A DNA stretch of 64,000 nt. It comes from Propionibacteriaceae bacterium (GTDB taxonomy: Bacteria; Actinomycetota; Actinomycetes; Propionibacteriales; Propionibacteriaceae). A program made the position numbers and the translations under genes. The stretch lies in contig JAISHO010000047.1 in NCBI GenBank assembly GCA_031262485.1, positions 1-64,000 of the forward strand. Direction: 5' to 3'. The notes beneath the pieces were generated by a model that saw only the letters and a list, made by a program, of their open reading frames with translations, had not been told where the DNA came from and made no database searches. Positions 1-64,000 of this stretch are shown here, in pieces. The number at the start of each line of letters is the position of its first letter. Positions within the stretch are counted from its first letter, which is position 1.

Positions 1-117
1 GCACCCGACGCGAACTCCTCAAACCACCCGCCCCAACGGCGGACAACTAGAAACACAACCAGAAGAGGGGTCAAAATTCACCGACGCAAAAGGGTCAAAA
101 TTCAGCCGTCGTTGACA
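1..117. mobile_element. possible end of an IS21-like insertion sequence
   Basis: Two direct copies of GGGTCAAAATTCA lie at 68-80 and 92-104, 24 bases apart, and are followed by CCGTCGTTGACA ending at 117. Read on the minus strand this starts TGTCAACGACGG, which resembles the TG...CA ends and repeated subterminal motifs of actinobacterial IS21 elements. No transposase is visible, so either the element runs off the left edge or only an end remains. The call rests on remembered end sequences and is tentative. It lies 24 bases from the distal end of the CRISPR array. Confidence 0.35.
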
Positions 118-140
118 GACCCCTACTACGATCGAGAATA

Positions 141-2609
141 GGATCACCCCCGCATTCGCGGGGATTACATCGCGGCGACCGAGAAGACTGGGAAAGACGC
201 CGGATCACCCCCGCATTCGCGGGGATTACCATCATACTTTGTTGTGTCCATGCCCGAGAGCAGGATCACCCCCGCATTCGCGGGGATTACTGTTCTTACT
301 TGATTGTTGTTGGAGTCAACAACGGATCACCCCCGCATTCGCGGGGATTACCGAGACACTGCGGCGTCTTGGATGCGCTAGACCGGATCACCCCCGCATT
401 CGCGGGGATTACGATGCTTGCGCATGCTGGCTTAGCGTGCTTCGCGGATCACCCCCGCATTCGCGGGGATTACACTACGGCAACGTCGATTCTTCGATAT
501 GAGCGGCGGATCACCCCCGCATTCGCGGGGATTACGTCCTCGATAGCGTCTGCGTAGTCATTGGGGAAGGATCACCCCCGCATTCGCGGGGATTACACAG
601 AACTTCTCTGGGCAGCCACGGGGAGACGCGGATCACCCCCGCATTCGCGGGGATTACAGGCGGAGCCCCTCGGGAATTTGCTCGAGCGCCGGATCACCCC
701 CGCATTCGCGGGGATTACCTTCTCCCCGGGGGAGGATAGGAGGTCGAGAACGGATCACCCCCGCATTCGCGGGGATTACTCACCGCCTGTCAACCATGCT
801 CATGCGATTAGCGGATCACCCCCGCATTCGCGGGGATTACTCGTCACCTCGTCGGCCGTGCTTCGCTGTCGAAGGATCACCCCCGCATTCGCGGGGATTA
901 CGTGTCGTGGCGCATCGACGTCAATAACCAACAGGGATCACCCCCGCATTCGCGGGGATTACTGGGAAGGCGCCCGCGACACCGCGACGAACGTCGGATC
1001 ACCCCCGCATTCGCGGGGATTACGTCGGCGCCACAGCCTCCAGGATGTCCGATGCCGGATCACCCCCGCATTCGCGGGGATTACCAAGGCAAACAACTTA
1101 CGTTAGCCTAGGCCTTCGGATCACCCCCGCATTCGCGGGGATTACTTCAATTTGGCGCCGTCCGGCGCTTCCCAGGTCGGATCACCCCCGCATTCGCGGG
1201 GATTACGGTGCTCGCCACCCGATCGAGTGGCGACGTGGCGGATCACCCCCGCATTCGCGGGGATTACTCAACGATGCATTGAGGTCGTCGACCTCACCCA
1301 GGATCACCCCCGCATTCGCGGGGATTACCCACTTGTAGACCGGGTCGGCCTCACAGGTGTCGGATCACCCCCGCATTCGCGGGGATTACCTTGGGTGGGC
1401 ACCGCCTGCCCGGGGGAGTGGCGGATCACCCCCGCATTCGCGGGGATTACACGCGTCTACAGGCCGTGAAGGCGTTGCAGCGCGGATCACCCCCGCATTC
1501 GCGGGGATTACCGTTTCCACGTCCGGCCAGCAGGACAACATGACGGATCACCCCCGCATTCGCGGGGATTACATCACCACCCTCATTGAAGGACTTGTCA
1601 CAGCCGGATCACCCCCGCATTCGCGGGGATTACTCTGCCCCGCCTAGGGGAGAGTTGACCCATCGAGGATCACCCCCGCATTCGCGGGGATTACTCGTTT
1701 TTGTAATCGTTTCCATCGCGCGTTCCAGGATCACCCCCGCATTCGCGGGGATTACTAGACCTTGTCGAGGACACGGGCAGCCACTGACGGATCACCCCCG
1801 CATTCGCGGGGATTACGCTGTGACGCGACTAGCCCGATAGGCGGGAGTCGGATCACCCCCGCATTCGCGGGGATTACTGACTGGGTCTCCTAATTCGCCA
1901 GGAATATGTCGGATCACCCCCGCATTCGCGGGGATTACCCAGCCCTCAGGGGCTAATTGTCGTGCAAGGAGGGATCACCCCCGCATTCGCGGGGATTACA
2001 TCTTGAGCCGCTCGTTCTCCTCGGCAAGTGCCGGATCACCCCCGCATTCGCGGGGATTACAGCGCCACGCGCCCGCTGATCCGGTACCAGGTGGGATCAC
2101 CCCCGCATTCGCGGGGATTACCTTCCGCACGGCGGCGACTAGTTCAGCCCCGGCGGATCACCCCCGCATTCGCGGGGATTACGACGTGCTCACGCGCGCC
2201 CCTCGGTAGACGAGCGGATCACCCCCGCATTCGCGGGGATTACTTTCACCGTTTTCTATTCCTATAACCCGCCTAAGGATCACCCCCGCATTCGCGGGGA
2301 TTACTCAACGGAGCCCTTGAAGGTCTCCATCGCCCCAGGATCACCCCCGCATTCGCGGGGATTACTTGGCGAGGAAGCTGAAAAGCTCCTCCTCGGCCGG
2401 ATCACCCCCGCATTCGCGGGGATTACTGAGGAGATGGTTAGAATGGCCGATTCCACTACGGATCACCCCCGCATTCGCGGGGATTACACAAAATGAGAGG
2501 ATGATTAACGTTGTCTAAGCGGATCACCCCCGCATTCGCGGGGATTACGTGGATCGATTCGGCGATCGCCTCGAGGCCGGCGGATCACCCCCGCATTCGC
2601 GGGGATTAC
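141..2609 (-). CRISPR. type I-E CRISPR array, 41 repeats and 40 spacers
   Basis: I located 41 copies of a 28-nt repeat, starting at 141 and every 61 bases after that; the last is 2582-2609. One step, 446 to 508, is 62, so that spacer is 34 nt and all others are 33. The repeats look identical, including both end copies. On the minus strand the repeat begins GTAATCCCCGCG and ends GCGGGGGTGATCC, giving a hairpin stem CCCCGC/GCGGGG with a GAAT loop, as expected for a Cas6e substrate. The base after each repeat on that strand is G in 29 of 41 cases, T in 9 and C in 3. This fits the Escherichia type I-E scheme of a 29-nt repeat whose last base comes from the PAM, with 32-nt spacers. The orientation of cas2 and of the repeat puts the leader at the 2609 end. 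Open reading frames inside the array are translations of the repeat and are not genes. Confidence 0.97.
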
Positions 2610-2700
2610 ACTTCTTGACTAGGAACGATACCCCATGGAGGCTCCTCCTTCATTCGAAGCTGGGCTCTGCGTGTCGGATCCTGAGGACTCACGATCCTTC
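2610..2700 (-). promoter_or_regulatory. CRISPR leader, overlapping the 3' end of cas2
   Basis: Only 9 bases separate the cas2 stop codon from the first repeat, so any leader of normal length must lie within the cas2 coding sequence. On the minus strand the last bases before the repeat contain TGGGGTATCGTTCC and AGTCAAGAAGT. A loosely similar series of words (TGGGGT, GTTC, AGTC, GAA) precedes the orphan repeat at 13418. I see no convincing sigma-70 promoter here. The outer boundary given is arbitrary. Confidence 0.45.
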
Positions 2701-3101
2701 TGCCGAGACGCATGCCTCTGCTCGACGGCGTTCTTATATCTCCGCCGTCGTTCAACGTTGCTCATAGGACGGCGACGCTTTTTTTCTGCCTCATGTTCAT
2801 GGTCTTCATCTGTCGAAACCGATTTCTTCGCACTTGGGCGGCGCATGAGGGTGAATCCGTCGTAGTCGACGGGGATCCAAGCGTGATTGTGAACTTGAAA
2901 GGCAAGTCTCTGCTCGTTGCGAGTCGTCCAGACCATGATCGCTCTCCCTCTTCCAACGTCATCTTGAATTCTCGCCCACAGATGCTGACGAACTCTCGCA
3001 GATAAGTGACCCACATATACTCCGGTGGCTATCTCAAGAAGCCATCTGGTGAGAACCCCGCGGAGACGCTCCGGGGTCACGGACAGCACCACCACTACCA
3101 T
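2619..3101 (-). CDS. cas2: CRISPR-associated endonuclease Cas2, type I-E, with basic tail
   Basis: Cas2e is the dimeric core of the Cas1-Cas2 spacer integrase. Residues 1-90 form the ferredoxin-like Cas2e fold, with the N-terminal strand MVVVVLSVTPERLRG and the late segment WIPVDYDGFTLMRR. Cas2e is usually about 95-120 residues; this protein has 160. The extra 70 residues are hydrophilic and contain a basic stretch at about 106-135 (EKKRRR, ERRRRYKNAVEQRH, RQKDR), probably helical or disordered. The ATG overlaps the cas1 stop by 7 bases, so translation is probably coupled. The stop lies 9 bases before the first CRISPR repeat, so the tail is encoded by the leader region. The tail could bind DNA, contact the acidic Cas1 tail, or simply be leader DNA read as protein. 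Confidence 0.93.
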   Translation of the reverse strand: MVVVVLSVTPERLRGVLTRWLLEIATGVYVGHLSARVRQHLWARIQDDVGRGRAIMVWTTRNEQRLAFQVHNHAWIPVDYDGFTLMRRPSAKKSVSTDEDHEHEAEKKRRRPMSNVERRRRYKNAVEQRHASRQKDRESSGSDTQSPASNEGGASMGYRS

Positions 3102-4192
3102 GGCAGTGCCTCGTCGTCATCATCGAAGATGACATCGTCATCGGTGCTCTCCTCAATCTCTTCAGATCCCGCTATGGAGTCTTCTCGAGACCGAGCATCT
3201 TTTGGTGACAAGGCTTGACGCATGTCATCGTCAGGTCCACCGTATGACGTTCCACCGGGGACGGAGCCGTCGCGTCCATCCCACAACTTGACAATTTCAG
3301 CCATGCCATCGTCCTCCGACGAGGCGCCAGAGAGGCCGAGCAAGAGCCAGGTGACGTCACGCACACACCGTTGAGCCAGTTTGGCTTCGAACATACGATC
3401 CCGCATGAGGCGGCGCACGTGAGCGCCGATATCGGTCACATCGGCAGCGGCCGCCTCGAAAGCGACCGGGATCGCCAATTCCGCCTTGTAAAGGTCGGCG
3501 ACGTCGTAAACGAAGGATCGATCGTGACCAGTATGAACAAAACCCAATCCGGGCGAACAGCCTAATGCCACGATGACGGCGTGAACGATGCCATAGAGAC
3601 ATGTCGTCGCTGCGGATAATGCTTGGTTGACTGGATCTGAGGCGGCGAAATCATCGGGGCGATACTCACGCCCAGTCCATTTCACTCCGGTCTTTGCAGC
3701 TTGTTCACGATAGACGCGACGCACCCGAGCGCCCTCACGACCCCGCAGTTGCTGCATCGTCAAACGGGAGACATTCTCCCCAGCGAAACGCATCTCGTAC
3801 ATCGCCCGTGCCACCGCTAGGCGTTTATCCCGGTTCGACACAGCCGCAGCCTGCGCTTCCAACAAACGCGACGAGTGCGACAATCCCCGGCCATGAGCGT
3901 AATACCGCACCCCTTTTTCGCCCGTCCACACGACCGTCGACCCACTCTCTGAGAGAAGCGTGACCGCTTGATGGGTGATGCTCGTGCCGGGCCCGAGCAG
4001 AAGGGCGCTCACGGCAGCGGCCGGGATATGCACTGTGCCCTCGTCATCAGTCGCTGTGATCGCGCTCGCATCTCGGGAGATGATCGCGCGCTCGACATAA
4101 ATGAACGACACCCGGTCTTGGACCCGAACGAGTTCCTGGAGCGTGGCTGGTTTCGCTCCAGGAACTGGCCGGACAGTGGTGTCGTCACTCAT
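3095..4192 (-). CDS. cas1: CRISPR-associated integrase Cas1, type I-E, with acidic tail
   Basis: Cas1e is the catalytic subunit of spacer integration. The three metal ligands can be placed: E153 in QLRGREGARV, H220 in GLGFVHTG and D233 in YDVADLYK, matching E141/H208/D221 of the Escherichia enzyme. At 365 residues it is about 60 longer than usual. The surplus is a C-terminal tail from about residue 310 dominated by Asp and Glu (EDSIAGSEEIEES, then DDDVIFDDDDEALPW). It lies 3 bases after cas6e and overlaps cas2 by 7 bases. The N-terminal beta domain and C-terminal helical domain look intact, so the enzyme is probably active. Confidence 0.95.
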   Translation of the reverse strand: MSDDTTVRPVPGAKPATLQELVRVQDRVSFIYVERAIISRDASAITATDDEGTVHIPAAAVSALLLGPGTSITHQAVTLLSESGSTVVWTGEKGVRYYAHGRGLSHSSRLLEAQAAAVSNRDKRLAVARAMYEMRFAGENVSRLTMQQLRGREGARVRRVYREQAAKTGVKWTGREYRPDDFAASDPVNQALSAATTCLYGIVHAVIVALGCSPGLGFVHTGHDRSFVYDVADLYKAELAIPVAFEAAAADVTDIGAHVRRLMRDRMFEAKLAQRCVRDVTWLLLGLSGASSEDDGMAEIVKLWDGRDGSVPGGTSYGGPDDDMRQALSPKDARSREDSIAGSEEIEESTDDDVIFDDDDEALPW

Positions 4193-4195
4193 GGT

Positions 4196-4846
4196 TCAGC
4201 GTGGCGGGGCCAAGGTGAGAAGACCACACCCGTAAGCCTTAGCCGCTCCAGCACCTTCTGTGAGAGTCCGACAAAGCGCCTCGGGGTTATTAACGATGAG
4301 AATCCCATCGAATGTCGCTTTCGACACCGTCACCGGTTTACCTTGGCGTTGGAATCGCTCGACGAGACGATCATGGACGACGACTTCCGCCCTCCCCTCA
4401 TGTTCGGCGACAATGAATCCCCACTTTTCCGCACGATCAAGAAACCATTGCCGCTGCTGAGTGACGGTGACATGGCCCACACGTTTCGTCTCTCCACCTT
4501 CGCGGATCCGGACAGAGTGAGAAGGATTCGCCGTCATACGAAAAGCCCAGCGTTGCCCGTCTTCAAGTCGGTTGAGGAAGCCAGAATAGTCACGGCTGTC
4601 CCAGGTGTCGTTCAAATCAGGCCACCCAGCCTGTTCCGTCAGCGAACTGAAACCTGGTCGTGGTTCACTCACCACATACAGCCAGGTACGGCCCCGATCT
4701 TGGTCAATACGCCACAACACCCGACCTCGCTCGTCGGCCGGCTGTGGGAAACACGCGAGGACAGCGGCATGCATAGCTTGTGACGAACCGAGGAGCTTGC
4801 GAGCTCCACGTCGCTGAGGATTGATCTGAACCCGGGAAAGATGCAT
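4196..4846 (-). CDS. cas6e: type I-E CRISPR RNA endoribonuclease Cas6e
   Basis: Cas6e cuts the pre-crRNA at the base of the repeat hairpin and stays bound to the 3' handle in Cascade. The N-terminal strand MHLSRVQINP and the segment QAMHAAVLACF are typical; the His in MHAAV is in the position of the catalytic His of the Escherichia protein. The C-terminal glycine-rich loop AGAAKAYGCGLLTLAP contacts RNA in this family. The chosen ATG at 4846 has GGAGG 7 bases upstream; a GTG directly before it at 4849 is the alternative. It overlaps the cas5 stop (ATG shares bases with TGA). Its length of 216 residues is normal. Confidence 0.93.
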   Translation of the reverse strand: MHLSRVQINPQRRGARKLLGSSQAMHAAVLACFPQPADERGRVLWRIDQDRGRTWLYVVSEPRPGFSSLTEQAGWPDLNDTWDSRDYSGFLNRLEDGQRWAFRMTANPSHSVRIREGGETKRVGHVTVTQQRQWFLDRAEKWGFIVAEHEGRAEVVVHDRLVERFQRQGKPVTVSKATFDGILIVNNPEALCRTLTEGAGAAKAYGCGLLTLAPPR

Positions 4847-5574
4847 CACTCCACCTCCAGCGCGGCCATCGGATCATGACTCCAGCGGCTATTCGCAGAC
4901 TTTTTCTGACGTGAATCCGGATTCGAGATCGTGATATGACATGACGACACCTGCCGCCATCCCCATTGCCGCGATTCCGGATCAAAACTGACCGGCGCGT
5001 CAGCCGTCGTCATCAGAGTCACGTGGTCTTCATCATCGGACATCGAGGTGGAATCGATTCGAACCTCGACAGACACATTTTCTTGTTGTTTGACGCGCCA
5101 CCACGTCGACGCTTGCCACGGCTCCTGAGTGAGCGCCTCCCACAGGCCGATCGGGCGCGTTCCAAGGGTGACGGGACCAACGGGCGGGCAAGATCGCCGT
5201 CCCAGAAACAAGGGAAACCGTGGATGCCGCAAAGCGTCATCCAGGGTTGAGATGAGATCGTCTTCTCCGCTCACCGCCGCCAGAAAAACACCATCGGCGA
5301 TGTAGTAGCGATTCGTCAGAGGAAAAGATTTCCCCTCCGCTGTCCGAGCCGTCTGGAAATCACGTTCGATCTGACCGGGTTGGTCGATTCTGACGCCGAA
5401 GCTCAAGCTGAGCAGGTCCTCGAGAGGATCGGTTCGACGCAACCCTTGAGCGGCCGCCAACAGCCCGATCACTCCACTCTTGGTCGGAGCACGGTCTGTC
5501 ATCCGTCGGGTGAAGCGTGACGAACTCCCCCACGCCTGCAAGGGCGCGGCGAGGCGCACCATGAGCGTTGCCAC
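4846..5574 (-). CDS. cas5e: Cascade subunit Cas5e
   Basis: Cas5e caps the 5' handle of crRNA in Cascade. The N-terminus MATLMVRLAAPLQAWG followed by SSSRFTRRMTDRAPTKSG, then VIGLLAAAQG, is the hallmark of the family. The 242 residues are near the usual length. The start is a GTG at 5574 with GGAG just upstream; an internal ATG at 5562 is also possible and would give a start closer to the Escherichia protein. One base separates it from the cas7 stop, and it overlaps cas6e. Confidence 0.94.
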   Translation of the reverse strand: MATLMVRLAAPLQAWGSSSRFTRRMTDRAPTKSGVIGLLAAAQGLRRTDPLEDLLSLSFGVRIDQPGQIERDFQTARTAEGKSFPLTNRYYIADGVFLAAVSGEDDLISTLDDALRHPRFPLFLGRRSCPPVGPVTLGTRPIGLWEALTQEPWQASTWWRVKQQENVSVEVRIDSTSMSDDEDHVTLMTTADAPVSFDPESRQWGWRQVSSCHITISNPDSRQKKSANSRWSHDPMAALEVE

Positions 5575-5575
5575 G

Positions 5576-6736
5576 TCAGCTCCACGATGAGGTGGCGTCA
5601 GCGTTTCCGGAGCCCGCCAAACCTAAACGTTGTGACACCGCCTCACCCACGGAATGAACGAGACCATCGAAGCTCATCCGTTCTCCCGTTCCGTTCAAAG
5701 CTTCGCCAACTTCTCCGATGCCCATCACCCAAGTTTCCACCGGACCACTTCCGTATGCATCGCTCACCTCAGCCGCATGTTTGGCAAGGTTCTTAGCTGA
5801 TGCCACCGACCGTCCGTCATCCAGCGATGTTTTCACCGGCTTTTCGAAAGCTCCGACAAGGGAGACCGATTGATCGTCGCGCAAGGATACGACGACGCCT
5901 TCCGGCAAGGTTCTATTCGCGAAGGTGTTCTGCTTGCCCGTCGGCATTGAACGGACAAATGACTTGGTGAAAGCCTCGACGGCGCGCTTCGTCGCCTCAT
6001 CGTCGCCAAGATTTTTGCGAAGCAAATCAACGTCGAGCGTCGCATAGCGATAGAGGGTCGCGGAGTCGAATTCGACCGTGCCGATCATTCCGGCGCCGGC
6101 ATCCTCCTCTGCATCAGCCTGCTTGTGGTCATCCACAGCAGTGAAATAGTCATACTCGATCTCAACGGGGTGGGTTGAGAGGGCGTGCGCCACCTGGCAG
6201 GAAGCGTCGACGTTGAGATCCGAGACGTCGGCGACCATCCGGCCGAACAAAGCCAGATCGATCGAGTTCTTCCCCTTGACGAGAGATTGAGCTTCCTTCT
6301 TATCTACGGCATCACCTTCCGAGAAAGCCCGATAAGCGAGTTCGGCGAGCGCATCGATCTGAAGAGCTGAGACGAACATGAGATAACCGGATTCGGGGAT
6401 CATCCCCTTCTTCGGCTCTTTCACCTTGATGCCGGTGGCATCCCAGACCGCTTTCGCCGCCGTACGAGCGTCCTCCTCGGATAATTCTGGATGCTTCGAG
6501 GCGATCGCCTCACCAACCAATTCGACGATTCGTTTCGTCCGTGTTCCTAAGTCACGTTCGTCGAGGTAATCGCGGAAGTCCTGCCGGGTTGCCCTCTTCC
6601 ACGCTTGTGAAGACACGCGCGCTCGGCGGACACCGCCGTACGGCGCCGTCTTCGGAGAACCGGTGTCGTCCCGGTTGAGATTGCTCGGGGGAACCGTCTG
6701 AAGAATATGGAAATCAAGAATCGTGCGGGTCATCAT
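5576..6736 (-). CDS. cas7e: Cascade backbone subunit Cas7e (CasC)
   Basis: Six copies of Cas7e form the crRNA-binding backbone of type I-E Cascade. The N-terminus TILDFHILQTVPPSNLNRDD, with GSPKTAPYGGVRRARVSSQAWKR split just after it, is diagnostic. The length of 386 residues is slightly above the usual 350-370. The gene begins ATGATG, overlapping the cse2 stop by 4 bases, so it is probably translated by reinitiation. Confidence 0.95.
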   Translation of the reverse strand: MMTRTILDFHILQTVPPSNLNRDDTGSPKTAPYGGVRRARVSSQAWKRATRQDFRDYLDERDLGTRTKRIVELVGEAIASKHPELSEEDARTAAKAVWDATGIKVKEPKKGMIPESGYLMFVSALQIDALAELAYRAFSEGDAVDKKEAQSLVKGKNSIDLALFGRMVADVSDLNVDASCQVAHALSTHPVEIEYDYFTAVDDHKQADAEEDAGAGMIGTVEFDSATLYRYATLDVDLLRKNLGDDEATKRAVEAFTKSFVRSMPTGKQNTFANRTLPEGVVVSLRDDQSVSLVGAFEKPVKTSLDDGRSVASAKNLAKHAAEVSDAYGSGPVETWVMGIGEVGEALNGTGERMSFDGLVHSVGEAVSQRLGLAGSGNADATSSWS

Positions 6737-7395
6737 TTCTCCTCTGAAACTGTCGGGGATTGTGCGGGGGAACGGTCGAGCCAGTGGTACTGACGGCCCC
6801 AGCGGCGACGCACCTGGTCCGCTCCGCCAGGGCGTTGGAACGCCAACAGATCATCGGCTAGCCGACCATAATCGAGCCGGATCGGCGCGGAAGCCGAGCG
6901 CATTTGAGCTATGAGGCCACGCATGTGAACCACAGCCTCGTCGAAGGTCGTCGCTGTCACCACTTGGTTGAATCGGCGGCGAACCGGAGAGACCTGATCG
7001 CCCGAATCGCCGGGACCGGCTTGCGCTTTCTCCAGATTGTGGACGGCTTGTCCGAATCCAATCCCCCGCCCGTGAACCGTCTCGGTCTGAGACTGCCGAT
7101 GAAGGGCGAATAAGGCCATCGCTGTATGGATCGCCCACTCCTCGGGAACCGGATCATCGCTCCCCGGCTTATGGGCATAAGGAACTTCGTCCAGGGTGAC
7201 CGACCACACGCGCGGATCCTCACCCGGGGAATGTCCAAGAGAGCGGCGCAGGTGAGCGAGCGTCGCTTTCGTCGTTGACGACTCAATCGTCTTCTCGAGC
7301 CATGAGATTTTCCCATCGACGTAACGAGCGACAGGAGACGTTGCGCCGTAGACGCTTCTCGTTGTCTCCTGAGTCGGAGTCCCCTGGTCATCCAT
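6733..7395 (-). CDS. cse2: Cascade small subunit Cse2 (CasB)
   Basis: Cse2 forms a dimer on the Cascade belly and stabilises the R-loop. This protein is all-helical, with the conserved YVDGKISWLEK near the N-terminus and a C-terminal RLDYGRLADDLLAFQ segment. I chose the ATG at 7395 because AAGGAG lies 7 bases upstream; an open frame extends to 7464 but would overlap cse1 by 77 bases. With this start it has 220 residues, longer than the 160 of Escherichia but common in actinobacteria. It overlaps cse1 by 8 bases and cas7 by 4. Confidence 0.92.
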   Translation of the reverse strand: MDDQGTPTQETTRSVYGATSPVARYVDGKISWLEKTIESSTTKATLAHLRRSLGHSPGEDPRVWSVTLDEVPYAHKPGSDDPVPEEWAIHTAMALFALHRQSQTETVHGRGIGFGQAVHNLEKAQAGPGDSGDQVSPVRRRFNQVVTATTFDEAVVHMRGLIAQMRSASAPIRLDYGRLADDLLAFQRPGGADQVRRRWGRQYHWLDRSPAQSPTVSEEK

Positions 7396-9151
7396 GTGTC
7401 TCTCCTTCTCTGGATGTCGCCTCGTCCGCCCCAACCGATGTAGCCTCGGTACTCGCTCCGTCATCGTCAGTTCGATAAGCCTCTGGGAGCGCTTTCCTTA
7501 ACCCTGATCGGAACCAGGCCTCGGCGAGACCGGCGTCGAGGTAACGGTTCATCATCGACGTCTTGACTTGCCGCCCGACGTAGGCGACGGGGGTCGCATC
7601 GTCGAGGATTCTCTGGGCCACCATCGATCCGACCTCATTTAGAGTTGTCTTCCAAGCGATTTCCCGTTCTCTGAGGTCGGCATCGGCAGCCAATGTGACG
7701 ACCCATTCTCGAAAGACCGGTTCGAAAGCGGCGTAGGCCTTCTCCAACCCGACATCGCGAGCGTGGTCGGCAGCTGTGTCTTCACCGGAGGCGAAGGCGA
7801 TATTGCGCGCCAAGTCGCCTAGTTTTCTGGCGATGTCTTCGGCGAGAGCGATCATGTCCATCACCGTTCTTGCAGCGTTCTCATACCCTTGAGTGAACAA
7901 GATCGCCGGGAGTTTGATTGTCTCGGCAACGAGATCGGAGTAGACAGCGTCTTGGGTTCCATACTCCATACCGACAGCCTGAAGCTCGATAAGGGGGGAC
8001 CCCCCAGTCTCGCCCTCCGGACGCCGTTGGACTACCCCGATCCATCGCAAGACTGCCGGTGCAAGCGTACGAGCAGGGCCTGACCGACCTGGGGAATGTT
8101 GATCGACAGAAGGCAGCAGTGCCGGAAGGCCACGCCATAATGCCCGTGTGGGGTCATGTTTGCGGGGCATATAGGTGTCGTACCCAAGCGCTTTCGTCTG
8201 CGGCTCCGAATAGCGCCACCCCGTCATCGGTTCCACCACGTGCCGGTTCTGTGGAGTGGCACGATCACCTTGACAGTTCAGGACTCCCGTGACTCGTGAG
8301 TGCTCTTCATCGTCGAAAAGACGAATACGACGTGACGGCCACGTGTAGAGGTCCACCTGTCCCTTTGGTTGACGGTATTTCTTCCCTTGCTTATCTCCGG
8401 GATATTCCGGCGAAGCAGTCAGAGACGGACGTTCCCAGACCGGCTCGTCGGCATCTGAATCTTCCGCCACACCGTCGAGACCCACCGTGGCCGGGACAAT
8501 AAGATTAGACAGCAATGTCTCCTGAAGATTCCGGCCGACGAGGTTGATCCCACCGATCTGCCCGGCCCAGCCGGTGCCGATCCCATAGCCTTTTCCCCCT
8601 TTGACTCGTGCGTCCCCGACAGCCCCCGAGTGAATTCCCGAAATATCGTAAGCCTGGCAATGGATGAGCCATCGGGCAGCCTCAGCCCATGATAGGGATT
8701 CCAGCCCTGCACCCAGCCGAGTGCTGAGGAATGTCGACGCGCCCGGACCGTCACAGATGAGCCGGGAAAGGTCGAAGATCTCGTCCTTCGCCGTGCGAAG
8801 ATCGGGGACTTGCATGAACGGTTCGACGGGATGGCGCATCCAGAACCGGTGATGCCATATGTCAAGGTACTCATCAATCTCTTCGACGACCCCCGCCCAA
8901 TCGGAACGGATATCCTCCCACTCATCAAAAGAATGAGGCCCCCGACAGGCTCGGTGAAGAACTGCCAGCAATACTCGGAGAATCGCAAATGATTGCGTCG
9001 GCAACTCCCCGGCAAGTGCTCGGATCTCCTCAGCCTGATGGAACACCTCACGAAGCGAGACCTCGGACGTCTTCCCACCCTCGTCGAGGACCGCGACCCA
9101 CGGCTCATCAACGAGGTTGAAGGTCATTTCTGGGGTTGGAGTCTCCCTCAT
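7388..9151 (-). CDS. cse1: Cascade large subunit Cse1 (CasA)
   Basis: Cse1 recognises the PAM and recruits Cas3. The N-terminal MTFNLVDEPWVAVLDEGG, the central CDGPGASTFLSTRLGAG region and the C-terminal four-helix bundle with NRYLDAGLAEAWF identify the family. It has 587 residues from the ATG at 9151, which is preceded by AGGAG; an internal ATG at 9127, preceded by GGGAG, starts right at MTFNLVDEP and fits homologues slightly better. The gap to cas3 is 69 bases, the only sizeable gap inside the cas operon. Confidence 0.94.
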   Translation of the reverse strand: MRETPTPEMTFNLVDEPWVAVLDEGGKTSEVSLREVFHQAEEIRALAGELPTQSFAILRVLLAVLHRACRGPHSFDEWEDIRSDWAGVVEEIDEYLDIWHHRFWMRHPVEPFMQVPDLRTAKDEIFDLSRLICDGPGASTFLSTRLGAGLESLSWAEAARWLIHCQAYDISGIHSGAVGDARVKGGKGYGIGTGWAGQIGGINLVGRNLQETLLSNLIVPATVGLDGVAEDSDADEPVWERPSLTASPEYPGDKQGKKYRQPKGQVDLYTWPSRRIRLFDDEEHSRVTGVLNCQGDRATPQNRHVVEPMTGWRYSEPQTKALGYDTYMPRKHDPTRALWRGLPALLPSVDQHSPGRSGPARTLAPAVLRWIGVVQRRPEGETGGSPLIELQAVGMEYGTQDAVYSDLVAETIKLPAILFTQGYENAARTVMDMIALAEDIARKLGDLARNIAFASGEDTAADHARDVGLEKAYAAFEPVFREWVVTLAADADLREREIAWKTTLNEVGSMVAQRILDDATPVAYVGRQVKTSMMNRYLDAGLAEAWFRSGLRKALPEAYRTDDDGASTEATSVGADEATSREGETHG

Positions 9152-9220
9152 CGTGGCCAGTCTCCTGGTGCACCGATCGCCATCAGGCCATCCTTCGTCT
9201 CATTCGTCACTGCGTCGAAC

Positions 9221-12200
9221 TCATCGATCAGTGTTAGGCATCATTGCTTCGTCATCAATCATTAAACCCTTGAGAGGATCGTAACGATACGTGTGCGCGC
9301 CGACGGTAGCGACACCCCGATGATTAAGAGGAAGTATTAGTTGTCCTGCCAATCCGGCGGCGTCCGTCCCCTGCCAAGCCTCGGGCATGAAATCGGTGAG
9401 TTCATCGATGAGAACGTCACCCTCGGCTCCCTGGCAGAGCCACGACGGCAGACCGACGGCACAGCCAGCCAAGGCGCGACATTGCCCGTTCGACGGAGCC
9501 GCGTCTCTGGGGACGAATTGCCCGGCTTGACGGTGGCTCCGTCCCGTCTCCGGATCATTGATCCACGAAGGGATCCTCCAGCGTTCCCCTTCCTGCGCCT
9601 CGACGATGATGACCTCGAAGGAGTCATTCGTGTCTCGAACCTGCGCTCGCCCACGGGCACGGGCGTCATCGGGATCACCGATCGAGGTATCGAGCCATCC
9701 GCACAACGATGATTCTCCTGGGGGGCGGGGCGATCCAAGCCGAAAACTCGTCGCTTTGCTCTCTGACTCGTCTCGTCGGGCGTCATCGGCATTCTTCGCT
9801 ATGGCTAACTCCTCCTGCCACGCAGGTGGCCCCAGAGGAACGTCACCGTAGGTCTCATCGACCAGAGGGGCGATGTCGTATGGGAGGTGAACCACACCAC
9901 CGCTGTCGGTGAGGTGGCGAACTTGGGCAGCGGTTCTCAACAACAGATAGTCACCGTAAACACGACGGCTGCCACTGTCAATGACGGAGGGGTTTGCTTG
10001 CCATTGATCAGCGACGACAAGACATCGAGGTTCACGCATGCCCGCCGGGCGGGAGTCGGTCGGCCGATCATGGCGATGCAGGCGCCCGATGCGCTGAAGA
10101 AGGAGATCCATCGGTGCGAGATCGGTGACAATGAGATCGAAATCGAGATCGAGACTCTGCTCGACGACTTGCGTGGCGACGATAATGCGACGAGCGGGCC
10201 GCCGCCCCGAAGACCCGAGCTCATCGACAAGTCGCTTCTCCTTCGCTTTCCGATCAACCGCGAGGAACCGGGCGTGGAGCAATTCGACATCACTCGAATC
10301 GAATACGTCAGCTATGGCTCGATAGGTCTCTTGCGCTCGGCGGACAGTGTTGCGCAGGACGAGTACGCATCCTCCACCTCTTGCCTCCGAGATCACGCGA
10401 TCGATCGTCGTCTCGTCATCAATACATTCCAGTCGCACCACGCGAGCGCGGTTCGAAGGAGGAACGGGCTCGTGACAAGTGACTCCCCCGCGGCGGAAAG
10501 AAAGCAGTGATGAGACGACGGGGGACACGGCTTCAGCAGCCATGTCACCGACCATGACGCTATGACTTCCCGCCTCAGCGTCGCCGACTCTCCGACCGCG
10601 TCCACGACCGCGCTTCCGTGTTCCTTCACCTGGCCGATCGTCGTTCTGCGGCGTCGATGTCTGCCTCCATACCGCCGCTCCCTTCTCGTACGCCTTCTCC
10701 AGACGATCCCGTAGCCCCCGGGGCAGCGTCGCTGAGAGAGCGACGACCGGAGTGCCGTACGCACCCAACCATTCGAGGGCTCTCAATAGATACTTATTCA
10801 TATAGGCGTCAAACGAATGGACCTCGTCGAGCACGACGACCTTACGAGCGAACGACAGGTGACGAAGTTCCACGTGTCTCGACTGCAACGCCGCGAACAG
10901 AACCTGATCAATAGTGCCGGCGACGAAGTCGGCCAAGATACCTTTCCGACGTCCGGTCATCCACCGATCGACGTAGGCGGCCCCGCTCTCTTGTCGAGAA
11001 CGTCTCGGTGATTGTTCAAACGGCGACGATGCGACACCGTCTCCGTCTCGGTCCATATCTGTTGGCATCGGAGAACCATGAGGGAGATTGATGTAATCAG
11101 GATTGAGCCACGCCTTGCCGTGGGCTAAAAACACTGATCTGCCAGATTCGTCCGTGTCTCCCAAGAACGGATCTGCGGAGATAGGGGCATTGTCGGGAAT
11201 GTGGTCGATCCAGCGCAGCAGCCGACGGAACATGGCGTCGCTCGTCGCCTGAGTGGGGAGCGCGACGAATACTCCACCTGCGCCGGTGCGTGCGGCGAGG
11301 ACCTCCGCTGCCATGAGGCCGGCTTCTGTCTTTCCCTCCCCCATCGGGGCTTCGATGATGAGTAAACCTGGCGCGTCCATCGTCATCGCCGCTTCGACAG
11401 CGGCGACCTGGATGGGACGAGCCACCGACCCCTTCGGCACATCGAACCGTTCATGAAGCATGCACTCGGCAGTGGTTTCTCTGTTCCACGACACCCGCCA
11501 AGGGGAGGGCAAACGAATCGCGTCCCATGCCCGTTCGAGACGTTGCTCGCTCTCTTCAGACGGCTGGGGCAAGGAGGAATCATCTGATATCGGTGTGAGG
11601 GGATAGAAATCTGTGTTCGAGGCGAGCCAATCGGCGACGACGACAATGGAGAGAAGAAGCGACAGAGCGGTGTCCGGCAGGCGCTTCCACAGATCCGACC
11701 TCAGATCTTCGACAACCCCGGAACGTTCCGCCATATGATCTAGCAGTTCGTTTTGAACCTCTTGCCAGCGGCCCTCCCCCCGTAGGTCCTTTTCCGTTGG
11801 CCCCATTCCGTGAAAACCATCGAATTGATCAACTTCGTCCCCTCTCGGGGGAACACCATGGTGCCCACCGACGACTGATGCCAACGCCATCGCCGTGTGC
11901 TCCGACCATCCGAAGGAATCGCAGAGCCACCACGTCATCAAGGCGCACCCCGCCAATCCGTGGTGAAACTCTCGACGATTGCGAAGATCCTTTGCCTCTC
12001 TCGGCATCGACAATCCCTCGAGAAACATCCCATCGCGGAGACGGGGAACCTGGATCGCGAACGCCGGCGTCGCCTTGCCGATATCGTGAACTCCAGCCAG
12101 GAAAGTCACGAGCGCTCGGGCCTTTTCCGGTCCCCCGGCATAACGTCCGATGAGGCTGCGGACGGAATCGGGTAACCAGCGATCCCACAGACGTCCTGCG

Positions 12201-12427
12201 ACATCCGCCGAGTCGTAGAGGTGGCGCCACAAGGGGTTCCACAGCTCGATCGGACCATGCATCGGCCAACTCTTGGCCCAGCATGAGCGGGCGGCCTGGG
12301 TGAGTGGACGAAGTGGAACCGCCGGGGATTCAGTGCTAGTATTAGTAACACGACGGGCCGGAGTCCGGAACGTTGTCAGCGGGGACCCTTCGGGGTCCCC
12401 TGCTTTTTGCTCATTTATGGACGCCAT
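9221..12427 (-). CDS. cas3: CRISPR-associated helicase-nuclease Cas3 (HD plus DExH)
   Basis: Cas3 is the ATP-driven nuclease recruited by Cascade to degrade target DNA. Domains in order: HD nuclease, residues 45-275 (LWRHLYDS at 67-73, GVHDIGKATPAFA at 112-124, FHHGLAG near 155, VGGHHG near 190); helicase, with Walker A MGEGKT at 362-367, LDEVHSFD at 533-540, a SAT motif (ALSATLP) and motif VI QRIGRLHRH; then a Cas3 C-terminal domain. At 1068 residues it is longer than the usual 890-950, with a 40-residue N-terminal lead and low-complexity inserts such as GTRKRGRGRGRR. I see no other in-frame start before the conserved LTQAARSCWAKS, so ATG 12427 is used. It overlaps the upstream DUF3800 gene by 13 bases. 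All catalytic motifs look intact. Confidence 0.94.
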   Translation of the reverse strand: MASINEQKAGDPEGSPLTTFRTPARRVTNTSTESPAVPLRPLTQAARSCWAKSWPMHGPIELWNPLWRHLYDSADVAGRLWDRWLPDSVRSLIGRYAGGPEKARALVTFLAGVHDIGKATPAFAIQVPRLRDGMFLEGLSMPREAKDLRNRREFHHGLAGCALMTWWLCDSFGWSEHTAMALASVVGGHHGVPPRGDEVDQFDGFHGMGPTEKDLRGEGRWQEVQNELLDHMAERSGVVEDLRSDLWKRLPDTALSLLLSIVVVADWLASNTDFYPLTPISDDSSLPQPSEESEQRLERAWDAIRLPSPWRVSWNRETTAECMLHERFDVPKGSVARPIQVAAVEAAMTMDAPGLLIIEAPMGEGKTEAGLMAAEVLAARTGAGGVFVALPTQATSDAMFRRLLRWIDHIPDNAPISADPFLGDTDESGRSVFLAHGKAWLNPDYINLPHGSPMPTDMDRDGDGVASSPFEQSPRRSRQESGAAYVDRWMTGRRKGILADFVAGTIDQVLFAALQSRHVELRHLSFARKVVVLDEVHSFDAYMNKYLLRALEWLGAYGTPVVALSATLPRGLRDRLEKAYEKGAAVWRQTSTPQNDDRPGEGTRKRGRGRGRRVGDAEAGSHSVMVGDMAAEAVSPVVSSLLSFRRGGVTCHEPVPPSNRARVVRLECIDDETTIDRVISEARGGGCVLVLRNTVRRAQETYRAIADVFDSSDVELLHARFLAVDRKAKEKRLVDELGSSGRRPARRIIVATQVVEQSLDLDFDLIVTDLAPMDLLLQRIGRLHRHDRPTDSRPAGMREPRCLVVADQWQANPSVIDSGSRRVYGDYLLLRTAAQVRHLTDSGGVVHLPYDIAPLVDETYGDVPLGPPAWQEELAIAKNADDARRDESESKATSFRLGSPRPPGESSLCGWLDTSIGDPDDARARGRAQVRDTNDSFEVIIVEAQEGERWRIPSWINDPETGRSHRQAGQFVPRDAAPSNGQCRALAGCAVGLPSWLCQGAEGDVLIDELTDFMPEAWQGTDAAGLAGQLILPLNHRGVATVGAHTYRYDPLKGLMIDDEAMMPNTDR
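12380..12407 (+). terminator. UUCG hairpin with T-run, antisense within the start of cas3
   Basis: GGGGACCC at 12381-12388 pairs with GGGTCCCC at 12393-12400 around a TTCG loop and is followed by TGCTTTTTGC on the plus strand. This has the form of a strong intrinsic terminator for plus-strand transcription, yet it lies within codons 10-16 of cas3, which is transcribed the other way. The same stem sequence is used after the formate-THF ligase gene (13588-13607). In cas3 mRNA the complementary hairpin has a CGAA loop and could reduce early translation. Confidence 0.5.
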
Positions 12428-13185
12428 TTATTTGAATACCTGAGAACTGGCTTCAGCCTGTTGAATAAACTTCGAGTTGCTCTTGACGCTTTCGGATGCT
12501 GGTTAGCAACTTCAGTATGACGCCTTACGATATAAGCAACCAAATCAGCGGCTTGAACTCCGGTACACCCCGAAGAATCAACAAATTTTACAGAGTCATC
12601 AATATTCAATAGCCTTCCCGGGTGGGACGAAGAGGCAGCGAGGCTCGATCCATCGATGACTCGTCCAAACAACGTCTGTGCATCCACGTTGCTCAATCCG
12701 ACTTCGTCCGCGATGATCTGCGCCTTGCCCCCATTGCCAGACTCGCACCATAGATTTACCTGTTCAAGGGCACGCCTCATACCGACTTCATACGGTTTTG
12801 CAGGATAGCTAAACCTCTGGTTCAGACTTTCAACGTCCACGCCCTGAACAGCCGCTTGCGCTCCACTCTCGACGATAGCCTCAATCAGCCTGCCGTAGAG
12901 TCTCACTGCGTCTCCAACACGTCCGCGAAGTGAGGACCACCCTCCCTTTCCCTGCATCATTTCATGAGCATGGAACTCCATGTTTGGGGAGATCCCATAG
13001 CTTGGATGGATACCTTCTCGAATTCTCGCGAAGCCATCCTCAAGAGAAACAACTTGACTCTCCGTCATCAAGAGAGTGGCCACGTAGTGATCCGTATCTC
13101 TCTCCGTGTAGCTCTCGTCAGCAAAGATCCAAAGGTCTCCACTACTCGCACGCAGATCGAGAAAGGATGGCCTCGTCGTGTCCAC
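12415..13185 (-). CDS. DUF3800 family protein, coupled to cas3
   Basis: DUF3800 proteins are predicted RNase H-like enzymes of unknown activity, often found in mobile or defence contexts. Visible motifs: LWIFADESYT at 18-27, EFHAHEM at 70-76, QIIADE at about 156-161 and GVQAADLVAYIVRR at 209-222. The acidic set D23, E70, D160 and D214 is laid out like a DEDD active site. I prefer the GTG at 13185, with GGAGG 6 bases upstream, over the TTG at 13197. The stop codon lies 13 bases inside cas3, so the gene is the first of the cas operon and is probably co-translated with cas3. It is not a standard type I-E component. The fold is inferred from motifs; a role in interference or adaptation is unknown. 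Confidence 0.8.
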   Translation of the reverse strand: MDTTRPSFLDLRASSGDLWIFADESYTERDTDHYVATLLMTESQVVSLEDGFARIREGIHPSYGISPNMEFHAHEMMQGKGGWSSLRGRVGDAVRLYGRLIEAIVESGAQAAVQGVDVESLNQRFSYPAKPYEVGMRRALEQVNLWCESGNGGKAQIIADEVGLSNVDAQTLFGRVIDGSSLAASSSHPGRLLNIDDSVKFVDSSGCTGVQAADLVAYIVRRHTEVANQHPKASRATRSLFNRLKPVLRYSNKWRP

Positions 13186-13228
13186 GTCGTCCTCCAACCT
13201 GATCCATCTTGGACTACTTAATTTTACT

Positions 13229-13253
13229 AGACCAACGTCTTGAACGTTCGTCT
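13229..13253. promoter_or_regulatory. candidate operator upstream of the DUF3800-cas operon
   Basis: AGACCAACGT and ACGTTCGTCT form an inverted repeat with 9 of 10 matching positions around a 5-base centre. It lies about 44-68 bases upstream of the DUF3800 start, immediately beside TAAAAT (minus strand), which could be a -10 element. A repressor bound here would control the whole cas operon. No regulator gene is adjacent. Confidence 0.35.
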
Positions 13254-13260
13254 ATTTAGG

Positions 13261-13289
13261 ACGATAGTATCGTTCCATGAATTCGTCAA
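13261..13289 (-). promoter_or_regulatory. candidate cas operon promoter
   Basis: On the minus strand TTGACG (13289-13284) is followed by TACTAT (14-base gap) or TATCGT (17-base gap). The -10 region is itself a perfect palindrome, ACGATA-G-TATCGT at 13261-13273. The second spacing is normal for a housekeeping promoter; the first has the better hexamer. It is a candidate only. Confidence 0.35.
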
Positions 13290-13349
13290 GGACGAGACGC
13301 GTCGATGCTCCTTCCTCTGCCCTAGAGATAGGTTCCTCTACGCCTTCCG

Positions 13350-13474
13350 CTCAGCTGTTAGATTAAAACGATCCCAACTGCTGCTGGGGTGATCCCGTTC
13401 AAGTCGTGGGTCTCGAAGTGCTCCCCGCGTATGCGGGGGTCGTGGCCCCTGGGTCCTCCAGGGGCCACTTATAT
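13350..13474 (+). other. orphan CRISPR leader plus single type I-E repeat and hairpin
   Basis: At 13418-13445 there is one I-E-like repeat, GTGCTCCCCGCG followed by TATGCGGGGGTCGTGG. It matches the main array repeat at 21 of 28 positions, including the whole CCCCGC/GCGGGG stem, but has a GTAT loop. It is on the plus strand, opposite to the cas genes. The preceding 70 bases are leader-like, with an AT-rich stretch (TTAGATTAAAACG) and GGGGTGATCC. The last four bases of the repeat begin a perfect 11-bp hairpin, GTGGCCCCTGG with CCAGGGGCCAC (13442-13468), followed by TTATAT. No second repeat follows. It could be an array that lost its spacers or a short regulatory RNA. Confidence 0.6.
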
Positions 13475-13579
13475 CGAATACCGACCTTCCCAGCTTTGGG
13501 CTAACCTGGGACTCATAATCCCCGGGTCCTCCTCTCCCGTCTTGAGCGGTGATGAGGCCGGGGTATTTCTTTGCCCTGA

Positions 13580-13608
13580 AATAGCGAGGGGACCCCGAAG
13601 GGTCCCCT
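13580..13608 (-). terminator. intrinsic terminator of the formate-THF ligase gene
   Basis: On the minus strand GGGGACCC-TTCG-GGGTCCCC (13607-13588) is followed by TCGCTATTTC. The stem lies 26 bases after the stop codon. The T-tract is short, but the UUCG loop makes the stem very stable. It has the same stem as the antisense hairpin inside cas3. Confidence 0.7.
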
Positions 13609-13633
13609 GCCTTGTGGATCCGGTATTCGCCCG

Positions 13634-15328
13634 TCAGAACAGACCGGTGATCTCGCCGTTCTCGTCGATGTCGATGCGTTCGGCGGCGGGGTGTTTGCTG
13701 AGGCCCGGCATGGTGCGGATGTCTCCGGCGATGGCGTAGATGTAGCCTGCCCCGGCGGCTAGGCGGAGGTCGCGGATGGGGAGCGTCCAGCCGGTCGGGG
13801 CGCCTTTGAGCTTCGCGTCCGAGCTGAGGGAGAGCTGGGTTTTCGCGATGATGACGGGCAGGCCGCTGTAACCCAATTTCTCGAAACGGGCGATTTGGGC
13901 CTTGGCCGGCGGGTCGTAGGTGACGGCGGCGGCGCCGTAGACCTTGGTGGCGACGGCTTCGATCTTCTCGGTGATGGAGTCGCTTAGGTTGTAGCTCGGC
14001 TTGAGCTCGTTGGTGTTGTTCTCGCAGGCTTCGATGACGGCGGCGGCCAACTCCTTGGCGCCTTCGCCGCCGTTGACGACGTGGGTCGAGACTGCGCTGC
14101 GAGCGCCCTCCTCCTCGGCGACCTTTTGGACGACGGCGATCTCGTCTTCATGATCGGTCGGGAAGACGTTGACGGCGACGACGGGTTCGACGCCGAAGCC
14201 CTTGACGATGCGGATGTGGGCGCGCAGGTTGTCGGCTCCGTCGAGGACGGCCTGCGGGTCGTCGGCCAGCATCTCCTCCGGCAGTGGCTTTCCGGCCACG
14301 ACGGTGAAGCGGCCGGAGTGGGATTTGAGCGCGCGGATCGTCACAACGATGACCGCCGCCGACGGCGTCAACCCCGACACGCGGCACTTGAGGTTGACGA
14401 GGCGCTCGAAACCCATGTCGGAGCCGAAGCCGGATTCGGTGATGACGTAGTCGGCGCACTTCAACCCCACCTGATCCGCCACAACCGACGAGTTGCCGGT
14501 GGCGATGTTGCCGAAGGGGCCGGTGTGAATGAGCACCGGGGTGTTCTCCGTCGTCTGCAACAAGTTGGGTCGCAGGGCGTCGTCGAGCAACACGGCCATG
14601 GCGCCGGCGGCGCCGATCTGCTCGGCCGTCACCTGCTCGCCGCTCTTCGACAACCCGATGACGATGCGGCCGAGACGCTCGCGCAGATCCTTACGCGACG
14701 TCGCCAAGGAGAGGATGACGCCGACCTCGCTGGCCGACGTGATGTCGAAGCCGGACTGGCGCGGCACACCGTCGAGACGGCCACCCAACCCGACGATGAT
14801 GTTGCGCAAAGCGCGATCGTTCATGTCGACGACACGACGCCACATGATCGACGACGGCTCGATGTCGAGCTCATTGCCCTGGAAGATGTGGTTGTCGATC
14901 ATGGCGGCCAGCAGGTTGTGCGCCGCGCCGATGGCGTGGAAGTCGCCCGTCAGGTGGAGGTTGAGCTTCTCCATCGGCAGCACCTGGCTGTACCCACCGC
15001 CGGCGGCGCCGCCCTTGATGCCGAACGTCGGGCCCATCGACGGCTGACGCAACGTCAACATCGACCGCTTGCCCAACTTCTCCATGCCCTGCGCCAAGCC
15101 GACCGCCGTCGTCGTCTTGCCCTCGCCCAGCGGCGTCGGGGTGACGGCCGTCACAGCGACATAGTGCGCCTTCGGAGCCTCGGCCAAACGTTCGCGGATG
15201 TCGAGCGACACCTTCGCGACCGTCGAGCCATAGTGCTCGAGTTCCTCCGGGACGATTCCAGCCCTCGCGGCCACAGCGTCGATGCTGTCGAGATGAGCGG
15301 CGCGGGCGATCTCAAGATCAGTTAACAC
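13634..15328 (-). CDS. fhs: formate--tetrahydrofolate ligase
   Basis: The enzyme makes 10-formyl-THF from formate, THF and ATP in one-carbon metabolism in the cytosol. The P-loop TPLGEGKTTTAVGLAQG, then RQPSMGPTFGIKGGAAGGGY, the formate/THF segments LTGDFHAIGAAHNL and FGNIATGNSS, and the C-terminal GYIYAIAGDIRTMPGL are all characteristic. I place the start at the GTG at 15328 (VLTDLEIARAA), where homologues begin; the frame stays open upstream to 15451 without homology. It has 564 residues, normal for the family. It is monocistronic, with its own terminator. Confidence 0.95.
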   Translation of the reverse strand: MLTDLEIARAAHLDSIDAVAARAGIVPEELEHYGSTVAKVSLDIRERLAEAPKAHYVAVTAVTPTPLGEGKTTTAVGLAQGMEKLGKRSMLTLRQPSMGPTFGIKGGAAGGGYSQVLPMEKLNLHLTGDFHAIGAAHNLLAAMIDNHIFQGNELDIEPSSIMWRRVVDMNDRALRNIIVGLGGRLDGVPRQSGFDITSASEVGVILSLATSRKDLRERLGRIVIGLSKSGEQVTAEQIGAAGAMAVLLDDALRPNLLQTTENTPVLIHTGPFGNIATGNSSVVADQVGLKCADYVITESGFGSDMGFERLVNLKCRVSGLTPSAAVIVVTIRALKSHSGRFTVVAGKPLPEEMLADDPQAVLDGADNLRAHIRIVKGFGVEPVVAVNVFPTDHEDEIAVVQKVAEEEGARSAVSTHVVNGGEGAKELAAAVIEACENNTNELKPSYNLSDSITEKIEAVATKVYGAAAVTYDPPAKAQIARFEKLGYSGLPVIIAKTQLSLSSDAKLKGAPTGWTLPIRDLRLAAGAGYIYAIAGDIRTMPGLSKHPAAERIDIDENGEITGLF

Positions 15329-15515
15329 AGAGCCGACGATACGGCAGCTGGCAAGGCATGTCGACGGGGTCGGCCACCCCTTGCCGTGAACCGTCGAGAC
15401 AATTTCCTTATGGGACGCCGTGAGGCCTCTTATACAGCGTGGTGAGAGCACTGATCCGATGGTGACACGACCATCGCGGGCTCATCGTGCCCTGCCGTTC
15501 GGCGCATCACAAGAT
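15329..15515. other. upstream region of fhs, nothing definite
   Basis: This stretch must hold the fhs promoter, but I see no convincing hexamers and no clear folate riboswitch. Together with the element at 15516-15752 it makes up most of the gap between fhs and the alcohol dehydrogenase gene. Confidence 0.3.
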
Positions 15516-15752
15516 GCCTAGTGGTCTGTCGCGTCTAAATGTTGAGGTTCGGGGTGTTCGGTGGGGTAGCCGGCAAGGCGGAGGAGGAGTCGGTAGTGGA
15601 CCTACCCGATTGAGTGAGCGATCGTGTGCTCGCACACGAATCGTGAGCGATTGAGGGTTGACCGTAGGGAATACCGGCGACGACGACAACGCGGCCGGGT
15701 GCCCTACCGGGCGCCACGAATGCAACATTTTAGGCGCGACGGGCCACTAGGC
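15516..15752. mobile_element. MITE-like element with 29-30 bp inverted ends
   Basis: The left end (15516-15544, starting GCCTAGTGGTCTGTCGCG) and the right end (15723-15752, ending GCGCGACGGGCCACTAGGC) are imperfect inverted repeats; about 25 of 29 positions match. The 237-bp interior has no convincing gene and contains one copy of the 69-bp repeat also found at 22862-22999. The size, terminal repeats and lack of coding sequence fit a miniature inverted-repeat transposable element. No clear target-site duplication is visible. Confidence 0.6.
15604..15673 (+). repeat. copy of a 69-bp dispersed repeat
   Basis: It starts ACCCGATTGAGTGAGCG, contains the hairpin CGTGTGCTCGCACACG and ends with GGGTTGACCGTAGGGA. 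It differs from the copies at 22862 and 22931 by a few substitutions. It lies inside the MITE-like element. Confidence 0.75.
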
Positions 15753-15794
15753 AAAAGAAACGGTGGCTCCACCCCCAAAGAGGTGGAGCCACCG
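15751..15794 (-). terminator. terminator of the alcohol dehydrogenase gene
   Basis: CGGTGGCTCCACC (15761-15773) and GGTGGAGCCACCG (15782-15794) form a perfect 13-bp stem with an 8-base loop. On the minus strand it is followed by TTTCTTTT, giving a classic intrinsic terminator downstream of the gene ending at 16000. Confidence 0.75.
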
Positions 15795-15999
15795 TCGCAC
15801 ATCTACATAGCGACCACAGGGGCCACCCGGCGACCAACCGCATGGCGACCATGAGCCTCGATGCTCACCGCCGCCGACCGTCGTCGCCGATCCCCCGCCC
15901 CAACACCATCACACCTCGCTATTCTCCGTTGTCAGACCGGAGAGAGGATATGGCAGCGCCGAAGAGGGGGAAGCGAGCGCCCGCGAGGGGCGCCCCGGA

Positions 16000-17037
16000 T
16001 CAGGGAACGAGGACGGCGCGACCGACGACCTTGCCCTCGTGCAGGCGATGGTAGGCCTCGACACCGTCGTCCAAGCTGTATTTCTCGGTGTGGATCTTGA
16101 TCATGCCGCGCTGGGCCAGGGAGACGACGTCGTAGAGGTCGCGACGGGTGCCCCAGTAGGGCGAGAAGACGGAGCACTCGAACGGGGTGTTGCCGAAGCC
16201 CACCTTGGCGGCGCCGCCGCCGATGCCGACGATGTTCCAGTCGCCGCGCACCTTCGTCATCTTGACGCCGAGATCGATCGTCTTCTGGATGCCGACGAAG
16301 TCGAAGACCACTTCGGCGCCGAGGCCCTTGGTGATGTCCTGGACCGACTTGACGGCCTCGTCGTTCGACTTGAAGGCGTAGTCGGCGCCGATCTCACGAG
16401 CCAACTGAAGGTGCTTCTCGGAGACGTCGAGGGCGATGACGGTGGCCGGCGTCAAATGCTTGATCAACTGGACGGCGACGTGGCCGAGCCCGCCGACGCC
16501 GATGACGACGGCGTTCGAGTTGGCGTCAAGCTTCTCGCGGGAGTGCATGAGCGCGTGATACGGCGTGAGCGCGGCGTCCGTCAGGGGGACGGCCGCGACC
16601 GGGTCGAGGTCGCCGATCGGCACGCAATACCGCGCCCGGTCGACGAGCATGTACTCGGCGCAACCGCCGTCATGGCCCAACCCGGGCGGGGTGATGTTCA
16701 TGCGCACCGCGTTAAGACAATAGTTCTCATAGCCCTCGGCGCATTCCTCGCACCGACCGCAACCCCACGGGCCGTAGATCATGACGTTCTCACCCATGGT
16801 CACGAGCGGCTTGGCGCCCTCGCCCGCGTCGACGATGACACCGCAGCACTCGTGGCCCAACGTCATCGGCAACGGATAGTTGTTCTCGACGGCGTAATGC
16901 TCCATGACGGCGATGTCGGAGTGGCACAAGCCGGCCGCGGTGATCTTGATGAGCACCTGGCCCGGGCCCGGCTTCGGCTCCGGCACATCGCGCAGTTCGG
17001 GGAACTTGCCCGGCTCGAGCAACTGGATAGCACGCAT
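16000..17037 (-). CDS. zinc-dependent alcohol dehydrogenase
   Basis: This is a medium-chain zinc dehydrogenase that oxidises or reduces alcohols and aldehydes with a nicotinamide cofactor. Catalytic zinc ligands C38, H62 and E63 (in CHSD and GHECCG) and the structural-zinc cysteines C93, C96, C99 and C107 are present. The Rossmann motif GVGGLGHVAVQ is followed by ALDVSEKHL, where the Asp favours NAD over NADP. The start at 17037 has GGAGGG five bases upstream; the open frame continues to 17274 but reads as random residues. It has 345 residues, normal for the family. Substrate unknown. It is a single gene with a terminator at 15751-15794. Confidence 0.92.
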   Translation of the reverse strand: MRAIQLLEPGKFPELRDVPEPKPGPGQVLIKITAAGLCHSDIAVMEHYAVENNYPLPMTLGHECCGVIVDAGEGAKPLVTMGENVMIYGPWGCGRCEECAEGYENYCLNAVRMNITPPGLGHDGGCAEYMLVDRARYCVPIGDLDPVAAVPLTDAALTPYHALMHSREKLDANSNAVVIGVGGLGHVAVQLIKHLTPATVIALDVSEKHLQLAREIGADYAFKSNDEAVKSVQDITKGLGAEVVFDFVGIQKTIDLGVKMTKVRGDWNIVGIGGGAAKVGFGNTPFECSVFSPYWGTRRDLYDVVSLAQRGMIKIHTEKYSLDDGVEAYHRLHEGKVVGRAVLVP

Positions 17038-17395
17038 AAATCCCTCCATTGGGTGTTTCGTGGGACCACGCGGAACAGACGCCCCCATGGCGTCCACTCG
17101 CGCGATCTCTTCAGCGTTCTTCGACCGACGCCGGGGGTTGGCGCCGGAAATATCCGACCACCCTACGCCGTCCATCGATAAAATGGAACCCCTCCAGAAA
17201 ACGTGGCGAGTTCCGGCAATACGGAAACAGTGTCTCCTCACCATGGCCGCGAGACGGCGCCGGGCCCGCGCCACCCCGTACCCCTCTCCCTCGAGTGCAT
17301 AAACGAGCCCAAAGCGATGAGATCGCCGTCCTCAACGAGGAGGATCGATGCGGTGATCGCCATCGGCTAACGCCGCATCTCGATGAGTGTCATCG
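17038..17395. other. gap between darG and the alcohol dehydrogenase gene
   Basis: No gene is evident. A weak stem, GATGCGG (17347-17353) with CCGCATC (17373-17379), could end darG transcription. The alcohol dehydrogenase promoter must lie nearer 17100 but is not clear. Confidence 0.3.
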
Positions 17396-18439
17396 TCAAG
17401 CGAACCATCCCTGATCATTCAGTTGGATCAACGCCGCCTTCACATGAGGCTCGGTGAAGAGTTCGGCTTTCCGCGTGTTCCAGCTCGCCACCTTCTGAGC
17501 CACGGCCGCAGGATCATCGGACGATGCGCCTTCACGCCGCACCAGCCAGTGGACTGTTCCCAGAAGTTCAAGTCCATACATCGAATCGAATCCCTCGGTG
17601 AGATCGATGACCCGATCAATCCGCTTCCTCGTGTTCGCATCTTGGCTCAACACTTTCTCCGCAGACTCCCAAGCCCCCGGGAGAAGAGAGAACGACGAGT
17701 CCGTCGACCGTGCGGTTCCGTCGCCGTATCCGATGGTGTATACCCCCTCTGTCTCGATGAGGACATGACGGAGATTGTCCGCATAAGGGCCATACGTTCC
17801 CCGTTCGAAGCGGAGACGCAAAGGCTGCCCTGCCTCCTGAAGGAAATACATCAATTTCTGCACTTCGATGGGGGAGGTATCGAAGGCGGTCGTCAAATAG
17901 CGCCCCACCACCGACACGAGCGCGGCCCGGTTCACCGTCAATGGTCGCGGCGGTGTAGCCCGCGTCATCTTCTGGGCTGGCGGCGCCCCTAGGGGCTCGT
18001 AGAGGAGAACTCTCAACCCGGGAATATCACCCAAGGCTTCGACAATTCTCGGCTTCACAGCGGACCACGGGAGGCCACCATTACCCGCTCCGAGCGGGGG
18101 AACAGCGATCGAGGTGATTTCGTATTCTTTGATCACTCGCACCAGATCGACGAGACCCGCCTCCACATCGCCGAGAAGTGAAGGGGAACGCCAATGACGT
18201 TTCGTGGGAAAATTAATGATGTAACGCGGGTTCGAGAACGCCCCCGTCGGCCAGACCATCATGCGACCGATCTCGACCTCGCCAGCCTTACAAGCCCGCT
18301 TATAAGAAGCGAAAAGGTCCGGGTAGGCGCGTTTGAATTGCAGAGCGATTCCCTTGCCCATGACGCCAACCGTGTTCACCGTATTGACCAAGGCGTCGAC
18401 ATCGGCCTTCAACAAGTCACCGCTGGCTTGTTCGATCAT
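17396..18439 (-). CDS. darG: DarG-like macrodomain antitoxin
   Basis: DarG reverses the ADP-ribosylation of thymidine in DNA made by DarT and also binds the toxin. The N-terminal macrodomain (about 1-155) shows ASGDLLKADVDALVN, TVGVMGKGIALQFK and VPPLGAGNGGLPW. The C-terminal part (about 170-345), starting TVNRAALVSVVGRYLTTAF, is the toxin-binding domain of full-length DarG. I chose ATG 18439 (AGAGAGG upstream; homologues start at MI...GDLL). ATG 18460 overlaps the darT stop as ATGA and is the alternative. It lies directly after darT. The function follows the DarTG family and has not been shown for this pair. Confidence 0.9.
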   Translation of the reverse strand: MIEQASGDLLKADVDALVNTVNTVGVMGKGIALQFKRAYPDLFASYKRACKAGEVEIGRMMVWPTGAFSNPRYIINFPTKRHWRSPSLLGDVEAGLVDLVRVIKEYEITSIAVPPLGAGNGGLPWSAVKPRIVEALGDIPGLRVLLYEPLGAPPAQKMTRATPPRPLTVNRAALVSVVGRYLTTAFDTSPIEVQKLMYFLQEAGQPLRLRFERGTYGPYADNLRHVLIETEGVYTIGYGDGTARSTDSSFSLLPGAWESAEKVLSQDANTRKRIDRVIDLTEGFDSMYGLELLGTVHWLVRREGASSDDPAAVAQKVASWNTRKAELFTEPHVKAALIQLNDQGWFA

Positions 18440-18456
18440 CGCTGTTCCTCTCTCTG

Positions 18457-19131
18457 TCATTTGAAGTACCAGTCCCTCTCAACCCGTGGAACGAAACGCT
18501 CTTCACCATGGGAATCAAGAATCCGCTGAACCCGCCGCCCGACCTCTTCGTCGCGGACCACCACCTCAGCGATCGCTCTCCATGGAACAGACTGATAAGC
18601 CAGGCATTCCGCCATTCTGCATTCTTTACGATCCGGATATTCGGCCGTGTTCTTCCATACCTTCTCCTTCATCAACGGCCAGTCGATGAACCCATCTGTG
18701 AACCACCGCTCGTGGTCCGTCGAGAATTCCGCAATGCCAAGAACTGCGTTACGGTCCGTCAGCACGAGAGAACACCCCTCGCTCATCAAACGTCTAATCG
18801 ACGTCACTAGATAGATCAGCTCTCTGGCTGAGCCCTCGAAAGTTGCGACGCCTCCTGTGCTCCACTGGTGCGGATTCGTGATGAGGTACAACATGGGGCT
18901 CCGGGGAGCGAAGTAAAAGGGAACATAGTCAGCAACCACTCCCCCGGGGGAACATGTCACCACCCTTCGACGGCGCCTCTCCTTGATGGTCTGATGACCG
19001 GCCTCCATGGTCAAAGGGCCATCCCCTCGGATAAGAAGATCGCACTGAAGCCCGCTGTCGATGATTCCATCGAGATGATCCACATGGGTGAAGTGGAACA
19101 CTTGACGATCGTCGGCAGTGCTCGGCTTCAT
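18457..19131 (-). CDS. darT: DarT-like DNA ADP-ribosyltransferase toxin
   Basis: DarT uses NAD to ADP-ribosylate thymidines in single-stranded DNA, which blocks replication; some systems act against phage. Diagnostic segments are VFHFTHVDHLDGIIDSGL at the N-terminus, VVADYVPFYFAPRSPMLY in the centre and the C-terminal KECRMAECLAYQSVPW, which contains the family's catalytic-region Glu. The ATG at 19131 is preceded by AAGGAGG, a strong site. It has 224 residues, normal for the family. It is the first gene of the toxin-antitoxin pair and overlaps the possible longer darG start by 4 bases. Confidence 0.92.
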   Translation of the reverse strand: MKPSTADDRQVFHFTHVDHLDGIIDSGLQCDLLIRGDGPLTMEAGHQTIKERRRRRVVTCSPGGVVADYVPFYFAPRSPMLYLITNPHQWSTGGVATFEGSARELIYLVTSIRRLMSEGCSLVLTDRNAVLGIAEFSTDHERWFTDGFIDWPLMKEKVWKNTAEYPDRKECRMAECLAYQSVPWRAIAEVVVRDEEVGRRVQRILDSHGEERFVPRVERDWYFK

Positions 19132-19271
19132 CTGCGGTCCTCCTTCCTTTGCTGACCATCATGGCAGCCAGGTACGACAGTCGGACCTTCCACACTCGCA
19201 GTTCTTTCGCTTCGGCGCCCAACCTCATCAGGGACGTGACCGTCAGGCCTGGTCAGAGGGTGAGGAGGGCT

Positions 19272-20258
19272 TCAGCTCTGGTCGGCCTGCGGGGTCGTCA
19301 GCATCTCGATGAGCTCGGCCTCGGACAGGTTGGCGCCGGGGGCGTTGATCTCGTAATCGGCCTCGTCGTCGGCCAGGACGCACTCGTCCTCGAAACGGAC
19401 CTCGAGGCGTTCGCGCACCCGCTGCTTCGGGGTGAAACCGAGATTGGCGATGAGGACCTCGACGATGAGCTCGGCCGTCCCCTCGTTCTCCGTCTCGTCG
19501 TCGCCATCGGTGTCGCGGTCGACGATATGGCCGACGACTGTCGTCTTCTTGTCTTCCTTGACGCTCGTCAGCGCGATGTCGAGATGGAAACCGGCGTCAT
19601 CGCTGTCGTCCATCGCCTTCTCAGCCAAGCGGGCGAGCCACTCGTCGAGCGGGACACCCTTGGGGCAGTGGGCGGAGATGCCCGCCATCGGCAGCGTCGC
19701 GACGAAATGAGCGCCGTGACGATGGGGATGGTGGCCGTCTTCGTCCATGTCGTCGAAATCATTGTGGGCGGCGAGGAGGATCCCGGTGACGGCGTAGGGC
19801 GAGAGCGTGGCCGCCCAATCGCGCAGGGGCCGCAGCATCCGCTTCGTCTTCTTGAGGTATTTGCGCTTGATCGGGATGATCGCGACGAGGTTCTCACCGG
19901 CGACGATCCACGCTGGAGCGACATTGAGCCCGATGGCGACGGCGTTGAGCGGGAACTCCTCCGCCTCGTCTTCGAGATCCCCCTCAGAGGTGACGACAAG
20001 CTGGGCTTGCATAAGGACGAAGGGAGCCTCGTCGTCCACTATTTCGAGGATCGGGGTGAGGGACCCGTCGCGCACCTCCTCGCCGACGATCGCGTCGACA
20101 GCGGAACCGGTTCTGATCGTGAACATTCCAGCCTCGACGCCGTCTGGCCCGTCGTCGAACATGTCCCCCGCGACGACCACCGGACGCTCCTCGTGCGTCT
20201 CAGCGGCGTTGCCGGGAAGGTCCTTGTCAGCGGGGAATGAGATGGTTTGATCGCTCAT
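19272..20258 (-). CDS. acidic protein of unknown function
   Basis: I do not recognise a family. The protein has 328 residues and is strongly acidic throughout, with Asp/Glu runs such as DFDDMDEDGHHPHRHG in the middle and DRDTDGDDETENEGTAE later. There is no signal peptide or membrane segment, so it is probably cytosolic. The ATG at 20258 has AAGGA at a suitable distance. It stands alone between darT and an MFS transporter gene. Codon use is like that of its high-GC neighbours, which supports it as a real gene. Confidence 0.75.
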   Translation of the reverse strand: MSDQTISFPADKDLPGNAAETHEERPVVVAGDMFDDGPDGVEAGMFTIRTGSAVDAIVGEEVRDGSLTPILEIVDDEAPFVLMQAQLVVTSEGDLEDEAEEFPLNAVAIGLNVAPAWIVAGENLVAIIPIKRKYLKKTKRMLRPLRDWAATLSPYAVTGILLAAHNDFDDMDEDGHHPHRHGAHFVATLPMAGISAHCPKGVPLDEWLARLAEKAMDDSDDAGFHLDIALTSVKEDKKTTVVGHIVDRDTDGDDETENEGTAELIVEVLIANLGFTPKQRVRERLEVRFEDECVLADDEADYEINAPGANLSEAELIEMLTTPQADQS

Positions 20259-20311
20259 GGGGAATCCTTTGGGACGGGGCTCGACGAGGACTGTGAGAAT
20301 TTTACGTCAAT

Positions 20312-21745
20312 CTACCCCGCGTCGTCCGGCTCCTGATCTGCGGGCTCCCGCTTCCCGCTCTCGACGGAGAATTCCAAGCTCTCGGCCACGCGGGTGAGGG
20401 TCGGGGTGGCGGCGAAGGCGACGACCATGGTGACGCCCGCGAGCACGACGACGGAGACGAACCCGGCTGTCGCGCCGAGATGGTCGACGATGATGCCGCC
20501 GGCGCTCGAGCCGAGGGAGACGCCGACGCCGGTAGCGGTGTTCATCCAGCTGAGGCCCTCGGTCATGCGGTCGTGGGGGATGATGTGGTGGACGACCGCC
20601 ATGGCGTTGATGAGGTTGGGGGCGATGGCGAACCCGGCGATGAAGCCGAAGAAGGCCAAGCTCCCCACCGAGGTGGCGACCAGCAGGCCGGCCGTCAACA
20701 CGAGGGCGATGGTCGTGAGGCTGAGGCGTTTCCACACCGGAGTCGCCCAGTTGCGGGCGCCGTAGCCGAACCCGGAGATCATCGAGCCGACGGAGAAGGC
20801 CGCCAGAACGAGACCGGCCTTGTCGGGCTGGCCCCACTCCTCGGTGATGGCGACGACGGTGAGGTCGTTGACGCCGAAGAGGCAGCCGATCACCAAGCTG
20901 ACCGCCGCGACCGGCATGACCCCGGGCAGGAGGATGGCGGGCGTGAGACGGCGCCGCTGGGAAGGCCGTCGGGGGCGCGACGTCGAGTCGAAGGAGGGAG
21001 AGGACGGAGAGGAGCGAGGGGCCACGGAGTCGGTAGCGACGTTCGCGCGTGCGTCAGTATGACTTCCGTCATTCTTTGTATCGTCAACGTCTAACGTGGA
21101 GCCGAGTCCAGGGATGAGCGCGTCCTCATCGGAGAACTCTTCTTGGGGTTCTTTGATGGGTGGTTCCGTCGACCGTTGGTTGAAGAAGACGAGCGCCCCG
21201 ACGAGCGTGACGATGATCGGGGCGATGAGCCCGCTCGACGGGAACAAGGTGGTGGCTAGCCACGTCGCGAGCACCGGCCCGATGATGAAGTTGAGCTCGT
21301 CGAGCGCGCCCTCGAGAGAGAACGCGGTGTGGAGCTGACGCTGATTGGAGAGCACATGGCTCCACCGGGCCCGCACGAGGGGACCGATCGAGCCGCTGAA
21401 CAATCCCGACAAGGCCGCTGGGAAGATGAGGATCCACCCGGGGATGCGCAATGTCGCACAGATGACGAGGGTGGCGAGCATGATGAGCGACATCATCGTC
21501 GCCGGAAGCATGACACGGCGCTGACCCAAGCGGTCGACTAACCGCGCGATGATCGGCGATCCCAAAGCCCAACAGACAGTGTTCGCCGCCGAGACGACGC
21601 CCGCCAGCGAGTACGACCCGTAGAGCATGCGCACCATGAGGACGGTGCCGATCCCCATCATCGCCCCACCGGCCCGGGCCAAGAGACCGGCAAGGCAAAA
21701 GGCCAGCGCGCCCGGGGTTTTGAGAATGTCCACATACGCGCGCAT
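20312..21745 (-). CDS. MFS family transporter
   Basis: This is a predicted proton-coupled or facilitated transporter of unknown substrate in the cell membrane. Two halves of about six membrane segments each are separated by a charged loop at about 205-265 rich in Ser, Pro and Arg. Between TM2 and TM3 the motif ARLVDRLGQRRV corresponds to the MFS motif A. The start at 21745 (MRAYVDILKTPGALAF) fits homologues; the frame is open upstream to 21802. It has 477 residues. It runs in the same direction as its neighbours but with gaps, so it is probably transcribed alone. Confidence 0.85.
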   Translation of the reverse strand: MRAYVDILKTPGALAFCLAGLLARAGGAMMGIGTVLMVRMLYGSYSLAGVVSAANTVCWALGSPIIARLVDRLGQRRVMLPATMMSLIMLATLVICATLRIPGWILIFPAALSGLFSGSIGPLVRARWSHVLSNQRQLHTAFSLEGALDELNFIIGPVLATWLATTLFPSSGLIAPIIVTLVGALVFFNQRSTEPPIKEPQEEFSDEDALIPGLGSTLDVDDTKNDGSHTDARANVATDSVAPRSSPSSPSFDSTSRPRRPSQRRRLTPAILLPGVMPVAAVSLVIGCLFGVNDLTVVAITEEWGQPDKAGLVLAAFSVGSMISGFGYGARNWATPVWKRLSLTTIALVLTAGLLVATSVGSLAFFGFIAGFAIAPNLINAMAVVHHIIPHDRMTEGLSWMNTATGVGVSLGSSAGGIIVDHLGATAGFVSVVVLAGVTMVVAFAATPTLTRVAESLEFSVESGKREPADQEPDDAG

Positions 21746-21882
21746 CGCACCATTCTGCCGTACGCGAACCAGCCGTCGGCGGAACCCGTCGACTGCGGGC
21801 ATGGGCGCACGACCGAACGATCAGAGGATCAGCCGACGATCCCCGCCCACTGCGGCGATCAGGGCGACGGCGAACAACTCCC

Positions 21883-22779
21883 TCAGCCGAAGAAGGCCAT
21901 CGGCAGGCCGACCCTCGTGCCGGAGCCGTCGCGGCGCTCGTCGAGGGCGGGGAGGTTGCGGAACGAGCCGTCGGGGTCCGAGCCGCGGGCTGGGGGCAGG
22001 CCCGTCCAGGCCAAGTCGAGGTGGTCTTGGCCCTTGGTGAAACGGTGGCAGCGCACCCCGCCGGTGGCGCGACCCTTGGCAGGGAAAGCGCTGAACGGGC
22101 TCACCTTGATCGTCGTCGGACCATGGGATCCCTCGGGCGCGGCGGCCTGGGTGACGACCAACGCCTCCTCGGCGTGAGCCGCTTCGACGACGGCGAAGGC
22201 GATCGCCTCGGCGCCCTCGCCCAACTTGACGCCGGCCATGCCGCCGGCCGAACGGCCTTGGGGACGGACCGACCGGGCCGGGCAGCGCAGCAACTGTCCC
22301 TCCGAGGTGATGAAGACGAGTTCATCGGTGTCGGCGGCCGGGGCGGCGCCGAGGACGACATCACCCTCCTTGAGCGCGATGACCTCCCATTCGTCCCACC
22401 CCTTATACTCCGGGACGACGCGCTTGGCGACGCCATGGAGGGTGCCGAGCGCTAGGGCCGGATGGGAAAGGTCGAGGGAATAGACGGCGACGACGCGCTC
22501 GCCGTCGGGCAGGTCGAGAAGACGAGCCGAGGGAACCCCCGCCTCAAGGGAAAACGTCGAGCTCACGTCGACGACCGGGATCGCGGTCGTGTCGAGCAGG
22601 AGGGCGCGCCCCGAGCTCGTGACTGCTGCGACACCGGCGTCATCGCACGGCGCCCACGAGGAAATGAGATCGTGGGCCGCCCGTCGGTCCTCCGACCGCG
22701 CCATCCGCTCCTGCGGGTACGGGCGTTCCAGCGCGACCCGGCCCAGTAGCCCCGTCGCAGACAACAAAATCCATTCCAT
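21883..22779 (-). CDS. stand-alone GyrA/ParC C-terminal beta-pinwheel protein
   Basis: The 298 residues match only the C-terminal DNA-wrapping domain of DNA gyrase or topoisomerase IV subunit A: repeated blades such as LLLDTTAIPVVDVSS, LVFITSEGQLLRCPARSVR and SAGGMAGVKLGEGAEAIAF. The winged-helix domain with the catalytic Tyr and the tower are absent. Upstream DNA does not encode them; it holds the 69-bp tandem repeat instead. Yet the ATG at 22779 has GAGGAGG six bases before it and the frame is uninterrupted, so it may be expressed. It could be a truncated remnant or a free DNA-wrapping domain. Confidence 0.75.
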   Translation of the reverse strand: MEWILLSATGLLGRVALERPYPQERMARSEDRRAAHDLISSWAPCDDAGVAAVTSSGRALLLDTTAIPVVDVSSTFSLEAGVPSARLLDLPDGERVVAVYSLDLSHPALALGTLHGVAKRVVPEYKGWDEWEVIALKEGDVVLGAAPAADTDELVFITSEGQLLRCPARSVRPQGRSAGGMAGVKLGEGAEAIAFAVVEAAHAEEALVVTQAAAPEGSHGPTTIKVSPFSAFPAKGRATGGVRCHRFTKGQDHLDLAWTGLPPARGSDPDGSFRNLPALDERRDGSGTRVGLPMAFFG

Positions 22780-22861
22780 GGCGACCTCCTCGTTTGAAAC
22801 ACATCATACGAGTGCTCGGGAGATGATCCGCCGACCCGGCGAATGAAAGCCTCGTGACAAC

Positions 22862-22999
22862 ACCCGATTGAGTGAGTGATCGTGTGCTCGCACACGAATC
22901 GCGAACGATTGAGGGTTGACCGCAGGGAACACCCGATTGAGTGAGTGATCGTGTGCTTGCACACGAACCGCGAACGATTGAGGGTTGACCGCAGGAGAA
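22862..22999 (+). repeat. tandem pair of the 69-bp repeat
   Basis: Two units (22862-22930 and 22931-22999) start ACCCGATTGAGTGAGTG and end with GGGTTGACCGCAGG. Each contains a hairpin of the type CGTGTGCTCGCACACG; the second has one base changed in the loop. A third copy is at 15604. Two units without spacers do not make a CRISPR array. Confidence 0.85.
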
Positions 23000-23015
23000 C
23001 CACCGACCCGCGAGT

Positions 23016-24869
23016 TCACGGAGCGAGGAAGGTCACGATGATCCCTCGATCAGGATCCGAGCTGAAGGTGAAGTTTTCGATGAGGCAGACGATCCCGTCG
23101 ATCACCACCATGGTGTTCTCGCTGTAGATGTCTGATTCTCCTGGCCACGGCATCTCCCAGAGGATCCGGCCCGCTCCTGTGTCATCCGTCCAATCCCGCT
23201 CGTGGGCGATGAGCGCGTCTCCCTCGATCTCGTCGCCATCGGCACGAACAAAGAACATCCCCTCGGAGGTCCCGAGGACGTCGCCGTAATAGCAGTAGTC
23301 GCCATCGTCGCAGAGGGTGACCGTCTCCCCGTCGCTCAGCCGTATTCCCGAGTCATCGTATTCAGCCAGCACGACCGCTGGGTCGAACCGCGTCAGTTCA
23401 GCGTCGTAAGGAATGGTGTTCCACCCCTCCCGGACGGAGTCGTCGTCTTCCCACTGCTGCTCCCCGGATGCCAGATCGAAGGCTGTCAGCTCCCATCCGG
23501 AATCGTCGGCGATGAGCCGGTCGCCGACAGCGAAGAAACGGGGCGTCGAGAGCATGTCCGCGTCGATCGACGGCCCGCAACCGACCGACTGCTCCTCGGG
23601 CCACAAGGGACGATCCTCGATCGGATCCCACAAGGTCGCCAGGCAGGTCGCCTCCTGGTGGTTCATCGCCCCCGACACCCGCATGACTAGCCCGGTGTCG
23701 TACCCCCCGGTGTGCTTGACCTCGGTGTAGACGACCGACAAAGCATCCGACCCCCCACCCATCGCGGAACCGATATGTGTGTCAGCGCCGAAGGCGATCT
23801 CATCGGACTTCGCGTTCCGATACCCGGCTTCGGTGAGGAACCACGACCCGATGGCCAGCCCCTCCCCCTGCGTCGCCTCATCGACCCGCTCGAACAAGGT
23901 TCGCTTGTATTCGTATCCCTCACGTTCCATGCTCTCGTCCACCACCGGAACGGTCAGATCGTCGACGGAGAAGACCTGGAGGAGCGACTCGTCGTACTTA
24001 GTGCCGTAACAGGCGAGGTGACCGTCTGCTCCGAAGCATCGGGTGTCGTATTGCCATTCGACCGGGTCGTACGGCATCGACACCGCCCCGTCCTCGTCGA
24101 TGACGATGGTCGCGTAGTTGGAACCCTCCAAGTTGAGCACTAATGAGCAACCTGTGTAGCTGACTTGCTCGATCCACCCGCTCCCGATGAGGGAAAAGAG
24201 ATCGACGTTCCAGCGTTGCCCTCCGGTCGTCGGGTCGAGGGCCGTCAGGATGGGGGGAAAAGCGAACCCGTCGGGGCTCACCGAGGTGACGACCTGGCCG
24301 CAGGGGGTGACGAGCGCCGCCGCGTCGTCGACCTGCATCGCCATCTCCGAACTCAACCATTGGCCCACGATGGTGGGTGGTTGTTCGAGATCGATGGCTC
24401 CCGTGATGTCGGCCGGCAACTCCTCTGGCTTGGGATCGATCATCGATTGGACATAGGGCTTGTCCGTCTGAGGTTCAGGACGCGGCGGTCCGCCCAAGAC
24501 GTTGATGCCGACGCCGATCGCTGCGGTGAGAGCGACGGTCGCTCCGATCGCCGGGATCACCGGAGACACTTTCCTCCGACGGCGAGCTGGTGCGCCTGGT
24601 GAGGCGGTCGGCGCCGGGGGCGCGCTCGCCACGCCAGCCGGTGGGGCTGGGCTGTCCTTGTCCGGATCGTAAGTCGGCCAGGACGTGGCCAAAACCTCGG
24701 GTTCCGCAGGCGCCTCGTCGACGATCGGCGGATCGCTCGGAGCGTCGTCAGCGACAGGGTAAAGGGGCGCGTCTACTTCGTCGTTCGATTCCGACCCGCC
24801 CGTTGAGAAACCTCCAATGCCCCAAGTGTTGTCATCGTCCGTCGATGAAGAATCGTCTCGCCCTGTCAT
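23016..24869 (-). CDS. membrane-anchored PQQ-like beta-propeller protein
   Basis: Residues 1-100 are acidic and then Pro/Ala-rich (probably cytosolic or linker), followed by RRRRK and one membrane segment at about 105-126 (VIPAIGATVALTAAIGVGI). The remaining 490 residues look like an extracellular beta-propeller with recurring strands of the form TALDPTTGGQRWNVD and TAFDLASGEQQWEDD, typical of PQQ-like repeats. Cysteine pairs in the outer part could form disulfides. The substrate or partner is unknown. The ATG at 24869 has only a weak ribosome site. It could also be called a surface sensor or chaperone-like propeller; I cannot choose between these. Confidence 0.8.
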   Translation of the reverse strand: MTGRDDSSSTDDDNTWGIGGFSTGGSESNDEVDAPLYPVADDAPSDPPIVDEAPAEPEVLATSWPTYDPDKDSPAPPAGVASAPPAPTASPGAPARRRRKVSPVIPAIGATVALTAAIGVGINVLGGPPRPEPQTDKPYVQSMIDPKPEELPADITGAIDLEQPPTIVGQWLSSEMAMQVDDAAALVTPCGQVVTSVSPDGFAFPPILTALDPTTGGQRWNVDLFSLIGSGWIEQVSYTGCSLVLNLEGSNYATIVIDEDGAVSMPYDPVEWQYDTRCFGADGHLACYGTKYDESLLQVFSVDDLTVPVVDESMEREGYEYKRTLFERVDEATQGEGLAIGSWFLTEAGYRNAKSDEIAFGADTHIGSAMGGGSDALSVVYTEVKHTGGYDTGLVMRVSGAMNHQEATCLATLWDPIEDRPLWPEEQSVGCGPSIDADMLSTPRFFAVGDRLIADDSGWELTAFDLASGEQQWEDDDSVREGWNTIPYDAELTRFDPAVVLAEYDDSGIRLSDGETVTLCDDGDYCYYGDVLGTSEGMFFVRADGDEIEGDALIAHERDWTDDTGAGRILWEMPWPGESDIYSENTMVVIDGIVCLIENFTFSSDPDRGIIVTFLAP

Positions 24870-24921
24870 GTTTCAAGCCTACGATGCGGCGCCGATTCGA
24901 CACGAAATGAGCGGATTCACC

Positions 24922-25827
24922 CTAGTTGTCCCCCTGGGCGACCAAGGCGGCCTCGTCGATCAAGTCGATCGTGATCTCTGGTGGGCGGGGCTTCCAGAAG
25001 TTGATGAGCGCCTTTCCGGGACCGAAGACGAACCCGGCGCTCGCGCTCGTCGCTTGGGATATCACCTTGTCCCAGCGCACCGGGTGGCACAGCCCCAGCC
25101 GCAGATCGTCGGCGACCGCGGCGCCGCTCAAGGTGAGTTCGCCGGTGGCCGAACCGACGAAACCGATCGTCGAGTCGGTGAACGTCGTGGCGGCGATGAT
25201 CTCGTCCCAAGCCGGTTGGACGGGCGTCATGAGCCGGGAGTGGAAACCGTGCGAGACGGTCAGCGGGACGGTGCGCGCGTCGATCATTCCGCGCGCTTGT
25301 TCGAGGAGCGCCTTGTCGCCGGAGAGGACGATCTGATGGTTGCCATTGCGCGCGGCGATGTCGACGCCGAGATCGGCGGCGGCCGCGTCGCACTGGGCCC
25401 GCGTCTCCTCGGACCGCACGATGACGGCGAGCATGCCGCCCGTCCCCGGGGCCTCGGCCATGATCTCACCACGCCGCCGGGCCAAGCGGATCCCCTCGAC
25501 GAACGTGAGGTGCTCCGAGGCGATCGCCGCGGCGATGGCGCCGATCGAATGCCCGGCCGCCCACACGCTCGTGTCGTGCTCCGGGTTCCGGCTGAGCCAC
25601 ACCCGCAAACACGCCACCGCGACCGCGACGATCGCCGGCTGGGCGTTCTGCGTCGCCGTCAACTCAGCTTCGTCGTCACCCCACATGATCGCCGTCAGAT
25701 CGAAGCCAAGCGCCTCGCGCATCTCGTCGAACAACGCCGCCGCGACCGTCGACCGCTCCGCCAACGCCCGCCCCATGCCAAGCTTCTGCGTCCCCTGGCC
25801 GGGGAACCACCAGAACACGTCCGCCAT
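24922..25827 (-). CDS. fabD: malonyl CoA-ACP transacylase
   Basis: The enzyme transfers malonyl from CoA to acyl carrier protein for fatty acid synthesis. Q11 in FPGQGTQ, the nucleophile S94 in AGHSIGA, the Arg in IRLARRRGEIM (about 118) and H196 in VSHGFHS form the expected active site. It has 301 residues, normal for the family. GGAG lies five bases before the ATG at 25827. No other fatty acid genes are nearby, so it may be a second copy or a lone gene. Confidence 0.92.
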   Translation of the reverse strand: MADVFWWFPGQGTQKLGMGRALAERSTVAAALFDEMREALGFDLTAIMWGDDEAELTATQNAQPAIVAVAVACLRVWLSRNPEHDTSVWAAGHSIGAIAAAIASEHLTFVEGIRLARRRGEIMAEAPGTGGMLAVIVRSEETRAQCDAAAADLGVDIAARNGNHQIVLSGDKALLEQARGMIDARTVPLTVSHGFHSRLMTPVQPAWDEIIAATTFTDSTIGFVGSATGELTLSGAAVADDLRLGLCHPVRWDKVISQATSASAGFVFGPGKALINFWKPRPPEITIDLIDEAALVAQGDN

Positions 25828-25839
25828 CGCACTCCAAGC

Positions 25840-25863
25840 TATAAGGATTTCAAAATGTTATAG
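25840..25863. repeat. short inverted repeat between fabD and the MMPL gene
   Basis: GCTATAA and TTATAGC form a 7-bp inverted repeat around a 9-base centre, in the 76-base gap upstream of fabD. It may be a weak terminator for the MMPL gene, or its TATAAC may be a -10 element for fabD. I cannot decide. Confidence 0.3.
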
Positions 25864-25903
25864 CGGAATGATAGGGGGTGAGCTGGATCAGCGGAATAGT
25901 CTA

Positions 25904-28147
25904 TCAGTGCACCAAGTGGACCTTGCTGTAGAGCTTGCGCAACGGCTTAGGCGACCACCAGTTCCACTTGCCGAGGATCGTCATCGTGGCGGGGACGAGG
26001 AGCATGCGCACCAAGGTCGCGTCGGTGATGACGGTGATGGCAAGCGCCACGCCGGCCTCCTTGATGGGGATCATCTCGCCGAAGGTGAAGCCGATGAAGA
26101 CGGCGACGATGATGGCGGCGGCCGAGGTGATGATGCGCCCGGAGCGCTGCAAACCGCGCTCGACAGCCTCATCGTTGGGGACGCCGGCGTCGTAATACTC
26201 CTTGATACGGGCCAGGAGGAAGACCTCGTAGTCCATCGCCAAGCCGAAGCCGAAGCAGGCGATGCAGGCGAGGATGAACGTCTCGAGCCCCAGCTGTTGG
26301 GGCATGCCGAGGTGGCCCTCCATGAAGATCCAACTCGTCGCACCGAAGGATGCGACGAGCGAAAGGGAGTTGATGACGAGCGCCTTGATCGGCACGATGA
26401 GCGAGCCGGTCATGAGGAACATGAGGATGAAGACGGCGACGATAATGATCGTCAGCGCCAGCGGCAGGCCGTCGATGATCGACTCGACGAAGTCTTGCTG
26501 GAGCGCCGCCGGGCCGCCGACGAGGATGTCGTAGCCGGCGTCGTAGCCGCGTAACTCCTCGACGTCGTCGATGATCTGCTGGCCGACTTGGTTCTCGACG
26601 TCGATCGTCACGTTGATGACGGTGCGATTGGCGTCGTCGGGCAGGGCGGCCGGCGCGGAGACGTAGGAGACGTCGTCGAAGCTCTCGAGATGGGTGACGA
26701 GGTCGGCGGTGTCGGCTGGCGCGGCGTCGGCCACGACGGTGATGGTCGAGGCCTTGAGCGCCGGATAGTCGTCTTGGATCGTGTTATAGGCGGCGGTGAC
26801 GGCGGCGTCCTCAGGCAGATAGTCCGTGAACGACGTGCGGGCCTGCAGCTCCCGCAAGGGGAAAGCCATGACGCCGAGGATGATGATGACGCCGAGCATG
26901 ACGATCCACGGGTGCTTGTTGACGCCGCGGGCCAGCTTCGAGAAGACGCCGTGATCGGAGGAGGAGTCGCCGACCGCTTTGACGAGGGAGCGCAGCCCGG
27001 GCACCCGCGTGATGACCGACGGTTTGATGAGCTTGCGGTTGAGGATGACGATGAGCGACGGGACGACGGTGATGGCCGCCAACACCGCCAAGATCGCGAC
27101 GACGATGCCGGAGGCGGCGATGATCTTGAGCATGTCCGCCTTCATGACGAGCAGCCCGGCTAGGGCGAACGCGATCGTCATAGCGGAGAAGGTGACGGTC
27201 CGCCCGGCGGTGGCGATGGTGCGCCGCACGGCCACGGCCACCAGATGGCGGGAGCGGTCCTTATCAGGCAGGCGGGAGCCGTCGAGCGGGTAGCCGTCGT
27301 CGGTCAACACCCTTGCCAACTCCTCGCGGTAACGCGAGACGACGAGCAGGCCATAGTCGATCGACAAGGCCAAACCGATGATCGAGATGATGTTGAGGAT
27401 GAAGGCCTCGACGGTGATCGAGAAGGTGAGCGCCCAGATGATCCCCATGCCGACGCCGATGGCGATGATGGCCCCGAGGATCGGCAATCCGGCGGCGAGC
27501 AGACCGCCGAAGACGATGATGAGGAGCAGGAGGGCCACAGGAAGGCCGACCGATTCGCCTTTGACAAGGTCTTTCTGCACCTGGCCGATGACGGAGTCGG
27601 TCATCGACTGTTGCGAGACGAGGGTGGCCGAGGCGCCGTCGAACTCGGCCGCCAGATCGTCGGAGAAGGTCGTCGTCGCGTCCGCCACGGCGGCCTCCGC
27701 GGTGGCGGAATCATCGGCGCTGAGACCGTCTTTCAACGTCACCGCGATGATGAAGCCATCCGATTTGTCCGACATCATGGCTTGAGCCTGCGGGGCCGTC
27801 GGATCAGGGAAAAGGAAGGGATCAGCTTCGGTGTCGACGTCGTCGATATCGGCCAGGTCGGCGCGATGGTCGGCCATGAACTGGGTGACCGCGGCGGCGT
27901 CGGATTCAAGGTCGAGCCCGGTGACGACGATGGTGACGGATTCCCCGCCCGTGCTCGACGTCAGCTCGTTGACCTCGTCGGAATCGGTGCCCTTGACGAG
28001 CGAGGTGGAGTTGTCGAGACGGTCGAAGAGGCCGCCTTGCCCGAAGCCCCACAATGCCCCCATCGCGGCCACGACGGTGACGAGGATCCACACGACGATG
28101 AAACGCCACGGATGGTGAGCTACCAAGACCCCCAGTTTGTCGAACAT
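25904..28147 (-). CDS. MMPL/RND-type membrane transporter
   Basis: It is predicted to export lipids, drugs or cell-envelope precursors using proton flow. Two repeats of one TM, a large extracellular loop and five TMs are seen: TM1 at about 15-35, loop 1 to about 185, TM2-6 to about 355; TM7 at about 402, loop 2 to about 545, then the last TM group up to about 725. The segments ISIIGLALSIDYGLLVVSRYREEL and LACIACFGFGLAMDYEVFLLARI, each with its family Asp-Tyr, are MMPL signatures (both segments span more than shown ligands). It has 747 residues and AGGTGAGGA before the ATG. It lies downstream of two ABC exporters on the same strand. Confidence 0.92.
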   Translation of the reverse strand: MFDKLGVLVAHHPWRFIVVWILVTVVAAMGALWGFGQGGLFDRLDNSTSLVKGTDSDEVNELTSSTGGESVTIVVTGLDLESDAAAVTQFMADHRADLADIDDVDTEADPFLFPDPTAPQAQAMMSDKSDGFIIAVTLKDGLSADDSATAEAAVADATTTFSDDLAAEFDGASATLVSQQSMTDSVIGQVQKDLVKGESVGLPVALLLLIIVFGGLLAAGLPILGAIIAIGVGMGIIWALTFSITVEAFILNIISIIGLALSIDYGLLVVSRYREELARVLTDDGYPLDGSRLPDKDRSRHLVAVAVRRTIATAGRTVTFSAMTIAFALAGLLVMKADMLKIIAASGIVVAILAVLAAITVVPSLIVILNRKLIKPSVITRVPGLRSLVKAVGDSSSDHGVFSKLARGVNKHPWIVMLGVIIILGVMAFPLRELQARTSFTDYLPEDAAVTAAYNTIQDDYPALKASTITVVADAAPADTADLVTHLESFDDVSYVSAPAALPDDANRTVINVTIDVENQVGQQIIDDVEELRGYDAGYDILVGGPAALQQDFVESIIDGLPLALTIIIVAVFILMFLMTGSLIVPIKALVINSLSLVASFGATSWIFMEGHLGMPQQLGLETFILACIACFGFGLAMDYEVFLLARIKEYYDAGVPNDEAVERGLQRSGRIITSAAAIIVAVFIGFTFGEMIPIKEAGVALAITVITDATLVRMLLVPATMTILGKWNWWSPKPLRKLYSKVHLVH

Positions 28148-28319
28148 TCCTCACCTCTCCACGCTCACGGCCAGGCCCGCGGCACGGCGCCGCCCCAGCC
28201 CTGCGAGCCTCCCAGCCCGCTCTCTATCTCACATCGTCGTAGGCGTGTTCAACGACGCCCCCAACCCTCAGCGGATTGTACCGACCGCCCCCTGAGCGTC
28301 GGACTACGCGGTGATCACC

Positions 28320-29339
28320 TTACTTGACCTCGCCGCGCAGGAAGAAGATCCAGCCGGCGATGATCGCGACGACGGCGAGGATGCCCAGTTCGCTCGTCGC
28401 CCAGGTGCGCGAGACGGTGTGGACGACCTCGGAGCAGAGGTAGAGCCCGGTCTCAGCGGTGGCGCACGATTGCGTCGTGTAGTCGCTCGACCCGGCGACA
28501 TAGGCGAGCGTGTTGTCGCTCAGAAGGACCTGTTGGAGCGAGGGGATGATGCGGGCGACGATCATCTCGACGATGACGATGTAGCCGACGACGGCGACGA
28601 TGATCGCCATCGAATTGCGCACGATGAACGTCAACGCCGCCCCGGCGATCGCGCCGAGGACGACGATGAACAGCCCGCCAACCAATTGGTCGATGTAGAC
28701 GTCCGTCCAATACCCGGCCGGCACCCCGGTCGGTTGGCCGTTGATCTTGAGGATGAGCCAGGTGCCGATCGTCGTCATGAAATCAGCCAGGAGGATGAGG
28801 ACGGCGGCGCCGATCCCGCAGACGACGAGCTTGGTGACGTAGACGCGGGTGCGGCGAGGTTCGATCGTCAGCCAGGCCGACAGCGAGCCGGAGCTGAACT
28901 CGTCGCCGACGAAGAGAGCGGCCATGAGGATGGCCATGGCGCCGGCCAGCCAAGGGGCGAAACCGGAGAGGAAGCCGACCCCGCCGAGGCCGTGACCGGT
29001 CAACAGGTCGTCCCACGAGGGGGCGGCCCAGACGTAGTCGTCGCGCACCGGCGGCTGGATCTCTTCACAGTTCTTGTCGATCGTCGGGTCGATCGCTTGG
29101 AGTTGGGCCTCCTCGTTGACGCAGGCCTCCATCATCTCCATGCCGTTGGCGTCCCAATCGCTTTGGGCGGCGGCGAAGGCCTGCTCCTGGGTCTGCAGAT
29201 CGGCGTCGGAGGGCGGGTTGATCGAGACCCACAGGGCCGCGCACAGCCCGACGACGAGGATCATGAGAATGAGGACGATGAAGTGGATCGCCTGCCGGTT
29301 CGACAACCGGCGCATCTCCGTCATGAGTAGACGCATCAC
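28320..29339 (-). CDS. ABC-2 type transporter permease (cassette B)
   Basis: This is the membrane subunit of an ABC exporter. It has six predicted membrane segments with a large extracellular loop after TM1 (about 40-115, containing EACVNEEAQLQAIDPTIDKNC split by shorter motifs), typical of ABC-2 permeases. It is clearly paralogous to the permease at 30770: both have 339 residues, similar TM positions and endings such as GWIFFLRGEVK and GWALFQRREIK. Its ATG overlaps the stop of its ATPase as ATGA. Confidence 0.88.
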   Translation of the reverse strand: MMRLLMTEMRRLSNRQAIHFIVLILMILVVGLCAALWVSINPPSDADLQTQEQAFAAAQSDWDANGMEMMEACVNEEAQLQAIDPTIDKNCEEIQPPVRDDYVWAAPSWDDLLTGHGLGGVGFLSGFAPWLAGAMAILMAALFVGDEFSSGSLSAWLTIEPRRTRVYVTKLVVCGIGAAVLILLADFMTTIGTWLILKINGQPTGVPAGYWTDVYIDQLVGGLFIVVLGAIAGAALTFIVRNSMAIIVAVVGYIVIVEMIVARIIPSLQQVLLSDNTLAYVAGSSDYTTQSCATAETGLYLCSEVVHTVSRTWATSELGILAVVAIIAGWIFFLRGEVK

Positions 29340-30727
29340 TCACCACCGTCCTCGATCGAGCGCAACCCGGAATCAGGATAGGCCCGGTGCGATCCGGCCG
29401 CGGCGTCGACGGAGTGACCGGAGCTCGCCGAATGCCCTGGTGGCGGCACCCACCCGCGGGCGCTCGCCTCGATGACCGTCGACGGGGACGCTGGGGCGAC
29501 CTGCGCGGTGCTGGGGCGAGCCGACGGCGCGGAAGAGGCCGCCGCAGCCCGCGTTCCCTCCGTTCCCCCTGGTCGGGAGCCCGATGGGGCGGCTTGTGCG
29601 GCGGCGGGGTTCGAGCGGGGCGCCGCGGCGGGAGCGAGGACGGTGGCGGAACGGGAGCCCGCGGCCGACTCTGCGGCCGCCTCGGAATCGGCGGGAGCGG
29701 TGTCGTTCGGCCCCAGGCTCGGTCCGCTGCGGGGATGATCGGCCTCCCCGGCCCGCTTGGCGCCGGGCGGCGGCGGGGCGTCGGGGACGTCGATCGCCAT
29801 CTCGCCGATGCCGATGCCGTCCGTCAGATCCAAGAAGACCGATTCGAGGTCGGGGTTGCGCCGCACCATGTGGTCGACGTACATATTGCGCGCGGCCAGG
29901 GCTCGCCCGACGTTGGCCGGATCGGCCACCCCGTGGACGACGATGAGCCGCCCCTCGGAGCGGACGTCGAAACCGGCGTGGGTGAGCACGAGCCGGGCGG
30001 TGGCGGGGTCGCGGATGGCGATCTCCAAATCAGAACTGCGGTTGCCGGTGATCTCGTTGACCGACCCCTCGGCCAGGGTGCGCCCCTTGGCGATGATGGT
30101 GACGGTGTCGGCCATCTGCTCGACCTCGGCCAGCAAGTGCGACGAGATGAGCACGGTGCGCCCGGCCCGCCCCAGATCGCGGATCGCCTCGCGCACCTCG
30201 TAGATGCCGCCCGGATCGAGGCCGTTGGTCGGCTCGTCGAAGATGAGCAGTTCGGGATCCTTGAGCAGGGCCGCGGCGATGGCGAGGCGCTGCTTCATGC
30301 CGAGGGAGAAGGTGCGGTACTTGTCGTCCGCCCAGTCGGTCAGACCGGTCTGTTCGAGGACCTCGTCGACCTTGTTGTGCGGCAGACCCATGACGTCGGC
30401 CTGCAGCTCGAGGCTGAACCGGGCCGTGAACCCAGCGAAGAATTTCGGTTGCTCGACGACCGCGCCGACGTGACGGATCACCTGGGTCAACTGCTTGGGC
30501 ACCGGTTTGCCGAGCAGGTTCATCTCCCCGCCGTCGCACGTGGTCAACCCGAGCAGCATCCGGATCGTCGTCGTCTTGCCCGAGCCGTTGGGGCCGAGGA
30601 AGCCGTGGACACCGCCGAGGGGGACGTTCATGTCGAGCCCGTCGACCGCGACCCGCTTGCCGTACATCTTCTTGAGCCCGCGAGTCTCGATCGCGAAGGA
30701 TCGCCGGGAGATGGAGTCGAGGGTCAT
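29336..30727 (-). CDS. ABC transporter ATP-binding protein with long Pro/Ala tail (cassette B)
   Basis: This is the ATPase of an ABC-2 exporter. Walker A GPNGSGKTTT at about 49-58, signature SLGMKQRLAIA at about 140-150, Walker B LLIFDEPTNGLDP and an H-loop (ISSHLLAE) are intact. The C-terminal accessory domain ends near residue 310 at DGIGIGEMAIDVPD. The remaining 150 residues are low-complexity Ala/Pro/Ser and probably disordered. It pairs with the permease ending at 28320 (4-base overlap). It starts 42 bases after the permease of the first cassette, so all four genes are probably one operon. Confidence 0.92.
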   Translation of the reverse strand: MTLDSISRRSFAIETRGLKKMYGKRVAVDGLDMNVPLGGVHGFLGPNGSGKTTTIRMLLGLTTCDGGEMNLLGKPVPKQLTQVIRHVGAVVEQPKFFAGFTARFSLELQADVMGLPHNKVDEVLEQTGLTDWADDKYRTFSLGMKQRLAIAAALLKDPELLIFDEPTNGLDPGGIYEVREAIRDLGRAGRTVLISSHLLAEVEQMADTVTIIAKGRTLAEGSVNEITGNRSSDLEIAIRDPATARLVLTHAGFDVRSEGRLIVVHGVADPANVGRALAARNMYVDHMVRRNPDLESVFLDLTDGIGIGEMAIDVPDAPPPPGAKRAGEADHPRSGPSLGPNDTAPADSEAAAESAAGSRSATVLAPAAAPRSNPAAAQAAPSGSRPGGTEGTRAAAASSAPSARPSTAQVAPASPSTVIEASARGWVPPPGHSASSGHSVDAAAGSHRAYPDSGLRSIEDGGE

Positions 30728-30769
30728 GAGGTCATGAACTCCCTTCGGCCAGGGTGACGGACGCCGAGA

Positions 30770-31789
30770 TCACTTGATCTCCCGGCGTTGGAAGAGGGCC
30801 CATCCGGCGACGACGCACAACGCCGTCACGATGAGCGTATAGAGCAACCCTTGACCCCGTCCCATCGTGTTGTAGACCGTCTGGCAGGCCCACTCGCCGG
30901 CGTCGTTGGTGCCGCATTGCTCGACGGGGTACTGCGTCCAGCCCGAGAGGATGGCCATGGCGTTCTTCGTCAACAACAAATTGGCGATGGCGGTGATGGC
31001 CTGGGAGAGGATCGCCTCGATGAGGACGATGTAGCCGACGAGGATGCCGATCATGAGCGCGGTGTTGCGCAGGACGAAGGCCAACCCGGCGGAGGCGACA
31101 CCGGTGATGAAACCGAGGACGATGCTGAGCAGGAAGGCCGGCAGCCACGCCGAGCCCCAGAAATTGGTGCTGGAAGTGGCCAAGCCTTGCCCGTTGGCCG
31201 TCACCGCGAGGATCGGAGCGAGCGTCATGAACAGGCTCGTCACGAAGGCGATGACCGCGCCGACCGCGCCGACCGCAAGAATTTTCGAGACGTAGACGAG
31301 GGTGCGGCGCGGCTCGAAGGTGAGCCAGGTGGTGAGGAAGCCGGAGCCGAACTCGCCGCCGATCGCCATGGCGGCGATGAGGATGATGATGGTGCCGGAG
31401 ATGAGCGGGCCCATCATCGTCAACGTGCCGCCCTGCGTCGGGCTCGCCATCATGACGTCGACCGACGGGGAGGACTGGAGGAATTGCTCGCGCGTCGGGC
31501 CCTCCATGAGGTCACAGTTGTTCGTGTACTCCGGATTGGTCTTCTGCATGAGGGCCTCTGCCTCACGGCATTGCTCGAGGTAGCTGGGGCCGTTGAGCTC
31601 CCAATCCTCGGCGGCCATCTCATAGTTCTGCTCGGCTTGGATGAGACGATCGCCCGACAGCGGGCGGGCGCTCCACATAAGGACGACCGTCAGCACGACA
31701 AGGGCGGCGACAAGCGCGAGCGACAACCAGCGGATGGCGTCCCGGTGCCACATCCGCTTGAGCTCGGCCTTGAACAATCTCACCATCAC
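30770..31789 (-). CDS. ABC-2 type transporter permease (cassette A)
   Basis: This is the membrane subunit paired with the ATPase at 31786-32901, which it overlaps by 4 bases. Six membrane segments are predicted: TM1 at about 22-42, an extracellular loop to about 125, then five TMs to the C-terminus. The loop contains several Cys (EQCREAEAL, NNCDLMEG) that may form a disulfide. It has 339 residues and is paralogous to the second permease in this block. Confidence 0.88.
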   Translation of the reverse strand: MMVRLFKAELKRMWHRDAIRWLSLALVAALVVLTVVLMWSARPLSGDRLIQAEQNYEMAAEDWELNGPSYLEQCREAEALMQKTNPEYTNNCDLMEGPTREQFLQSSPSVDVMMASPTQGGTLTMMGPLISGTIIILIAAMAIGGEFGSGFLTTWLTFEPRRTLVYVSKILAVGAVGAVIAFVTSLFMTLAPILAVTANGQGLATSSTNFWGSAWLPAFLLSIVLGFITGVASAGLAFVLRNTALMIGILVGYIVLIEAILSQAITAIANLLLTKNAMAILSGWTQYPVEQCGTNDAGEWACQTVYNTMGRGQGLLYTLIVTALCVVAGWALFQRREIK

Positions 31790-32901
31790 CGTTCCCCCCT
31801 CGGGCTGGCGCCCGCGCTCCGTTGTGCCGTCGTCGACGGCGGTGTGTCGGCCGACGCCCCCCGTGCCGGCCTCGGCGGAGCGCCCGGGCCCCGCTTGGCT
31901 GATGCCCCGGCGTTCGCCGCCTTGGCCTGAGCGGCCGAGCGGCGGGCCTGATCGCCGGAGGCGACGCCCGGGGTGTTGATCGCCATCTCACCGACTTGGC
32001 CGATGCCGTCGGTCAGATCGAGGAAGATCGACTCGAGATCGGGGCGGCGGGCGACGACATGGTTGGGGTAGAGACCTTGTTGGGCGAGGTAATAGACGAC
32101 CTGCTCGGGCTCTTCGTACCCCTCGACGACGAGGTGATCGCCGCCGCGGTGGACGGTCAGCCCAGCTTGGCGGAGAACCTCCTGCCCACTAGGCAGATCA
32201 CGCATCCCGATGTCGAGGATGTGCATGACGGAGCCGGTGAAGTCGGTCACCTTGCCCTCGGCCAGGACACGGCCCTTGGCCACGATCGTCACGGTGTCGC
32301 ACATCTGCTCGATCTCGGAGAGGATGTGCGAGGAGACGAGCACGGTGCGCCCGGCCTCGCCCAGATCACGGATCGCCTCGCGGATCTCGACGATGCCGCC
32401 CGGGTCGAGGCCGTTCGTCGGCTCGTCGAAGATGAGGATCTCGGGGTCTTTGAGGAGCGCGCCGGCCACCGCCATACGCTGCTTCATACCGAGAGAGAAC
32501 GTCTTGAATTTGTCATTGGCCCGTGCCGTCAAGCCCGTCTCCTCGAGGACACGGTCGACGGCGCTGTGGGGCAGCCCGACGGCGTCGGCGCACAGCTCGA
32601 GATTGAGCCGGGCCGAGAACCCGCCGAAGAATTTCGGCGACTCGACGATGGCGCCGACATGGGCGATCGCCTCGGGCAAAGCTTCGGGGACGGCGCGGCC
32701 AAGGATGTCCATCGTGCCCGCCGTCGGTTCCGTCAGTCCAAGAAGAAGCCGGATAGTTGTTGTTTTACCCGCCCCGTTCGGACCGAGGAAACCGTGAACC
32801 CCCCCGCGTGGGACATGCATATCGAGGCCGTCGACGGCGACGTGATCGCCGTAGACCTTGCGCAGACCGCGCGTCTCGATAGCGTACGTAGTTTCGCTCA
32901 T
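31786..32901 (-). CDS. ABC transporter ATP-binding protein (cassette A)
   Basis: The Walker A GPNGAGKTTT, signature SLGMKQRMAVA, Walker B LIFDEPTNGLDP and switch HILSE mark an exporter ATPase. The accessory domain ends with LDLTDGIGQVGEMAINTPG, nearly the same as in cassette B. A 60-residue Ala/Arg-rich tail follows. I chose ATG 32901 (MSETTYAIETRGLRKVYG); upstream residues to 32973 look non-coding. TATAAC lies 10 bases before this ATG on the coding strand, so the mRNA may be leaderless or nearly so. It is probably the first gene of the four-gene ABC operon. Confidence 0.92.
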   Translation of the reverse strand: MSETTYAIETRGLRKVYGDHVAVDGLDMHVPRGGVHGFLGPNGAGKTTTIRLLLGLTEPTAGTMDILGRAVPEALPEAIAHVGAIVESPKFFGGFSARLNLELCADAVGLPHSAVDRVLEETGLTARANDKFKTFSLGMKQRMAVAGALLKDPEILIFDEPTNGLDPGGIVEIREAIRDLGEAGRTVLVSSHILSEIEQMCDTVTIVAKGRVLAEGKVTDFTGSVMHILDIGMRDLPSGQEVLRQAGLTVHRGGDHLVVEGYEEPEQVVYYLAQQGLYPNHVVARRPDLESIFLDLTDGIGQVGEMAINTPGVASGDQARRSAAQAKAANAGASAKRGPGAPPRPARGASADTPPSTTAQRSAGASPRGER

Positions 32902-33314
32902 GATGACAATGTTATAGGAGCGCACAACCGGTTGACGAAAGTGCGGGAGACGCTGACATATGACAATTTCCACGATTCTTTGTGGAAGACCTCGTCAGTG
33001 AGATAGTCTCTAGCGCGGCGTATTCCCGTCAACTGTCTGTCATTGTTTAGACAATCGGTAGAGGCTCTCGGGGGCAGGCCGGCGATACTTCGACAGATGT
33101 GGTGCGGGAGCGGACTCATCGGTGAATTCGCTGGCCCGACGCCAGATGTACCGCTCCCTTCTCTCTCGGCGGGCGGGGTCGACTCGTCCGGGCGCCACCC
33201 GCCCGGAAAGCGGCCTCGTCCGCCTTTGACTAGGCGTGATGATGGGCGTGTCGGGGTGCCTCACCCACGGCCTTCACCTGATTCTCTCAACATCTTCATA
33301 AATACATATGTATT
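32902..33314. other. intergenic region with hairpin and AT-rich palindrome
   Basis: No gene is evident. TCCGGGCG (33187-33194) and CGCCCGGA (33200-33207) form a perfect 8-bp stem, probably ending transcription of the exported-protein operon, though without a T-run. At 33300-33315 the sequence AAATACATATGTATTT is a perfect 16-bp palindrome touching the stop codon of the next gene. The ABC operon promoter must be close to 32910-32950. Confidence 0.5.
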
Positions 33315-34106
33315 TCAGCTCGTCGCTGTCGTGATCGTGTGGGTGAAGATCATGACATGGTCGCCCTCGTCGGTGGCATCGGCCGCGACGTCCGTGCGCC
33401 ACCGGTTCGTGCCATCGGTTTGATCCGCGTTCGTCACCGTCGCTCCGAGCGGGCCGGTCGCGACGACGGAAGCGGTGTTCTCATAGACCTCATCGGTCAA
33501 GACTGCGACGAGGCACCACTGGTCGGTCGCCGTCTTGATCGGGGCGTAGGTCGGGGCCAAACCGACGACCTCGGCGCTCGTGGGGCCCTCGTTCGTGAGG
33601 ACGGGGGTGGCGCCGGTGGGCGGGGCGCAGGCCGGCGCCGTCGCATCCGTGACCGGCCCGCCGGTCTCCTCCGGCTCCGTCGGCTCGGCGGTCTCGGACG
33701 AGGCCGGAGGGTTCGTCTCCTGGCTGAGCCGGTAGAGCGCGACATCAGCCCTAGCGAAGACGCCCCCGGCGGGAAACTGCGGCAGCGCGACCGTATAGCT
33801 GAGCCCGGCCGATCCGTCCGCCCGGCTCTGCACCGTGAAGGGCAGGCCGATCCCCGCTTCCCGGGCCTCGACGAGGGCTTCGGCGTCGCTCGCCGTCAGC
33901 GTGATGGTGGGATCGGCGCCGGTGGCGGGATCGTAAGCGATCGTCGTCGCTCCTCGTGTGACGGCGAAACCATCCCAGCCGACTTGCGGGCCGCCGATGT
34001 CGGTGGTGCGTTGCCACAGGGCGAGCGAGATATCGCCGCTGATCCCGAGGACGACGCCGAGGATCAGGGCGATGGCGACGGTGACGACGCGACGCAGCCT
34101 CGTCAT
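33315..34106 (-). CDS. exported protein with SipW-type signal
   Basis: The N-terminus (MTRLRRVVTVAIALILGVVLG, then SGDISLALW) resembles the alternate, SipW-type signal peptides of actinobacterial exported proteins that end near ALW. The mature part has 230 residues, is rich in Thr, Ala and Pro, has beta-strand character and contains a linker SSETAEPTEPEETGG. I do not recognise a domain. It overlaps the upstream gene by 4 bases (ATGA) and is the last of a three-gene operon. A matching SipW peptidase is not seen in this window. Confidence 0.8.
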   Translation of the reverse strand: MTRLRRVVTVAIALILGVVLGISGDISLALWQRTTDIGGPQVGWDGFAVTRGATTIAYDPATGADPTITLTASDAEALVEAREAGIGLPFTVQSRADGSAGLSYTVALPQFPAGGVFARADVALYRLSQETNPPASSETAEPTEPEETGGPVTDATAPACAPPTGATPVLTNEGPTSAEVVGLAPTYAPIKTATDQWCLVAVLTDEVYENTASVVATGPLGATVTNADQTDGTNRWRTDVAADATDEGDHVMIFTHTITTATS

Positions 34107-34855
34107 AAACCCTCCGTCACCGACACGAACCCCTCCCCATCGCGCACCTGGGCGAGCCGGACGATCAGGCCTGGTCCGGCGATGTGATCGCCGCTGTTCG
34201 AAGCGTCGACGTCCGTGGTGTGGGGAGGTGAGGTCGCGGGCAGATCGGTCGTGATGACGAGGGTGTACTCGCTGACTGTCGCGGCGGTGGCGTCGGGGCT
34301 GGACGGGGTGGTGGATCCCGCCCCGGTGGAGGCCGTCGTGCCGTGCCCCGTGGCGGAATGGAGGCGGACGGGATCGCCGAGTCCAGCCTGACCGACTTCA
34401 ACTCCCGACCCGTCGAGGACGACGAAGCTGCTCGTCGCCCCAGCTGGCAAGGCCATATCCGCATCGGTCTCAACCGACAATTCAGCGACGAGGTTGTCGC
34501 CGTCGAGGGTGACGCTGATCGCCTGTTCGATGACGAGGCGGTCTCCAGCGGTGAGGACGAGAGCGTGGAGGCTGGAGGCGCCCGATCCCGTCACCATCGG
34601 CGTATGAAGCGCGGGATCGTCGGTCGAACCGGATTGGCCGGGGTAAAGCGACCAGGTCAGGCTCTCCGCGACGATGTCGAGGTCGCCGGCGGCGATCCGC
34701 CCGAAATCGAGGAGGTCGCTGCGCAACCAAGCGGCCAGGGTGGCGCCGGCGCCCACACCGATGACGAGGGCTACGAGCGAGAGTAGGACGACGTGGCGTG
34801 AGAAAAGCTTGTCGCGGTCGCGGTCGGGGACGAGGGAGGCTTCGTCATGGGTCAT
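34103..34855 (-). CDS. alternate-signal exported protein
   Basis: Residues 1-20 are charged and hydrophilic, then HVVLLSLVALVIGVGAGATLAAWLRSD forms a hydrophobic signal ending in AAW (shown here only to place it at about 21-47). This pattern is typical of the alternate signal-mediated exported proteins of actinobacteria. The mature part, about 200 residues, is Thr/Ser/Asp-rich and probably beta-structured. It overlaps both neighbours by 4 bases, so the three genes are translationally coupled. It may be a fibre or matrix subunit by analogy with TasA-like proteins; this is inference. Confidence 0.8.
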   Translation of the reverse strand: MTHDEASLVPDRDRDKLFSRHVVLLSLVALVIGVGAGATLAAWLRSDLLDFGRIAAGDLDIVAESLTWSLYPGQSGSTDDPALHTPMVTGSGASSLHALVLTAGDRLVIEQAISVTLDGDNLVAELSVETDADMALPAGATSSFVVLDGSGVEVGQAGLGDPVRLHSATGHGTTASTGAGSTTPSSPDATAATVSEYTLVITTDLPATSPPHTTDVDASNSGDHIAGPGLIVRLAQVRDGEGFVSVTEGL

Positions 34856-37800
34856 GGTGTCTCCTCCCCGCTCGGCCCGCCAGCCGTCGCGCCGCTGGAG
34901 GAGGACGAACCGGTGACACTGATAGGGCCTTCGGCTAGGCAGGACACGCTCTGGCCGGGCAGGAGGACGAGTCCGGTGCAGACGACGCCGAGTCGGTCGT
35001 CGCTGACCTCGACGCCGGTGAGGCCCCGACCCGCCGCAGTCAGGTGATCGGCGGACGTGCCCGCTTCGGTGTAGGTGACGGTGTACGTCCAGGTGACGAT
35101 CGCGCCCTCGTCGAGGCGGGGAAGGGCGCCGGAGTCGGTGTCGGCGGCCAGCTCGGTGGCGCCGGCGTGGCCCGGGGCGAGGAGGTCGTCGGCGGTCGTG
35201 CCGGGGGCGACGTCCGTCCAGGCGCGTTTGACGACGGCGAGCGACGGGTCGACCGTCAGCACGGTGACGTCGAGGCCGGGCAGGAGGAGGCCGTCGTACT
35301 GGGGATCCTCGCTCGTCACGGTGCGCGCGATCGTTCCGGTGGCCTGGTCGGGCAGCGTGGGGGCGGCCAGCACGACCCCTTCCCCGGAGCGTTCGCCGGC
35401 GGCGATGACGTCGGTGGCCGGAGCGACGGTGACGCCGGCGAGCGTCTCGGGAACGACGAGGGCGACGGTGACGTCGTTGAGCGGGACGGGGGCGGCCGGG
35501 TCGATCGCGACCGTCGCTGTCGCGGCCCCGGCGGCGGCGCCCTCAACCGTCAGATCGGTGAGCAGCGTGAGGGCCGTCGTCGCCGTCAGGGGGTTGGTGA
35601 AGGTGACAAGGTTGTTGATGTCGGGCGTCGGGCCGGTCGTCGAGGCGGCGGAGACAATCGTCGTCCCGGACATCGTCGTCGCCCCGGCGGGCAGGGCGAC
35701 CTCGATCGTGCCGGAATCGTCGGCCAAGGCGACGACGGTGAAGGTGCGGTCGTCGATCCTCGTGACGGAGGCGATCCGGGCGTTGGCGGCGCTCCCCGTC
35801 ACGGTGAACTGAGCGGCGGCGACGTCGTCGACCGGTGTCGTCGCGGCGACGTCGAAGGCGACGAGCCGGGTCAGCGTCGACCCCTCGGCCACCTCGGAGT
35901 CCCCGTAAGTCTGCGTCTGGCGGATGTCGATCTCGGGCTGGCACGTTCCCGTCAGCTGGGCGACGCGCGAATATTGCGAGGACTGCTGCGCCTGGATCAT
36001 CGTCCCGGGGTTGCTCGGGTCCTCGACGGTGACGATCGAGTGGGTTTGCAGGCGGAGATAGCCGGAGACGGCGCCGGTGGTCGGGTCGATCGCCTCGAGC
36101 GGCACGGTGACGTCGAGTAGTTGGGGCGAGGCGGTGAAGCCGCTTTCCCCGCCGAAGCTGCCGACGAAGACTTCGGCGTCGTTGAGGGCCGTCCAGTAGA
36201 CGTCGATGATGACGGGCAGTGTCGGGATCACGTCGGCGTAAGGAAGGGGTGTCGGGTACGTCGTCGTCGTCGGCGCCTCGACTTGGAGGGGGGCGACGCA
36301 CCCCTTGACGGCGACCTGGCCGACCTGGGAGGCGGTGATGTCGTTCGTGCCGACGGCGCTGACCGACGGCACCCAGGTGCGGATGGCGTTATTCGTGTAT
36401 ATATCCAAGTTGGCGACGAGGAGGGAGGAGGTCGCGTACTCCTCGGAGGCGAGGTTGGCCCGCGTCGCCGATGTCTGCGAGGCCGAATGAGGGCCGAAGG
36501 TGTTGCGCCGCATCGTGACGATGCCGGCGTAATACAACATGACACCGTCGACCGCGAACCCGTCGAAGTAGTTGTCCGCGATGGTGAGGGTGGGGTCGTC
36601 GCGCGTCGTCAGCGTGGAGCGGCTGGAGTACATGCCGATGGCGTTGCCCTGGCCCGCTACCCCACTATTGTCGAACCGGTTGCGGGCGATGAGGTTCGTG
36701 CCACCCCAGGGGTAGTAGATGACGCCGATGATAAGGGAGTATTCCCATCCGGTGCCGACGAAATTCTTCGTGAAGAGATTGTCCGTGACGGTGATGTTGG
36801 CGGCGGAGGCGGCGTAATACGTCGAGAGAATGTAGTGGTCGCCACCGCGGTCCGTCAGATTGGTGACGGCGCAGTTCGTCATCGTCAGCCCGTTGACCCG
36901 TCCATCGAAGACGACGACGGCGTTGTTGACGCAGCCTCGGCCGTCGCTGCCCGAGCATTCCGTCCCCGTCTGAGGGCTCGTGAAGTCGACATTGTCGATC
37001 GTGACGTTGGTGGTCGTGAGGGCGCGTCCCCGGTCGTTGAGGAGGATCGCGCCGCCGCCGTAGCTGTCGTCCTCCCAGTAGAAGCCTCCCATCCGATAGT
37101 TCTTGATCGTCACATCGGAGGCCCCGTTGTTGATGATGAAGAAGTGTTCGGTGTAGTGGTTGGCTGTTTGGATGGTCGAGGAGCCCAGGTTGGCGCAAGC
37201 GTAGTCGGGGTACCCGTCGCCGTTCGCGTCGTCGAGGCAATCGGCGTCCATGCCCCCGTCGAAGGTGACGCCGGTCGCGCTCCAGTCGACGGTGAACGAC
37301 GTCTCGCCGGAGAAGATATTGCTGAATCCTTTGAGAGTGACGTTGTTGACGGTCGTGTGCCCGCTCGGGGCGATGTTGGCGGTCGTCGTGTCGGTGATCC
37401 AGAAGGTGGCGGCGCTGTGGTCGGTGGCGGGAGTGACGCCGAGGCGGTCGTCGAGGTCGATCGTCATGGGGGCGGCGATGACGAAGACGGCGCCGGTGGT
37501 CCATTCGTCGGGAGCGACGGTCGACATCCAGGTCGACGTCGTGCCGGTCGTCGAGATCGTGCCGCCGGCCCAGCGCGGGTCGAGGGCGATGGTGACGTCG
37601 GCCGTCCAGCCGAGGGTGTTCGCCTCCGTCAAGGCGGTGCGCAGGGTGCAGCGGGGAACGGACTCGCTGTTTCCGTCGGCGTCGGTCAGGGTGACGGTGG
37701 AGCCGTCGGCGGCCACGCAGGCGCCGTCGCCGGGGTTGGAGTCTCCCCCTTGGGCGGCGGTGACGTTGTCGGACGAGTTGACGAGGAGGGTGACGGGGTC

Positions 37801-37989
37801 GCCGACCGCCCGGGGCAGGGGGGCGGCCAAGGTGACAGCTGGGTCGACGAGTTCGAGGCTGAGGATGGCGGTGAGCAGAAGACTGAGGACGACGACGGCG
37901 ATGTGGCGTGGGCCGCGCGCGAGGGCGGACGACGGGCACGGCTCAGCCGCGTCCTGCCCGTTTCGATTCCGCACCCACTTCACACTCAC
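34852..37989 (-). CDS. large surface protein, CSLREA-like start plus parallel beta-helix
   Basis: The 1045-residue protein has a signal or anchor at about 30-56 (IAVVVLSLLLTAILSLELV). CTLRTALTEANTLG at 114-127 is a CSLREA-type motif. A region at about 200-520 has regular N/T/D-rich repeats such as VTIKNYRMGGFYW, LTMTNCAVTNLTD and NITVTDNLFTKN, typical of a right-handed beta-helix. Ig-like or DUF11-like beta domains follow to the end. No LPXTG sortase motif is seen, so attachment is not obvious. The start is a GTG at 37989 without a clear ribosome site. It is the first gene of the exported-protein operon. Confidence 0.85.
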   Translation of the reverse strand: MSVKWVRNRNGQDAAEPCPSSALARGPRHIAVVVLSLLLTAILSLELVDPAVTLAAPLPRAVGDPVTLLVNSSDNVTAAQGGDSNPGDGACVAADGSTVTLTDADGNSESVPRCTLRTALTEANTLGWTADVTIALDPRWAGGTISTTGTTSTWMSTVAPDEWTTGAVFVIAAPMTIDLDDRLGVTPATDHSAATFWITDTTTANIAPSGHTTVNNVTLKGFSNIFSGETSFTVDWSATGVTFDGGMDADCLDDANGDGYPDYACANLGSSTIQTANHYTEHFFIINNGASDVTIKNYRMGGFYWEDDSYGGGAILLNDRGRALTTTNVTIDNVDFTSPQTGTECSGSDGRGCVNNAVVVFDGRVNGLTMTNCAVTNLTDRGGDHYILSTYYAASAANITVTDNLFTKNFVGTGWEYSLIIGVIYYPWGGTNLIARNRFDNSGVAGQGNAIGMYSSRSTLTTRDDPTLTIADNYFDGFAVDGVMLYYAGIVTMRRNTFGPHSASQTSATRANLASEEYATSSLLVANLDIYTNNAIRTWVPSVSAVGTNDITASQVGQVAVKGCVAPLQVEAPTTTTYPTPLPYADVIPTLPVIIDVYWTALNDAEVFVGSFGGESGFTASPQLLDVTVPLEAIDPTTGAVSGYLRLQTHSIVTVEDPSNPGTMIQAQQSSQYSRVAQLTGTCQPEIDIRQTQTYGDSEVAEGSTLTRLVAFDVAATTPVDDVAAAQFTVTGSAANARIASVTRIDDRTFTVVALADDSGTIEVALPAGATTMSGTTIVSAASTTGPTPDINNLVTFTNPLTATTALTLLTDLTVEGAAAGAATATVAIDPAAPVPLNDVTVALVVPETLAGVTVAPATDVIAAGERSGEGVVLAAPTLPDQATGTIARTVTSEDPQYDGLLLPGLDVTVLTVDPSLAVVKRAWTDVAPGTTADDLLAPGHAGATELAADTDSGALPRLDEGAIVTWTYTVTYTEAGTSADHLTAAGRGLTGVEVSDDRLGVVCTGLVLLPGQSVSCLAEGPISVTGSSSSSGATAGGPSGEETP

Positions 37990-38024
37990 AAGGTCTGACG
38001 TTACATACGGACACCAAAACTAGT

Positions 38025-38068
38025 GCTGCATTGTATCCCTATATCACCTTGTGAAAGCCTTGTGAAAG
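38025..38068 (-). promoter_or_regulatory. tandem direct repeat and -10 upstream of the exported-protein operon
   Basis: Two perfect copies of an 11-base word (CTTTCACAAGG on the minus strand) lie head to tail at 38068-38058 and 38057-38047. TACAAT follows about 18 bases downstream and could be the -10 element, roughly 40 bases before the GTG start at 37989. Paired direct repeats one helical turn apart just upstream of a -10 suggest a regulator site. They may instead take part in a hairpin with CAAGGTG that ends the RND gene. Confidence 0.4.
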
Positions 38069-38090
38069 CAAGGTGTGATGGAGGGTGTGA

Positions 38091-41000
38091 TCACTCACGT
38101 GGCAGGGAGGGGCCTTCCGGCTTCGGCTCGGAGGCCGGACCCGGAGCCGGGTAGATGAGAGCTTGGATCCCGATCCGTTCGGATGGCGGGGTCGAAGGCA
38201 GGGAGACCTCGTGCTCGTGGCGCAGGATGTCGTCGATCTGCTCGGTCAGATGGGGCATCTCGCGGGTGTCGGTGTTGATGATCTCGACCGGCGGGATGTC
38301 GAAGACGGGCGCTCCCGTCGTCTCATAGGCGGCTGCGGTGGGCGTGGCTCCGTTGGCTGGCGTCTCTGTGATCGCCTCGGTGACAGCCGCGCCCGTCCGC
38401 TCCGGGGTGGCCGTCACCTCGATGACGCCGCGCGGCTGCGATGGCGAGGAGGGGGACGCCGGAGTCGTCGGGCTCGACGGATAGGCGACAGTCGCGGGAT
38501 TCGACGGCGTCAGGCTCGATGAGTTCGCATCCGGCGCGGTGACCGCCGTCGGTTCATCGTTCGGCTCGGCCGCATCGGCGATCGACTGGGCCGAAGGGGC
38601 GCCCCAAGGGGCTTCACCGGGCAGCGACGCCGGATACACCACCGGACTCGTCGCACGGGGCGCCTCCGGTTTCGCAGCGATCACCTCGGTGTTCCCGGCC
38701 TCGGTGGCGAAGGCGTCGACCGTCTCCCCCTTCTGTCGGGCGTCGGTGGCGAAGGGTTCGTTCGGCGCAGCGACCTCCGTTGGCGGCGTCGGGTCTCCTC
38801 CTGCGGGGTCCGCCGGAACCCTCGTCTCTTCCTCAGCGGGCTGGGACGGCGCCGGGGAGGGCGAGCTGAGGTCGAGGAAGGGCGATTCGGCCGCCGGCGC
38901 GTTGGCGCCGAAGCGCAGGTCGGTGATCGGTTGGCGTGCCGTCACCGGGGCGTCGAGCGACGCTTCGATGGCGGAGACGCGGGGGGAGACCCGTGCGGCA
39001 TCCGGGGTGGTGGGAGTGGTCGCGAACGGTGAGGATATCCGGCTGCAACCGGTCTCGCCGGCGGCCGGTTCGGCAGGATTCGCCGCTTGCGTGGATTCGG
39101 TGGGCGACCCCGCCACTGATGGAGCGAGCGCGGCGGCGAGAGCGGCGCCCGCCCCCGTCGTGCTGGCGGCGACGACGCGGCTCGTGGCGGTGTCGTCCCA
39201 ATCGTCTTCCTCCTCCTTCGACACCGGCGAGGTCGCGCTGACGGCCGAGGCGGCGGATGCGGCGGAGAGGGCAGACGCGGCCGAGATCGGCGTCGTCGCG
39301 GACGTGGAGAGCAGCGCGTGCGACGGCCCGGCTTGGGCGGCGGCGCGGACGGCCCGGGCGTGGGCGATGCGCTCTTCGCGACGGGCCATCCGACGATCGT
39401 GGTTGCGCGCCTCGAGGCGGTAGAGCACGGGCACGACGATGAGGGTGAGGGCCGTCGAGGAGAGCAGGCCGCCGATGACGACGATGGCGAGCGGCTGGCC
39501 GATGAACGACGAGTGGCCGGTCAAACCGATCGCCATCGGCGTGAGTGCGAGAATCGTGGCGAGCGCCGTCATGACGATGGGGCGCAACCGGTGCCGGGCG
39601 CCCTCGATGATGGCGTCGTCGATCGACATGGCGTGATCCTCGCCGTCGGCCGGCCCTTCGCCGGCGGCGTGGCCGGTGAAGCGGTACTGGTTGATGAGGT
39701 CGATGAGGACGATGGCGTTCGAGACGACGATGCCGATGAGCATGAGCAGCCCGATGAGCGACGGCACGCCGAGCGGGGTGCCGGTGATCAAGAGGGCGAG
39801 CAGCGCGCCGGTGGCGGCGAAGGGGATCGAGATGAGGAGGATGAACGGCTGGAGCAAGGAGCCGAAGGTCGCGACCATGACGATGTAGACGATGGCGATG
39901 GCGAGCAGGAGGGCGAGCCCAAGGTCGCCGAAGGCTTCGTTCTGCATCGCGGCCAGGCCGGACACCTCGACGGTGACGCCGGCCGGCAATTCGAGATCGG
40001 CCAGAGCGTCCTCGACCTCGCTCGTGAGCGAGCCGAGATCCTCGCCCTTCGGCGCGATCGAGATCGTGGCGGAGCGCTGCCCGCCGTCGGTCGTGATCGT
40101 CGCCGGCGAGGCGACCTCTTCGATGCTGGCGACCTGACCGAGGGTGACGACCCCGGCCTCGCTGGCGCCGAGCGGCAAGGAAGAGAGCTGGTCGATGCTG
40201 GCGGGCGCTTGGCCCATCGACAGGTAGACCGGCGTCTCCGTCAGCCCGTCGGAGATCTGCCCGATCTGGCTCGGCGTGGCCAACCCGGCGACGACGGCGG
40301 AGACCTGCGTCTCCGTCATGCCGAGTTGGGCGGCGCGGGCCCGGTCGACCTTGATCTGGACGATCGTCTGCGAAGAGGAAAGATTGTTCGTCACCTCTTG
40401 GGCGTCCTCGAGGCCCTCGGCCATCGTCTGAACCTGTTGGGCGGCGCCCTCGAGGGAGTCGGGGTCGTCGGAGCGCACGACGAGGTCGACCGTCGTCGTC
40501 CCCATCATCGAGCTGCCCTCGGGCACCGTGACGGTTCCGACGAGGTCGCGCACATCGGCCATGGCGTCGCGGATAATCCCGGGAGCCTCGCCGGCCCGGT
40601 CGGCGTCGACCGTCAGCGAGAAGGAGGCCGAGGTGGCGCCGCTGAGCGCGCCGAGGCCGGAGGAGCCGACCGTCGTTTGAACCGATTCGACGACGTCGAG
40701 GTCCATGAGGGCGCGTTCGACCTTCTCGGCGTCGGTGTTCTGCACGGCCAGCGAGGTGTTGGCGGGGAACGTCTCCGTCACCGTCAAGGTGTCTTGATCC
40801 TCGCTGCCGAGGAAGTTCGTCTCCATGAAGCGGATGCAGAAGACGGTTCCGGCCAGCAGGAGGACGGCGATGATGAGGACGATGACGGGGTGCTTGAGGC
40901 TGGCTTTGAGCGGGCCGAGGTAGGCGCGCTGCAACCACCCGTTGCGTTCCTTGTTCTCGGCTTCGAGGCGCTGGGCTTCGGCGTCGGCGGCGTCGATGAC

Positions 41001-42503
41001 GACGGGGCGCTTGACGAACCAGTAGGCCAGCACCGGCACGATCGTCAGGGCGACGATGAGCGAGGAGAGCATGGCGATCGTCACCGTCAAGGCGAAGGGA
41101 CGGAACAATTCGCCGACCATGCCCGTCGTGAAGCCGATCGGCGCGAAGACGGCGACGGTGCAGATCGTCGAGGCGGCGATGGCTCCGCCGACCTCCTTGA
41201 CGGCCCCGACGATGGCGACGCGTTTCATCTCCCCATAAGAGAGGTGCCGTTTGATGTTCTCGATGACGACGATGGAGTCGTCGACGACGCGCCCGATCGA
41301 GATCGTCAGGGCGCCGAGGGTGAGGATGTTGAGGGTCTCGCCCGTCAGCCGCATGGCGATGAAGGTGGCGAGCAGCGAGAGCGGGATGGAGACGGCCGAG
41401 ACGAGCGTCGAGCGGATCGACATGAGGAAGACGAAGATGATGATGCAGGCGAAGACGAGCCCGATGAGCCCCTCTTCGGCCAGCGCCGTGATCGACTGCT
41501 CAATGAAGGGGGCTTGGTCGAAGGCGATCGTCGCCTCGAGATCGTAGGTGGCGAGGACCTCGTTCGCGTCGGTGACGACGTCCTTGACAGCGTGCGAGAC
41601 GTCGACGGTGTTGCCAGCGGGGGTCTTCGTGATCGAGATGGAGACGGCGTCGGAGCCGTTGAGCCGCGAATACGAGGTGGCCGCGCCGGGGGCTTCGATG
41701 ACGCTGGCGATCTGGCCGAGGGAGACGGGGGCGGTTCCGGGCGCCGCGCCGGCGGGCACGAGCGGGATGGCCGAGATGTCGTCGACCGAGGCGAGGGAGG
41801 AGCCGACCTCGACGGAGATCGTCTGATCGTTCTGCGTGATCGTCCCGGCCGGCATGACGAGCCCGTTGTTCTGCAGCACCGTGGAGACCTGGGTGGCGGA
41901 GATGCCGGCCCCAGCCATGGCGGCGGTGTTGAGGGTGATCGTCACCTGGTTGCTCGAATAGCCGGAGACGTCGGCCGAGCGCACGTCGGCCAGCTCCGTC
42001 AACTTCGGCGTCAAGACGGTGTCGACGACTCCGGCGATCGTGGCCGGGTCGACCTGTGCGCCGTCTTTGCCCGCCACGGCCACTTGGAGGATCGGAAGAT
42101 CGTCCATCGAGCCGGTGATGACCGTCGGCGTCACACCGTCTGGCAAGGTGTTTTGGATCTGCGTGATGGCCGTCGTCAGCTTCTGGTTGGCCGTGTCCAT
42201 GTTGGTGCCGTAGTCGAATTCAACCATCGTCAACGACATGCTCGTCGAGGCGTTGCTCGTGATCGATGTGACCCCGGCCACCCCGCGCGCGGCCGTCTCG
42301 ATCGGATCGGTCAGCTGGTCGTAGATGACCTGGGGCGCCACGCCGTAATCGACCGCGATGATCCCAGCCATGGGGATCTGGAGCGAGGGAATGAGCTCAC
42401 GTTTGAGCGAACCCATCGAGAAGACGCCGGCGACGACGATGGCGATCGTGACCAGGGCGACAACAGCTCTGTTCTTGAGGGACAGCTGAGCGAAGCGATA
42501 CAC
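38091..42503 (-). CDS. RND-family efflux permease with long disordered tail
   Basis: The first 1030 residues are a complete AcrB-like RND pump: TM1 at 12-32, a large periplasm-type loop with porter segments, TM2-6 at about 330-510, TM7 at about 545, the second loop and TM8-12 at about 870-1020. The motif IGRVVDDSIVVIENI holds the paired Asp residues needed for proton transfer in TM4. Residues 1030-1470 are Ala/Pro/Ser/Thr-rich and probably disordered, ending with PGPASEPKPEGPSLPRE. The start is a GTG with AGGAGG 11 bases upstream. No membrane-fusion partner is nearby, as usual in actinobacteria. Substrate unknown. Confidence 0.92.
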   Translation of the reverse strand: MYRFAQLSLKNRAVVALVTIAIVVAGVFSMGSLKRELIPSLQIPMAGIIAVDYGVAPQVIYDQLTDPIETAARGVAGVTSITSNASTSMSLTMVEFDYGTNMDTANQKLTTAITQIQNTLPDGVTPTVITGSMDDLPILQVAVAGKDGAQVDPATIAGVVDTVLTPKLTELADVRSADVSGYSSNQVTITLNTAAMAGAGISATQVSTVLQNNGLVMPAGTITQNDQTISVEVGSSLASVDDISAIPLVPAGAAPGTAPVSLGQIASVIEAPGAATSYSRLNGSDAVSISITKTPAGNTVDVSHAVKDVVTDANEVLATYDLEATIAFDQAPFIEQSITALAEEGLIGLVFACIIIFVFLMSIRSTLVSAVSIPLSLLATFIAMRLTGETLNILTLGALTISIGRVVDDSIVVIENIKRHLSYGEMKRVAIVGAVKEVGGAIAASTICTVAVFAPIGFTTGMVGELFRPFALTVTIAMLSSLIVALTIVPVLAYWFVKRPVVIDAADAEAQRLEAENKERNGWLQRAYLGPLKASLKHPVIVLIIAVLLLAGTVFCIRFMETNFLGSEDQDTLTVTETFPANTSLAVQNTDAEKVERALMDLDVVESVQTTVGSSGLGALSGATSASFSLTVDADRAGEAPGIIRDAMADVRDLVGTVTVPEGSSMMGTTTVDLVVRSDDPDSLEGAAQQVQTMAEGLEDAQEVTNNLSSSQTIVQIKVDRARAAQLGMTETQVSAVVAGLATPSQIGQISDGLTETPVYLSMGQAPASIDQLSSLPLGASEAGVVTLGQVASIEEVASPATITTDGGQRSATISIAPKGEDLGSLTSEVEDALADLELPAGVTVEVSGLAAMQNEAFGDLGLALLLAIAIVYIVMVATFGSLLQPFILLISIPFAATGALLALLITGTPLGVPSLIGLLMLIGIVVSNAIVLIDLINQYRFTGHAAGEGPADGEDHAMSIDDAIIEGARHRLRPIVMTALATILALTPMAIGLTGHSSFIGQPLAIVVIGGLLSSTALTLIVVPVLYRLEARNHDRRMARREERIAHARAVRAAAQAGPSHALLSTSATTPISAASALSAASAASAVSATSPVSKEEEDDWDDTATSRVVAASTTGAGAALAAALAPSVAGSPTESTQAANPAEPAAGETGCSRISSPFATTPTTPDAARVSPRVSAIEASLDAPVTARQPITDLRFGANAPAAESPFLDLSSPSPAPSQPAEEETRVPADPAGGDPTPPTEVAAPNEPFATDARQKGETVDAFATEAGNTEVIAAKPEAPRATSPVVYPASLPGEAPWGAPSAQSIADAAEPNDEPTAVTAPDANSSSLTPSNPATVAYPSSPTTPASPSSPSQPRGVIEVTATPERTGAAVTEAITETPANGATPTAAAYETTGAPVFDIPPVEIINTDTREMPHLTEQIDDILRHEHEVSLPSTPPSERIGIQALIYPAPGPASEPKPEGPSLPRE

Positions 42504-43278
42504 GGAGATCCATTCCTCCTGCGGACGGGAGACGAGAGCCTAAAACGGCCACTCTCTCGCCGCAGTCTACGGGGTCGATCTGACATCGGACCCCGGGTGG
42601 ACCCCGAAATCATCCCCAAAAAGAAAATTTGCGTTTCATGACGGGGGCGCGTCGCCGATGACGCCTTACCACGTGCCCCTCGCCTAATACAAATCGTTGT
42701 TTATATCTGACGATGGGCAGTATCGGCCCAGATTTCACCGACGCGACGTCCGACGCGCTGGCCTTTATATAACGTTTTGGTTACGATGCGCCCCTTCACG
42801 GGCTTTTCGCGTAACGTTCTCCCCCTTCCCCCGTCTAGGTTGGTGTTCGTAGCTATTTCCTGCAGAAATCGCTACATAACCTGAGACTCCCGGGGGGTTG
42901 TCGGTATCCAGTCCACAGCCCCCCGGTGAACAGGTCTCCAGTGTTCACCACCCCACACGCCGTCGTCAACGATGAGATGTTTGTTTGTGGGGATTCACAC
43001 AGCGACTTCACCTGGTTCTCACCGTCAGTGACCGTTTTCGGCGGGTGAAATACAGGGCTCGCACGGCACTACGCCATGGTCAACGAGATCGTGATAGGTT
43101 CAGATCACTTGAACCGGCCCGCTACCGAGACTCTCGGCAAGGCCGGTCTTCTCATTTTTAGATCGTCACCTCGATCCGTTCAGCAACTCCCAATAGTGAT
43201 CTGTGGATATAGACTGATTTTTCCCCAGGCCGCATCTCCGAGGCGGCTGTGTCAGTCCATCTCAGTAGGGTTACGGCC
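42504..43278. other. 775-base intergenic region
   Basis: No gene is convincing here. It has three consecutive hairpins at 42849-42949, described separately. It also contains the promoters of the RND gene (right-to-left) and of the methyltransferase gene (left-to-right), neither of which I can place. The stretch 42650-42850 is more AT-rich than the flanking genes. Confidence 0.4.
42849..42949. ncRNA. possible structured RNA or switch, three hairpins
   Basis: Hairpin 1: GTAGCTATTTC and GAAATCGCTAC (42849-42875, one mismatch). Hairpin 2: CCGGGGGG (42890-42897) with CCCCCCGG (42919-42926). Hairpin 3: GGTGAACA (42925-42932) with TGTTCACC (42942-42949). Hairpins 2 and 3 share the two bases 42925-42926, so they compete at the junction. 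The strand cannot be decided. It matches no riboswitch class I recognise, and some of the stems may be terminators. Confidence 0.3.
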
Positions 43279-44481
43279 ATGCGGTCTGTTGAACTTTTCG
43301 CCGGCGGTGGCGGTCTGGCGTTAGGCACACACCTTGCCAGTTTCTCGACTGAGGTCGTCTCCGAGTGGAATCGATGGTGCTGTGACACCCTGCGGGAGAA
43401 CAAAGCAGCGGGCCATCCTCTGGTCCAAGGGATGGATATCCGTGAAGGCGATGTGAGGGACGTCGACTGGTCTGAACTCGTTGACAAGATCGATCTCGTT
43501 AGTGGTGGGCCTCCCTGTCAGCCTTTCAGCGGTGGCGGAAAGGGGCTAGCCCAGGGCGATCCACGGGACATGTTCCCAGCGACCGCCGAGGTGATCCGTC
43601 AGATTAGACCGAGGGCTTTCATCGTTGAAAACGTCCGTGGTCTGACGCGAACGAGGTTCGCCGACTATTACTCCTATATCCAGCTTCGTCTGGCCCACCC
43701 TGAACTCCTTCCCCGGGAAGGAGACACATGGGCGGACCATTTCTCCCGTCTTCAAGCCGAGCACACGTCGTCGAGAGACAACCTCCACTATCGAGTTGTC
43801 CCGACGGTGGTTAACGCTGCGGACTACGGAGTTCCGCAACAACGCTGGCGCGTGTTCATCGTGGGATTCCGTTCCGATGTCGACGCAGAATGGTCCTTCC
43901 CCTCACCCACCCATTCGGCGGCTGCCCTTAAGATGAGCCAAGGCCCCGAAGGGGATTATTGGGATCGACATGAGATCGCGAAGCGGAACCGACCTCGTGA
44001 TCTTTCCGAGACCGCGTTGTTCAACTATCCGTCGTTCAGCACCCGTCCCTGGCGCACCGTACGTGACGCCATCAGCGATCTCCCAGAGCCGACTGAGAGG
44101 GGAAGCAGGCTTTTCCTTAATCATGTTCTACAGTCGGGTGCTCGTTCCTACCCCGGCCACACGGGCTCCCTCATCGATGAGCCGGCAAAAGCATTGAAGG
44201 CCGGGGTGCATGGCGTCCCCGGCGGGGAGAACATGATGCGGCTCGCCGACGGATCAGTCCGTTATTTCACAGTCCGGGAAGCCGCTCGCCTGCAAACATT
44301 CCCTGATCGCTACGCCCTCCATGGGCCATGGAGCGAGGCGATGCGTCAACTCGGGAACGCGGTTCCCGTCATGCTGGCCCAAATTGTCGCGTCCTCCGTG
44401 CATGAACACCTTGAGCTCGCACGTCTCCGCTCGATTGGAGCGGAGAGGCAGCTTTTCCGCACTGAACGGTTATCGGCGTGA
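43279..44481 (+). CDS. DNA (cytosine-5) methyltransferase of an Eco29kI-like system
   Basis: It methylates cytosine at C5 in a specific DNA sequence to protect the host from the partner nuclease. Motif I VELFAGGGGLALGTH is at the N-terminus; motif IV GGPPCQPFSGGGKG carries the catalytic Cys; then ENVRGL (motif VI), QQRWRVFIVGF (VIII) and QLGNAVPV (X). It has 400 residues from the ATG at 43279, which has AGGG upstream. The next gene overlaps it as GTGA and encodes an Eco29kI-like nuclease, so the pair probably targets CCGCGG; that specificity is inferred from the family. Confidence 0.93.
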   Translation: MRSVELFAGGGGLALGTHLASFSTEVVSEWNRWCCDTLRENKAAGHPLVQGMDIREGDVRDVDWSELVDKIDLVSGGPPCQPFSGGGKGLAQGDPRDMFPATAEVIRQIRPRAFIVENVRGLTRTRFADYYSYIQLRLAHPELLPREGDTWADHFSRLQAEHTSSRDNLHYRVVPTVVNAADYGVPQQRWRVFIVGFRSDVDAEWSFPSPTHSAAALKMSQGPEGDYWDRHEIAKRNRPRDLSETALFNYPSFSTRPWRTVRDAISDLPEPTERGSRLFLNHVLQSGARSYPGHTGSLIDEPAKALKAGVHGVPGGENMMRLADGSVRYFTVREAARLQTFPDRYALHGPWSEAMRQLGNAVPVMLAQIVASSVHEHLELARLRSIGAERQLFRTERLSA

Positions 44482-45083
44482 GCACTCCCTTCAACCCTCT
44501 CTCCATGGAATCCCTCGCTCATAGCATTGTCACCCGGATGGAGGAGATGGACGCCTCCTTCCTAGACGACGTGCCACGGTTCACCGGGGCCGGAATATAC
44601 GCCATTTATTACTCGGGGCCGTTCTCCGCATACACAACGTTATCCGAACTCAACCGAGTGAGGTCAGTGGCGCCGATCTACGTCGGAAAAGCCGTGCCCA
44701 AGGGAGGACGGAAGGGGATGGATATCACCGCGTCGACGGAGACTCGGGCCTTGGCAGACAGGATCAGACAGCACGCCGTCAGTGTTCGATCTGCAGAAAA
44801 TATCGATATCGGTGATTTCACAGTTCGCTGGCTCGTCGTAGAGGACATCTGGATCCCCCTCGGCGAGTCCGCGCTTATCCGAGAGCACCGCCCCCTTTGG
44901 AACGCGTACGTCGAAGGTTTCGGCAACCACGATCCTGGCAGTGGACGCATCAACGGCATCAGATCACGCTGGGACACACTCCATCCAGGACGATCTTGGG
45001 CTGCGAAATATCCAGCACGACCTGAGACACCAGCCCATATCGAACAGGATGTCGTCGAGTATTTGCGTTCCAGGCTCTCATGA
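44478..45083 (+). CDS. Eco29kI-like type II restriction endonuclease (GIY-YIG)
   Basis: GIY-YIG nucleases of this family cut CCGCGG. The GIY motif is in GAGIYAIYYSGPF at about 38-50 and YVG in APIYVGKAVPKGGRKG at about 70-85. Arg in LADRIRQHAVSV, Glu in IPLGESALIREHRPLWN and the C-terminal GFGNHDPGSGR and RSRWDTLHPGRSWA complete the family pattern. It has 201 residues and starts with a GTG overlapping the methyltransferase stop by 4 bases, so nuclease expression depends on translation of the methyltransferase. It looks intact. Confidence 0.92.
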   Translation: MSTPFNPLSMESLAHSIVTRMEEMDASFLDDVPRFTGAGIYAIYYSGPFSAYTTLSELNRVRSVAPIYVGKAVPKGGRKGMDITASTETRALADRIRQHAVSVRSAENIDIGDFTVRWLVVEDIWIPLGESALIREHRPLWNAYVEGFGNHDPGSGRINGIRSRWDTLHPGRSWAAKYPARPETPAHIEQDVVEYLRSRLS

Positions 45084-45245
45084 CGAACTCACATGGGACG
45101 GACAGGATTATCTGCCACAAACCCTGAGCTAGTTCCGCGCCACCAATTTTAGTTTCCTTGATTTATCTGGTATCCTCGTTTGAACGTTAAGTTTCACGTT
45201 CCAATGGATTCATATAACGCTACCCTCGAGTTTAAGGGTTATATC

Positions 45246-46430
45246 ATGGGATTATTCCAAGATTTGAAAAATTATTTGTCCTCAGCACGATCGAAAACTC
45301 AGTCAAGTGCTTTAGGGAATAATGAAGGCCAAACATATTCGCCTCCTTCCATCGAACAAGATATTAGCGTTGCTGGGACGGAATTTCGTATTCCCCTGTA
45401 TCAGAATCGCCCAATTTTTGACTGGCTTGAAACAATCAATCAATATAAACGTCAAAATCGTTTCGAAGAAGCACTCATCATAGCGACTGGTTGCATGGAC
45501 GCGATGATCGAACGCGCGAAAATTGACCACCAGATTGCCATGGAACACTATGTCATCGAGGTTGCACGGATACAGCACAAATTGAAGAGGTACCCAGAGG
45601 AAATCGACACAATTCAAAATTGGTTCTCACTAAATATACCCCCACCTCGAGAAGATTTCAGAATTGACTTACAAAAACGAATGGCAAAAGCCAAGGAGCT
45701 TTTGGCTAAGCAAGAGGGGCTTCCATCTTCCGATCACCACGCCGAGTGGAAGCGTCTCGTGGACCTACAAAAGTCAGTCAAAGAGTCACCAGCCAGCTCC
45801 CCAAGAAGTCAAGTAGCAACTGGTTTTTCCTCTATTAACCCACGACGAACATCCTCATCGAAAAAGAAATCATCGAATCTTATTCCCGACCTTCGAGCGT
45901 TTCTATCTGACACATATACCGCCGTCGATTTCGAGACTGCGAATAGAAGCGGTGGAGTGTCTGCTTGCCAGATTGCCCTTGTCAAGGTCGAAAATGGCCG
46001 AATTGTAGATCGCTTTTCCACTCTTTTGAAACCTCCATCAGAATATTCGACTTTTGAATTCACATATCTTCACGGAATTCGATATAAAGACGTCCGTAAC
46101 GCTCCCACTTGGCCCGAGATAGCTCCCTCGGTGAGAAGCTTTGTTGGTAATTTTCCCGTTTATGCCCACAACGCACAATTTGATTCTCGTGTCTGGAGAG
46201 AGCTTGACATCTACTACGGTGTCGAATCTCAACCAGATCACCTATTCTGCACATATCGTTTAACAAAGCGGTTGGTGCCAGGGTTAGAGAATTACAAACT
46301 TCCAACCGTTTTGAAATGGTGCGCCCCTCACTATAAACTCAAGCACCACAAGGCGGATTCTGATGCTGAGGCGTGTGCACTTATCGTTAATTCCCTGCAG
46401 TCAAATACCCAGCTGCATTCGAACCTATAG
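45246..46430 (+). CDS. DEDDh 3'-5' exonuclease domain protein
   Basis: The C-terminal half (about 220-394) is a DnaQ-like exonuclease: YTAVDFETANRSGG with the first Asp/Glu pair, VYAHNAQFDSRVWREL with the second Asp, and a C-terminal HHKADSDAEACAL with the catalytic His and Asp. The N-terminal half is helical and charged (FEEALIIATGCMDAMIE), perhaps TPR-like. I chose ATG 45246 because AAGGG precedes it; the open frame begins at 45180. The gene is clearly AT-richer than its neighbours and uses codons such as AAA and ATT, a sign of transfer. It follows the restriction gene by 162 bases and may belong to the same defence insert. Confidence 0.85.
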   Translation: MGLFQDLKNYLSSARSKTQSSALGNNEGQTYSPPSIEQDISVAGTEFRIPLYQNRPIFDWLETINQYKRQNRFEEALIIATGCMDAMIERAKIDHQIAMEHYVIEVARIQHKLKRYPEEIDTIQNWFSLNIPPPREDFRIDLQKRMAKAKELLAKQEGLPSSDHHAEWKRLVDLQKSVKESPASSPRSQVATGFSSINPRRTSSSKKKSSNLIPDLRAFLSDTYTAVDFETANRSGGVSACQIALVKVENGRIVDRFSTLLKPPSEYSTFEFTYLHGIRYKDVRNAPTWPEIAPSVRSFVGNFPVYAHNAQFDSRVWRELDIYYGVESQPDHLFCTYRLTKRLVPGLENYKLPTVLKWCAPHYKLKHHKADSDAEACALIVNSLQSNTQLHSNL

Positions 46431-46462
46431 TTCAGGATACACACTAGACAACTGGTCCCAAT

Positions 46463-47962
46463 TTAAGAACCCGCAGCGGATTCCAATTCGGCGAACTTGG
46501 CGGCCATCGTCGGGTTTCCTCGGGTGAGCTTCTTGATGGTGACGTCTTGGGCTTTGTCGTTGGCGAGCCTCAGGTTGCGCTCTGATCCGAGGAGGGCGTC
46601 CTTGACTTTCTGGAGACGGTCGATCGCCTTGTCAATCTCTTCGATGGCGGATTGGAATCTCCGTGAGGCGAGGTCGTAGTTCTTGGCGAATCCCGTCTTG
46701 AAGACGTCCAACTTCTGCTCGAAGTCGGTGATGTCGATGTTCTGCTGGCGCACGAGTTCGAGTTCCGTCTTGTAGGCGAGCGACGTCTGGGAGGCGTTGC
46801 GCAGCAGAGTGATCATCGGGATGAAAAACTGCGGGCGGATGACGTACATCTTCGGATACCGGTACGAGACGTCGACGATGCCGGTGTTATAGAGCTCGCT
46901 GTCAGCTTCCAAGAGGGAGACGAGGACGGCGTATTCGCAGCCTTTCTCCGTGCGGTCTTTGTCAAGCTCTTTGAAGAAATCCTCGTTCTTATGCTTCGTG
47001 GCAGTGGCGTCGGACTCGTTCTTCATCTCGAACATGATCGAGACGATCTCGACATCGTTCTCGTCGGCGTCGCGGAAGATGAAGTCGCCCTTGCTGCCAG
47101 TGCGGGTGTCGTTGTCCTTCTCGAAGTAGGCCGTCGGGAACGCCGTCGCGCGGATGCGGTTGAACTCCGTCTCACAATGCTGCTCGAGGGATTCGCCGAT
47201 CATCTTCGTCGAGAGCTTCGCCTTCAAATCGCGCAAACGTTCGATGTGGTCGTCGCGGTCCTTGATCTGCGTCTCGTACTTATCCTTGAGGGATTTCTCG
47301 GCCAGTTCTTTCTCTAGGGCGGCGCGCTCGAGGGAGCCGCGCAGATCGTCGCGTTCTTTCTCGACGACGCCGACCGCCTCGGCGATCGCTAGTTTCCGGG
47401 CTAATTCGCCGGTGTCGAGTTTGGTCTTGAGGGCGTTGATCTCCTGGTCCTTCTCCGCGGCAGCCTTCTGCGCCTCGGCGAGGAGGTTCGCCTTCATCTC
47501 GTGAACTTCGGCGGCATGAGTCGAGATCGTCTTGTCGAGTTCTTGACGGAATCGTGCCTCGGCCAATTCGGCGGCGGATCGTTGCTCGCGTTCCTTCTCC
47601 GCACGTTCGCGTTTGGCCTCGTCCCGCTCCTTCTCCAGCGTGTGCCTCAGTTCCTCCTTCTCTTTTTCGAGATCGTTGAGCGCCTCCGTGACGGCGAGTT
47701 TGCGTTCGACTTCACCGGCGTCGAGTTTCGCCTTGAGATCGAGGATCTCCGCTTCGCGTCGGGCGACCTGTTCTGCCATCTGTTGGCTGATCTTCGATTC
47801 GGCCAGTTCGATCTCCGTGCGTTTCGCCTCCTCCGCTAAGGCGAGACGTTCATGGAGAGCGTGCTCGAATTCCTCATCACGGACTTGCTTGAGGATGTCG
47901 GCGTAACCCGCCTCGTCGACGGTGAACGCTTTGCCGCAATGCGGGCAGATGATCTCATGCAT
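46463..47962 (-). CDS. DUF2130 domain protein with N-terminal zinc ribbon and coiled coil
   Basis: The start, [17 protein letters not shown], is half of a zinc ribbon. Residues 25-240 form a long Glu/Lys/Arg-rich coiled coil. From about 245 to 440 is the DUF2130 domain: [39 protein letters not shown] and [14 protein letters not shown]. The acidic and Lys residues of the GDFIFR...EMKNE segment resemble a PD-(D/E)xK nuclease core. It has 499 residues, normal for the family. Function unknown; a nuclease role is inference. It converges with the exonuclease gene, leaving only 32 bases between stops. Confidence 0.9.
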
Positions 47963-48025
47963 AGGAACACTTCCTATCAGTGATGTCGCTTATCATCGCA
48001 GGGATCACTCGGACCGTTAGTCCTC

Positions 48026-48454
48026 TCAGCTCACCCGGCCGAGGACGCGGTCGAGGAACCAGCGCAGATCGCCCGTCTCGCCGTCGCGGCCGCCGCGGGC
48101 GACGACGAGGGGGGGCGGGGTCGCCGGCACCGTGATCCCACGGAAACGTTCGAGAAATCCGGGCGCGGCGACCGTCAGCTGATAATAGGAGCCGTCGACC
48201 CCAATGGCGACGCTGTGATCGTTGCGCAGATACCAACCCTCCTGAGTCGTTTTGACCGGCTGGCCGCTGATCGTTCGCGCCACGAGCGGCTCGGTGGGGA
48301 TCCCCTGCTTCTTCGCTTGGACGACGAACGCGTCGATCAGCTCTTGCGCCTGGGTCGCCTCGTGGAGGGTTTGGCCGGCCATGAGTTCCTCGAGGCGCTT
48401 GGCGTCTCGGTTACGGCGTTGTGCGAGGGTGAGGCCATCATCATCGGTCGTCAT
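48026..48454 (-). CDS. small conserved-looking protein of unknown function
   Basis: This is a 142-residue soluble protein. The N-terminal half is helical (LAQRRNRDAKRLEELMAGQT), followed by a beta-rich core with GWYLRNDHSVAIGVDGSYYQLTV split across strands and a C-terminal helix RWFLDRVLGRVS. The core recalls small proteins that handle a lipid or nucleotide, but I cannot name a family. It starts with an ATG at 48454, 20 bases after the LysM gene ends, and may be its downstream partner in one transcript. Confidence 0.7.
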   Translation of the reverse strand: MTTDDDGLTLAQRRNRDAKRLEELMAGQTLHEATQAQELIDAFVVQAKKQGIPTEPLVARTISGQPVKTTQEGWYLRNDHSVAIGVDGSYYQLTVAAPGFLERFRGITVPATPPPLVVARGGRDGETGDLRWFLDRVLGRVS

Positions 48455-48473
48455 GGGAAGAGGCTACGACGAT

Positions 48474-51400
48474 TCAGAGGAGAGCACGACGTGGCACCTG
48501 GGAGATCGCCGGATCGCGCGGTTCATCCCCCAGCGCCATCCCCGCCGAGGGACGATACGACGAGAAATTCGGCGACGACGACGATGCCGTCACCGCGCGG
48601 GGAAGATAGGGAACGAAGGGGGAAGCCGGCTTATCCGCCATCGCTGGGGCGGCGGGAACGCGGGCTTGCCTCACGGCGCCCTCCATCACCTCTTGGAGGA
48701 GCGCGACCGTCGAATCGGCCAGGTCGAGCCCACGACCCCGGGCATTGGCGATGATGGCGTTGGCGAGACGATCGACTTCGCCCCGGTTTCCTGTGGCGTC
48801 CTCGAGGCGGATCCGGGTGGCGAGGAGGAGTTCGTCGTCCGGGGCGACCCGCAAGGCGATATCCAGCGCTGCTCTCGCCTCCTCCAGACGCTGGGCATCG
48901 ATGTGACGGTCGCCGAGGACGACGGCAATGTCACGGATGACGGAGATCATGTCGGTGCGCATCTCCTCGGCCCAGTGCCACTGACCGGGCGCCGCGTCGG
49001 CCAAGGGGGCGCCACGGACCAGACTGAGCGCAGCCGCCAACCGCTCGGTGCTGGCCTGCTCGACTCCGCCGATGATGAGACGACGGAGAAGATGCCAATC
49101 GGTTGTCACCGCCCCGTCGACGGTGATCCGGCCGGAATACGCGTCGGGAAGATAAGGACGACCATCCTCAGCCCGGCCTAACCAGGTGCGCAGCCGGCTC
49201 ATATTCGATCGCCGCGTCCCCTCGGCGACGAGGAGTCCTTGAGCCATCTCACGGGCCGTCGCCCCCGGATGCTCGATGAGCCAGGCGAGGTATTCCAGGC
49301 AACTGCGCGCCGCCCGGGCCGGGGGCTCACCGCGCGCACCCTGTAACTCGACCGGACCGAGCAAGAGAAGTGCGGGGTGATCCCCCACGCTTCCTGCGAT
49401 AGCAGCCATGTCACTCATCGCGTCACTCTCCCCATCGGCGCACTGGCCGGACTCACACGACCACCATGCTGTTGTTGTCTCTTCATTTGCTGTCGTCTCC
49501 AAGAGTTCGATGAGATCGTCATCAGGACGAAGCAGGGGCGGCTGAACCGCGACGCCGAGCGGCACGAGGGTCGACCTTCCCTCGGCCGACACCCGCACAA
49601 CCAACGGTTCCCCAGGCCCCTCCTCGAGCCAGGTCGGATCAAAGCTCATCTCCCGGGTCTGCGACAGATCGCTCTCCTCCTCAGACGAGGGCGCCAATCT
49701 TTCGATCGGTCGGTCATCGATCTCCGTGGTCGTGACACCGCCGGGCTCCCCCGACACCACCGTTGTGACAGCGGTGACCCCGACCACCGGGCCCGCTCCT
49801 GCCTTAGTGATCCGGGCGGTCTGCTCTGCGGTGAGCGAGGTGAGGAAGATGTAGACGACGGGACACCAGGCCGAGCGAACGTCGGGATCAGCCCGCCAAT
49901 GAGCGAGATCGTGGCCCCCGAGGTGAGAGCGCCGCTCGTCGATCGCCGCCGCGAAACCGGTGATCCCCTCTTCGATCTCGTCGATGACGGTGACCAGGGG
50001 AAACGAGTCGAACACAGCCATCTCAGCGGAGTGTGGAGCGGCATCGTGGGACGGCTTGTCAGCGTCGCCGTCGTCACCGGTGTTCATACGCCCGACGACG
50101 ACGACCTCGACCCCTTCCGACCACCGCTGACAGGCCAGTTCAACGGCCACACCCATCGCGCTCGCCAACGCTGTCGACGCTTGCGCGGCTTCGATGCGCA
50201 CCGGCGCCGGCTGCTCGATATCGGCCATGACAATCCGGCCGGCCTCATCACGGCCTAGCCCGACGAGGGCCCACGGTTGGCTCTCCGCGCCGGTGTTCGC
50301 ATGCGACGCGGGCAGGGGGTGGCCCCAACGGTCTGTCACCTCGACGCCGTTCTCGTCGAAGAAGATGAGACGCCCAGTTCCGGCGCCCTCAGTGAGATCG
50401 TGAACCTCGATCGCGTCGGCGACCGCCTCGACGGGATCGCTCGCCCGATCGCTCGCGGCGGTGACGCCTAAAGCGGACTCCCACCGGCGTGCTCCCGGGC
50501 TCGTCGTGGGAATGCGACGCATCAAGGGGCGGGTCGACAGATGATCCTCCCTCCGGCGGCGCAGCAGCAATGTCAACCCACCCGCTAAGAGGAAACCAAT
50601 CCCCCCGGCGGTGACCAACGGGGTGAGATCATCTTCCGTTTCCTGGGCGTCGAGTGCCGAGGTGTCGGCTTGATGCGAGTTTTCCCCTGGCGGCACGGGG
50701 CCAACTTCTACTCGGGTCGAGATGGCGCCGGCATTCGATGTCGTCCCCTGATCGGCAGCGTCATCGTTGATCGGCGAACCCGGATCTCCTTCACGAGAAG
50801 TATCCCCATCAAGGTCGCGATCCGTCTCGGAGGTCGTGTCTCGCGCATCCCCGGAGGCATCAGCCCCTCCACGGACACTTCCTAAACGATCGTCAGGGTA
50901 AGGCTCAGTCGCCGCCTCGTTCTTTTCGACGATCGGCACGATCAGCTGCGAGCCGGCGATGATGACGTTCGGATCGGTCACCTGCTCCTCATTGGCGGCA
51001 TAGAGTTCAGGCCAACGATCATGATCGCCCAGTTCTTCACCGGCGATCGACCACAACGTCTCTCCTGATTCGACGATGTGACGTGCCACCTCAGGCGCTG
51101 AACCTTCTGCCTCTGGCGTCTCTTCATTCCCCGAAGGGACGAACGGCCCCATGGCGCCGGCATCCGACGAGTTCGCACCTCCGCCACCGGTCGGCGCGTT
51201 GGTGTCTTCCCTTTCCCACCCTGTCTGGGAATCGCGCACGTCCGACTCTGTCGTCTCCTCCGCCGCGGCACCGTCGCTGTCGGGCGTCGTCTGAGGGATG
51301 ACGAGCGTCCATCCGACTTCGAGGACATCAGAGGTGGCGAGGAGGTTCGCATTCGCTTGGGCGACATGCTGCCATTCGGCTCCGTCACCGAGATAGCGCT

Positions 51401-52085
51401 CCGTGATCGACCAGAGCGAATCACCGGGCTGGACGACGTGGGTGATCACTCCGACCGTCTCGTCGAAATCACGGAGATCGTCGATGGGGATGAACGAGTG
51501 ATCTCCCCCGCGATCGTCCGCCCATCCCGTCGACGACGAACGTGAGGCAGATTCTGCACGTTGACCTAGCGTCGCCATGTCTTCGTCTGACGATTGCTCC
51601 CCTGAATGCCATCGATACGCCTCCGCCGATGTCAATGTCGACACAACAGGTGGAGGAGCGCCTAACTGGTCAGCCAAGGCGGGAGCGGCGCCCGACACCA
51701 TCGGACCGATCCCCAAAGCGGCGACGATGAGAGGTCGGACGATCGCACGCGGCAAGCTCAATGCGCCATGAGTTGGTTCTATTTCACGTGAAACATTCCC
51801 CCGGCTACCCCATCTCATGCCGAAGTCACCACCCACTTGTTCCGCCTGAGCCTCCCTGAACTCCAGGACGATCGCGACGACGAGGACACACCACAGGACA
51901 GCTCCGAGCAGTGTGAGGACCCCGAGGATGATGGATCCGTCGTCCGGCGCGGTGAGCACAGCGGGGTTCTCGATGACACGGGCGATAGCGTCCCACCGGC
52001 CCGCGCCGACTAGGAGAACGGGCACTCCCACCACGAGCACGAGGAGAACGAGACCGGCGAGCACCCGGCGGACTCCGTTCACCAT
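48474..52085 (-). CDS. membrane protein with two LysM domains and a BTAD regulator domain
   Basis: Positions here count from the ATG at 52085. Two membrane segments lie near 8-27 and 52-75, with perhaps a third near 115-140. LysM 1 is at about 215-264 (THVVQPGDSLWSI, VGWTLVIP) and LysM 2 at about 335-384 (RHIVESGETLWSI). A further membrane segment is near 490-510 before a basic RRRRED. A large cytosolic part follows, with a C-terminal BTAD (bacterial transcriptional activator) helical domain at about 1020-1140. BTAD is usual in SARP regulators, but no clear DNA-binding OmpR-type domain is evident except a possible winged helix near 965-1010 (ATAREMAQGL...RSNMSRLRTWLG). The start fits AGGAGG five bases upstream; the frame extends to 52112. 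The protein may link cell-wall sensing to regulation; this is inference. Confidence 0.85.
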   Translation of the reverse strand: MVNGVRRVLAGLVLLVLVVGVPVLLVGAGRWDAIARVIENPAVLTAPDDGSIILGVLTLLGAVLWCVLVVAIVLEFREAQAEQVGGDFGMRWGSRGNVSREIEPTHGALSLPRAIVRPLIVAALGIGPMVSGAAPALADQLGAPPPVVSTLTSAEAYRWHSGEQSSDEDMATLGQRAESASRSSSTGWADDRGGDHSFIPIDDLRDFDETVGVITHVVQPGDSLWSITERYLGDGAEWQHVAQANANLLATSDVLEVGWTLVIPQTTPDSDGAAAEETTESDVRDSQTGWEREDTNAPTGGGGANSSDAGAMGPFVPSGNEETPEAEGSAPEVARHIVESGETLWSIAGEELGDHDRWPELYAANEEQVTDPNVIIAGSQLIVPIVEKNEAATEPYPDDRLGSVRGGADASGDARDTTSETDRDLDGDTSREGDPGSPINDDAADQGTTSNAGAISTRVEVGPVPPGENSHQADTSALDAQETEDDLTPLVTAGGIGFLLAGGLTLLLRRRREDHLSTRPLMRRIPTTSPGARRWESALGVTAASDRASDPVEAVADAIEVHDLTEGAGTGRLIFFDENGVEVTDRWGHPLPASHANTGAESQPWALVGLGRDEAGRIVMADIEQPAPVRIEAAQASTALASAMGVAVELACQRWSEGVEVVVVGRMNTGDDGDADKPSHDAAPHSAEMAVFDSFPLVTVIDEIEEGITGFAAAIDERRSHLGGHDLAHWRADPDVRSAWCPVVYIFLTSLTAEQTARITKAGAGPVVGVTAVTTVVSGEPGGVTTTEIDDRPIERLAPSSEEESDLSQTREMSFDPTWLEEGPGEPLVVRVSAEGRSTLVPLGVAVQPPLLRPDDDLIELLETTANEETTTAWWSCESGQCADGESDAMSDMAAIAGSVGDHPALLLLGPVELQGARGEPPARAARSCLEYLAWLIEHPGATAREMAQGLLVAEGTRRSNMSRLRTWLGRAEDGRPYLPDAYSGRITVDGAVTTDWHLLRRLIIGGVEQASTERLAAALSLVRGAPLADAAPGQWHWAEEMRTDMISVIRDIAVVLGDRHIDAQRLEEARAALDIALRVAPDDELLLATRIRLEDATGNRGEVDRLANAIIANARGRGLDLADSTVALLQEVMEGAVRQARVPAAPAMADKPASPFVPYLPRAVTASSSSPNFSSYRPSAGMALGDEPRDPAISQVPRRALL
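51780..51795. other. near-consensus parS site
   Basis: TATTTCACGTGAAACA matches the conserved 16-base parS at 15 of 16 positions. It lies inside the LysM/BTAD gene. ParB probably binds it, since single mismatches are tolerated at this position in other species. It is 8.5 kb from the site within parA. Confidence 0.75.
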
Positions 52086-52112
52086 CATCACCTCCTCGGG
52101 GCATCGCGACAC

Positions 52113-52427
52113 CCCTGGAAAGGGGGATGAGTGAGGCCCAGTTTCTACATCATGTTGATGACAGCCATACTCTAGAGGATCGACTCCTGTGACGGCATCC
52201 TCCCGCTGTTGTCACGGTGTTGTCCGGGCATCGCATCATGACCCGGGGCTTCGTGGTCGCAGAATCCATCGCTCTCGAAGCGGCCCCCTCCCGGCTTGTG
52301 GGCGATATGGGAAGATGGAGGGCCCCCTCTGCGTTCGTGGGGGTAGGCCGATTTCCGGGACACACCCCACCTTCTTGTCACCGGTCTCGGCGCCTGATCC
52401 GTATCGTGAGCGACCGAGGGGTACAAC
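52113..52427. other. divergent intergenic region between the LysM/BTAD gene and trxB
   Basis: It contains the candidate SigR-type promoter of trxB given separately. No gene is evident. A promoter for the LysM/BTAD gene must be near 52110-52160 but is not clear. Confidence 0.4.
52309..52335 (+). promoter_or_regulatory. candidate SigR/SigH-type promoter of trxB
   Basis: GGGAAG at 52309-52314 and GTT at 52333-52335 are separated by 18 bases, the pattern of disulfide-stress promoters in actinobacteria (GGGAAT and GTT). It lies about 90 bases before the trxB start. Thioredoxin genes are classic members of that regulon, which supports the call. Confidence 0.45.
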
Positions 52428-53405
52428 ATGACCACACCAACCACGTCGACGCATGACCTTGTCATCATCGGCTCCGGACCGGCCGGGTACACGGCGGCGA
52501 TTTATGCTGCCCGGGCCCGTCTCGACACGGTCGTCCTCGAGGGCAGCCTGTCGGCCGGCGGAGCGCTCATGACGACGACAGAGGTGGAGAACTTCCCCGG
52601 ATTCCCCGAAGGCGTGCTCGGCCCCGACCTCATGGCACGTTTGCGCGAACAGGCCGTCAAATTCGGCGCCACCCTCGTCGAAGACGACGCCGTCACCGCC
52701 GAATTGACGGGTGATATCAAACGAGTCAGCGATTCCGATGGAAACACCTACGAGTCGAAGGCCGTCATTCTCGCGACCGGTTCGGCGTATCGCCGCCTCG
52801 GGATCCCCGACGAAGATCGCCTGGCTGGAAAAGGCGTCTCCTGGTGCGCGACCTGCGATGGCTTCTTTTTCCGTGGGCAGGACATCGCCGTCGTCGGCGG
52901 GGGCGATTCCGCTCTCGAAGAGGCGATATTCCTCACTCGCTTCGCCTCTACGGTGACCATCGTCCATCGCCGTGATGAATTACGTGCCTCCGCCATTATG
53001 CAGGAGCGCGCGAAGAATCATCCCCAAATCTCTTTCGCATGGAATTCCCAGGTGACAGCAATTCATGGCGCCGACACCGTCGAGGGCATTGAATTGACCG
53101 ACACCGTGACGGGAGAAAAGCGAGATATTCCCCTCACCGGACTGTTCATCGCGATCGGGCAGGTTCCACGGCATGAACTTTTCACCGACGAGGTGACGCT
53201 CGATGAAGCCGGATTCGTCGTCGTCGACCATCCCGGCACCCGAACCAACCTTCCTGGAGTCTTCGCTTGTGGTGACGTTGTCGACCGAATCTATCGACAA
53301 GCGATCACCGCTGCCGCTTCCGGCTGTCGCGCCGCACTCGACGCCCAGCACTATCTTGCCGACGTCGCTCATCACGAAGTCGGGTCAACGTCCACTCAAG
53401 TTTGA
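52428..53405 (+). CDS. trxB: thioredoxin-disulfide reductase
   Basis: This FAD enzyme uses NADPH to reduce thioredoxin in the cytosol. The FAD motif IGSGPAGYTAAIYAARA is at the N-terminus, the redox pair is in WCATCDGFFF near residue 140, the NADPH motif VVGGGDSALEEA is near 160 and the C-terminal FACGDVVDRIYRQAITAAASG matches the family. It has 325 residues. GAGGGG lies seven bases before the ATG. The stop overlaps the longest possible trxA frame, and trxA follows by 26 bases, so they form one operon. Confidence 0.96.
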   Translation: MTTPTTSTHDLVIIGSGPAGYTAAIYAARARLDTVVLEGSLSAGGALMTTTEVENFPGFPEGVLGPDLMARLREQAVKFGATLVEDDAVTAELTGDIKRVSDSDGNTYESKAVILATGSAYRRLGIPDEDRLAGKGVSWCATCDGFFFRGQDIAVVGGGDSALEEAIFLTRFASTVTIVHRRDELRASAIMQERAKNHPQISFAWNSQVTAIHGADTVEGIELTDTVTGEKRDIPLTGLFIAIGQVPRHELFTDEVTLDEAGFVVVDHPGTRTNLPGVFACGDVVDRIYRQAITAAASGCRAALDAQHYLADVAHHEVGSTSTQV

Positions 53406-53431
53406 TACACATCAACCTCGAAGGAGTCACT

Positions 53432-53755
53432 ATGTCGCACGTTGTCACTGTCACCGATGCCACGTTCGAGACCGAGGTCCTCAAGGCCGACCTCCCCGTC
53501 CTCGTCGACTATTGGGCTGATTGGTGCGGTCCCTGCAAGCAACTCTCTCCTGCTATCGAGGATTTAGCCAAGACCTATGATGGGAAGGTCAAATTCTGCA
53601 AGATCGACACCAATGAGAATCTCGGTGTCGCCTCAAGCCAAGGAATTCGAACCCTGCCCACCCTGCAAATCTATCATCAGGGCGTCGTCGTCAACGCGCT
53701 CGTCGGCCCGGCCGCGACCAAGGCGAAAGTCCGTCAAGCCCTTGAAGATATGTGA
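53432..53755 (+). CDS. trxA: thioredoxin
   Basis: This is a small disulfide reductase acting with TrxB. The active site WADWCGPCKQL is at about 29-39 and the cis-Pro loop is GIRTLPTLQIYHQG. It has 107 residues, typical for the family. The ATG at 53432 is preceded by AAGGAG five bases upstream; the frame is open from 53402 but has no better start. Confidence 0.96.
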   Translation: MSHVVTVTDATFETEVLKADLPVLVDYWADWCGPCKQLSPAIEDLAKTYDGKVKFCKIDTNENLGVASSQGIRTLPTLQIYHQGVVVNALVGPAATKAKVRQALEDM

Positions 53756-53800
53756 TCACTGATTTTTGACGAATATGGAATAGTTATCTCATGTTCACTA

Positions 53801-53840
53801 TTAAAGCCCTGACAACTATCTCGTCAGGGCTTTAATATTT
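53801..53840 (+). terminator. terminator of the trxB-trxA operon
   Basis: TTAAAGCCCTGAC (53801-53813) and GTCAGGGCTTTAA (53823-53835) form a perfect 13-bp stem with a 9-base loop, followed by TATTTTC. It lies 46 bases after the trxA stop. A perfect AT-flanked stem of this kind may work in both directions and could also end the gene at 53966. Confidence 0.85.
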
Positions 53841-53965
53841 TCAGCATCACGATAATGATCGAAGGTCATCGTTTTACATTATCGATTTGTTATATTTCTT
53901 TCGAATATAATTAAACTGTTATCAGAGCCTTCTATCGTCCCTATCCGAAAGCCAAACCCGTCACG

Positions 53966-54583
53966 TTAGCCTCGTGATGATTGATCACTGGCGTCCATCG
54001 TCGCTGGAAGAGGACGAAGCCGTACCCCCTCCAAGCGAGTGGCGAATTTGACGAGCCGCGTCTCGATCCGGGCGATCGTCGTCGTCAGATCGAACCGATA
54101 ACGGCCAGGGACTCCGCGGACGGGATGGAATCCTGCGGCAACCACAGGAGCAGTCGCCAGGGTGAACGCCGTCGCCTCCGCCGACGACCGCACCGCGTGG
54201 AGATCGATCGCCGAGCAGCTCCCCCGCATCTGCGCCGCCAGAGAACAGAGCGACTGTTTGATCATCGTGGTGGAAAGATCCGTTCCCTGAACCACGAGGA
54301 CGCCGGCGATCGTCGGATCCAATCCGAAAGCAGCCAGAGGATGACGACGGGGCAGGTGGGACGCGCTCGCCAAGGCGATGACGAGCCGCGGGGTCGTCGA
54401 TCGTGGTTCGTCGTCGGATCCGAACCACACGAATCCGGCGCATCCCCAGGTCTGTTCGGCCGACTCCACAGCGGCGATGATCTCGTCGGCAGTGACGAGA
54501 CCGGAGACCGGGGCGAGGAGGTCGGAGATCTCCGCAGCCGACACCGGGGACGGCGTGCGCGACACTCGAAGTAGTCGTCCCAT
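53966..54583 (-). CDS. protein of unknown function
   Basis: The 205-residue soluble protein has alternating helices and strands (DEIIAAVESAEQTWGCAGFVWFG, PRLVIALASAS, TIAGVLVVQGTDLSTTMI; each shown only in part). The pattern recalls small ligand-binding alpha/beta proteins, but I do not recognise a family. The ATG at 54583 has AAGGAGG five bases upstream; the frame is open to 54730 but would run into the protease gene. It lies 26 bases after the M50 protease stop on the same strand, so the two are probably co-transcribed. Confidence 0.7.
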   Translation of the reverse strand: MGRLLRVSRTPSPVSAAEISDLLAPVSGLVTADEIIAAVESAEQTWGCAGFVWFGSDDEPRSTTPRLVIALASASHLPRRHPLAAFGLDPTIAGVLVVQGTDLSTTMIKQSLCSLAAQMRGSCSAIDLHAVRSSAEATAFTLATAPVVAAGFHPVRGVPGRYRFDLTTTIARIETRLVKFATRLEGVRLRPLPATMDASDQSSRG

Positions 54584-54608
54584 CCCGCCTCCTTGCTCGC
54601 ACCTGGGG

Positions 54609-55667
54609 TCACTCTGACTTGATCGTATCCTCCTCGTCCATCGACGAGGGTGACGACGGGACAGCGTTGACATGACTGACAAGGATGTCGAGCTCATCCC
54701 GCTCCCCACCCACAAGACCTTGATTGTCAAGACGAAGGAGCAGATGCCTCGCCTTCGTCACACATTGAAACCCTTGAACGTGATCATGATCGAGAAAGAA
54801 TGAACAGGCCGCTCTAATCCTCAAGGCGGAAGGCGTTTCCGACGTCACATACCTTTTCACTTCAGGAGTGAGCAATGTCTGCGCCATCTCGTCATCGTGA
54901 CGATACACGAGCGTGTGATAGAGGGTCTCAGACTTGATCTTGGCGGCCTCCGCCTTTCCTAATTGGGAACAATCAATCTCGTCTAAAATATCGCCCAAGA
55001 GTTTCGGATACCCCATTTCGGCATACCGCACGCCTTCATACAGTTTGACGATCGCGGTGTACAACGTAGGTTTCTCGTCATCACCATCCTCGAAGACGAA
55101 CAAATCCCCCGGGAGATCACGGAGACGATTTCCCCGCATGAGATGAGCATTGACACGCATCATGACATAGATTCCATGACGGACGGCAGCCGATTTTCGA
55201 GCCAGATACACATTCATCGCATCATTCGGCACTCCCCAATTCAAAGGAATGAGATTTCCGATTCCACTTCCAAAATTCAAGAGCGCGAATGCGATGACGA
55301 TAAATCCAATGATGGTTTCAGGTCCCCAGACCAAGGTGAGAAGCGAGGCGCCACCTCCAACGACAAGATTGGCGACCGGACCACCAAGGAAATATCCCGT
55401 GACTTTGAACTTACTCTCGTCCTTGGGCGGATCGAGAAGTACATGGGCAATGATCTGACCTTGTGTGATACGGCACCGTCGCCATCGACGATCACCGACG
55501 CACCAGGTCCACTGGAACAGCCGAATGCTCACCGGTTGAAAACCCGAGACGATGCCACCGACGAGGTGGCCGGCCTCATGGGCGATCAGAGAGATCATCA
55601 TGACGAGAAGGAAGATGACACCTCCGATTGCGCCGGACGCCAGAGCGTTCATCACCCCACTCATCAT
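54609..55667 (-). CDS. M50 family membrane metalloprotease
   Basis: This is a predicted intramembrane zinc protease. TM1 carries MISLIAHEAGHLVGG at about 24-38, with the HExxH zinc site. A second motif, NLIPLNWGVPNDAMN near 147-161, supplies the third ligand (Asp). Four membrane segments span residues 10-150; the C-terminal 190 residues are soluble and helical. This part could be a TPR-like regulator. The usual PDZ domain is missing. Target unknown; candidates would be a membrane-bound anti-sigma factor or a signal peptide. ATG 55667 is followed by a second ATG. Confidence 0.85.
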   Translation of the reverse strand: MMSGVMNALASGAIGGVIFLLVMMISLIAHEAGHLVGGIVSGFQPVSIRLFQWTWCVGDRRWRRCRITQGQIIAHVLLDPPKDESKFKVTGYFLGGPVANLVVGGGASLLTLVWGPETIIGFIVIAFALLNFGSGIGNLIPLNWGVPNDAMNVYLARKSAAVRHGIYVMMRVNAHLMRGNRLRDLPGDLFVFEDGDDEKPTLYTAIVKLYEGVRYAEMGYPKLLGDILDEIDCSQLGKAEAAKIKSETLYHTLVYRHDDEMAQTLLTPEVKRYVTSETPSALRIRAACSFFLDHDHVQGFQCVTKARHLLLRLDNQGLVGGERDELDILVSHVNAVPSSPSSMDEEDTIKSE

Positions 55668-55926
55668 CCCCCGATCAACAGTCCAGGGATGACTTGTCCC
55701 CAGGATCCACAGGATTAGTCACAGACAATCGTTGTCTCAATAGTACGTGGGTGAATCAAACCTCCGACGAGAGTTGAGCACAATCTGTGCATACCTGAGA
55801 ATCCGCTCTCACAACGACAAAGACATGGGAGACCGTGATCCTCTTGGGGAGAACTCAATGCCGAACTCATGACCACGCCCTCGTGCTCCGGCCGAATCTG
55901 TGGATCGCTGTGGCAGAGTTGTGCCC

Positions 55927-57336
55927 ATGGGTGTTCCCGAGAAACGGCGTGAGACTAATCTCGATATGTACAGCGACGCGTATGCCGAGCGTACGTCGGG
56001 CATGGTCGCATCAGCCGTCCGTTCCCTCTTCTCCGTCGCGAATCGCCCCGAGGTCGTCTCCCTCGCTGGCGGGATGCCGAACATCGCTGATCTCCCCCTG
56101 GACTCCATCAGTGATTCCGTTGCAGCTCTTATTCGTGAGCACGGCCCCAAAGTCATGCAGTACGGAGCTGCCCAAGGCGAACCTAGAATTCGCGAACAGA
56201 TTTGCGATGTCATGGCATTAGAAGGAATCACCGGAGATCCTGACGATGTTGTCGTCTCCTGTGGGTCTCAGCAAATGCTTGACCTCGTCACCCGAACGTT
56301 CATCGACCCCGGTGACGTGATTTTAGCCGAGGCGCCCAGTTATGTCGGCGCGCTGGGAACATTCAGAGCTTATCAGGCTCAAGTGATACATGTTGCTATG
56401 GACGAGCACGGTCTCGAGCCTGAAGCATTGCGTCACGCTGTTCTAACCTGCCGCGCCCAAGGTAAAAGTGTCAAATTCGTTTACACCATTCCTAATTTCA
56501 ATAATCCGACGGGATTGACACAAACTCTCGAGCGCCGCCGTGAGATTCTCGCTGTGGCCGAAGAGGTCGATCTTCTCATCGTCGAAGACAATCCCTATGG
56601 GCTCTTAGGGATCGATATCGACCCCCTCCCAGCCATCCGGAGCCTTGATTCCGAACGTGTCATTTATCTGGGCAGCTTTTCGAAGACCTTCGCCCCCGGT
56701 TTTCGCGTCGGTTGGGCGCTCGCCCCAGGGCCCGTCAAGGATAAATTGATTCTCGGCCAAGAAGCGGCGACCCTGTGCCCGCCGGTTTTCTCTCAATTCG
56801 CGATATCGACCTACCTCGAGACCTGGGATTGGCAGGGACAGATCGTCAAGTTCCGCCAGATGTACCGGGAACGGCGTGACGCGATGCTCCGAGGCCTCGA
56901 TGATCACATGCCCGTCGCCGCCACCTGGACGAAGCCACAGGGCGGATTCTTCGTCTGGATGACTCTCCCTGAAGGTTTCGACTCCCAGCAGCTGCTAGCT
57001 CGGGCCGTCACCCATCGTGTCGCCTACGTCCCCGGAGACGCCTTCTACATCGATGGCCTGGGCACCCGGAATATGCGTCTGTCGTACTGTTTCCCCACCC
57101 CTGAGCAGATTTATGAAGGGACCCGACGGCTGGGGGAGGTCCTCAAAGAAGAAGCTGAGCTTCGCCAAACCTTTGGATTTGTTGATAGTCTCGACAATAA
57201 GTCGACATCGACTCCCGCCCTTGATTCCCCGTCGACGGGAATCACCGGTCCTTCGCTGGAATCGTTGTCGCCGACATCGCCCGTCGCCCCATCCGAAACA
57301 GGCGCCACCGCCTCGTCACATCGAACGGATCACTGA
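55927..57336 (+). CDS. PLP-dependent aminotransferase, class I/II (2-aminoadipate type)
   Basis: This is a predicted amino-acid aminotransferase of fold type I. Segments: SLAGGMPNIADLPLDS for the substrate end, YGAAQGEPRIREQI, VSCGSQQMLDLV, PNFNNPTGLT, VEDNPYGLLG and the PLP lysine in LGSFSKTFAPGFRVGW near residue 265. The C-terminal 60 residues are Ser/Thr/Pro-rich and look disordered. ATG 55927 is used; a GTG at 55900 and ATG at 55966 are alternatives because no ribosome site stands out. The next gene starts one base after the stop, so the two form an operon. The family favours aromatic, aminoadipate or branched-chain substrates; the exact one cannot be told. Confidence 0.88.
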   Translation: MGVPEKRRETNLDMYSDAYAERTSGMVASAVRSLFSVANRPEVVSLAGGMPNIADLPLDSISDSVAALIREHGPKVMQYGAAQGEPRIREQICDVMALEGITGDPDDVVVSCGSQQMLDLVTRTFIDPGDVILAEAPSYVGALGTFRAYQAQVIHVAMDEHGLEPEALRHAVLTCRAQGKSVKFVYTIPNFNNPTGLTQTLERRREILAVAEEVDLLIVEDNPYGLLGIDIDPLPAIRSLDSERVIYLGSFSKTFAPGFRVGWALAPGPVKDKLILGQEAATLCPPVFSQFAISTYLETWDWQGQIVKFRQMYRERRDAMLRGLDDHMPVAATWTKPQGGFFVWMTLPEGFDSQQLLARAVTHRVAYVPGDAFYIDGLGTRNMRLSYCFPTPEQIYEGTRRLGEVLKEEAELRQTFGFVDSLDNKSTSTPALDSPSTGITGPSLESLSPTSPVAPSETGATASSHRTDH

Positions 57337-57337
57337 C

Positions 57338-58279
57338 ATGGACACCACCGTTATCATCCTTTCCGGCGGACTCTCACATGAACGCGAGATCTCGCTTCAT
57401 TCCGGCCACCGCGTCAGTGAAGAGCTGCGAGGCCACGGTTTCACCGTCGTCGAAACTGATCTTCAAGGCAATCTCATCGAGTTGATCAAGGAATCTGATC
57501 ACCCCATCGTTTTCCCCCTGCTCCACGGCGGTTCAGGCGAAGATGGCGCCGTCCGGGAGGTCCTGGAGCTTCTCGATGCCACCTATATCGGCAGCTCCGC
57601 CGCGTCTTGTCGGGTCAGCTTCGACAAAGCGATCGCGGTTCCCCTTGTCGCCCAAACGGGCGTCCGCACGCCGAAGAGAGTCGTCTTACCCCACGACATG
57701 TTCCGAGATCTCGGCGCCTCAACCTTGCTCGACCTCATCAGCACCAAGCTCGGCTTGCCTCTCATCGTCAAACCAACGATGTCTGGCTCTGCGCTCGGCT
57801 ACACCAAAGTCACCTCGCTGGACGATCTTCCTGGAGCGATGGTCCTGGCCTATAGCTTTGGACGCGTCGCCGTCATCGAAGAGTTCATCGAGGGCACGGA
57901 GGTCGCCGTCCCTGTCGTCGACTATGCCGATGGTCCACGAGCCTATCCGCCGGTGGAGATTCGTCCGAACTCCGGTGTCTATGACTTTGAAGCTCGCTAC
58001 ACGCCGGGGGCGACCGATTTCATCAGCCCGGCCGATCTTCCTGAATCGACGCTCGACGCTTGTCGAGCGGTGGCCTTGGCCGGGCACCGAGCCCTTGGTC
58101 TCCGTGATCTCTCCCGGGCTGACATCATCGTCACTCCTGAAGGAGAGCCGGTCTTTCTCGAGATGAGTGTCGCGCCGGGGATGACGGACACCTCAGTTCT
58201 TCCCCTCTCGATCGAGAGCGCTGGGGAATCCTTCGCCGATGTCTTGGCCCACCTCGTTCGCCAAGCCGCTGAGCGCTGA
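57338..58279 (+). CDS. D-alanine--D-alanine ligase-like ATP-grasp enzyme
   Basis: This ATP-grasp enzyme probably joins two D-Ala for peptidoglycan. The N-terminal ILSGGLSHEREISLHSG is the D-Ala ligase signature 1; FPLLHGGSGEDGAVRE follows, then the ATP-grasp strand LPLIVKPTMSGSALGYTKV, and VFLEMSVAPGMTDTSVLP for metal and substrate. In standard enzymes the last part reads LEVNTxPGMT; here it is LEMSVAPGMT, so the usual Asn metal ligand is replaced by Ser. It has 313 residues. Position 57338 is one base after the aminotransferase stop. Activity with D-Ala is likely but the changed residue leaves room for another substrate. Confidence 0.87.
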   Translation: MDTTVIILSGGLSHEREISLHSGHRVSEELRGHGFTVVETDLQGNLIELIKESDHPIVFPLLHGGSGEDGAVREVLELLDATYIGSSAASCRVSFDKAIAVPLVAQTGVRTPKRVVLPHDMFRDLGASTLLDLISTKLGLPLIVKPTMSGSALGYTKVTSLDDLPGAMVLAYSFGRVAVIEEFIEGTEVAVPVVDYADGPRAYPPVEIRPNSGVYDFEARYTPGATDFISPADLPESTLDACRAVALAGHRALGLRDLSRADIIVTPEGEPVFLEMSVAPGMTDTSVLPLSIESAGESFADVLAHLVRQAAER

Positions 58280-58312
58280 CTGACCCGATTCCTCGAGCTA
58301 GTGGTCAGAGAC
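58280..58312. terminator. weak bidirectional hairpin between ddl-like gene and parB
   Basis: CTGACC and GGTCAG form a 6-bp stem with a 17-base loop between the two convergent stop codons. There is no T-run. It is the only candidate terminator for these genes. Confidence 0.3.
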
Positions 58313-59269
58313 TTAGACGTTCTCCTCGGGAGCGAGGAGCGTGAGGATCCGCTTGAGGTCATCCTCTTGCGCGAACTCGATGGTGATACGACCTTTCTTC
58401 TTCCCCCAGTCGACGCGGACGCGGGTGTCGAAGCGATCGGAGAGTTCCTCTGCCAGGGCAGTCGCGCGAGGATTGACCTGTTGAGGGCGACGGGTGCGCC
58501 GCTTCCGTCCTGTGTCGTGAAGCGCGACCGCCTCCTCAGCGCCACGAACCGATAATCCTTCGGAGACGATCCGTTGCGCGAGCGCCTCCATGTCATCCGG
58601 ATCCTCGAGTGAGAGCAACGCCCTCGCATGCCCAGCGCTCAACACCCCTGCTGCCACGCGCCGCTGGACAGCCGGCGGAAGTTTGAGGAGACGAATTGTG
58701 TTGGCGATATGAGGACGGGAGCGCTTGACGCGAACCGCTAGTTCTTCCTGGGTGCAACCAAAGTCCGTCATGAGCTGCTCGTAAGCGGCCGCCTCTTCCA
58801 AGGGGTTGAGCTGAACCCGGTGGATATTCTCGAGGAGCGCGTCACGCAGACGTTCTTCCTCTTCCGTCGGACGAACGATCGCCGCGATCGTATCGAGGCC
58901 GGCTTCCTTGGTCGCACGGAGACGACGCTCACCCATGACGAGTTCGAACTCGCCACCATCCAACGGCCGGACCACGATCGGCTGCAGAAGGCCGACTTCC
59001 TTAATCGACTCGGCCAGCTCGGTGATCTGATCAGGATCGAACGTCGTCCGAGGTTGATTCGGATTCGGAGTGATGCGAGCGACATCGATCTCAGCGAGAT
59101 AGGAATGATCCGGCATCTCGATGGGATCGACATCCTTGACAGCGTCGACGCCACCCACCGAGGAATTCGATGACGAAGCTATTGACTCGGGGAAGTCCTC
59201 TGGTGTCGTTCTCTGGAAGAGTTCCCCCAAACCCCGTCCCAGACCAGCTGGCTTCTTCGTCGCTGCCAT
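58313..59269 (-). CDS. parB: chromosome partitioning protein ParB
   Basis: ParB binds parS, spreads using CTP and loads SMC at the origin. The N-terminal KKPAGLGRGLGELF is the ParA-stimulating Arg motif. The CTP/ParB-N core shows NPNQPRTTFD, MGERRLRATKEAG and LLENIHRVQLNPLEEA. A helix-turn-helix (TQEELAVRVKRSRPHIANTIRLL split) follows at about 180-210, and a C-terminal dimer domain. I chose the third of three ATGs, 59269, as GAAAGG lies six bases upstream; the frame is open to 59320. It is downstream of parA. Confidence 0.95.
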   Translation of the reverse strand: MAATKKPAGLGRGLGELFQRTTPEDFPESIASSSNSSVGGVDAVKDVDPIEMPDHSYLAEIDVARITPNPNQPRTTFDPDQITELAESIKEVGLLQPIVVRPLDGGEFELVMGERRLRATKEAGLDTIAAIVRPTEEEERLRDALLENIHRVQLNPLEEAAAYEQLMTDFGCTQEELAVRVKRSRPHIANTIRLLKLPPAVQRRVAAGVLSAGHARALLSLEDPDDMEALAQRIVSEGLSVRGAEEAVALHDTGRKRRTRRPQQVNPRATALAEELSDRFDTRVRVDWGKKKGRITIEFAQEDDLKRILTLLAPEENV

Positions 59270-59438
59270 CATCATCCTTTCCCTCGAAAGCGGCGCCCAC
59301 CACCACCTCGTCTTCTTCACCCCGTTGATTCACCTCGGAGCGCTTTTCCGACCTGAAAAGAATGACCTCTCAGGCATCTCACACGACGATCATCACGAGA
59401 TGTCGCCGCTTCCTTCACTCTCGCACACCATCACCATC

Positions 59439-60527
59439 TCAGGCTGATTGCGCTGACACCGGATTCGCTTCGTCCATAACGGCTCCGCGGTAGGCGATCT
59501 CTTGAGCGACCTCGGCGTACGCCTTCGCACCTGCTGATCCAGCGTGATACGTCATCACCGTCTGCCCATAGCTGGGAGCCTCGGCGATTCGCACCGACCG
59601 TGGGACGACCGTCGATAGCGTCTCTTTCGGGTAATGTCGCCGAACTTCGTCAGCCACCTCGGAGGAGAGCTTCGTCCTCCCGTCAAACATCGTCAGGATG
59701 ACCGTGGAGACGAAAAGATCGTCGTTGAGGTTCTCCTTGACGAGATCAATCGTCCGCACCAATTGCGTGAGACCCTCGAGCGCGTAGTACTCACATTGAA
59801 TCGGAATCATCACCTCGTTAGATGCGACGAGCGCATTGAGGGTGAGCAGACCGAGAGACGGCGGGCAGTCGATAATGATGTAGTCGACCTGATGATTGAG
59901 CCGGTAGACCTCGAGGGCATCCGCAAGTCGTCGCTCCCGACCTCCGACGAGGACGAGGTCGAGCTCGGCTGCGGCAAGATCAATCGTCGCCGGTAAGACC
60001 GAGAGGCCGGGCGATTCCTCGCTCTTGATCGCGTGCCACTCGATGGCGTCATTATCAAGGAGAACCTCGTAGGTTCCCCGGACACCCGGACGATGATCGA
60101 TCCCAAGCGCCGTCGAGGCGTTCCCCTGGGGATCGATATCGATGACGAGAACCTCGAGACCGCCATACCCCAGAGCGGCGGCGATATTGACGGCAGTCGT
60201 CGTCTTACCGACACCACCCTTCTGATTGGCGACGGCGATGACGCGTGTCCTCGAGGGACGAGGGAATGACGTTTCACGTGAAACATCTCCCGTCCTCACC
60301 TCATCATCCGGCGTTTCCAGAGGAGGAGTTTCGGGGCCACGGAAAAGTTCCGTCCGAGGCTCTGGCTGGGGGACGACCGTTTCGACAAGGGCTCTCCGGG
60401 GTACACCGGGGATGGTGTCGTCGTCCTCGACTTCACTCTTTGGTGTTGATGTATTCACCCAACGACGCTTTCCCGCTCGTGGCGATTTCTCATGAACATG
60501 CGCTTCGAAGATTATCGACTCTTCCAC
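59439..60527 (-). CDS. parA: chromosome partitioning ATPase ParA with N-terminal extension
   Basis: ParA drives segregation of origins. Deviant Walker A KGGVGKTTTAVNIA at about 101-114, then DIDPQGNASTALGI, DYIIIDCPPSLGLLTLNAL and the C-terminal region are standard. The first 92 residues are an acidic/Arg-rich extension not found in short ParAs; its last part, VSRET, is encoded by the parS site. GTG 60527 has AGGGGG eight bases upstream; GTG 60536 is the alternative. It has 362 residues. It lies between rsmG and parB in the usual origin order. Confidence 0.95.
   Translation of the reverse strand: MEESIIFEAHVHEKSPRAGKRRWVNTSTPKSEVEDDDTIPGVPRRALVETVVPQPEPRTELFRGPETPPLETPDDEVRTGDVSRETSFPRPSRTRVIAVANQKGGVGKTTTAVNIAAALGYGGLEVLVIDIDPQGNASTALGIDHRPGVRGTYEVLLDNDAIEWHAIKSEESPGLSVLPATIDLAAAELDLVLVGGRERRLADALEVYRLNHQVDYIIIDCPPSLGLLTLNALVASNEVMIPIQCEYYALEGLTQLVRTIDLVKENLNDDLFVSTVILTMFDGRTKLSSEVADEVRRHYPKETLSTVVPRSVRIAEAPSYGQTVMTYHAGSAGAKAYAEVAQEIAYRGAVMDEANPVSAQSA
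60270..60285. other. parS centromere site
   Basis: CGTTTCACGTGAAACA is the conserved parS with its perfect 14-base palindrome GTTTCACGTGAAAC at 60271-60284. It lies inside the parA coding sequence, as in several other actinobacteria. ParB from the adjacent gene binds this sequence in the family. Confidence 0.92.
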
Positions 60528-60758
60528 AACCGACACCCCCTAGGGTCTCGACACACCGACTCACAAAGGTCAGCCTACTACGAGTGCCTGTGGTGAGGAC
60601 GAGTCACTTGAAGGTTGGGGACGGTTGAAAAACGGTACACAGATTCGGTCATAGCTACCAGTGCAGACGATAATCGGGCTGAGGGCCAAGGGCACTACGA
60701 ATACAGGACTGAGAAGGGAAAAACACTGGGGAACACGACATCAAAGAATCACTCAATG
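60528..60758. other. gap between rsmG and parA
   Basis: 231 bases without a gene. It must hold the parA promoter; the stretch near 60600-60740 is mildly AT-rich. I see no clear hairpin after the rsmG stop. Confidence 0.3.
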
Positions 60759-61463
60759 TCATGACAGAGGGCGCTGCTTCTCCACCTGAACAATCGTCGT
60801 CGGCTCAATCGCCTCATCAACGGTCACGGTTCTGATCACCGCGGAAAGTCGTAACTGACGAAGCAGAGGTTGAGCGTCAGCGATCTCGTCAGCAGCGGAG
60901 GAACCCTTGAGGGCCAATAACTCAGCTGAACTCAACAGAGGGCGAACCCAGCGAATGAGCTTGTCGAGCCGTGCGACCGCCCGGCACGTCAAAGTCGACG
61001 ACTCCCGAACACGGCGATCCGCCCGAATCGCTGTCTCCTCAATCCGTCCTCGTATAACAGAAACAGTATCGCCGATGTTGAGTGAATCAACAACTAAACT
61101 AAGGAAACGTGCTCGTCGTTCAAGGGGTTCGATGAGGGTGATGCGGAGATCAGGTCGAGCGATCGCCAAGGGAATCCCAGGAAGCCCGGCGCCAGAACCG
61201 ATATCGACGACATCCCTGCCCTCGTCGATGAGAGCACTGACCCCCACAGAATTGAGGAGATGGCGCTGCCAGATGCGTTCAGCCTCACGCGGGCCGATCA
61301 AGCCCCATTCGATCCCTGTCGTCGTCAAAATGTCGGCGTAACGCTCAATCGTCTCTGTCCGATCACCGAAAATCCGCTCGATGATCGCTATGGGGACGTC
61401 AGCAGAAGAGAGAGAAGAACTCAGGCGAACACCATGAGCGCTCGACGGGTAGTTCTCATCCAT
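60759..61463 (-). CDS. rsmG: 16S rRNA (guanine-527-N7) methyltransferase RsmG
   Basis: RsmG methylates G527 of 16S rRNA using S-adenosylmethionine. GLIGPREAERIWQRHLLNS is the conserved lead-in, and DIGSGAGLPGIPLAIARPDL at about 87-106 is the SAM-binding motif, followed by LIEPLERRARFL. The C-terminal LSSAELLALKGSSAADEI holds the expected Lys-Gly. It has 234 residues, slightly long at both ends. It lies 47 bases after jag on the same strand. Confidence 0.94.
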   Translation of the reverse strand: MDENYPSSAHGVRLSSSLSSADVPIAIIERIFGDRTETIERYADILTTTGIEWGLIGPREAERIWQRHLLNSVGVSALIDEGRDVVDIGSGAGLPGIPLAIARPDLRITLIEPLERRARFLSLVVDSLNIGDTVSVIRGRIEETAIRADRRVRESSTLTCRAVARLDKLIRWVRPLLSSAELLALKGSSAADEIADAQPLLRQLRLSAVIRTVTVDEAIEPTTIVQVEKQRPLS

Positions 61464-61509
61464 TCCTGGACGAGAACTACCCGAAAATTCGTCCGGAGTC
61501 GTCAGAACG

Positions 61510-62025
61510 TCAGTCCTCGACGGCCGGCTTGATGATGACGTGGCGCTTCGGCTCCTCGCCTTCAGATTCGCTCATCAACCCCGCCTTGGCGACGACGTCG
61601 TGGACGATCTTGCGCTCGAAGGGGTTCATCGCCGGAAGGGGGGTCGCCTCTCCGCTGTTCTGCACATCGGCGACGGCGGCCTGGGCCAATTCCTGGATCT
61701 CTTGGCGGCGCTTCTCGCGGTGGCCGGCGACGTCGATCATGATGCGGGAACGGTGCCCCGTCTTCGTGAGAATGGCGAGGCGGGAAAGATCCTGAAGGGC
61801 CTCGAGGACTTCACCATCTGCCCCGACCAGCTGATCGTCGTTGGCGTGGATGGCCACGTGAGCCCGTCCGGCCTCGACATAGGTGTCGATATCACCGTCG
61901 ATATCGGCGATGTCGAGGAGTTCTTCCAAGTAGTCAGCGGCGATTTCGCCCTCTTGCTCGATCGTGTCTAAGTCATTCTTCTTGGTGGAAGTCTCAGCCG
62001 GGGCCGTTGTCGCCTCGTCACTCAT
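61510..62025 (-). CDS. jag: Jag/KhpB family RNA-binding protein
   Basis: This protein binds RNA through a KH domain and an R3H domain and influences cell division and envelope. Residues 20-100 hold the KH-like part (GEIAADYLEELLDIADIDG, DDQLVGADGEVLEALQDLS); R3H is at about 105-170 with MNPFERKIVHDVVAKAG. The Jag-N domain is missing, as in other actinobacteria. AAGGAG lies seven bases before the ATG at 62025. It has 171 residues. Confidence 0.93.
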   Translation of the reverse strand: MSDEATTAPAETSTKKNDLDTIEQEGEIAADYLEELLDIADIDGDIDTYVEAGRAHVAIHANDDQLVGADGEVLEALQDLSRLAILTKTGHRSRIMIDVAGHREKRRQEIQELAQAAVADVQNSGEATPLPAMNPFERKIVHDVVAKAGLMSESEGEEPKRHVIIKPAVED

Positions 62026-62139
62026 TCGTCACTCCTTGAACTCGTGGATCAAAACTCAAAATTTTGTGGGGATTGGATCTCGCACGGCGCGAGATCAGGT
62101 CTTAGACGAAACGGGGGTCATCGCCTAGGCCTAGCCTAC

Positions 62140-63255
62140 TCATTTCGACGGGTTCGTGCCGCCGTTGTTGTTATCAGGACGTCCAGCGCCGCCCTTACCG
62201 TCTTTCCGTTGGGCCCGCGTCTGTTTCTTGCGCGGTTGGATCTGTTGGCGCTGAACTGTCTGGCGCTGGACACCGCCCTCGGCATTCGCAGCCGGAGCGG
62301 TCGTTTCAACGGCCTTGCCATGGCCACGCTTGGCCGCTCGCTCCGCCTCGATGTCGCGCGGATCACGTCCCTTCTTGATCATCCGCTCTTCCCAATCGAT
62401 GTAGGCCGGTGTGCCGGGCGACGGGTTGTTCCGGATGAGGAGCCATTGCTGAACGAGGGTCCACAGGTTCGACGTCACCCAGTAGAGAAGAACACCGATT
62501 TGGATGATCGTCCCCATGAAGAGGTACATGAGGGGGAACAAGTACAGCATCATCTTCTGCTGCTGGGCCATGGGGCCGGTCAACGCCTCGGGCGACATGT
62601 TCTTCGTCATGATCTGTTTCTGCGTGACGAAGAAGGTGATGACCATCGAGATGATGAGGACGAGGCCGAGCCACTGGGTGCCGCCCCACTGGGCCGGTTT
62701 GAAGACGACGGCGCTATCCCAGAAATGCCCCGCCAGTTGCGCCCCGAGGAATTCAGCGTTGCGGAGCGATTCGACGAGGTCGGGGTTGCGGACGAGGAAG
62801 TAACCGCGGGGCTGGCCGATGCCCGTGTAATACAGCACCTGGTAGAGCGCGAAGAAGATCGGCATCTGAAGCAGCATGGGGAAGCAGGAAGCCATCGGGT
62901 TGACCCCCTCGGACTTCATGAGCTTCTGTGTCTCGATGCTGAGACGTTCGCGGTCGGCGCCGTATTTGTCCTGGAGGGCCTTCATCTTCGGCTGGATCAA
63001 CTGCATGTTGCGCGCTGAGTTGATCTGTTTGACGAAGAGAGGAATGAGGAGCGTACGAACGACGATCGTCAGCGAGATGATGGCGAGCGCCCACGTCAAC
63101 CCCGTGTCGACACCAGTGACATTGCTCCACAGATGATAAGCGCCGACGAGCACGCCAGAGACGGCCGCGTGAAGCGGGGAGAGGAGGTTGAGGAAGAAGT
63201 CGCCGATCCCCAGCGGGATGAGGCCGACTTCAAGCGGGCTCACTAGTGGTGTCAT
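62140..63255 (-). CDS. yidC: membrane protein insertase YidC
   Basis: YidC inserts and folds membrane proteins, alone or with SecYEG. The first membrane segment is at about 30-50; WALAIISLTIVVRTLLIPLFV at about 56-76 carries the conserved hydrophilic-groove Arg; MQLIQPKMKALQDKY is the cytosolic helical hairpin; MASCFPMLLQMPIFFALYQVL, VLIISMVITFFVTQKQ and the final segments complete five TMs. The C-terminal 85 residues are basic and Gln-rich. It overlaps the yidD stop by one base. Confidence 0.95.
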   Translation of the reverse strand: MTPLVSPLEVGLIPLGIGDFFLNLLSPLHAAVSGVLVGAYHLWSNVTGVDTGLTWALAIISLTIVVRTLLIPLFVKQINSARNMQLIQPKMKALQDKYGADRERLSIETQKLMKSEGVNPMASCFPMLLQMPIFFALYQVLYYTGIGQPRGYFLVRNPDLVESLRNAEFLGAQLAGHFWDSAVVFKPAQWGGTQWLGLVLIISMVITFFVTQKQIMTKNMSPEALTGPMAQQQKMMLYLFPLMYLFMGTIIQIGVLLYWVTSNLWTLVQQWLLIRNNPSPGTPAYIDWEERMIKKGRDPRDIEAERAAKRGHGKAVETTAPAANAEGGVQRQTVQRQQIQPRKKQTRAQRKDGKGGAGRPDNNNGGTNPSK

Positions 63256-63749
63256 CAGAACCTTCCCGGGGCGGAGTGGAGAACCGCGCCGTCAGCAATA
63301 CGGAGCCGGTCGACGTCACGGTGCGCGTGAACGTCTGAGATCGTTGGGGCGTCGCCAGGTGTTTCATCGACGCTGTGAGGAGGCTGCTCCGCGTCACCGA
63401 CGAGATCGCCGGTGGTCGCACAGGTGTCGCCGAAGCGATGCGATGAGCAATCTGACATACACCCGCTGCTTGAGGCATCAGCCAACGCGGCTTCCCGCTC
63501 GAGGCGCTGTTCGATCTCCCAAGCGCGTGCCGCCGGCGTGCCCGGAACAGGGTCATAACCGCCGAGCGACCAGGGATGACACCGGACGATACGGCGAATC
63601 GTGAGCCAGGAGCCGTGCCAGGCGCCGTGAACTTGGAGGGATTCCAATCCATAGGCTGAGCAGGTCGGATAGAACTTGCAGACGTCGCCGTAGAGCGGAG
63701 AGATGAGCAGTCGCCAGAGTTTGACGAAACCGATGAGGAGAGTCTTCAT
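63255..63749 (-). CDS. yidD: membrane protein insertion efficiency factor YidD
   Basis: YidD aids YidC-dependent insertion; its exact role is unclear. The core MKTLLIGFVKLWRLLISPLYGD, CKFYPTCSAYGLESLQ and HPWSLGGYDPVPG is complete in the first 75 residues, with the three conserved Cys reduced to the two in CKFYPTC plus others beyond. The remaining 90 residues are not part of the family and look disordered and Cys/His/Asp-rich. ATG 63749 overlaps the rnpA stop by 4 bases. Confidence 0.92.
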   Translation of the reverse strand: MKTLLIGFVKLWRLLISPLYGDVCKFYPTCSAYGLESLQVHGAWHGSWLTIRRIVRCHPWSLGGYDPVPGTPAARAWEIEQRLEREAALADASSSGCMSDCSSHRFGDTCATTGDLVGDAEQPPHSVDETPGDAPTISDVHAHRDVDRLRIADGAVLHSAPGRF

Positions 63750-64000
63750 CGCCCGCTCCGTCCTGCTGTCGCAGTGGCCTGGAGTGTGCCGTCGGCGAGG
63801 AAGTGAGTGAGATCCTCCCAGGCGGTCGCGATGTCGCGTGAGAGACGCTGCGGTTCCGTGGCGGAGGCGGGGAGCGCTCGTATGACAATATCCGTCGGAA
63901 CGGAGAGTGTGGCCAGCCGTGGGGCGACGAGATGACGGAGACGACGTTTGACGCGATTGCGCACGACTGCTCCTCCCACCTGCTTGGAGACGATCAAACC
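63746..64000 (-). CDS. rnpA: ribonuclease P protein component, partial
   Basis: This is the protein subunit of RNase P, which trims the 5' end of pre-tRNA. Only the C-terminal 85 residues are inside the window: IVSKQVGGAVVRNRVKRRLRHLV is the RNA-binding RNR motif region, then DIVIRALPASA. The N-terminus lies beyond base 64000. With yidD, yidC, jag and rsmG it marks the origin region; rpmH and dnaA would be expected just outside. Confidence 0.93.
   Translation of the reverse strand, partial: GLIVSKQVGGAVVRNRVKRRLRHLVAPRLATLSVPTDIVIRALPASATEPQRLSRDIATAWEDLTHFLADGTLQATATAGRSGR

Follow-up and report, generated by a model that had tools for sequence, protein, structure and literature searches.

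A DUF3800 gene between a CreR-like guide and cas3 in a type I-E locus of a Propionibacteriaceae bacterium: a probable case of regulatory capture

CreR, a crRNA-like RNA that regulates cas genes, is known from CRISPR types I-B, I-E and V-A (PMC13131331; Liu et al. 2023 as cited in PMC12948488). It has been reported to act in autorepression, both in type I-E (PMC13131331) and in type I in general (PMC12737573). In CrePA, a protein toxin, CreP, which is typically a KilA-N protein, is paired with a crRNA-like antitoxin (PMC12737573). Some type V-A2 and VI-F loci have in turn been reported to encode DUF3800 proteins (PMC10910872, PMC12669027). The locus described here has features of all three. It lies in the window, i.e. 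the whole stretch of 64,000 nucleotides analysed (positions 1 to 64,000 of the forward strand of contig JAISHO010000047.1, assembly GCA_031262485.1), and resembles CreR in having two degenerate repeats, a partially matching spacer and a PAM just upstream of a cas operon, with mismatches that across loci fall in the six-base register of Cascade; it differs in that a non-cas gene, DUF3800, stands between target and cas3, and in that the guide is encoded antisense to cas3. As in CrePA, a protein gene lies downstream of the target of a Cascade guide, but here that gene is contiguous with the cas operon, and its toxicity is hypothetical. The DUF3800 protein shares its family, its RNase H-like predicted fold and its place at a CRISPR locus with the type V-A2 and VI-F proteins, but it belongs to a class 1 type I-E locus, has no TPR domain and is so placed in a single genome.

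The type I-E set of the window is complete, comprising cas3 (9221–12427) followed by cse1, cse2, cas7e, cas5e, cas6e, cas1e and cas2e (2619–9151), all on the minus strand and downstream of DUF3800. Each of the eight genes matches its own NCBIfam (above cut-off) or Pfam model, and cas2 is followed by an array of 41 repeats (GTAATCCCCGCGAATGCGGGGGTGATCC; 141–2614, minus strand, limits approximate to a few nucleotides) with spacers of 33 nt (one of 34). The DUF3800 stop codon, TAA at 12415–12417, lies within cas3, whose ATG is at 12425–12427, giving by direct reading an overlap of 13 nt (12415–12427). No other gene lies between the two, and the preceding gene, FTHFS, ends with a stop at 13634, beyond which lies a terminator-like hairpin of its own. 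The first-pass annotation of this DNA had DUF3800 leading a type I-E operon and running 13 nt into cas3, and the coordinates and gene models bear this out; its proposal of a shared promoter region is consistent with the layout. The Cas3 proteins of relatives mostly begin shortly before a conserved LSxxARxxWAKS motif, some 30–40 residues later than that of the window, which starts 41 residues earlier than the motif-proximal position, at an ATG within the DUF3800 tail; these first 41 residues are without counterpart in most relatives. As the ATG lies inside the DUF3800 tail and no in-frame ATG, GTG or TTG of cas3 was found between residue 2 and residue 55, the present cas3 start appears to have been supplied by the end of DUF3800.

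Several other features of the neighbourhood were recorded. The cas2 product (2614–3101) has 160 aa compared with the 87 positions of its model, and as its extra C-terminus ends a few nucleotides from the first repeat, the array leader would fall inside cas2. A DarT–DarG toxin–antitoxin pair (17396–19131; PADLOC E 2e-58 and 2e-124) lies ~4 kb from the CRISPR locus, and a dispersed 72-nt repeat with an internal palindrome (GTGTGC..GCACAC) is present in three copies (15604–15675, 22862–22933 and 22931–23002), the latter two with 93% and 85% identity to the first.

The DUF3800 gene itself (12415–13185, minus strand) encodes 256 aa from a GTG at 13185 that has a good ribosome site, GGAGG, at 5 nt; its frame is intact, and the open frame extends from a TTG at 13197 (12415–13197), which is a possible alternative start. 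The protein belongs to the DUF3800 family, matching PF12686 over residues 24–227 of the TTG form (E=5.5e-10; score 40.6 bits, cut-off 21). PADLOC and NCBIfam contain no model matching it, PHROGs returned weak matches only and a sequence search of the PDB gave nothing significant. The base composition of the gene is foreign, with a GC content of 51% (GC3 51%) compared with 60% (68%) for cas3 and 65% (87%) for FTHFS. An AlphaFold2 model of the protein has a mean pLDDT of 90, and its best match by VIA-align is RNase HII (Z 12.3, 3.0 Å over 167 residues), the top rows being RNase HII and RNase HIII chains. Support from Foldseek was weaker: its top PDB match, likewise an RNase H, has E=7e-3, and none lies below E=0.001. 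By predicted fold, the DUF3800 protein is thus RNase HII-like, a likeness that concerns the overall predicted fold. With RNase HII and RNase HIII (PDB 1eke, 2d0a) it shares this fold and an acidic DE pair on the first strand, but identity is 11–17% and DUF3800 has the extra invariant residues E70 and S204. Across 15 aligned homologues, D23, E24, E70, D160, S204, Q211, D214 and R222 are invariant, Q211 and D214 forming the QxxD motif of the family. The four acidic positions singled out in the first-pass annotation as an RNase H-like arrangement (D23, E70, D160 and D214) are therefore all intact and all invariant, and the fold modelling that it had proposed points the same way.

The pairing of DUF3800 with type I-E genes was compared between species, each genome sample comprising one genome per species. 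Among 395 genomes of the class, DUF3800 is present in 43, Cse1 in 73 and both in eleven, yet the two stand at one locus only in the genome of the window; in the others, by comparison of coordinates, they are on separate contigs or separated by hundreds of kilobases. Likewise, 11 of 197 family genomes have a DUF3800 homologue and 64 a Cas3-like match, the two being linked in the window's genome only, and when the surroundings of Cse1 or of DUF3800 were retrieved from close relatives, they too showed no linkage. A CRISPR accessory gene would be expected to recur beside one CRISPR type, and in these samples DUF3800 is beside type I-E at one locus only. The nearest homologues (about 40–44% identity) are solitary genes at unrelated loci, and more distant ones are found on actinobacterial plasmids and in one prophage (IMG/VR); the phage records searched contained none. 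The congener G008 has two partial homologues on different contigs (L020:2851–3318 and L021:7581–8054; 59% and 52% identity to the DUF3800 of the window).

Upstream of DUF3800, on the plus strand, lies a CreR-like gene (13368–13445) made up of a degenerate repeat, psiR1 (ACGATCCCAACTGCTGCTGGGGTGATCC, 13368–13395), a 22-nt spacer (CGTTCAAGTCGTGGGTCTCGAA, 13396–13417) and a second degenerate repeat, psiR2 (GTGCTCCCCGCGTATGCGGGGGTCGTGG, 13418–13445). The matrix score of psiR1 is 9.1 and that of psiR2 20.6, compared with a maximum of 5.5 among 600 shuffled 700-nt strands; psiR2 is the only copy of the repeat outside the array within three mismatches in the genome, and none of 400 shuffles gave such a pair of repeats around a spacer, the arrangement characteristic of CreR. 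A strong predicted hairpin directly 3′ of psiR2 (13442–13468, plus strand) is a possible CreR terminator. The spacer matches the minus strand at 13225–13246 at 18 of 22 positions, a match equalled in one of 20,000 Markov regions; when an AA PAM is required, the match is 15 of 18 with AAC (shuffle p 0.0005). Target and PAM (13225–13248, minus strand) lie in the leader or promoter of DUF3800–cas3, 40–60 nt before the DUF3800 GTG and just downstream of a weak sigma-70-like promoter, TTGACG-17-TATCGT (13261–13289, minus strand), of which ~0.9 sites are expected by chance. We infer that the target site is the promoter region of the operon. The mismatches are at positions 8, 12 and 18, so that the six-base register is only partly regular (8 instead of 6), and the gene points away from cas3, unlike the CreR of relatives. 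Even with E up to 5 allowed, Rfam, including its DUF3800-associated RNA families, gave no match over 9–20 kb of the window, and at gathering scores seven homologue loci yielded one tRNA and nothing else. The possibility that CreR had arrived together with DUF3800 was rejected: none of 14 DUF3800 homologues has a psi-repeat or other repeat-like site upstream, and CreR would therefore belong to the cas locus. The element would be a CreR-like cas autorepressor.

Of a further 29 loci inspected, eleven type I-E loci of the same family have this architecture upstream of cas3 (L024, L028, L029, L064, L066, L067, L068, L071, L072, L073 and L074). Their spacers are mostly of 21–23 or 33 nt, with limits set by hand in several cases, and their AAN-flanked partial targets lie 31–477 nt upstream of the conserved cas3 start. 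None of these eleven has DUF3800 at the cas locus; the order is CreR, target, cas3, and in the window CreR, target, DUF3800, cas3. Individually, three of the eleven target matches are weak (shuffle p 0.04–0.07). With an AA PAM required, 19 of the 24 cells for positions 6 and 12 are mismatched, as opposed to 6 of 120 elsewhere (Fisher p 2e-14), and the pattern holds when no PAM is required (15/24 versus 13/120, p 2e-7), both p-values being somewhat overstated as the related loci are only partly independent. Without the requirement, AAN stands beside 10 of the 12 best targets, and shuffled spacers show no six-base mismatch pattern. In Cascade, a type I crRNA leaves each sixth base unpaired, and the six-base pattern across loci is for this reason taken as the mark of real Cascade targets.

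A 21-bp inverted repeat brackets DUF3800, its promoter and CreR, enclosing 1185 bp. The left arm (12381–12401, plus strand) lies inside the 5′ end of cas3 and is terminator-like on the plus strand, with a GCTTTTTGC tail, and the right arm (13587–13607, minus strand) is the hairpin ~27 nt after the FTHFS stop codon. The repeat is perfect, both arms are UUCG hairpins and only these two copies exist in the 2.84-Mb genome; the pair was accordingly rejected as a common terminator of this genome. A dedicated invertase was also rejected, the genome having no PF00239 match and two PF00589 matches, both on other contigs, which makes an active switch unlikely. When positions 12402–13586 are flipped in silico, the stem of the FTHFS hairpin goes from 9 bp to a perfect 11 bp (14 bp in the predicted fold) and gains the GCTTTTTGC tail, at −28.7 compared with −23.5 kcal/mol, so that a canonical terminator is restored, and CreR comes to lie in the orientation of cas3, 316 nt upstream, at a distance close to those of the relatives. 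This hints that the enclosed segment was inverted in this lineage, and the DUF3800–cas3 overlap may be a recent and accidental product of that inversion; repeat and flip together count against the overlap as an adapted coupling. Pressed to its conclusion, such an account leaves DUF3800 without any role in CRISPR immunity: the gene would once have faced FTHFS, the two sharing one bidirectional terminator, until an inversion between the hairpins, or one accompanied by hairpin duplication, set the DUF3800 3′ end against cas3. The uniqueness of the perfect repeat, the improved terminator, the reoriented CreR and the solitary state of the homologues all favour it, but the flipped cas3 would have no in-frame ATG, GTG or TTG before residue 56 and a TAG just upstream, the flipped CreR target would face DUF3800 instead of cas3, and the unflipped order was seen in no relative, the 18 congeners having no FTHFS. 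Weighing both sides, we consider this account possible but rather unlikely.

Other explanations give DUF3800 a function. A guard similar to CrePA, in which a toxic DUF3800 nuclease is silenced by Cascade and the crRNA-like RNA until release by an anti-CRISPR kills the infected cell, would accord with the CreR target lying directly before DUF3800 in either orientation of the segment, with the existence of crRNA-like guides that repress protein toxins (PMC12737573) and with the RNase H-like predicted fold and its intact acidic residues; as relatives have the same element upstream of cas3 in the absence of DUF3800, however, plain cas autoregulation suffices, and within the cas transcript as laid out DUF3800 would rise at every cas induction, so that we find a guard improbable. 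More speculative, and more improbable still, is that DUF3800, promoter and CreR constitute a possibly invertible cassette bounded by the inverted repeat, in which a putative RNase H-like toxin of a new class would be silenced by Cascade in the manner of CrePA and the orientation of the cassette would also set expression of the cas operon. The least probable in our estimation is the original proposal of the first-pass annotation, namely that DUF3800 serves type I-E interference as a dedicated accessory, either nuclease or regulator. Of that proposal, the operon layout, the predicted fold, the acidic residues and the coupling to cas (strengthened by the CreR-like guide) stand, and precedents exist in type V-A2 and VI-F; these precedents are however class 2 systems, and a conserved role in interference is not borne out. 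The search that it had suggested, for DUF3800 immediately upstream of type I-E cas3 elsewhere, found no case in 395 class and 197 family genomes, so that its own caveat of a pairing confined to this strain largely applies (one genome, with one genome per species sampled); the homologues are solitary, and the overlap may be a by-product of inversion. These comparisons yield no evidence for DUF3800 as a dedicated component of interference.

The explanation to which we give about an even chance is that a mobile DUF3800 gene entered the type I-E locus and, now a captured passenger or add-on, separates cas3 from the cas promoter under CreR control. DUF3800 would then probably head a cas operon that represses itself, co-expressed and co-repressed with the cas genes. 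Cascade loaded with the CreR guide would bind the target and repress a single transcript running from DUF3800 through cas3 and cse1 onward; once Cascade is diverted by immune crRNAs or anti-CRISPR proteins, repression would be lifted, DUF3800 would be made first and cas3 would be translated by coupling at the 13-nt overlap. Further from the observations, DUF3800 could be a metal-dependent nuclease that provides a second line of defence, separate and possibly self-harming, through use of the cas regulatory switch. Counting against capture are its occurrence in one genome only, the weak promoter match, the inverted repeat, the orientation of CreR and its less regular mismatches, and the Foldseek result. 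Regulatory capture of DUF3800 by a CreR-repressed operon, with induction when Cascade is titrated or blocked, nevertheless seems to us the likeliest reading; DUF3800 is probably a captured extra gene that is switched on with CRISPR and not a conserved part of interference.

If this is true, the locus would show that in nature a stand-alone nuclease gene of defence type can come under RNA-guided type I-E self-repression, and blocking Cascade would switch DUF3800 on. For the family as a whole, the set of CreR-like guides in the six-base register of Cascade constitutes a testable prediction on how cas operons are controlled.

Follow-up and report, generated by a model that had tools for sequence, protein, structure and literature searches.

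Positions 13359-13468 on the plus strand of the analyzed 64,000-nt stretch of DNA (hereafter, the window) most probably encode a cas-regulating crRNA-like RNA of the CreR type, through which Cascade would repress its own operon; we assign this sequence-based reading a probability of about 0.88. The initial annotation had proposed a crRNA-like regulator of cas expression at this place, and this proposal proved to be the best explanation of what was found: the match of its guide to an AAC-flanked site in the cas promoter, the recurrence of the arrangement in related genomes, and a 6-nt period in the guide-target mismatches. Self-control of a CRISPR system by its own guide is already known, and the window very probably provides a well-supported new example.

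The window lies at the beginning of contig C34 in a 2.84-Mb genome and contains a type I-E cas3-cas8e-cas11-cas7-cas5-cas6e-cas1-cas2 locus (2619-12427, minus strand), in which every ORF is open, a point counted in favor of the CreR reading. The operon is headed by a DUF3800 gene (12415-13197, minus strand) that overlaps cas3 by 13 nt, so that the order of elements read from the promoter on the minus strand is DUF3800, cas3, cas8e, cas11, cas7, cas5, cas6e, cas1, cas2, and then the main CRISPR array (141-2609, minus strand). The main array comprises 41 exact copies of the 28-nt repeat GTAATCCCCGCGAATGCGGGGGTGATCC and 40 spacers, of which 39 are 33 nt long and one is 34 nt long. Since the array begins only 9 nt past the cas2 stop codon (2582-2700, minus strand), its leader must be situated within the 3' end of cas2; the cas2 ORF encodes 160 aa, of which residues 1-85 form the Cas2 domain. 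At the leader-distal end of the array, which is also the start of the contig (60-115), GGGTCAAAATTCA-like words are repeated, and this segment resembles the end of an insertion sequence.

The mini-CRISPR is located upstream of the cas operon on the plus strand and is arranged as psiR1-psiS-psiR2, followed by a perfect 11-bp hairpin. The degenerate first repeat, psiR1 (13368-13395, plus strand), has 19 of its 28 bases in common with the main repeat, and its 3' handle GTGATCC is complete (7/7); an identity of 19 was reached by one of 2000 Markov resamples of the region 13198-13417. A possible -10 element of the mini-CRISPR, TAGATT (13359-13364, plus strand), can be read 3 nt ahead of psiR1, and several relatives carry TAGACT or a similar word close to psiR1. 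Between the two repeats lies psiS (13396-13417, plus strand), the 22-nt guide CGTTCAAGTCGTGGGTCTCGAA, whose first base was counted as the third-base place of the PAM, with the guide numbering starting after it. The second repeat, psiR2 (GTGCTCCCCGCGTATGCGGGGGTCGTGG, 13418-13445, plus strand), has 21/28 identity to the main repeat and a preserved stem, together with a degenerate 3' handle (3/7); such a match was found once in the window and in none of 100 shuffles. The hairpin (13442-13468, plus strand; arms 13442-13452 and 13458-13468, 5-nt loop) shares the last 4 bases of psiR2 and is probably a terminator, one lacking a T-run; a perfect 11-bp hairpin was seen in 0 of 1000 Markov controls.

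The initial annotation had thus correctly recognized psiR2 as a variant of the I-E repeat oriented opposite to the cas genes, with the perfect hairpin built into its end; the main array, too, runs opposite to this repeat. It described this repeat as single and standing alone, whereas a second copy is present at 13368-13395, 22 nt upstream; the stretch that it called a leader is therefore the first pseudo-repeat plus a short spacer. A leader identity was considered for the 150 nt upstream of the repeat and rejected, as their resemblance to the corresponding region of the main array is at chance level (a local score of 18, reached by 59 of 500 shuffles). With repeats of 19/28 and 21/28 identity to the main one and a spacer of 22 nt compared with 33 nt, the locus is not a canonical array; two repeat-like sequences flanking one spacer beside a cas operon constitute the layout expected of CreR. 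No Rfam family was matched in the window. Three features of the locus count against the CreR reading: the psiR1 stem is weak; the lowest-energy structure, when folded without the terminator, pairs psiR1 with the tail of psiR2 instead of forming two repeat stems; and the mini-CRISPR runs against the direction of the cas genes, whereas the two share one direction in the 18 remaining loci of the pairing profile described below.

The guide matches the cas promoter region behind a candidate PAM AAC (13246-13248, minus strand). Over guide positions 1-21, the protospacer (13225-13245, minus strand) agrees with the guide at 17 of 21 bases, with mismatches at positions 8, 12, 18, and 20; scored over 14 positions, the match is 12/14. 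The complementarity between the flank of the repeat and the cas promoter, for which the initial annotation had recommended a search, is thereby located in the 22 nt preceding psiR2. A match of 12/14 was attained by none of 5000 guide shuffles in 1.3 kb and by none of 20000 in the intergenic region. When the complete genome was scanned with 19 specified bases and up to 3 mismatches allowed, the cas promoter was the best site besides the guide itself (2 mismatches), with one further site at 3 mismatches, and the reversed-pattern control yielded no sites. Among the window's own 40 main-array spacers, none matched the upstream region at 11/14 or better. A PAM-flanked, partial complementarity to the cas promoter, as known for CreR, is thus present, with AAC as the candidate PAM. 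There are two candidates for the operon's promoter: a -10 element TAAAAT (13221-13226, minus strand; 5/6), which lies 19 nt downstream of the protospacer start and is overlapped by the target, and TTGACG-17-TATCGT (13261-13289, minus strand; 9/12), with which the target would be situated just past the transcription start.

The arrangement recurs in related genomes. Cas8e matches were found in 43 of 198 same-family genomes, and 40 other loci were taken, two weak partial matches (G191 and G050) being left out. The nearest relative with a cas locus (L036 in genome G010) has a contig that ends at cas3 and hence provides no upstream DNA, so it was dropped, giving a comparison set of 39 relatives, probably Propionibacteriaceae, plus the window. 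A candidate was defined as a psiR1 bearing the handle, then 17-47 nt, and then a psiR2 whose stem is 5 bp or longer; these scan rules were fixed after inspection of the first examples by eye, which counts against the result. The layout that the initial annotation had suggested looking for in relatives was detected upstream of cas3 in about half of the set (21 of 40 loci, window included). Of these 21 guides, 19 have a match of at least 11/14 to an AAN-flanked target within the upstream region of their own locus; the two below the threshold came from L069 (10/14) and L062, an ordinary array (7/14). The same threshold was reached in only 4 of 805 swapped pairs (a guide compared with the regions of other loci) and by 5 of 1402 main-array spacers compared with their own upstream regions. 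With the PAM condition lifted, AA still precedes the best site in 18 of 19 loci. Similar guides occur in L047, L049, L050, and L052 (and L069), and the 19 loci therefore amount to approximately 15 independent cases.

The remaining 19 loci of the set have no candidate by the fixed rule, which counts against the CreR reading. They include two (L058 and L061) of the three same-genus loci that, besides the window, have upstream DNA; L065 probably carries a mini-CRISPR as judged by eye, was missed by the rule, and was left out of the counts. The region 13198-13480 matched only its own genome among 19 genomes of the genus, and 13100-13650 gave no match in the plasmid records. Among named relatives, a Cas3-only scan produced 46 pattern matches, none of which was confirmed, and a second scan used a Cas7 alignment to obtain 80 named loci, 74 of them usable. 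A mini-CRISPR with a matching target passed the strict test in 6 of the 74, namely in Microbacterium suaedae, a Frankiales MAG, Streptomyces sp. 7-21, Acidipropionibacterium timonense, Cutibacterium porci, and a Brevibacterium MAG. Since A. timonense (L052) and C. porci (L047) already belong to the family set and only four of the six are additional, the layout is rare outside the family by this test. Individual loci show further variation. The mini-CRISPR of L042 seems to have an almost intact psiR2 (27/28). Upstream of cas3 in L055, which belongs to the same genus, the target of a 23-nt guide is not on the strand of the cas genes but on the other one; this guide is mismatched at position 8, as in the window.

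The mismatches between guides and their targets are distributed with a regular period. The pairing profile was compiled for 19 loci, excluding L053 (a near copy of L046) and the ordinary array L062 and retaining L069. Guide positions 1-5 and 7 are paired in all 19 loci, whereas matches are observed in only 5 of 19 loci at position 6, 4 at position 12, and 3 at position 18. Mismatches occupy 45 of 57 cells at these three positions, compared with 42 of 285 elsewhere, a contrast equaled by none of 20000 permutations. According to PMC5965380, I-E Cascade flips out bases 6, 12, 18, 24, and 30 and uses positions 1-5 and 7-8 as the seed; such a 6-nt pattern is hard to explain unless the guides work within Cascade on these targets. 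In L047, L049, L050, and L052, guide and target have changed together with the mismatch at position 6 retained. The guide of the window follows the pattern at positions 12 and 18, but its position 6 is paired, unlike in 14 of 19 loci, and its position 8, at the seed edge, is mismatched; both deviations count against the CreR reading.

The decay of the two repeats is also patterned. Mean repeat identities were calculated for 15 loci, leaving out L055, for which the main repeat is not known, and L038, L048, and L057, for which it is out of register. The handle is conserved at an average of 6.7 of 7 positions in psiR1 (7 in the window) and 3.0 of 7 in psiR2 (3 in the window), the psiR1 handle being part of the search rule and that of psiR2 not. 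In 13 of 15 loci, psiR1 is more diverged than psiR2. CreTA modules, as described in PMC9458426, likewise have a psiR1 that retains the Cas5-binding handle and a psiR2 with a degenerate one, and the same decay is seen in the window (7/7 versus 3/7).

In the CreR reading, a short plus-strand transcript would start near psiR1 and end at the 11-bp hairpin, and Cas6e would cut the base of both the psiR1 and psiR2 stems to produce an RNA with the 5' handle GTGATCC from psiR1, the 22-nt spacer, and the stem of psiR2. Once it carries this RNA, Cascade would bind the cas promoter at the AAC-flanked protospacer (13245-13225, minus strand) and would obstruct RNA polymerase either in the -35/-10 region or shortly past the start site. 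Cleavage by Cas3 should be avoided given the combination of partial pairing (17/21) and a short guide. The expected outcome is negative feedback, in which spare Cascade represses the DUF3800-cas3-cas8e operon until ordinary crRNAs compete for it or an anti-CRISPR removes it. Autorepression of this kind by partial promoter complementarity has been described for CreR in types I-B, I-E, and V-A (PMC13131331), and, according to PMC12737573, it is lifted by crRNA competition or anti-CRISPRs. In E. coli, Cascade can bind with as little as 5 bp of pairing, while interference needs more than 18 bp (PMC5904413); by these thresholds, the 17 paired positions agree with a binding-only match. The same source reports that off-target Cascade binding in E. 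coli left nearby expression unchanged, so binding alone need not result in repression, which counts against the CreR reading.

The guides of the 19 loci cluster near 22 and 33 nt: 12 guides are 21-23 nt long, five are 33-34 nt long, and the single cases of 39 and 45 nt belong to L042 and L045, respectively. Even the 45-nt guide of L045, located upstream of cas3, shows the 6-nt pattern in its pairing with the promoter. The short guide of the window may help to avoid self-cleavage. In the Haloarcula type I-B system, a spacer shortened to 24 nt represses without interference (PMC10989794); in type I-E, cleavage is slowed but not lost with guides shortened by 6 or 12 nt (PMC7296934), so the short length need not be the safeguard by itself. 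We regard as unlikely a more specific form of the CreR reading, in which a naturally truncated guide would build a smaller, binding-only Cascade as a safety against self-cleavage and, in this genome, an RNase HII-like DUF3800 nuclease would have been captured in addition, at the head of the repressed operon. If it were true, phage anti-CRISPRs disabling Cascade would free new Cas proteins and the DUF3800 nuclease together.

Three other explanations were weighed against the CreR reading. The initial annotation had stated that normal multi-spacer arrays at this place in relatives would make the locus a simple deletion remnant. Such arrays do occur upstream of cas3 in L038, L042, L062, and L064, and the degeneration of both mini-CRISPR repeats is also what a functionless remnant of a second, once normal array would display. 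Two of these four loci, L038 and L042, nevertheless hold the normal array alongside a mini-CRISPR, and the spacer of the window is 22 nt long rather than 33. Moreover, a remnant would not be expected to match the promoter in the observed pattern, with at least 11/14 in 19 of 21 mini-CRISPR guides compared with 5 of 1402 ordinary spacers and with a 6-nt periodicity; we consider this explanation very improbable. Still less probable is an RNA anti-CRISPR or a Cas6e decoy in the form of a solitary repeat, which would sequester Cas6e or Cas7 without a guide. The strong stem of psiR2 followed by a terminator-like hairpin would suit such a role, and Racrs are solitary repeats (PMC10651486); the window, by contrast, contains two repeats beside its own cas operon and a guide that matches the cas promoter.

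The third explanation concerns the DUF3800 gene, which lies directly downstream of the targeted promoter. In a guard system similar to CrePA or CreTA, the guide would chiefly silence DUF3800, and the loss of Cascade activity would release a toxic nuclease. The predicted DUF3800 structure (mean pLDDT 86.6) gives its best alignment with RNase HII (Z 12.4, rmsd 3.0, 168 residues aligned), and its acidic residues are conserved, which together with the 13-nt overlap with cas3 speaks for a guard; CRISPR-repressed toxins are known (PMC12737573). A Foldseek search with the model returned no hits at E of 0.001 or below, the best being RNase HII at 0.007, and at the sequence level the protein has no solved relative, no NCBIfam match, and no match to a PADLOC model, the last of which argues against a guard. 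Counting its own genome, 11 of 195 genomes of the family encode a relative of DUF3800; a search of the cas loci of the 40 relatives and of the 80 named loci, with an E threshold of 0.1, gave no match. The 18 other profile loci have guide-targeted cas upstream regions without DUF3800, and the cas genes belong to the same operon, so that their repression would happen regardless. A guard function as the chief role is accordingly very improbable.

With the CreR reading, an odd repeat becomes a feedback circuit that can be tested and that DUF3800 would tie to a possible second line of defence. Engineered shortened guides part repression from cleavage in a type I-B system (PMC10989794), and the short-guide class poses the question whether bacteria use guide length to the same end. 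At the family level, the natural I-E guide-promoter pairs form a set that spells out rules of Cascade binding, namely a seed at positions 1-5 and 7, a candidate PAM of AAN, and free positions 6, 12, and 18.

Liu et al. reportedly described, in Cell Host Microbe in 2023, CreR RNAs derived from modulatory mini-CRISPRs in types I-B, I-E, and V-A, and Shmakov et al. are said to have described, in NAR in 2023, standalone repeats and crRNA-like mini-arrays, the latter having a spacer that partly complements the promoter of a cas locus. Racrs share with the window a repeat located outside an array and close to a promoter-like element; according to PMC10651486, they are carried by viruses and plasmids as single repeats and act by inhibiting the effector, whereas the window carries two repeats and a guide, is part of a cas locus, and places them beside a complete cas operon rather than solitary and away from cas genes. 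CreA of CreTA resembles the mini-CRISPR in having a more diverged psiR1 with a conserved handle and a psiR2 with a degenerate one, but it represses a toxin gene (PMC9458426), whereas the target of the window's guide is the cas operon promoter. The closest likeness is to CreR, a crRNA-like RNA that is encoded next to the cas operon and partly complements its promoter (PMC13131331, PMC12737573, and PMC12948488). CreR has no dedicated toxin; in the window, the operon is headed by DUF3800, with its RNase HII-like predicted fold. Compared with CreR as portrayed in these reviews, the window may also be distinguished by a 22-nt guide against 33-nt main spacers and by having the mini-CRISPR and the cas genes on different strands.
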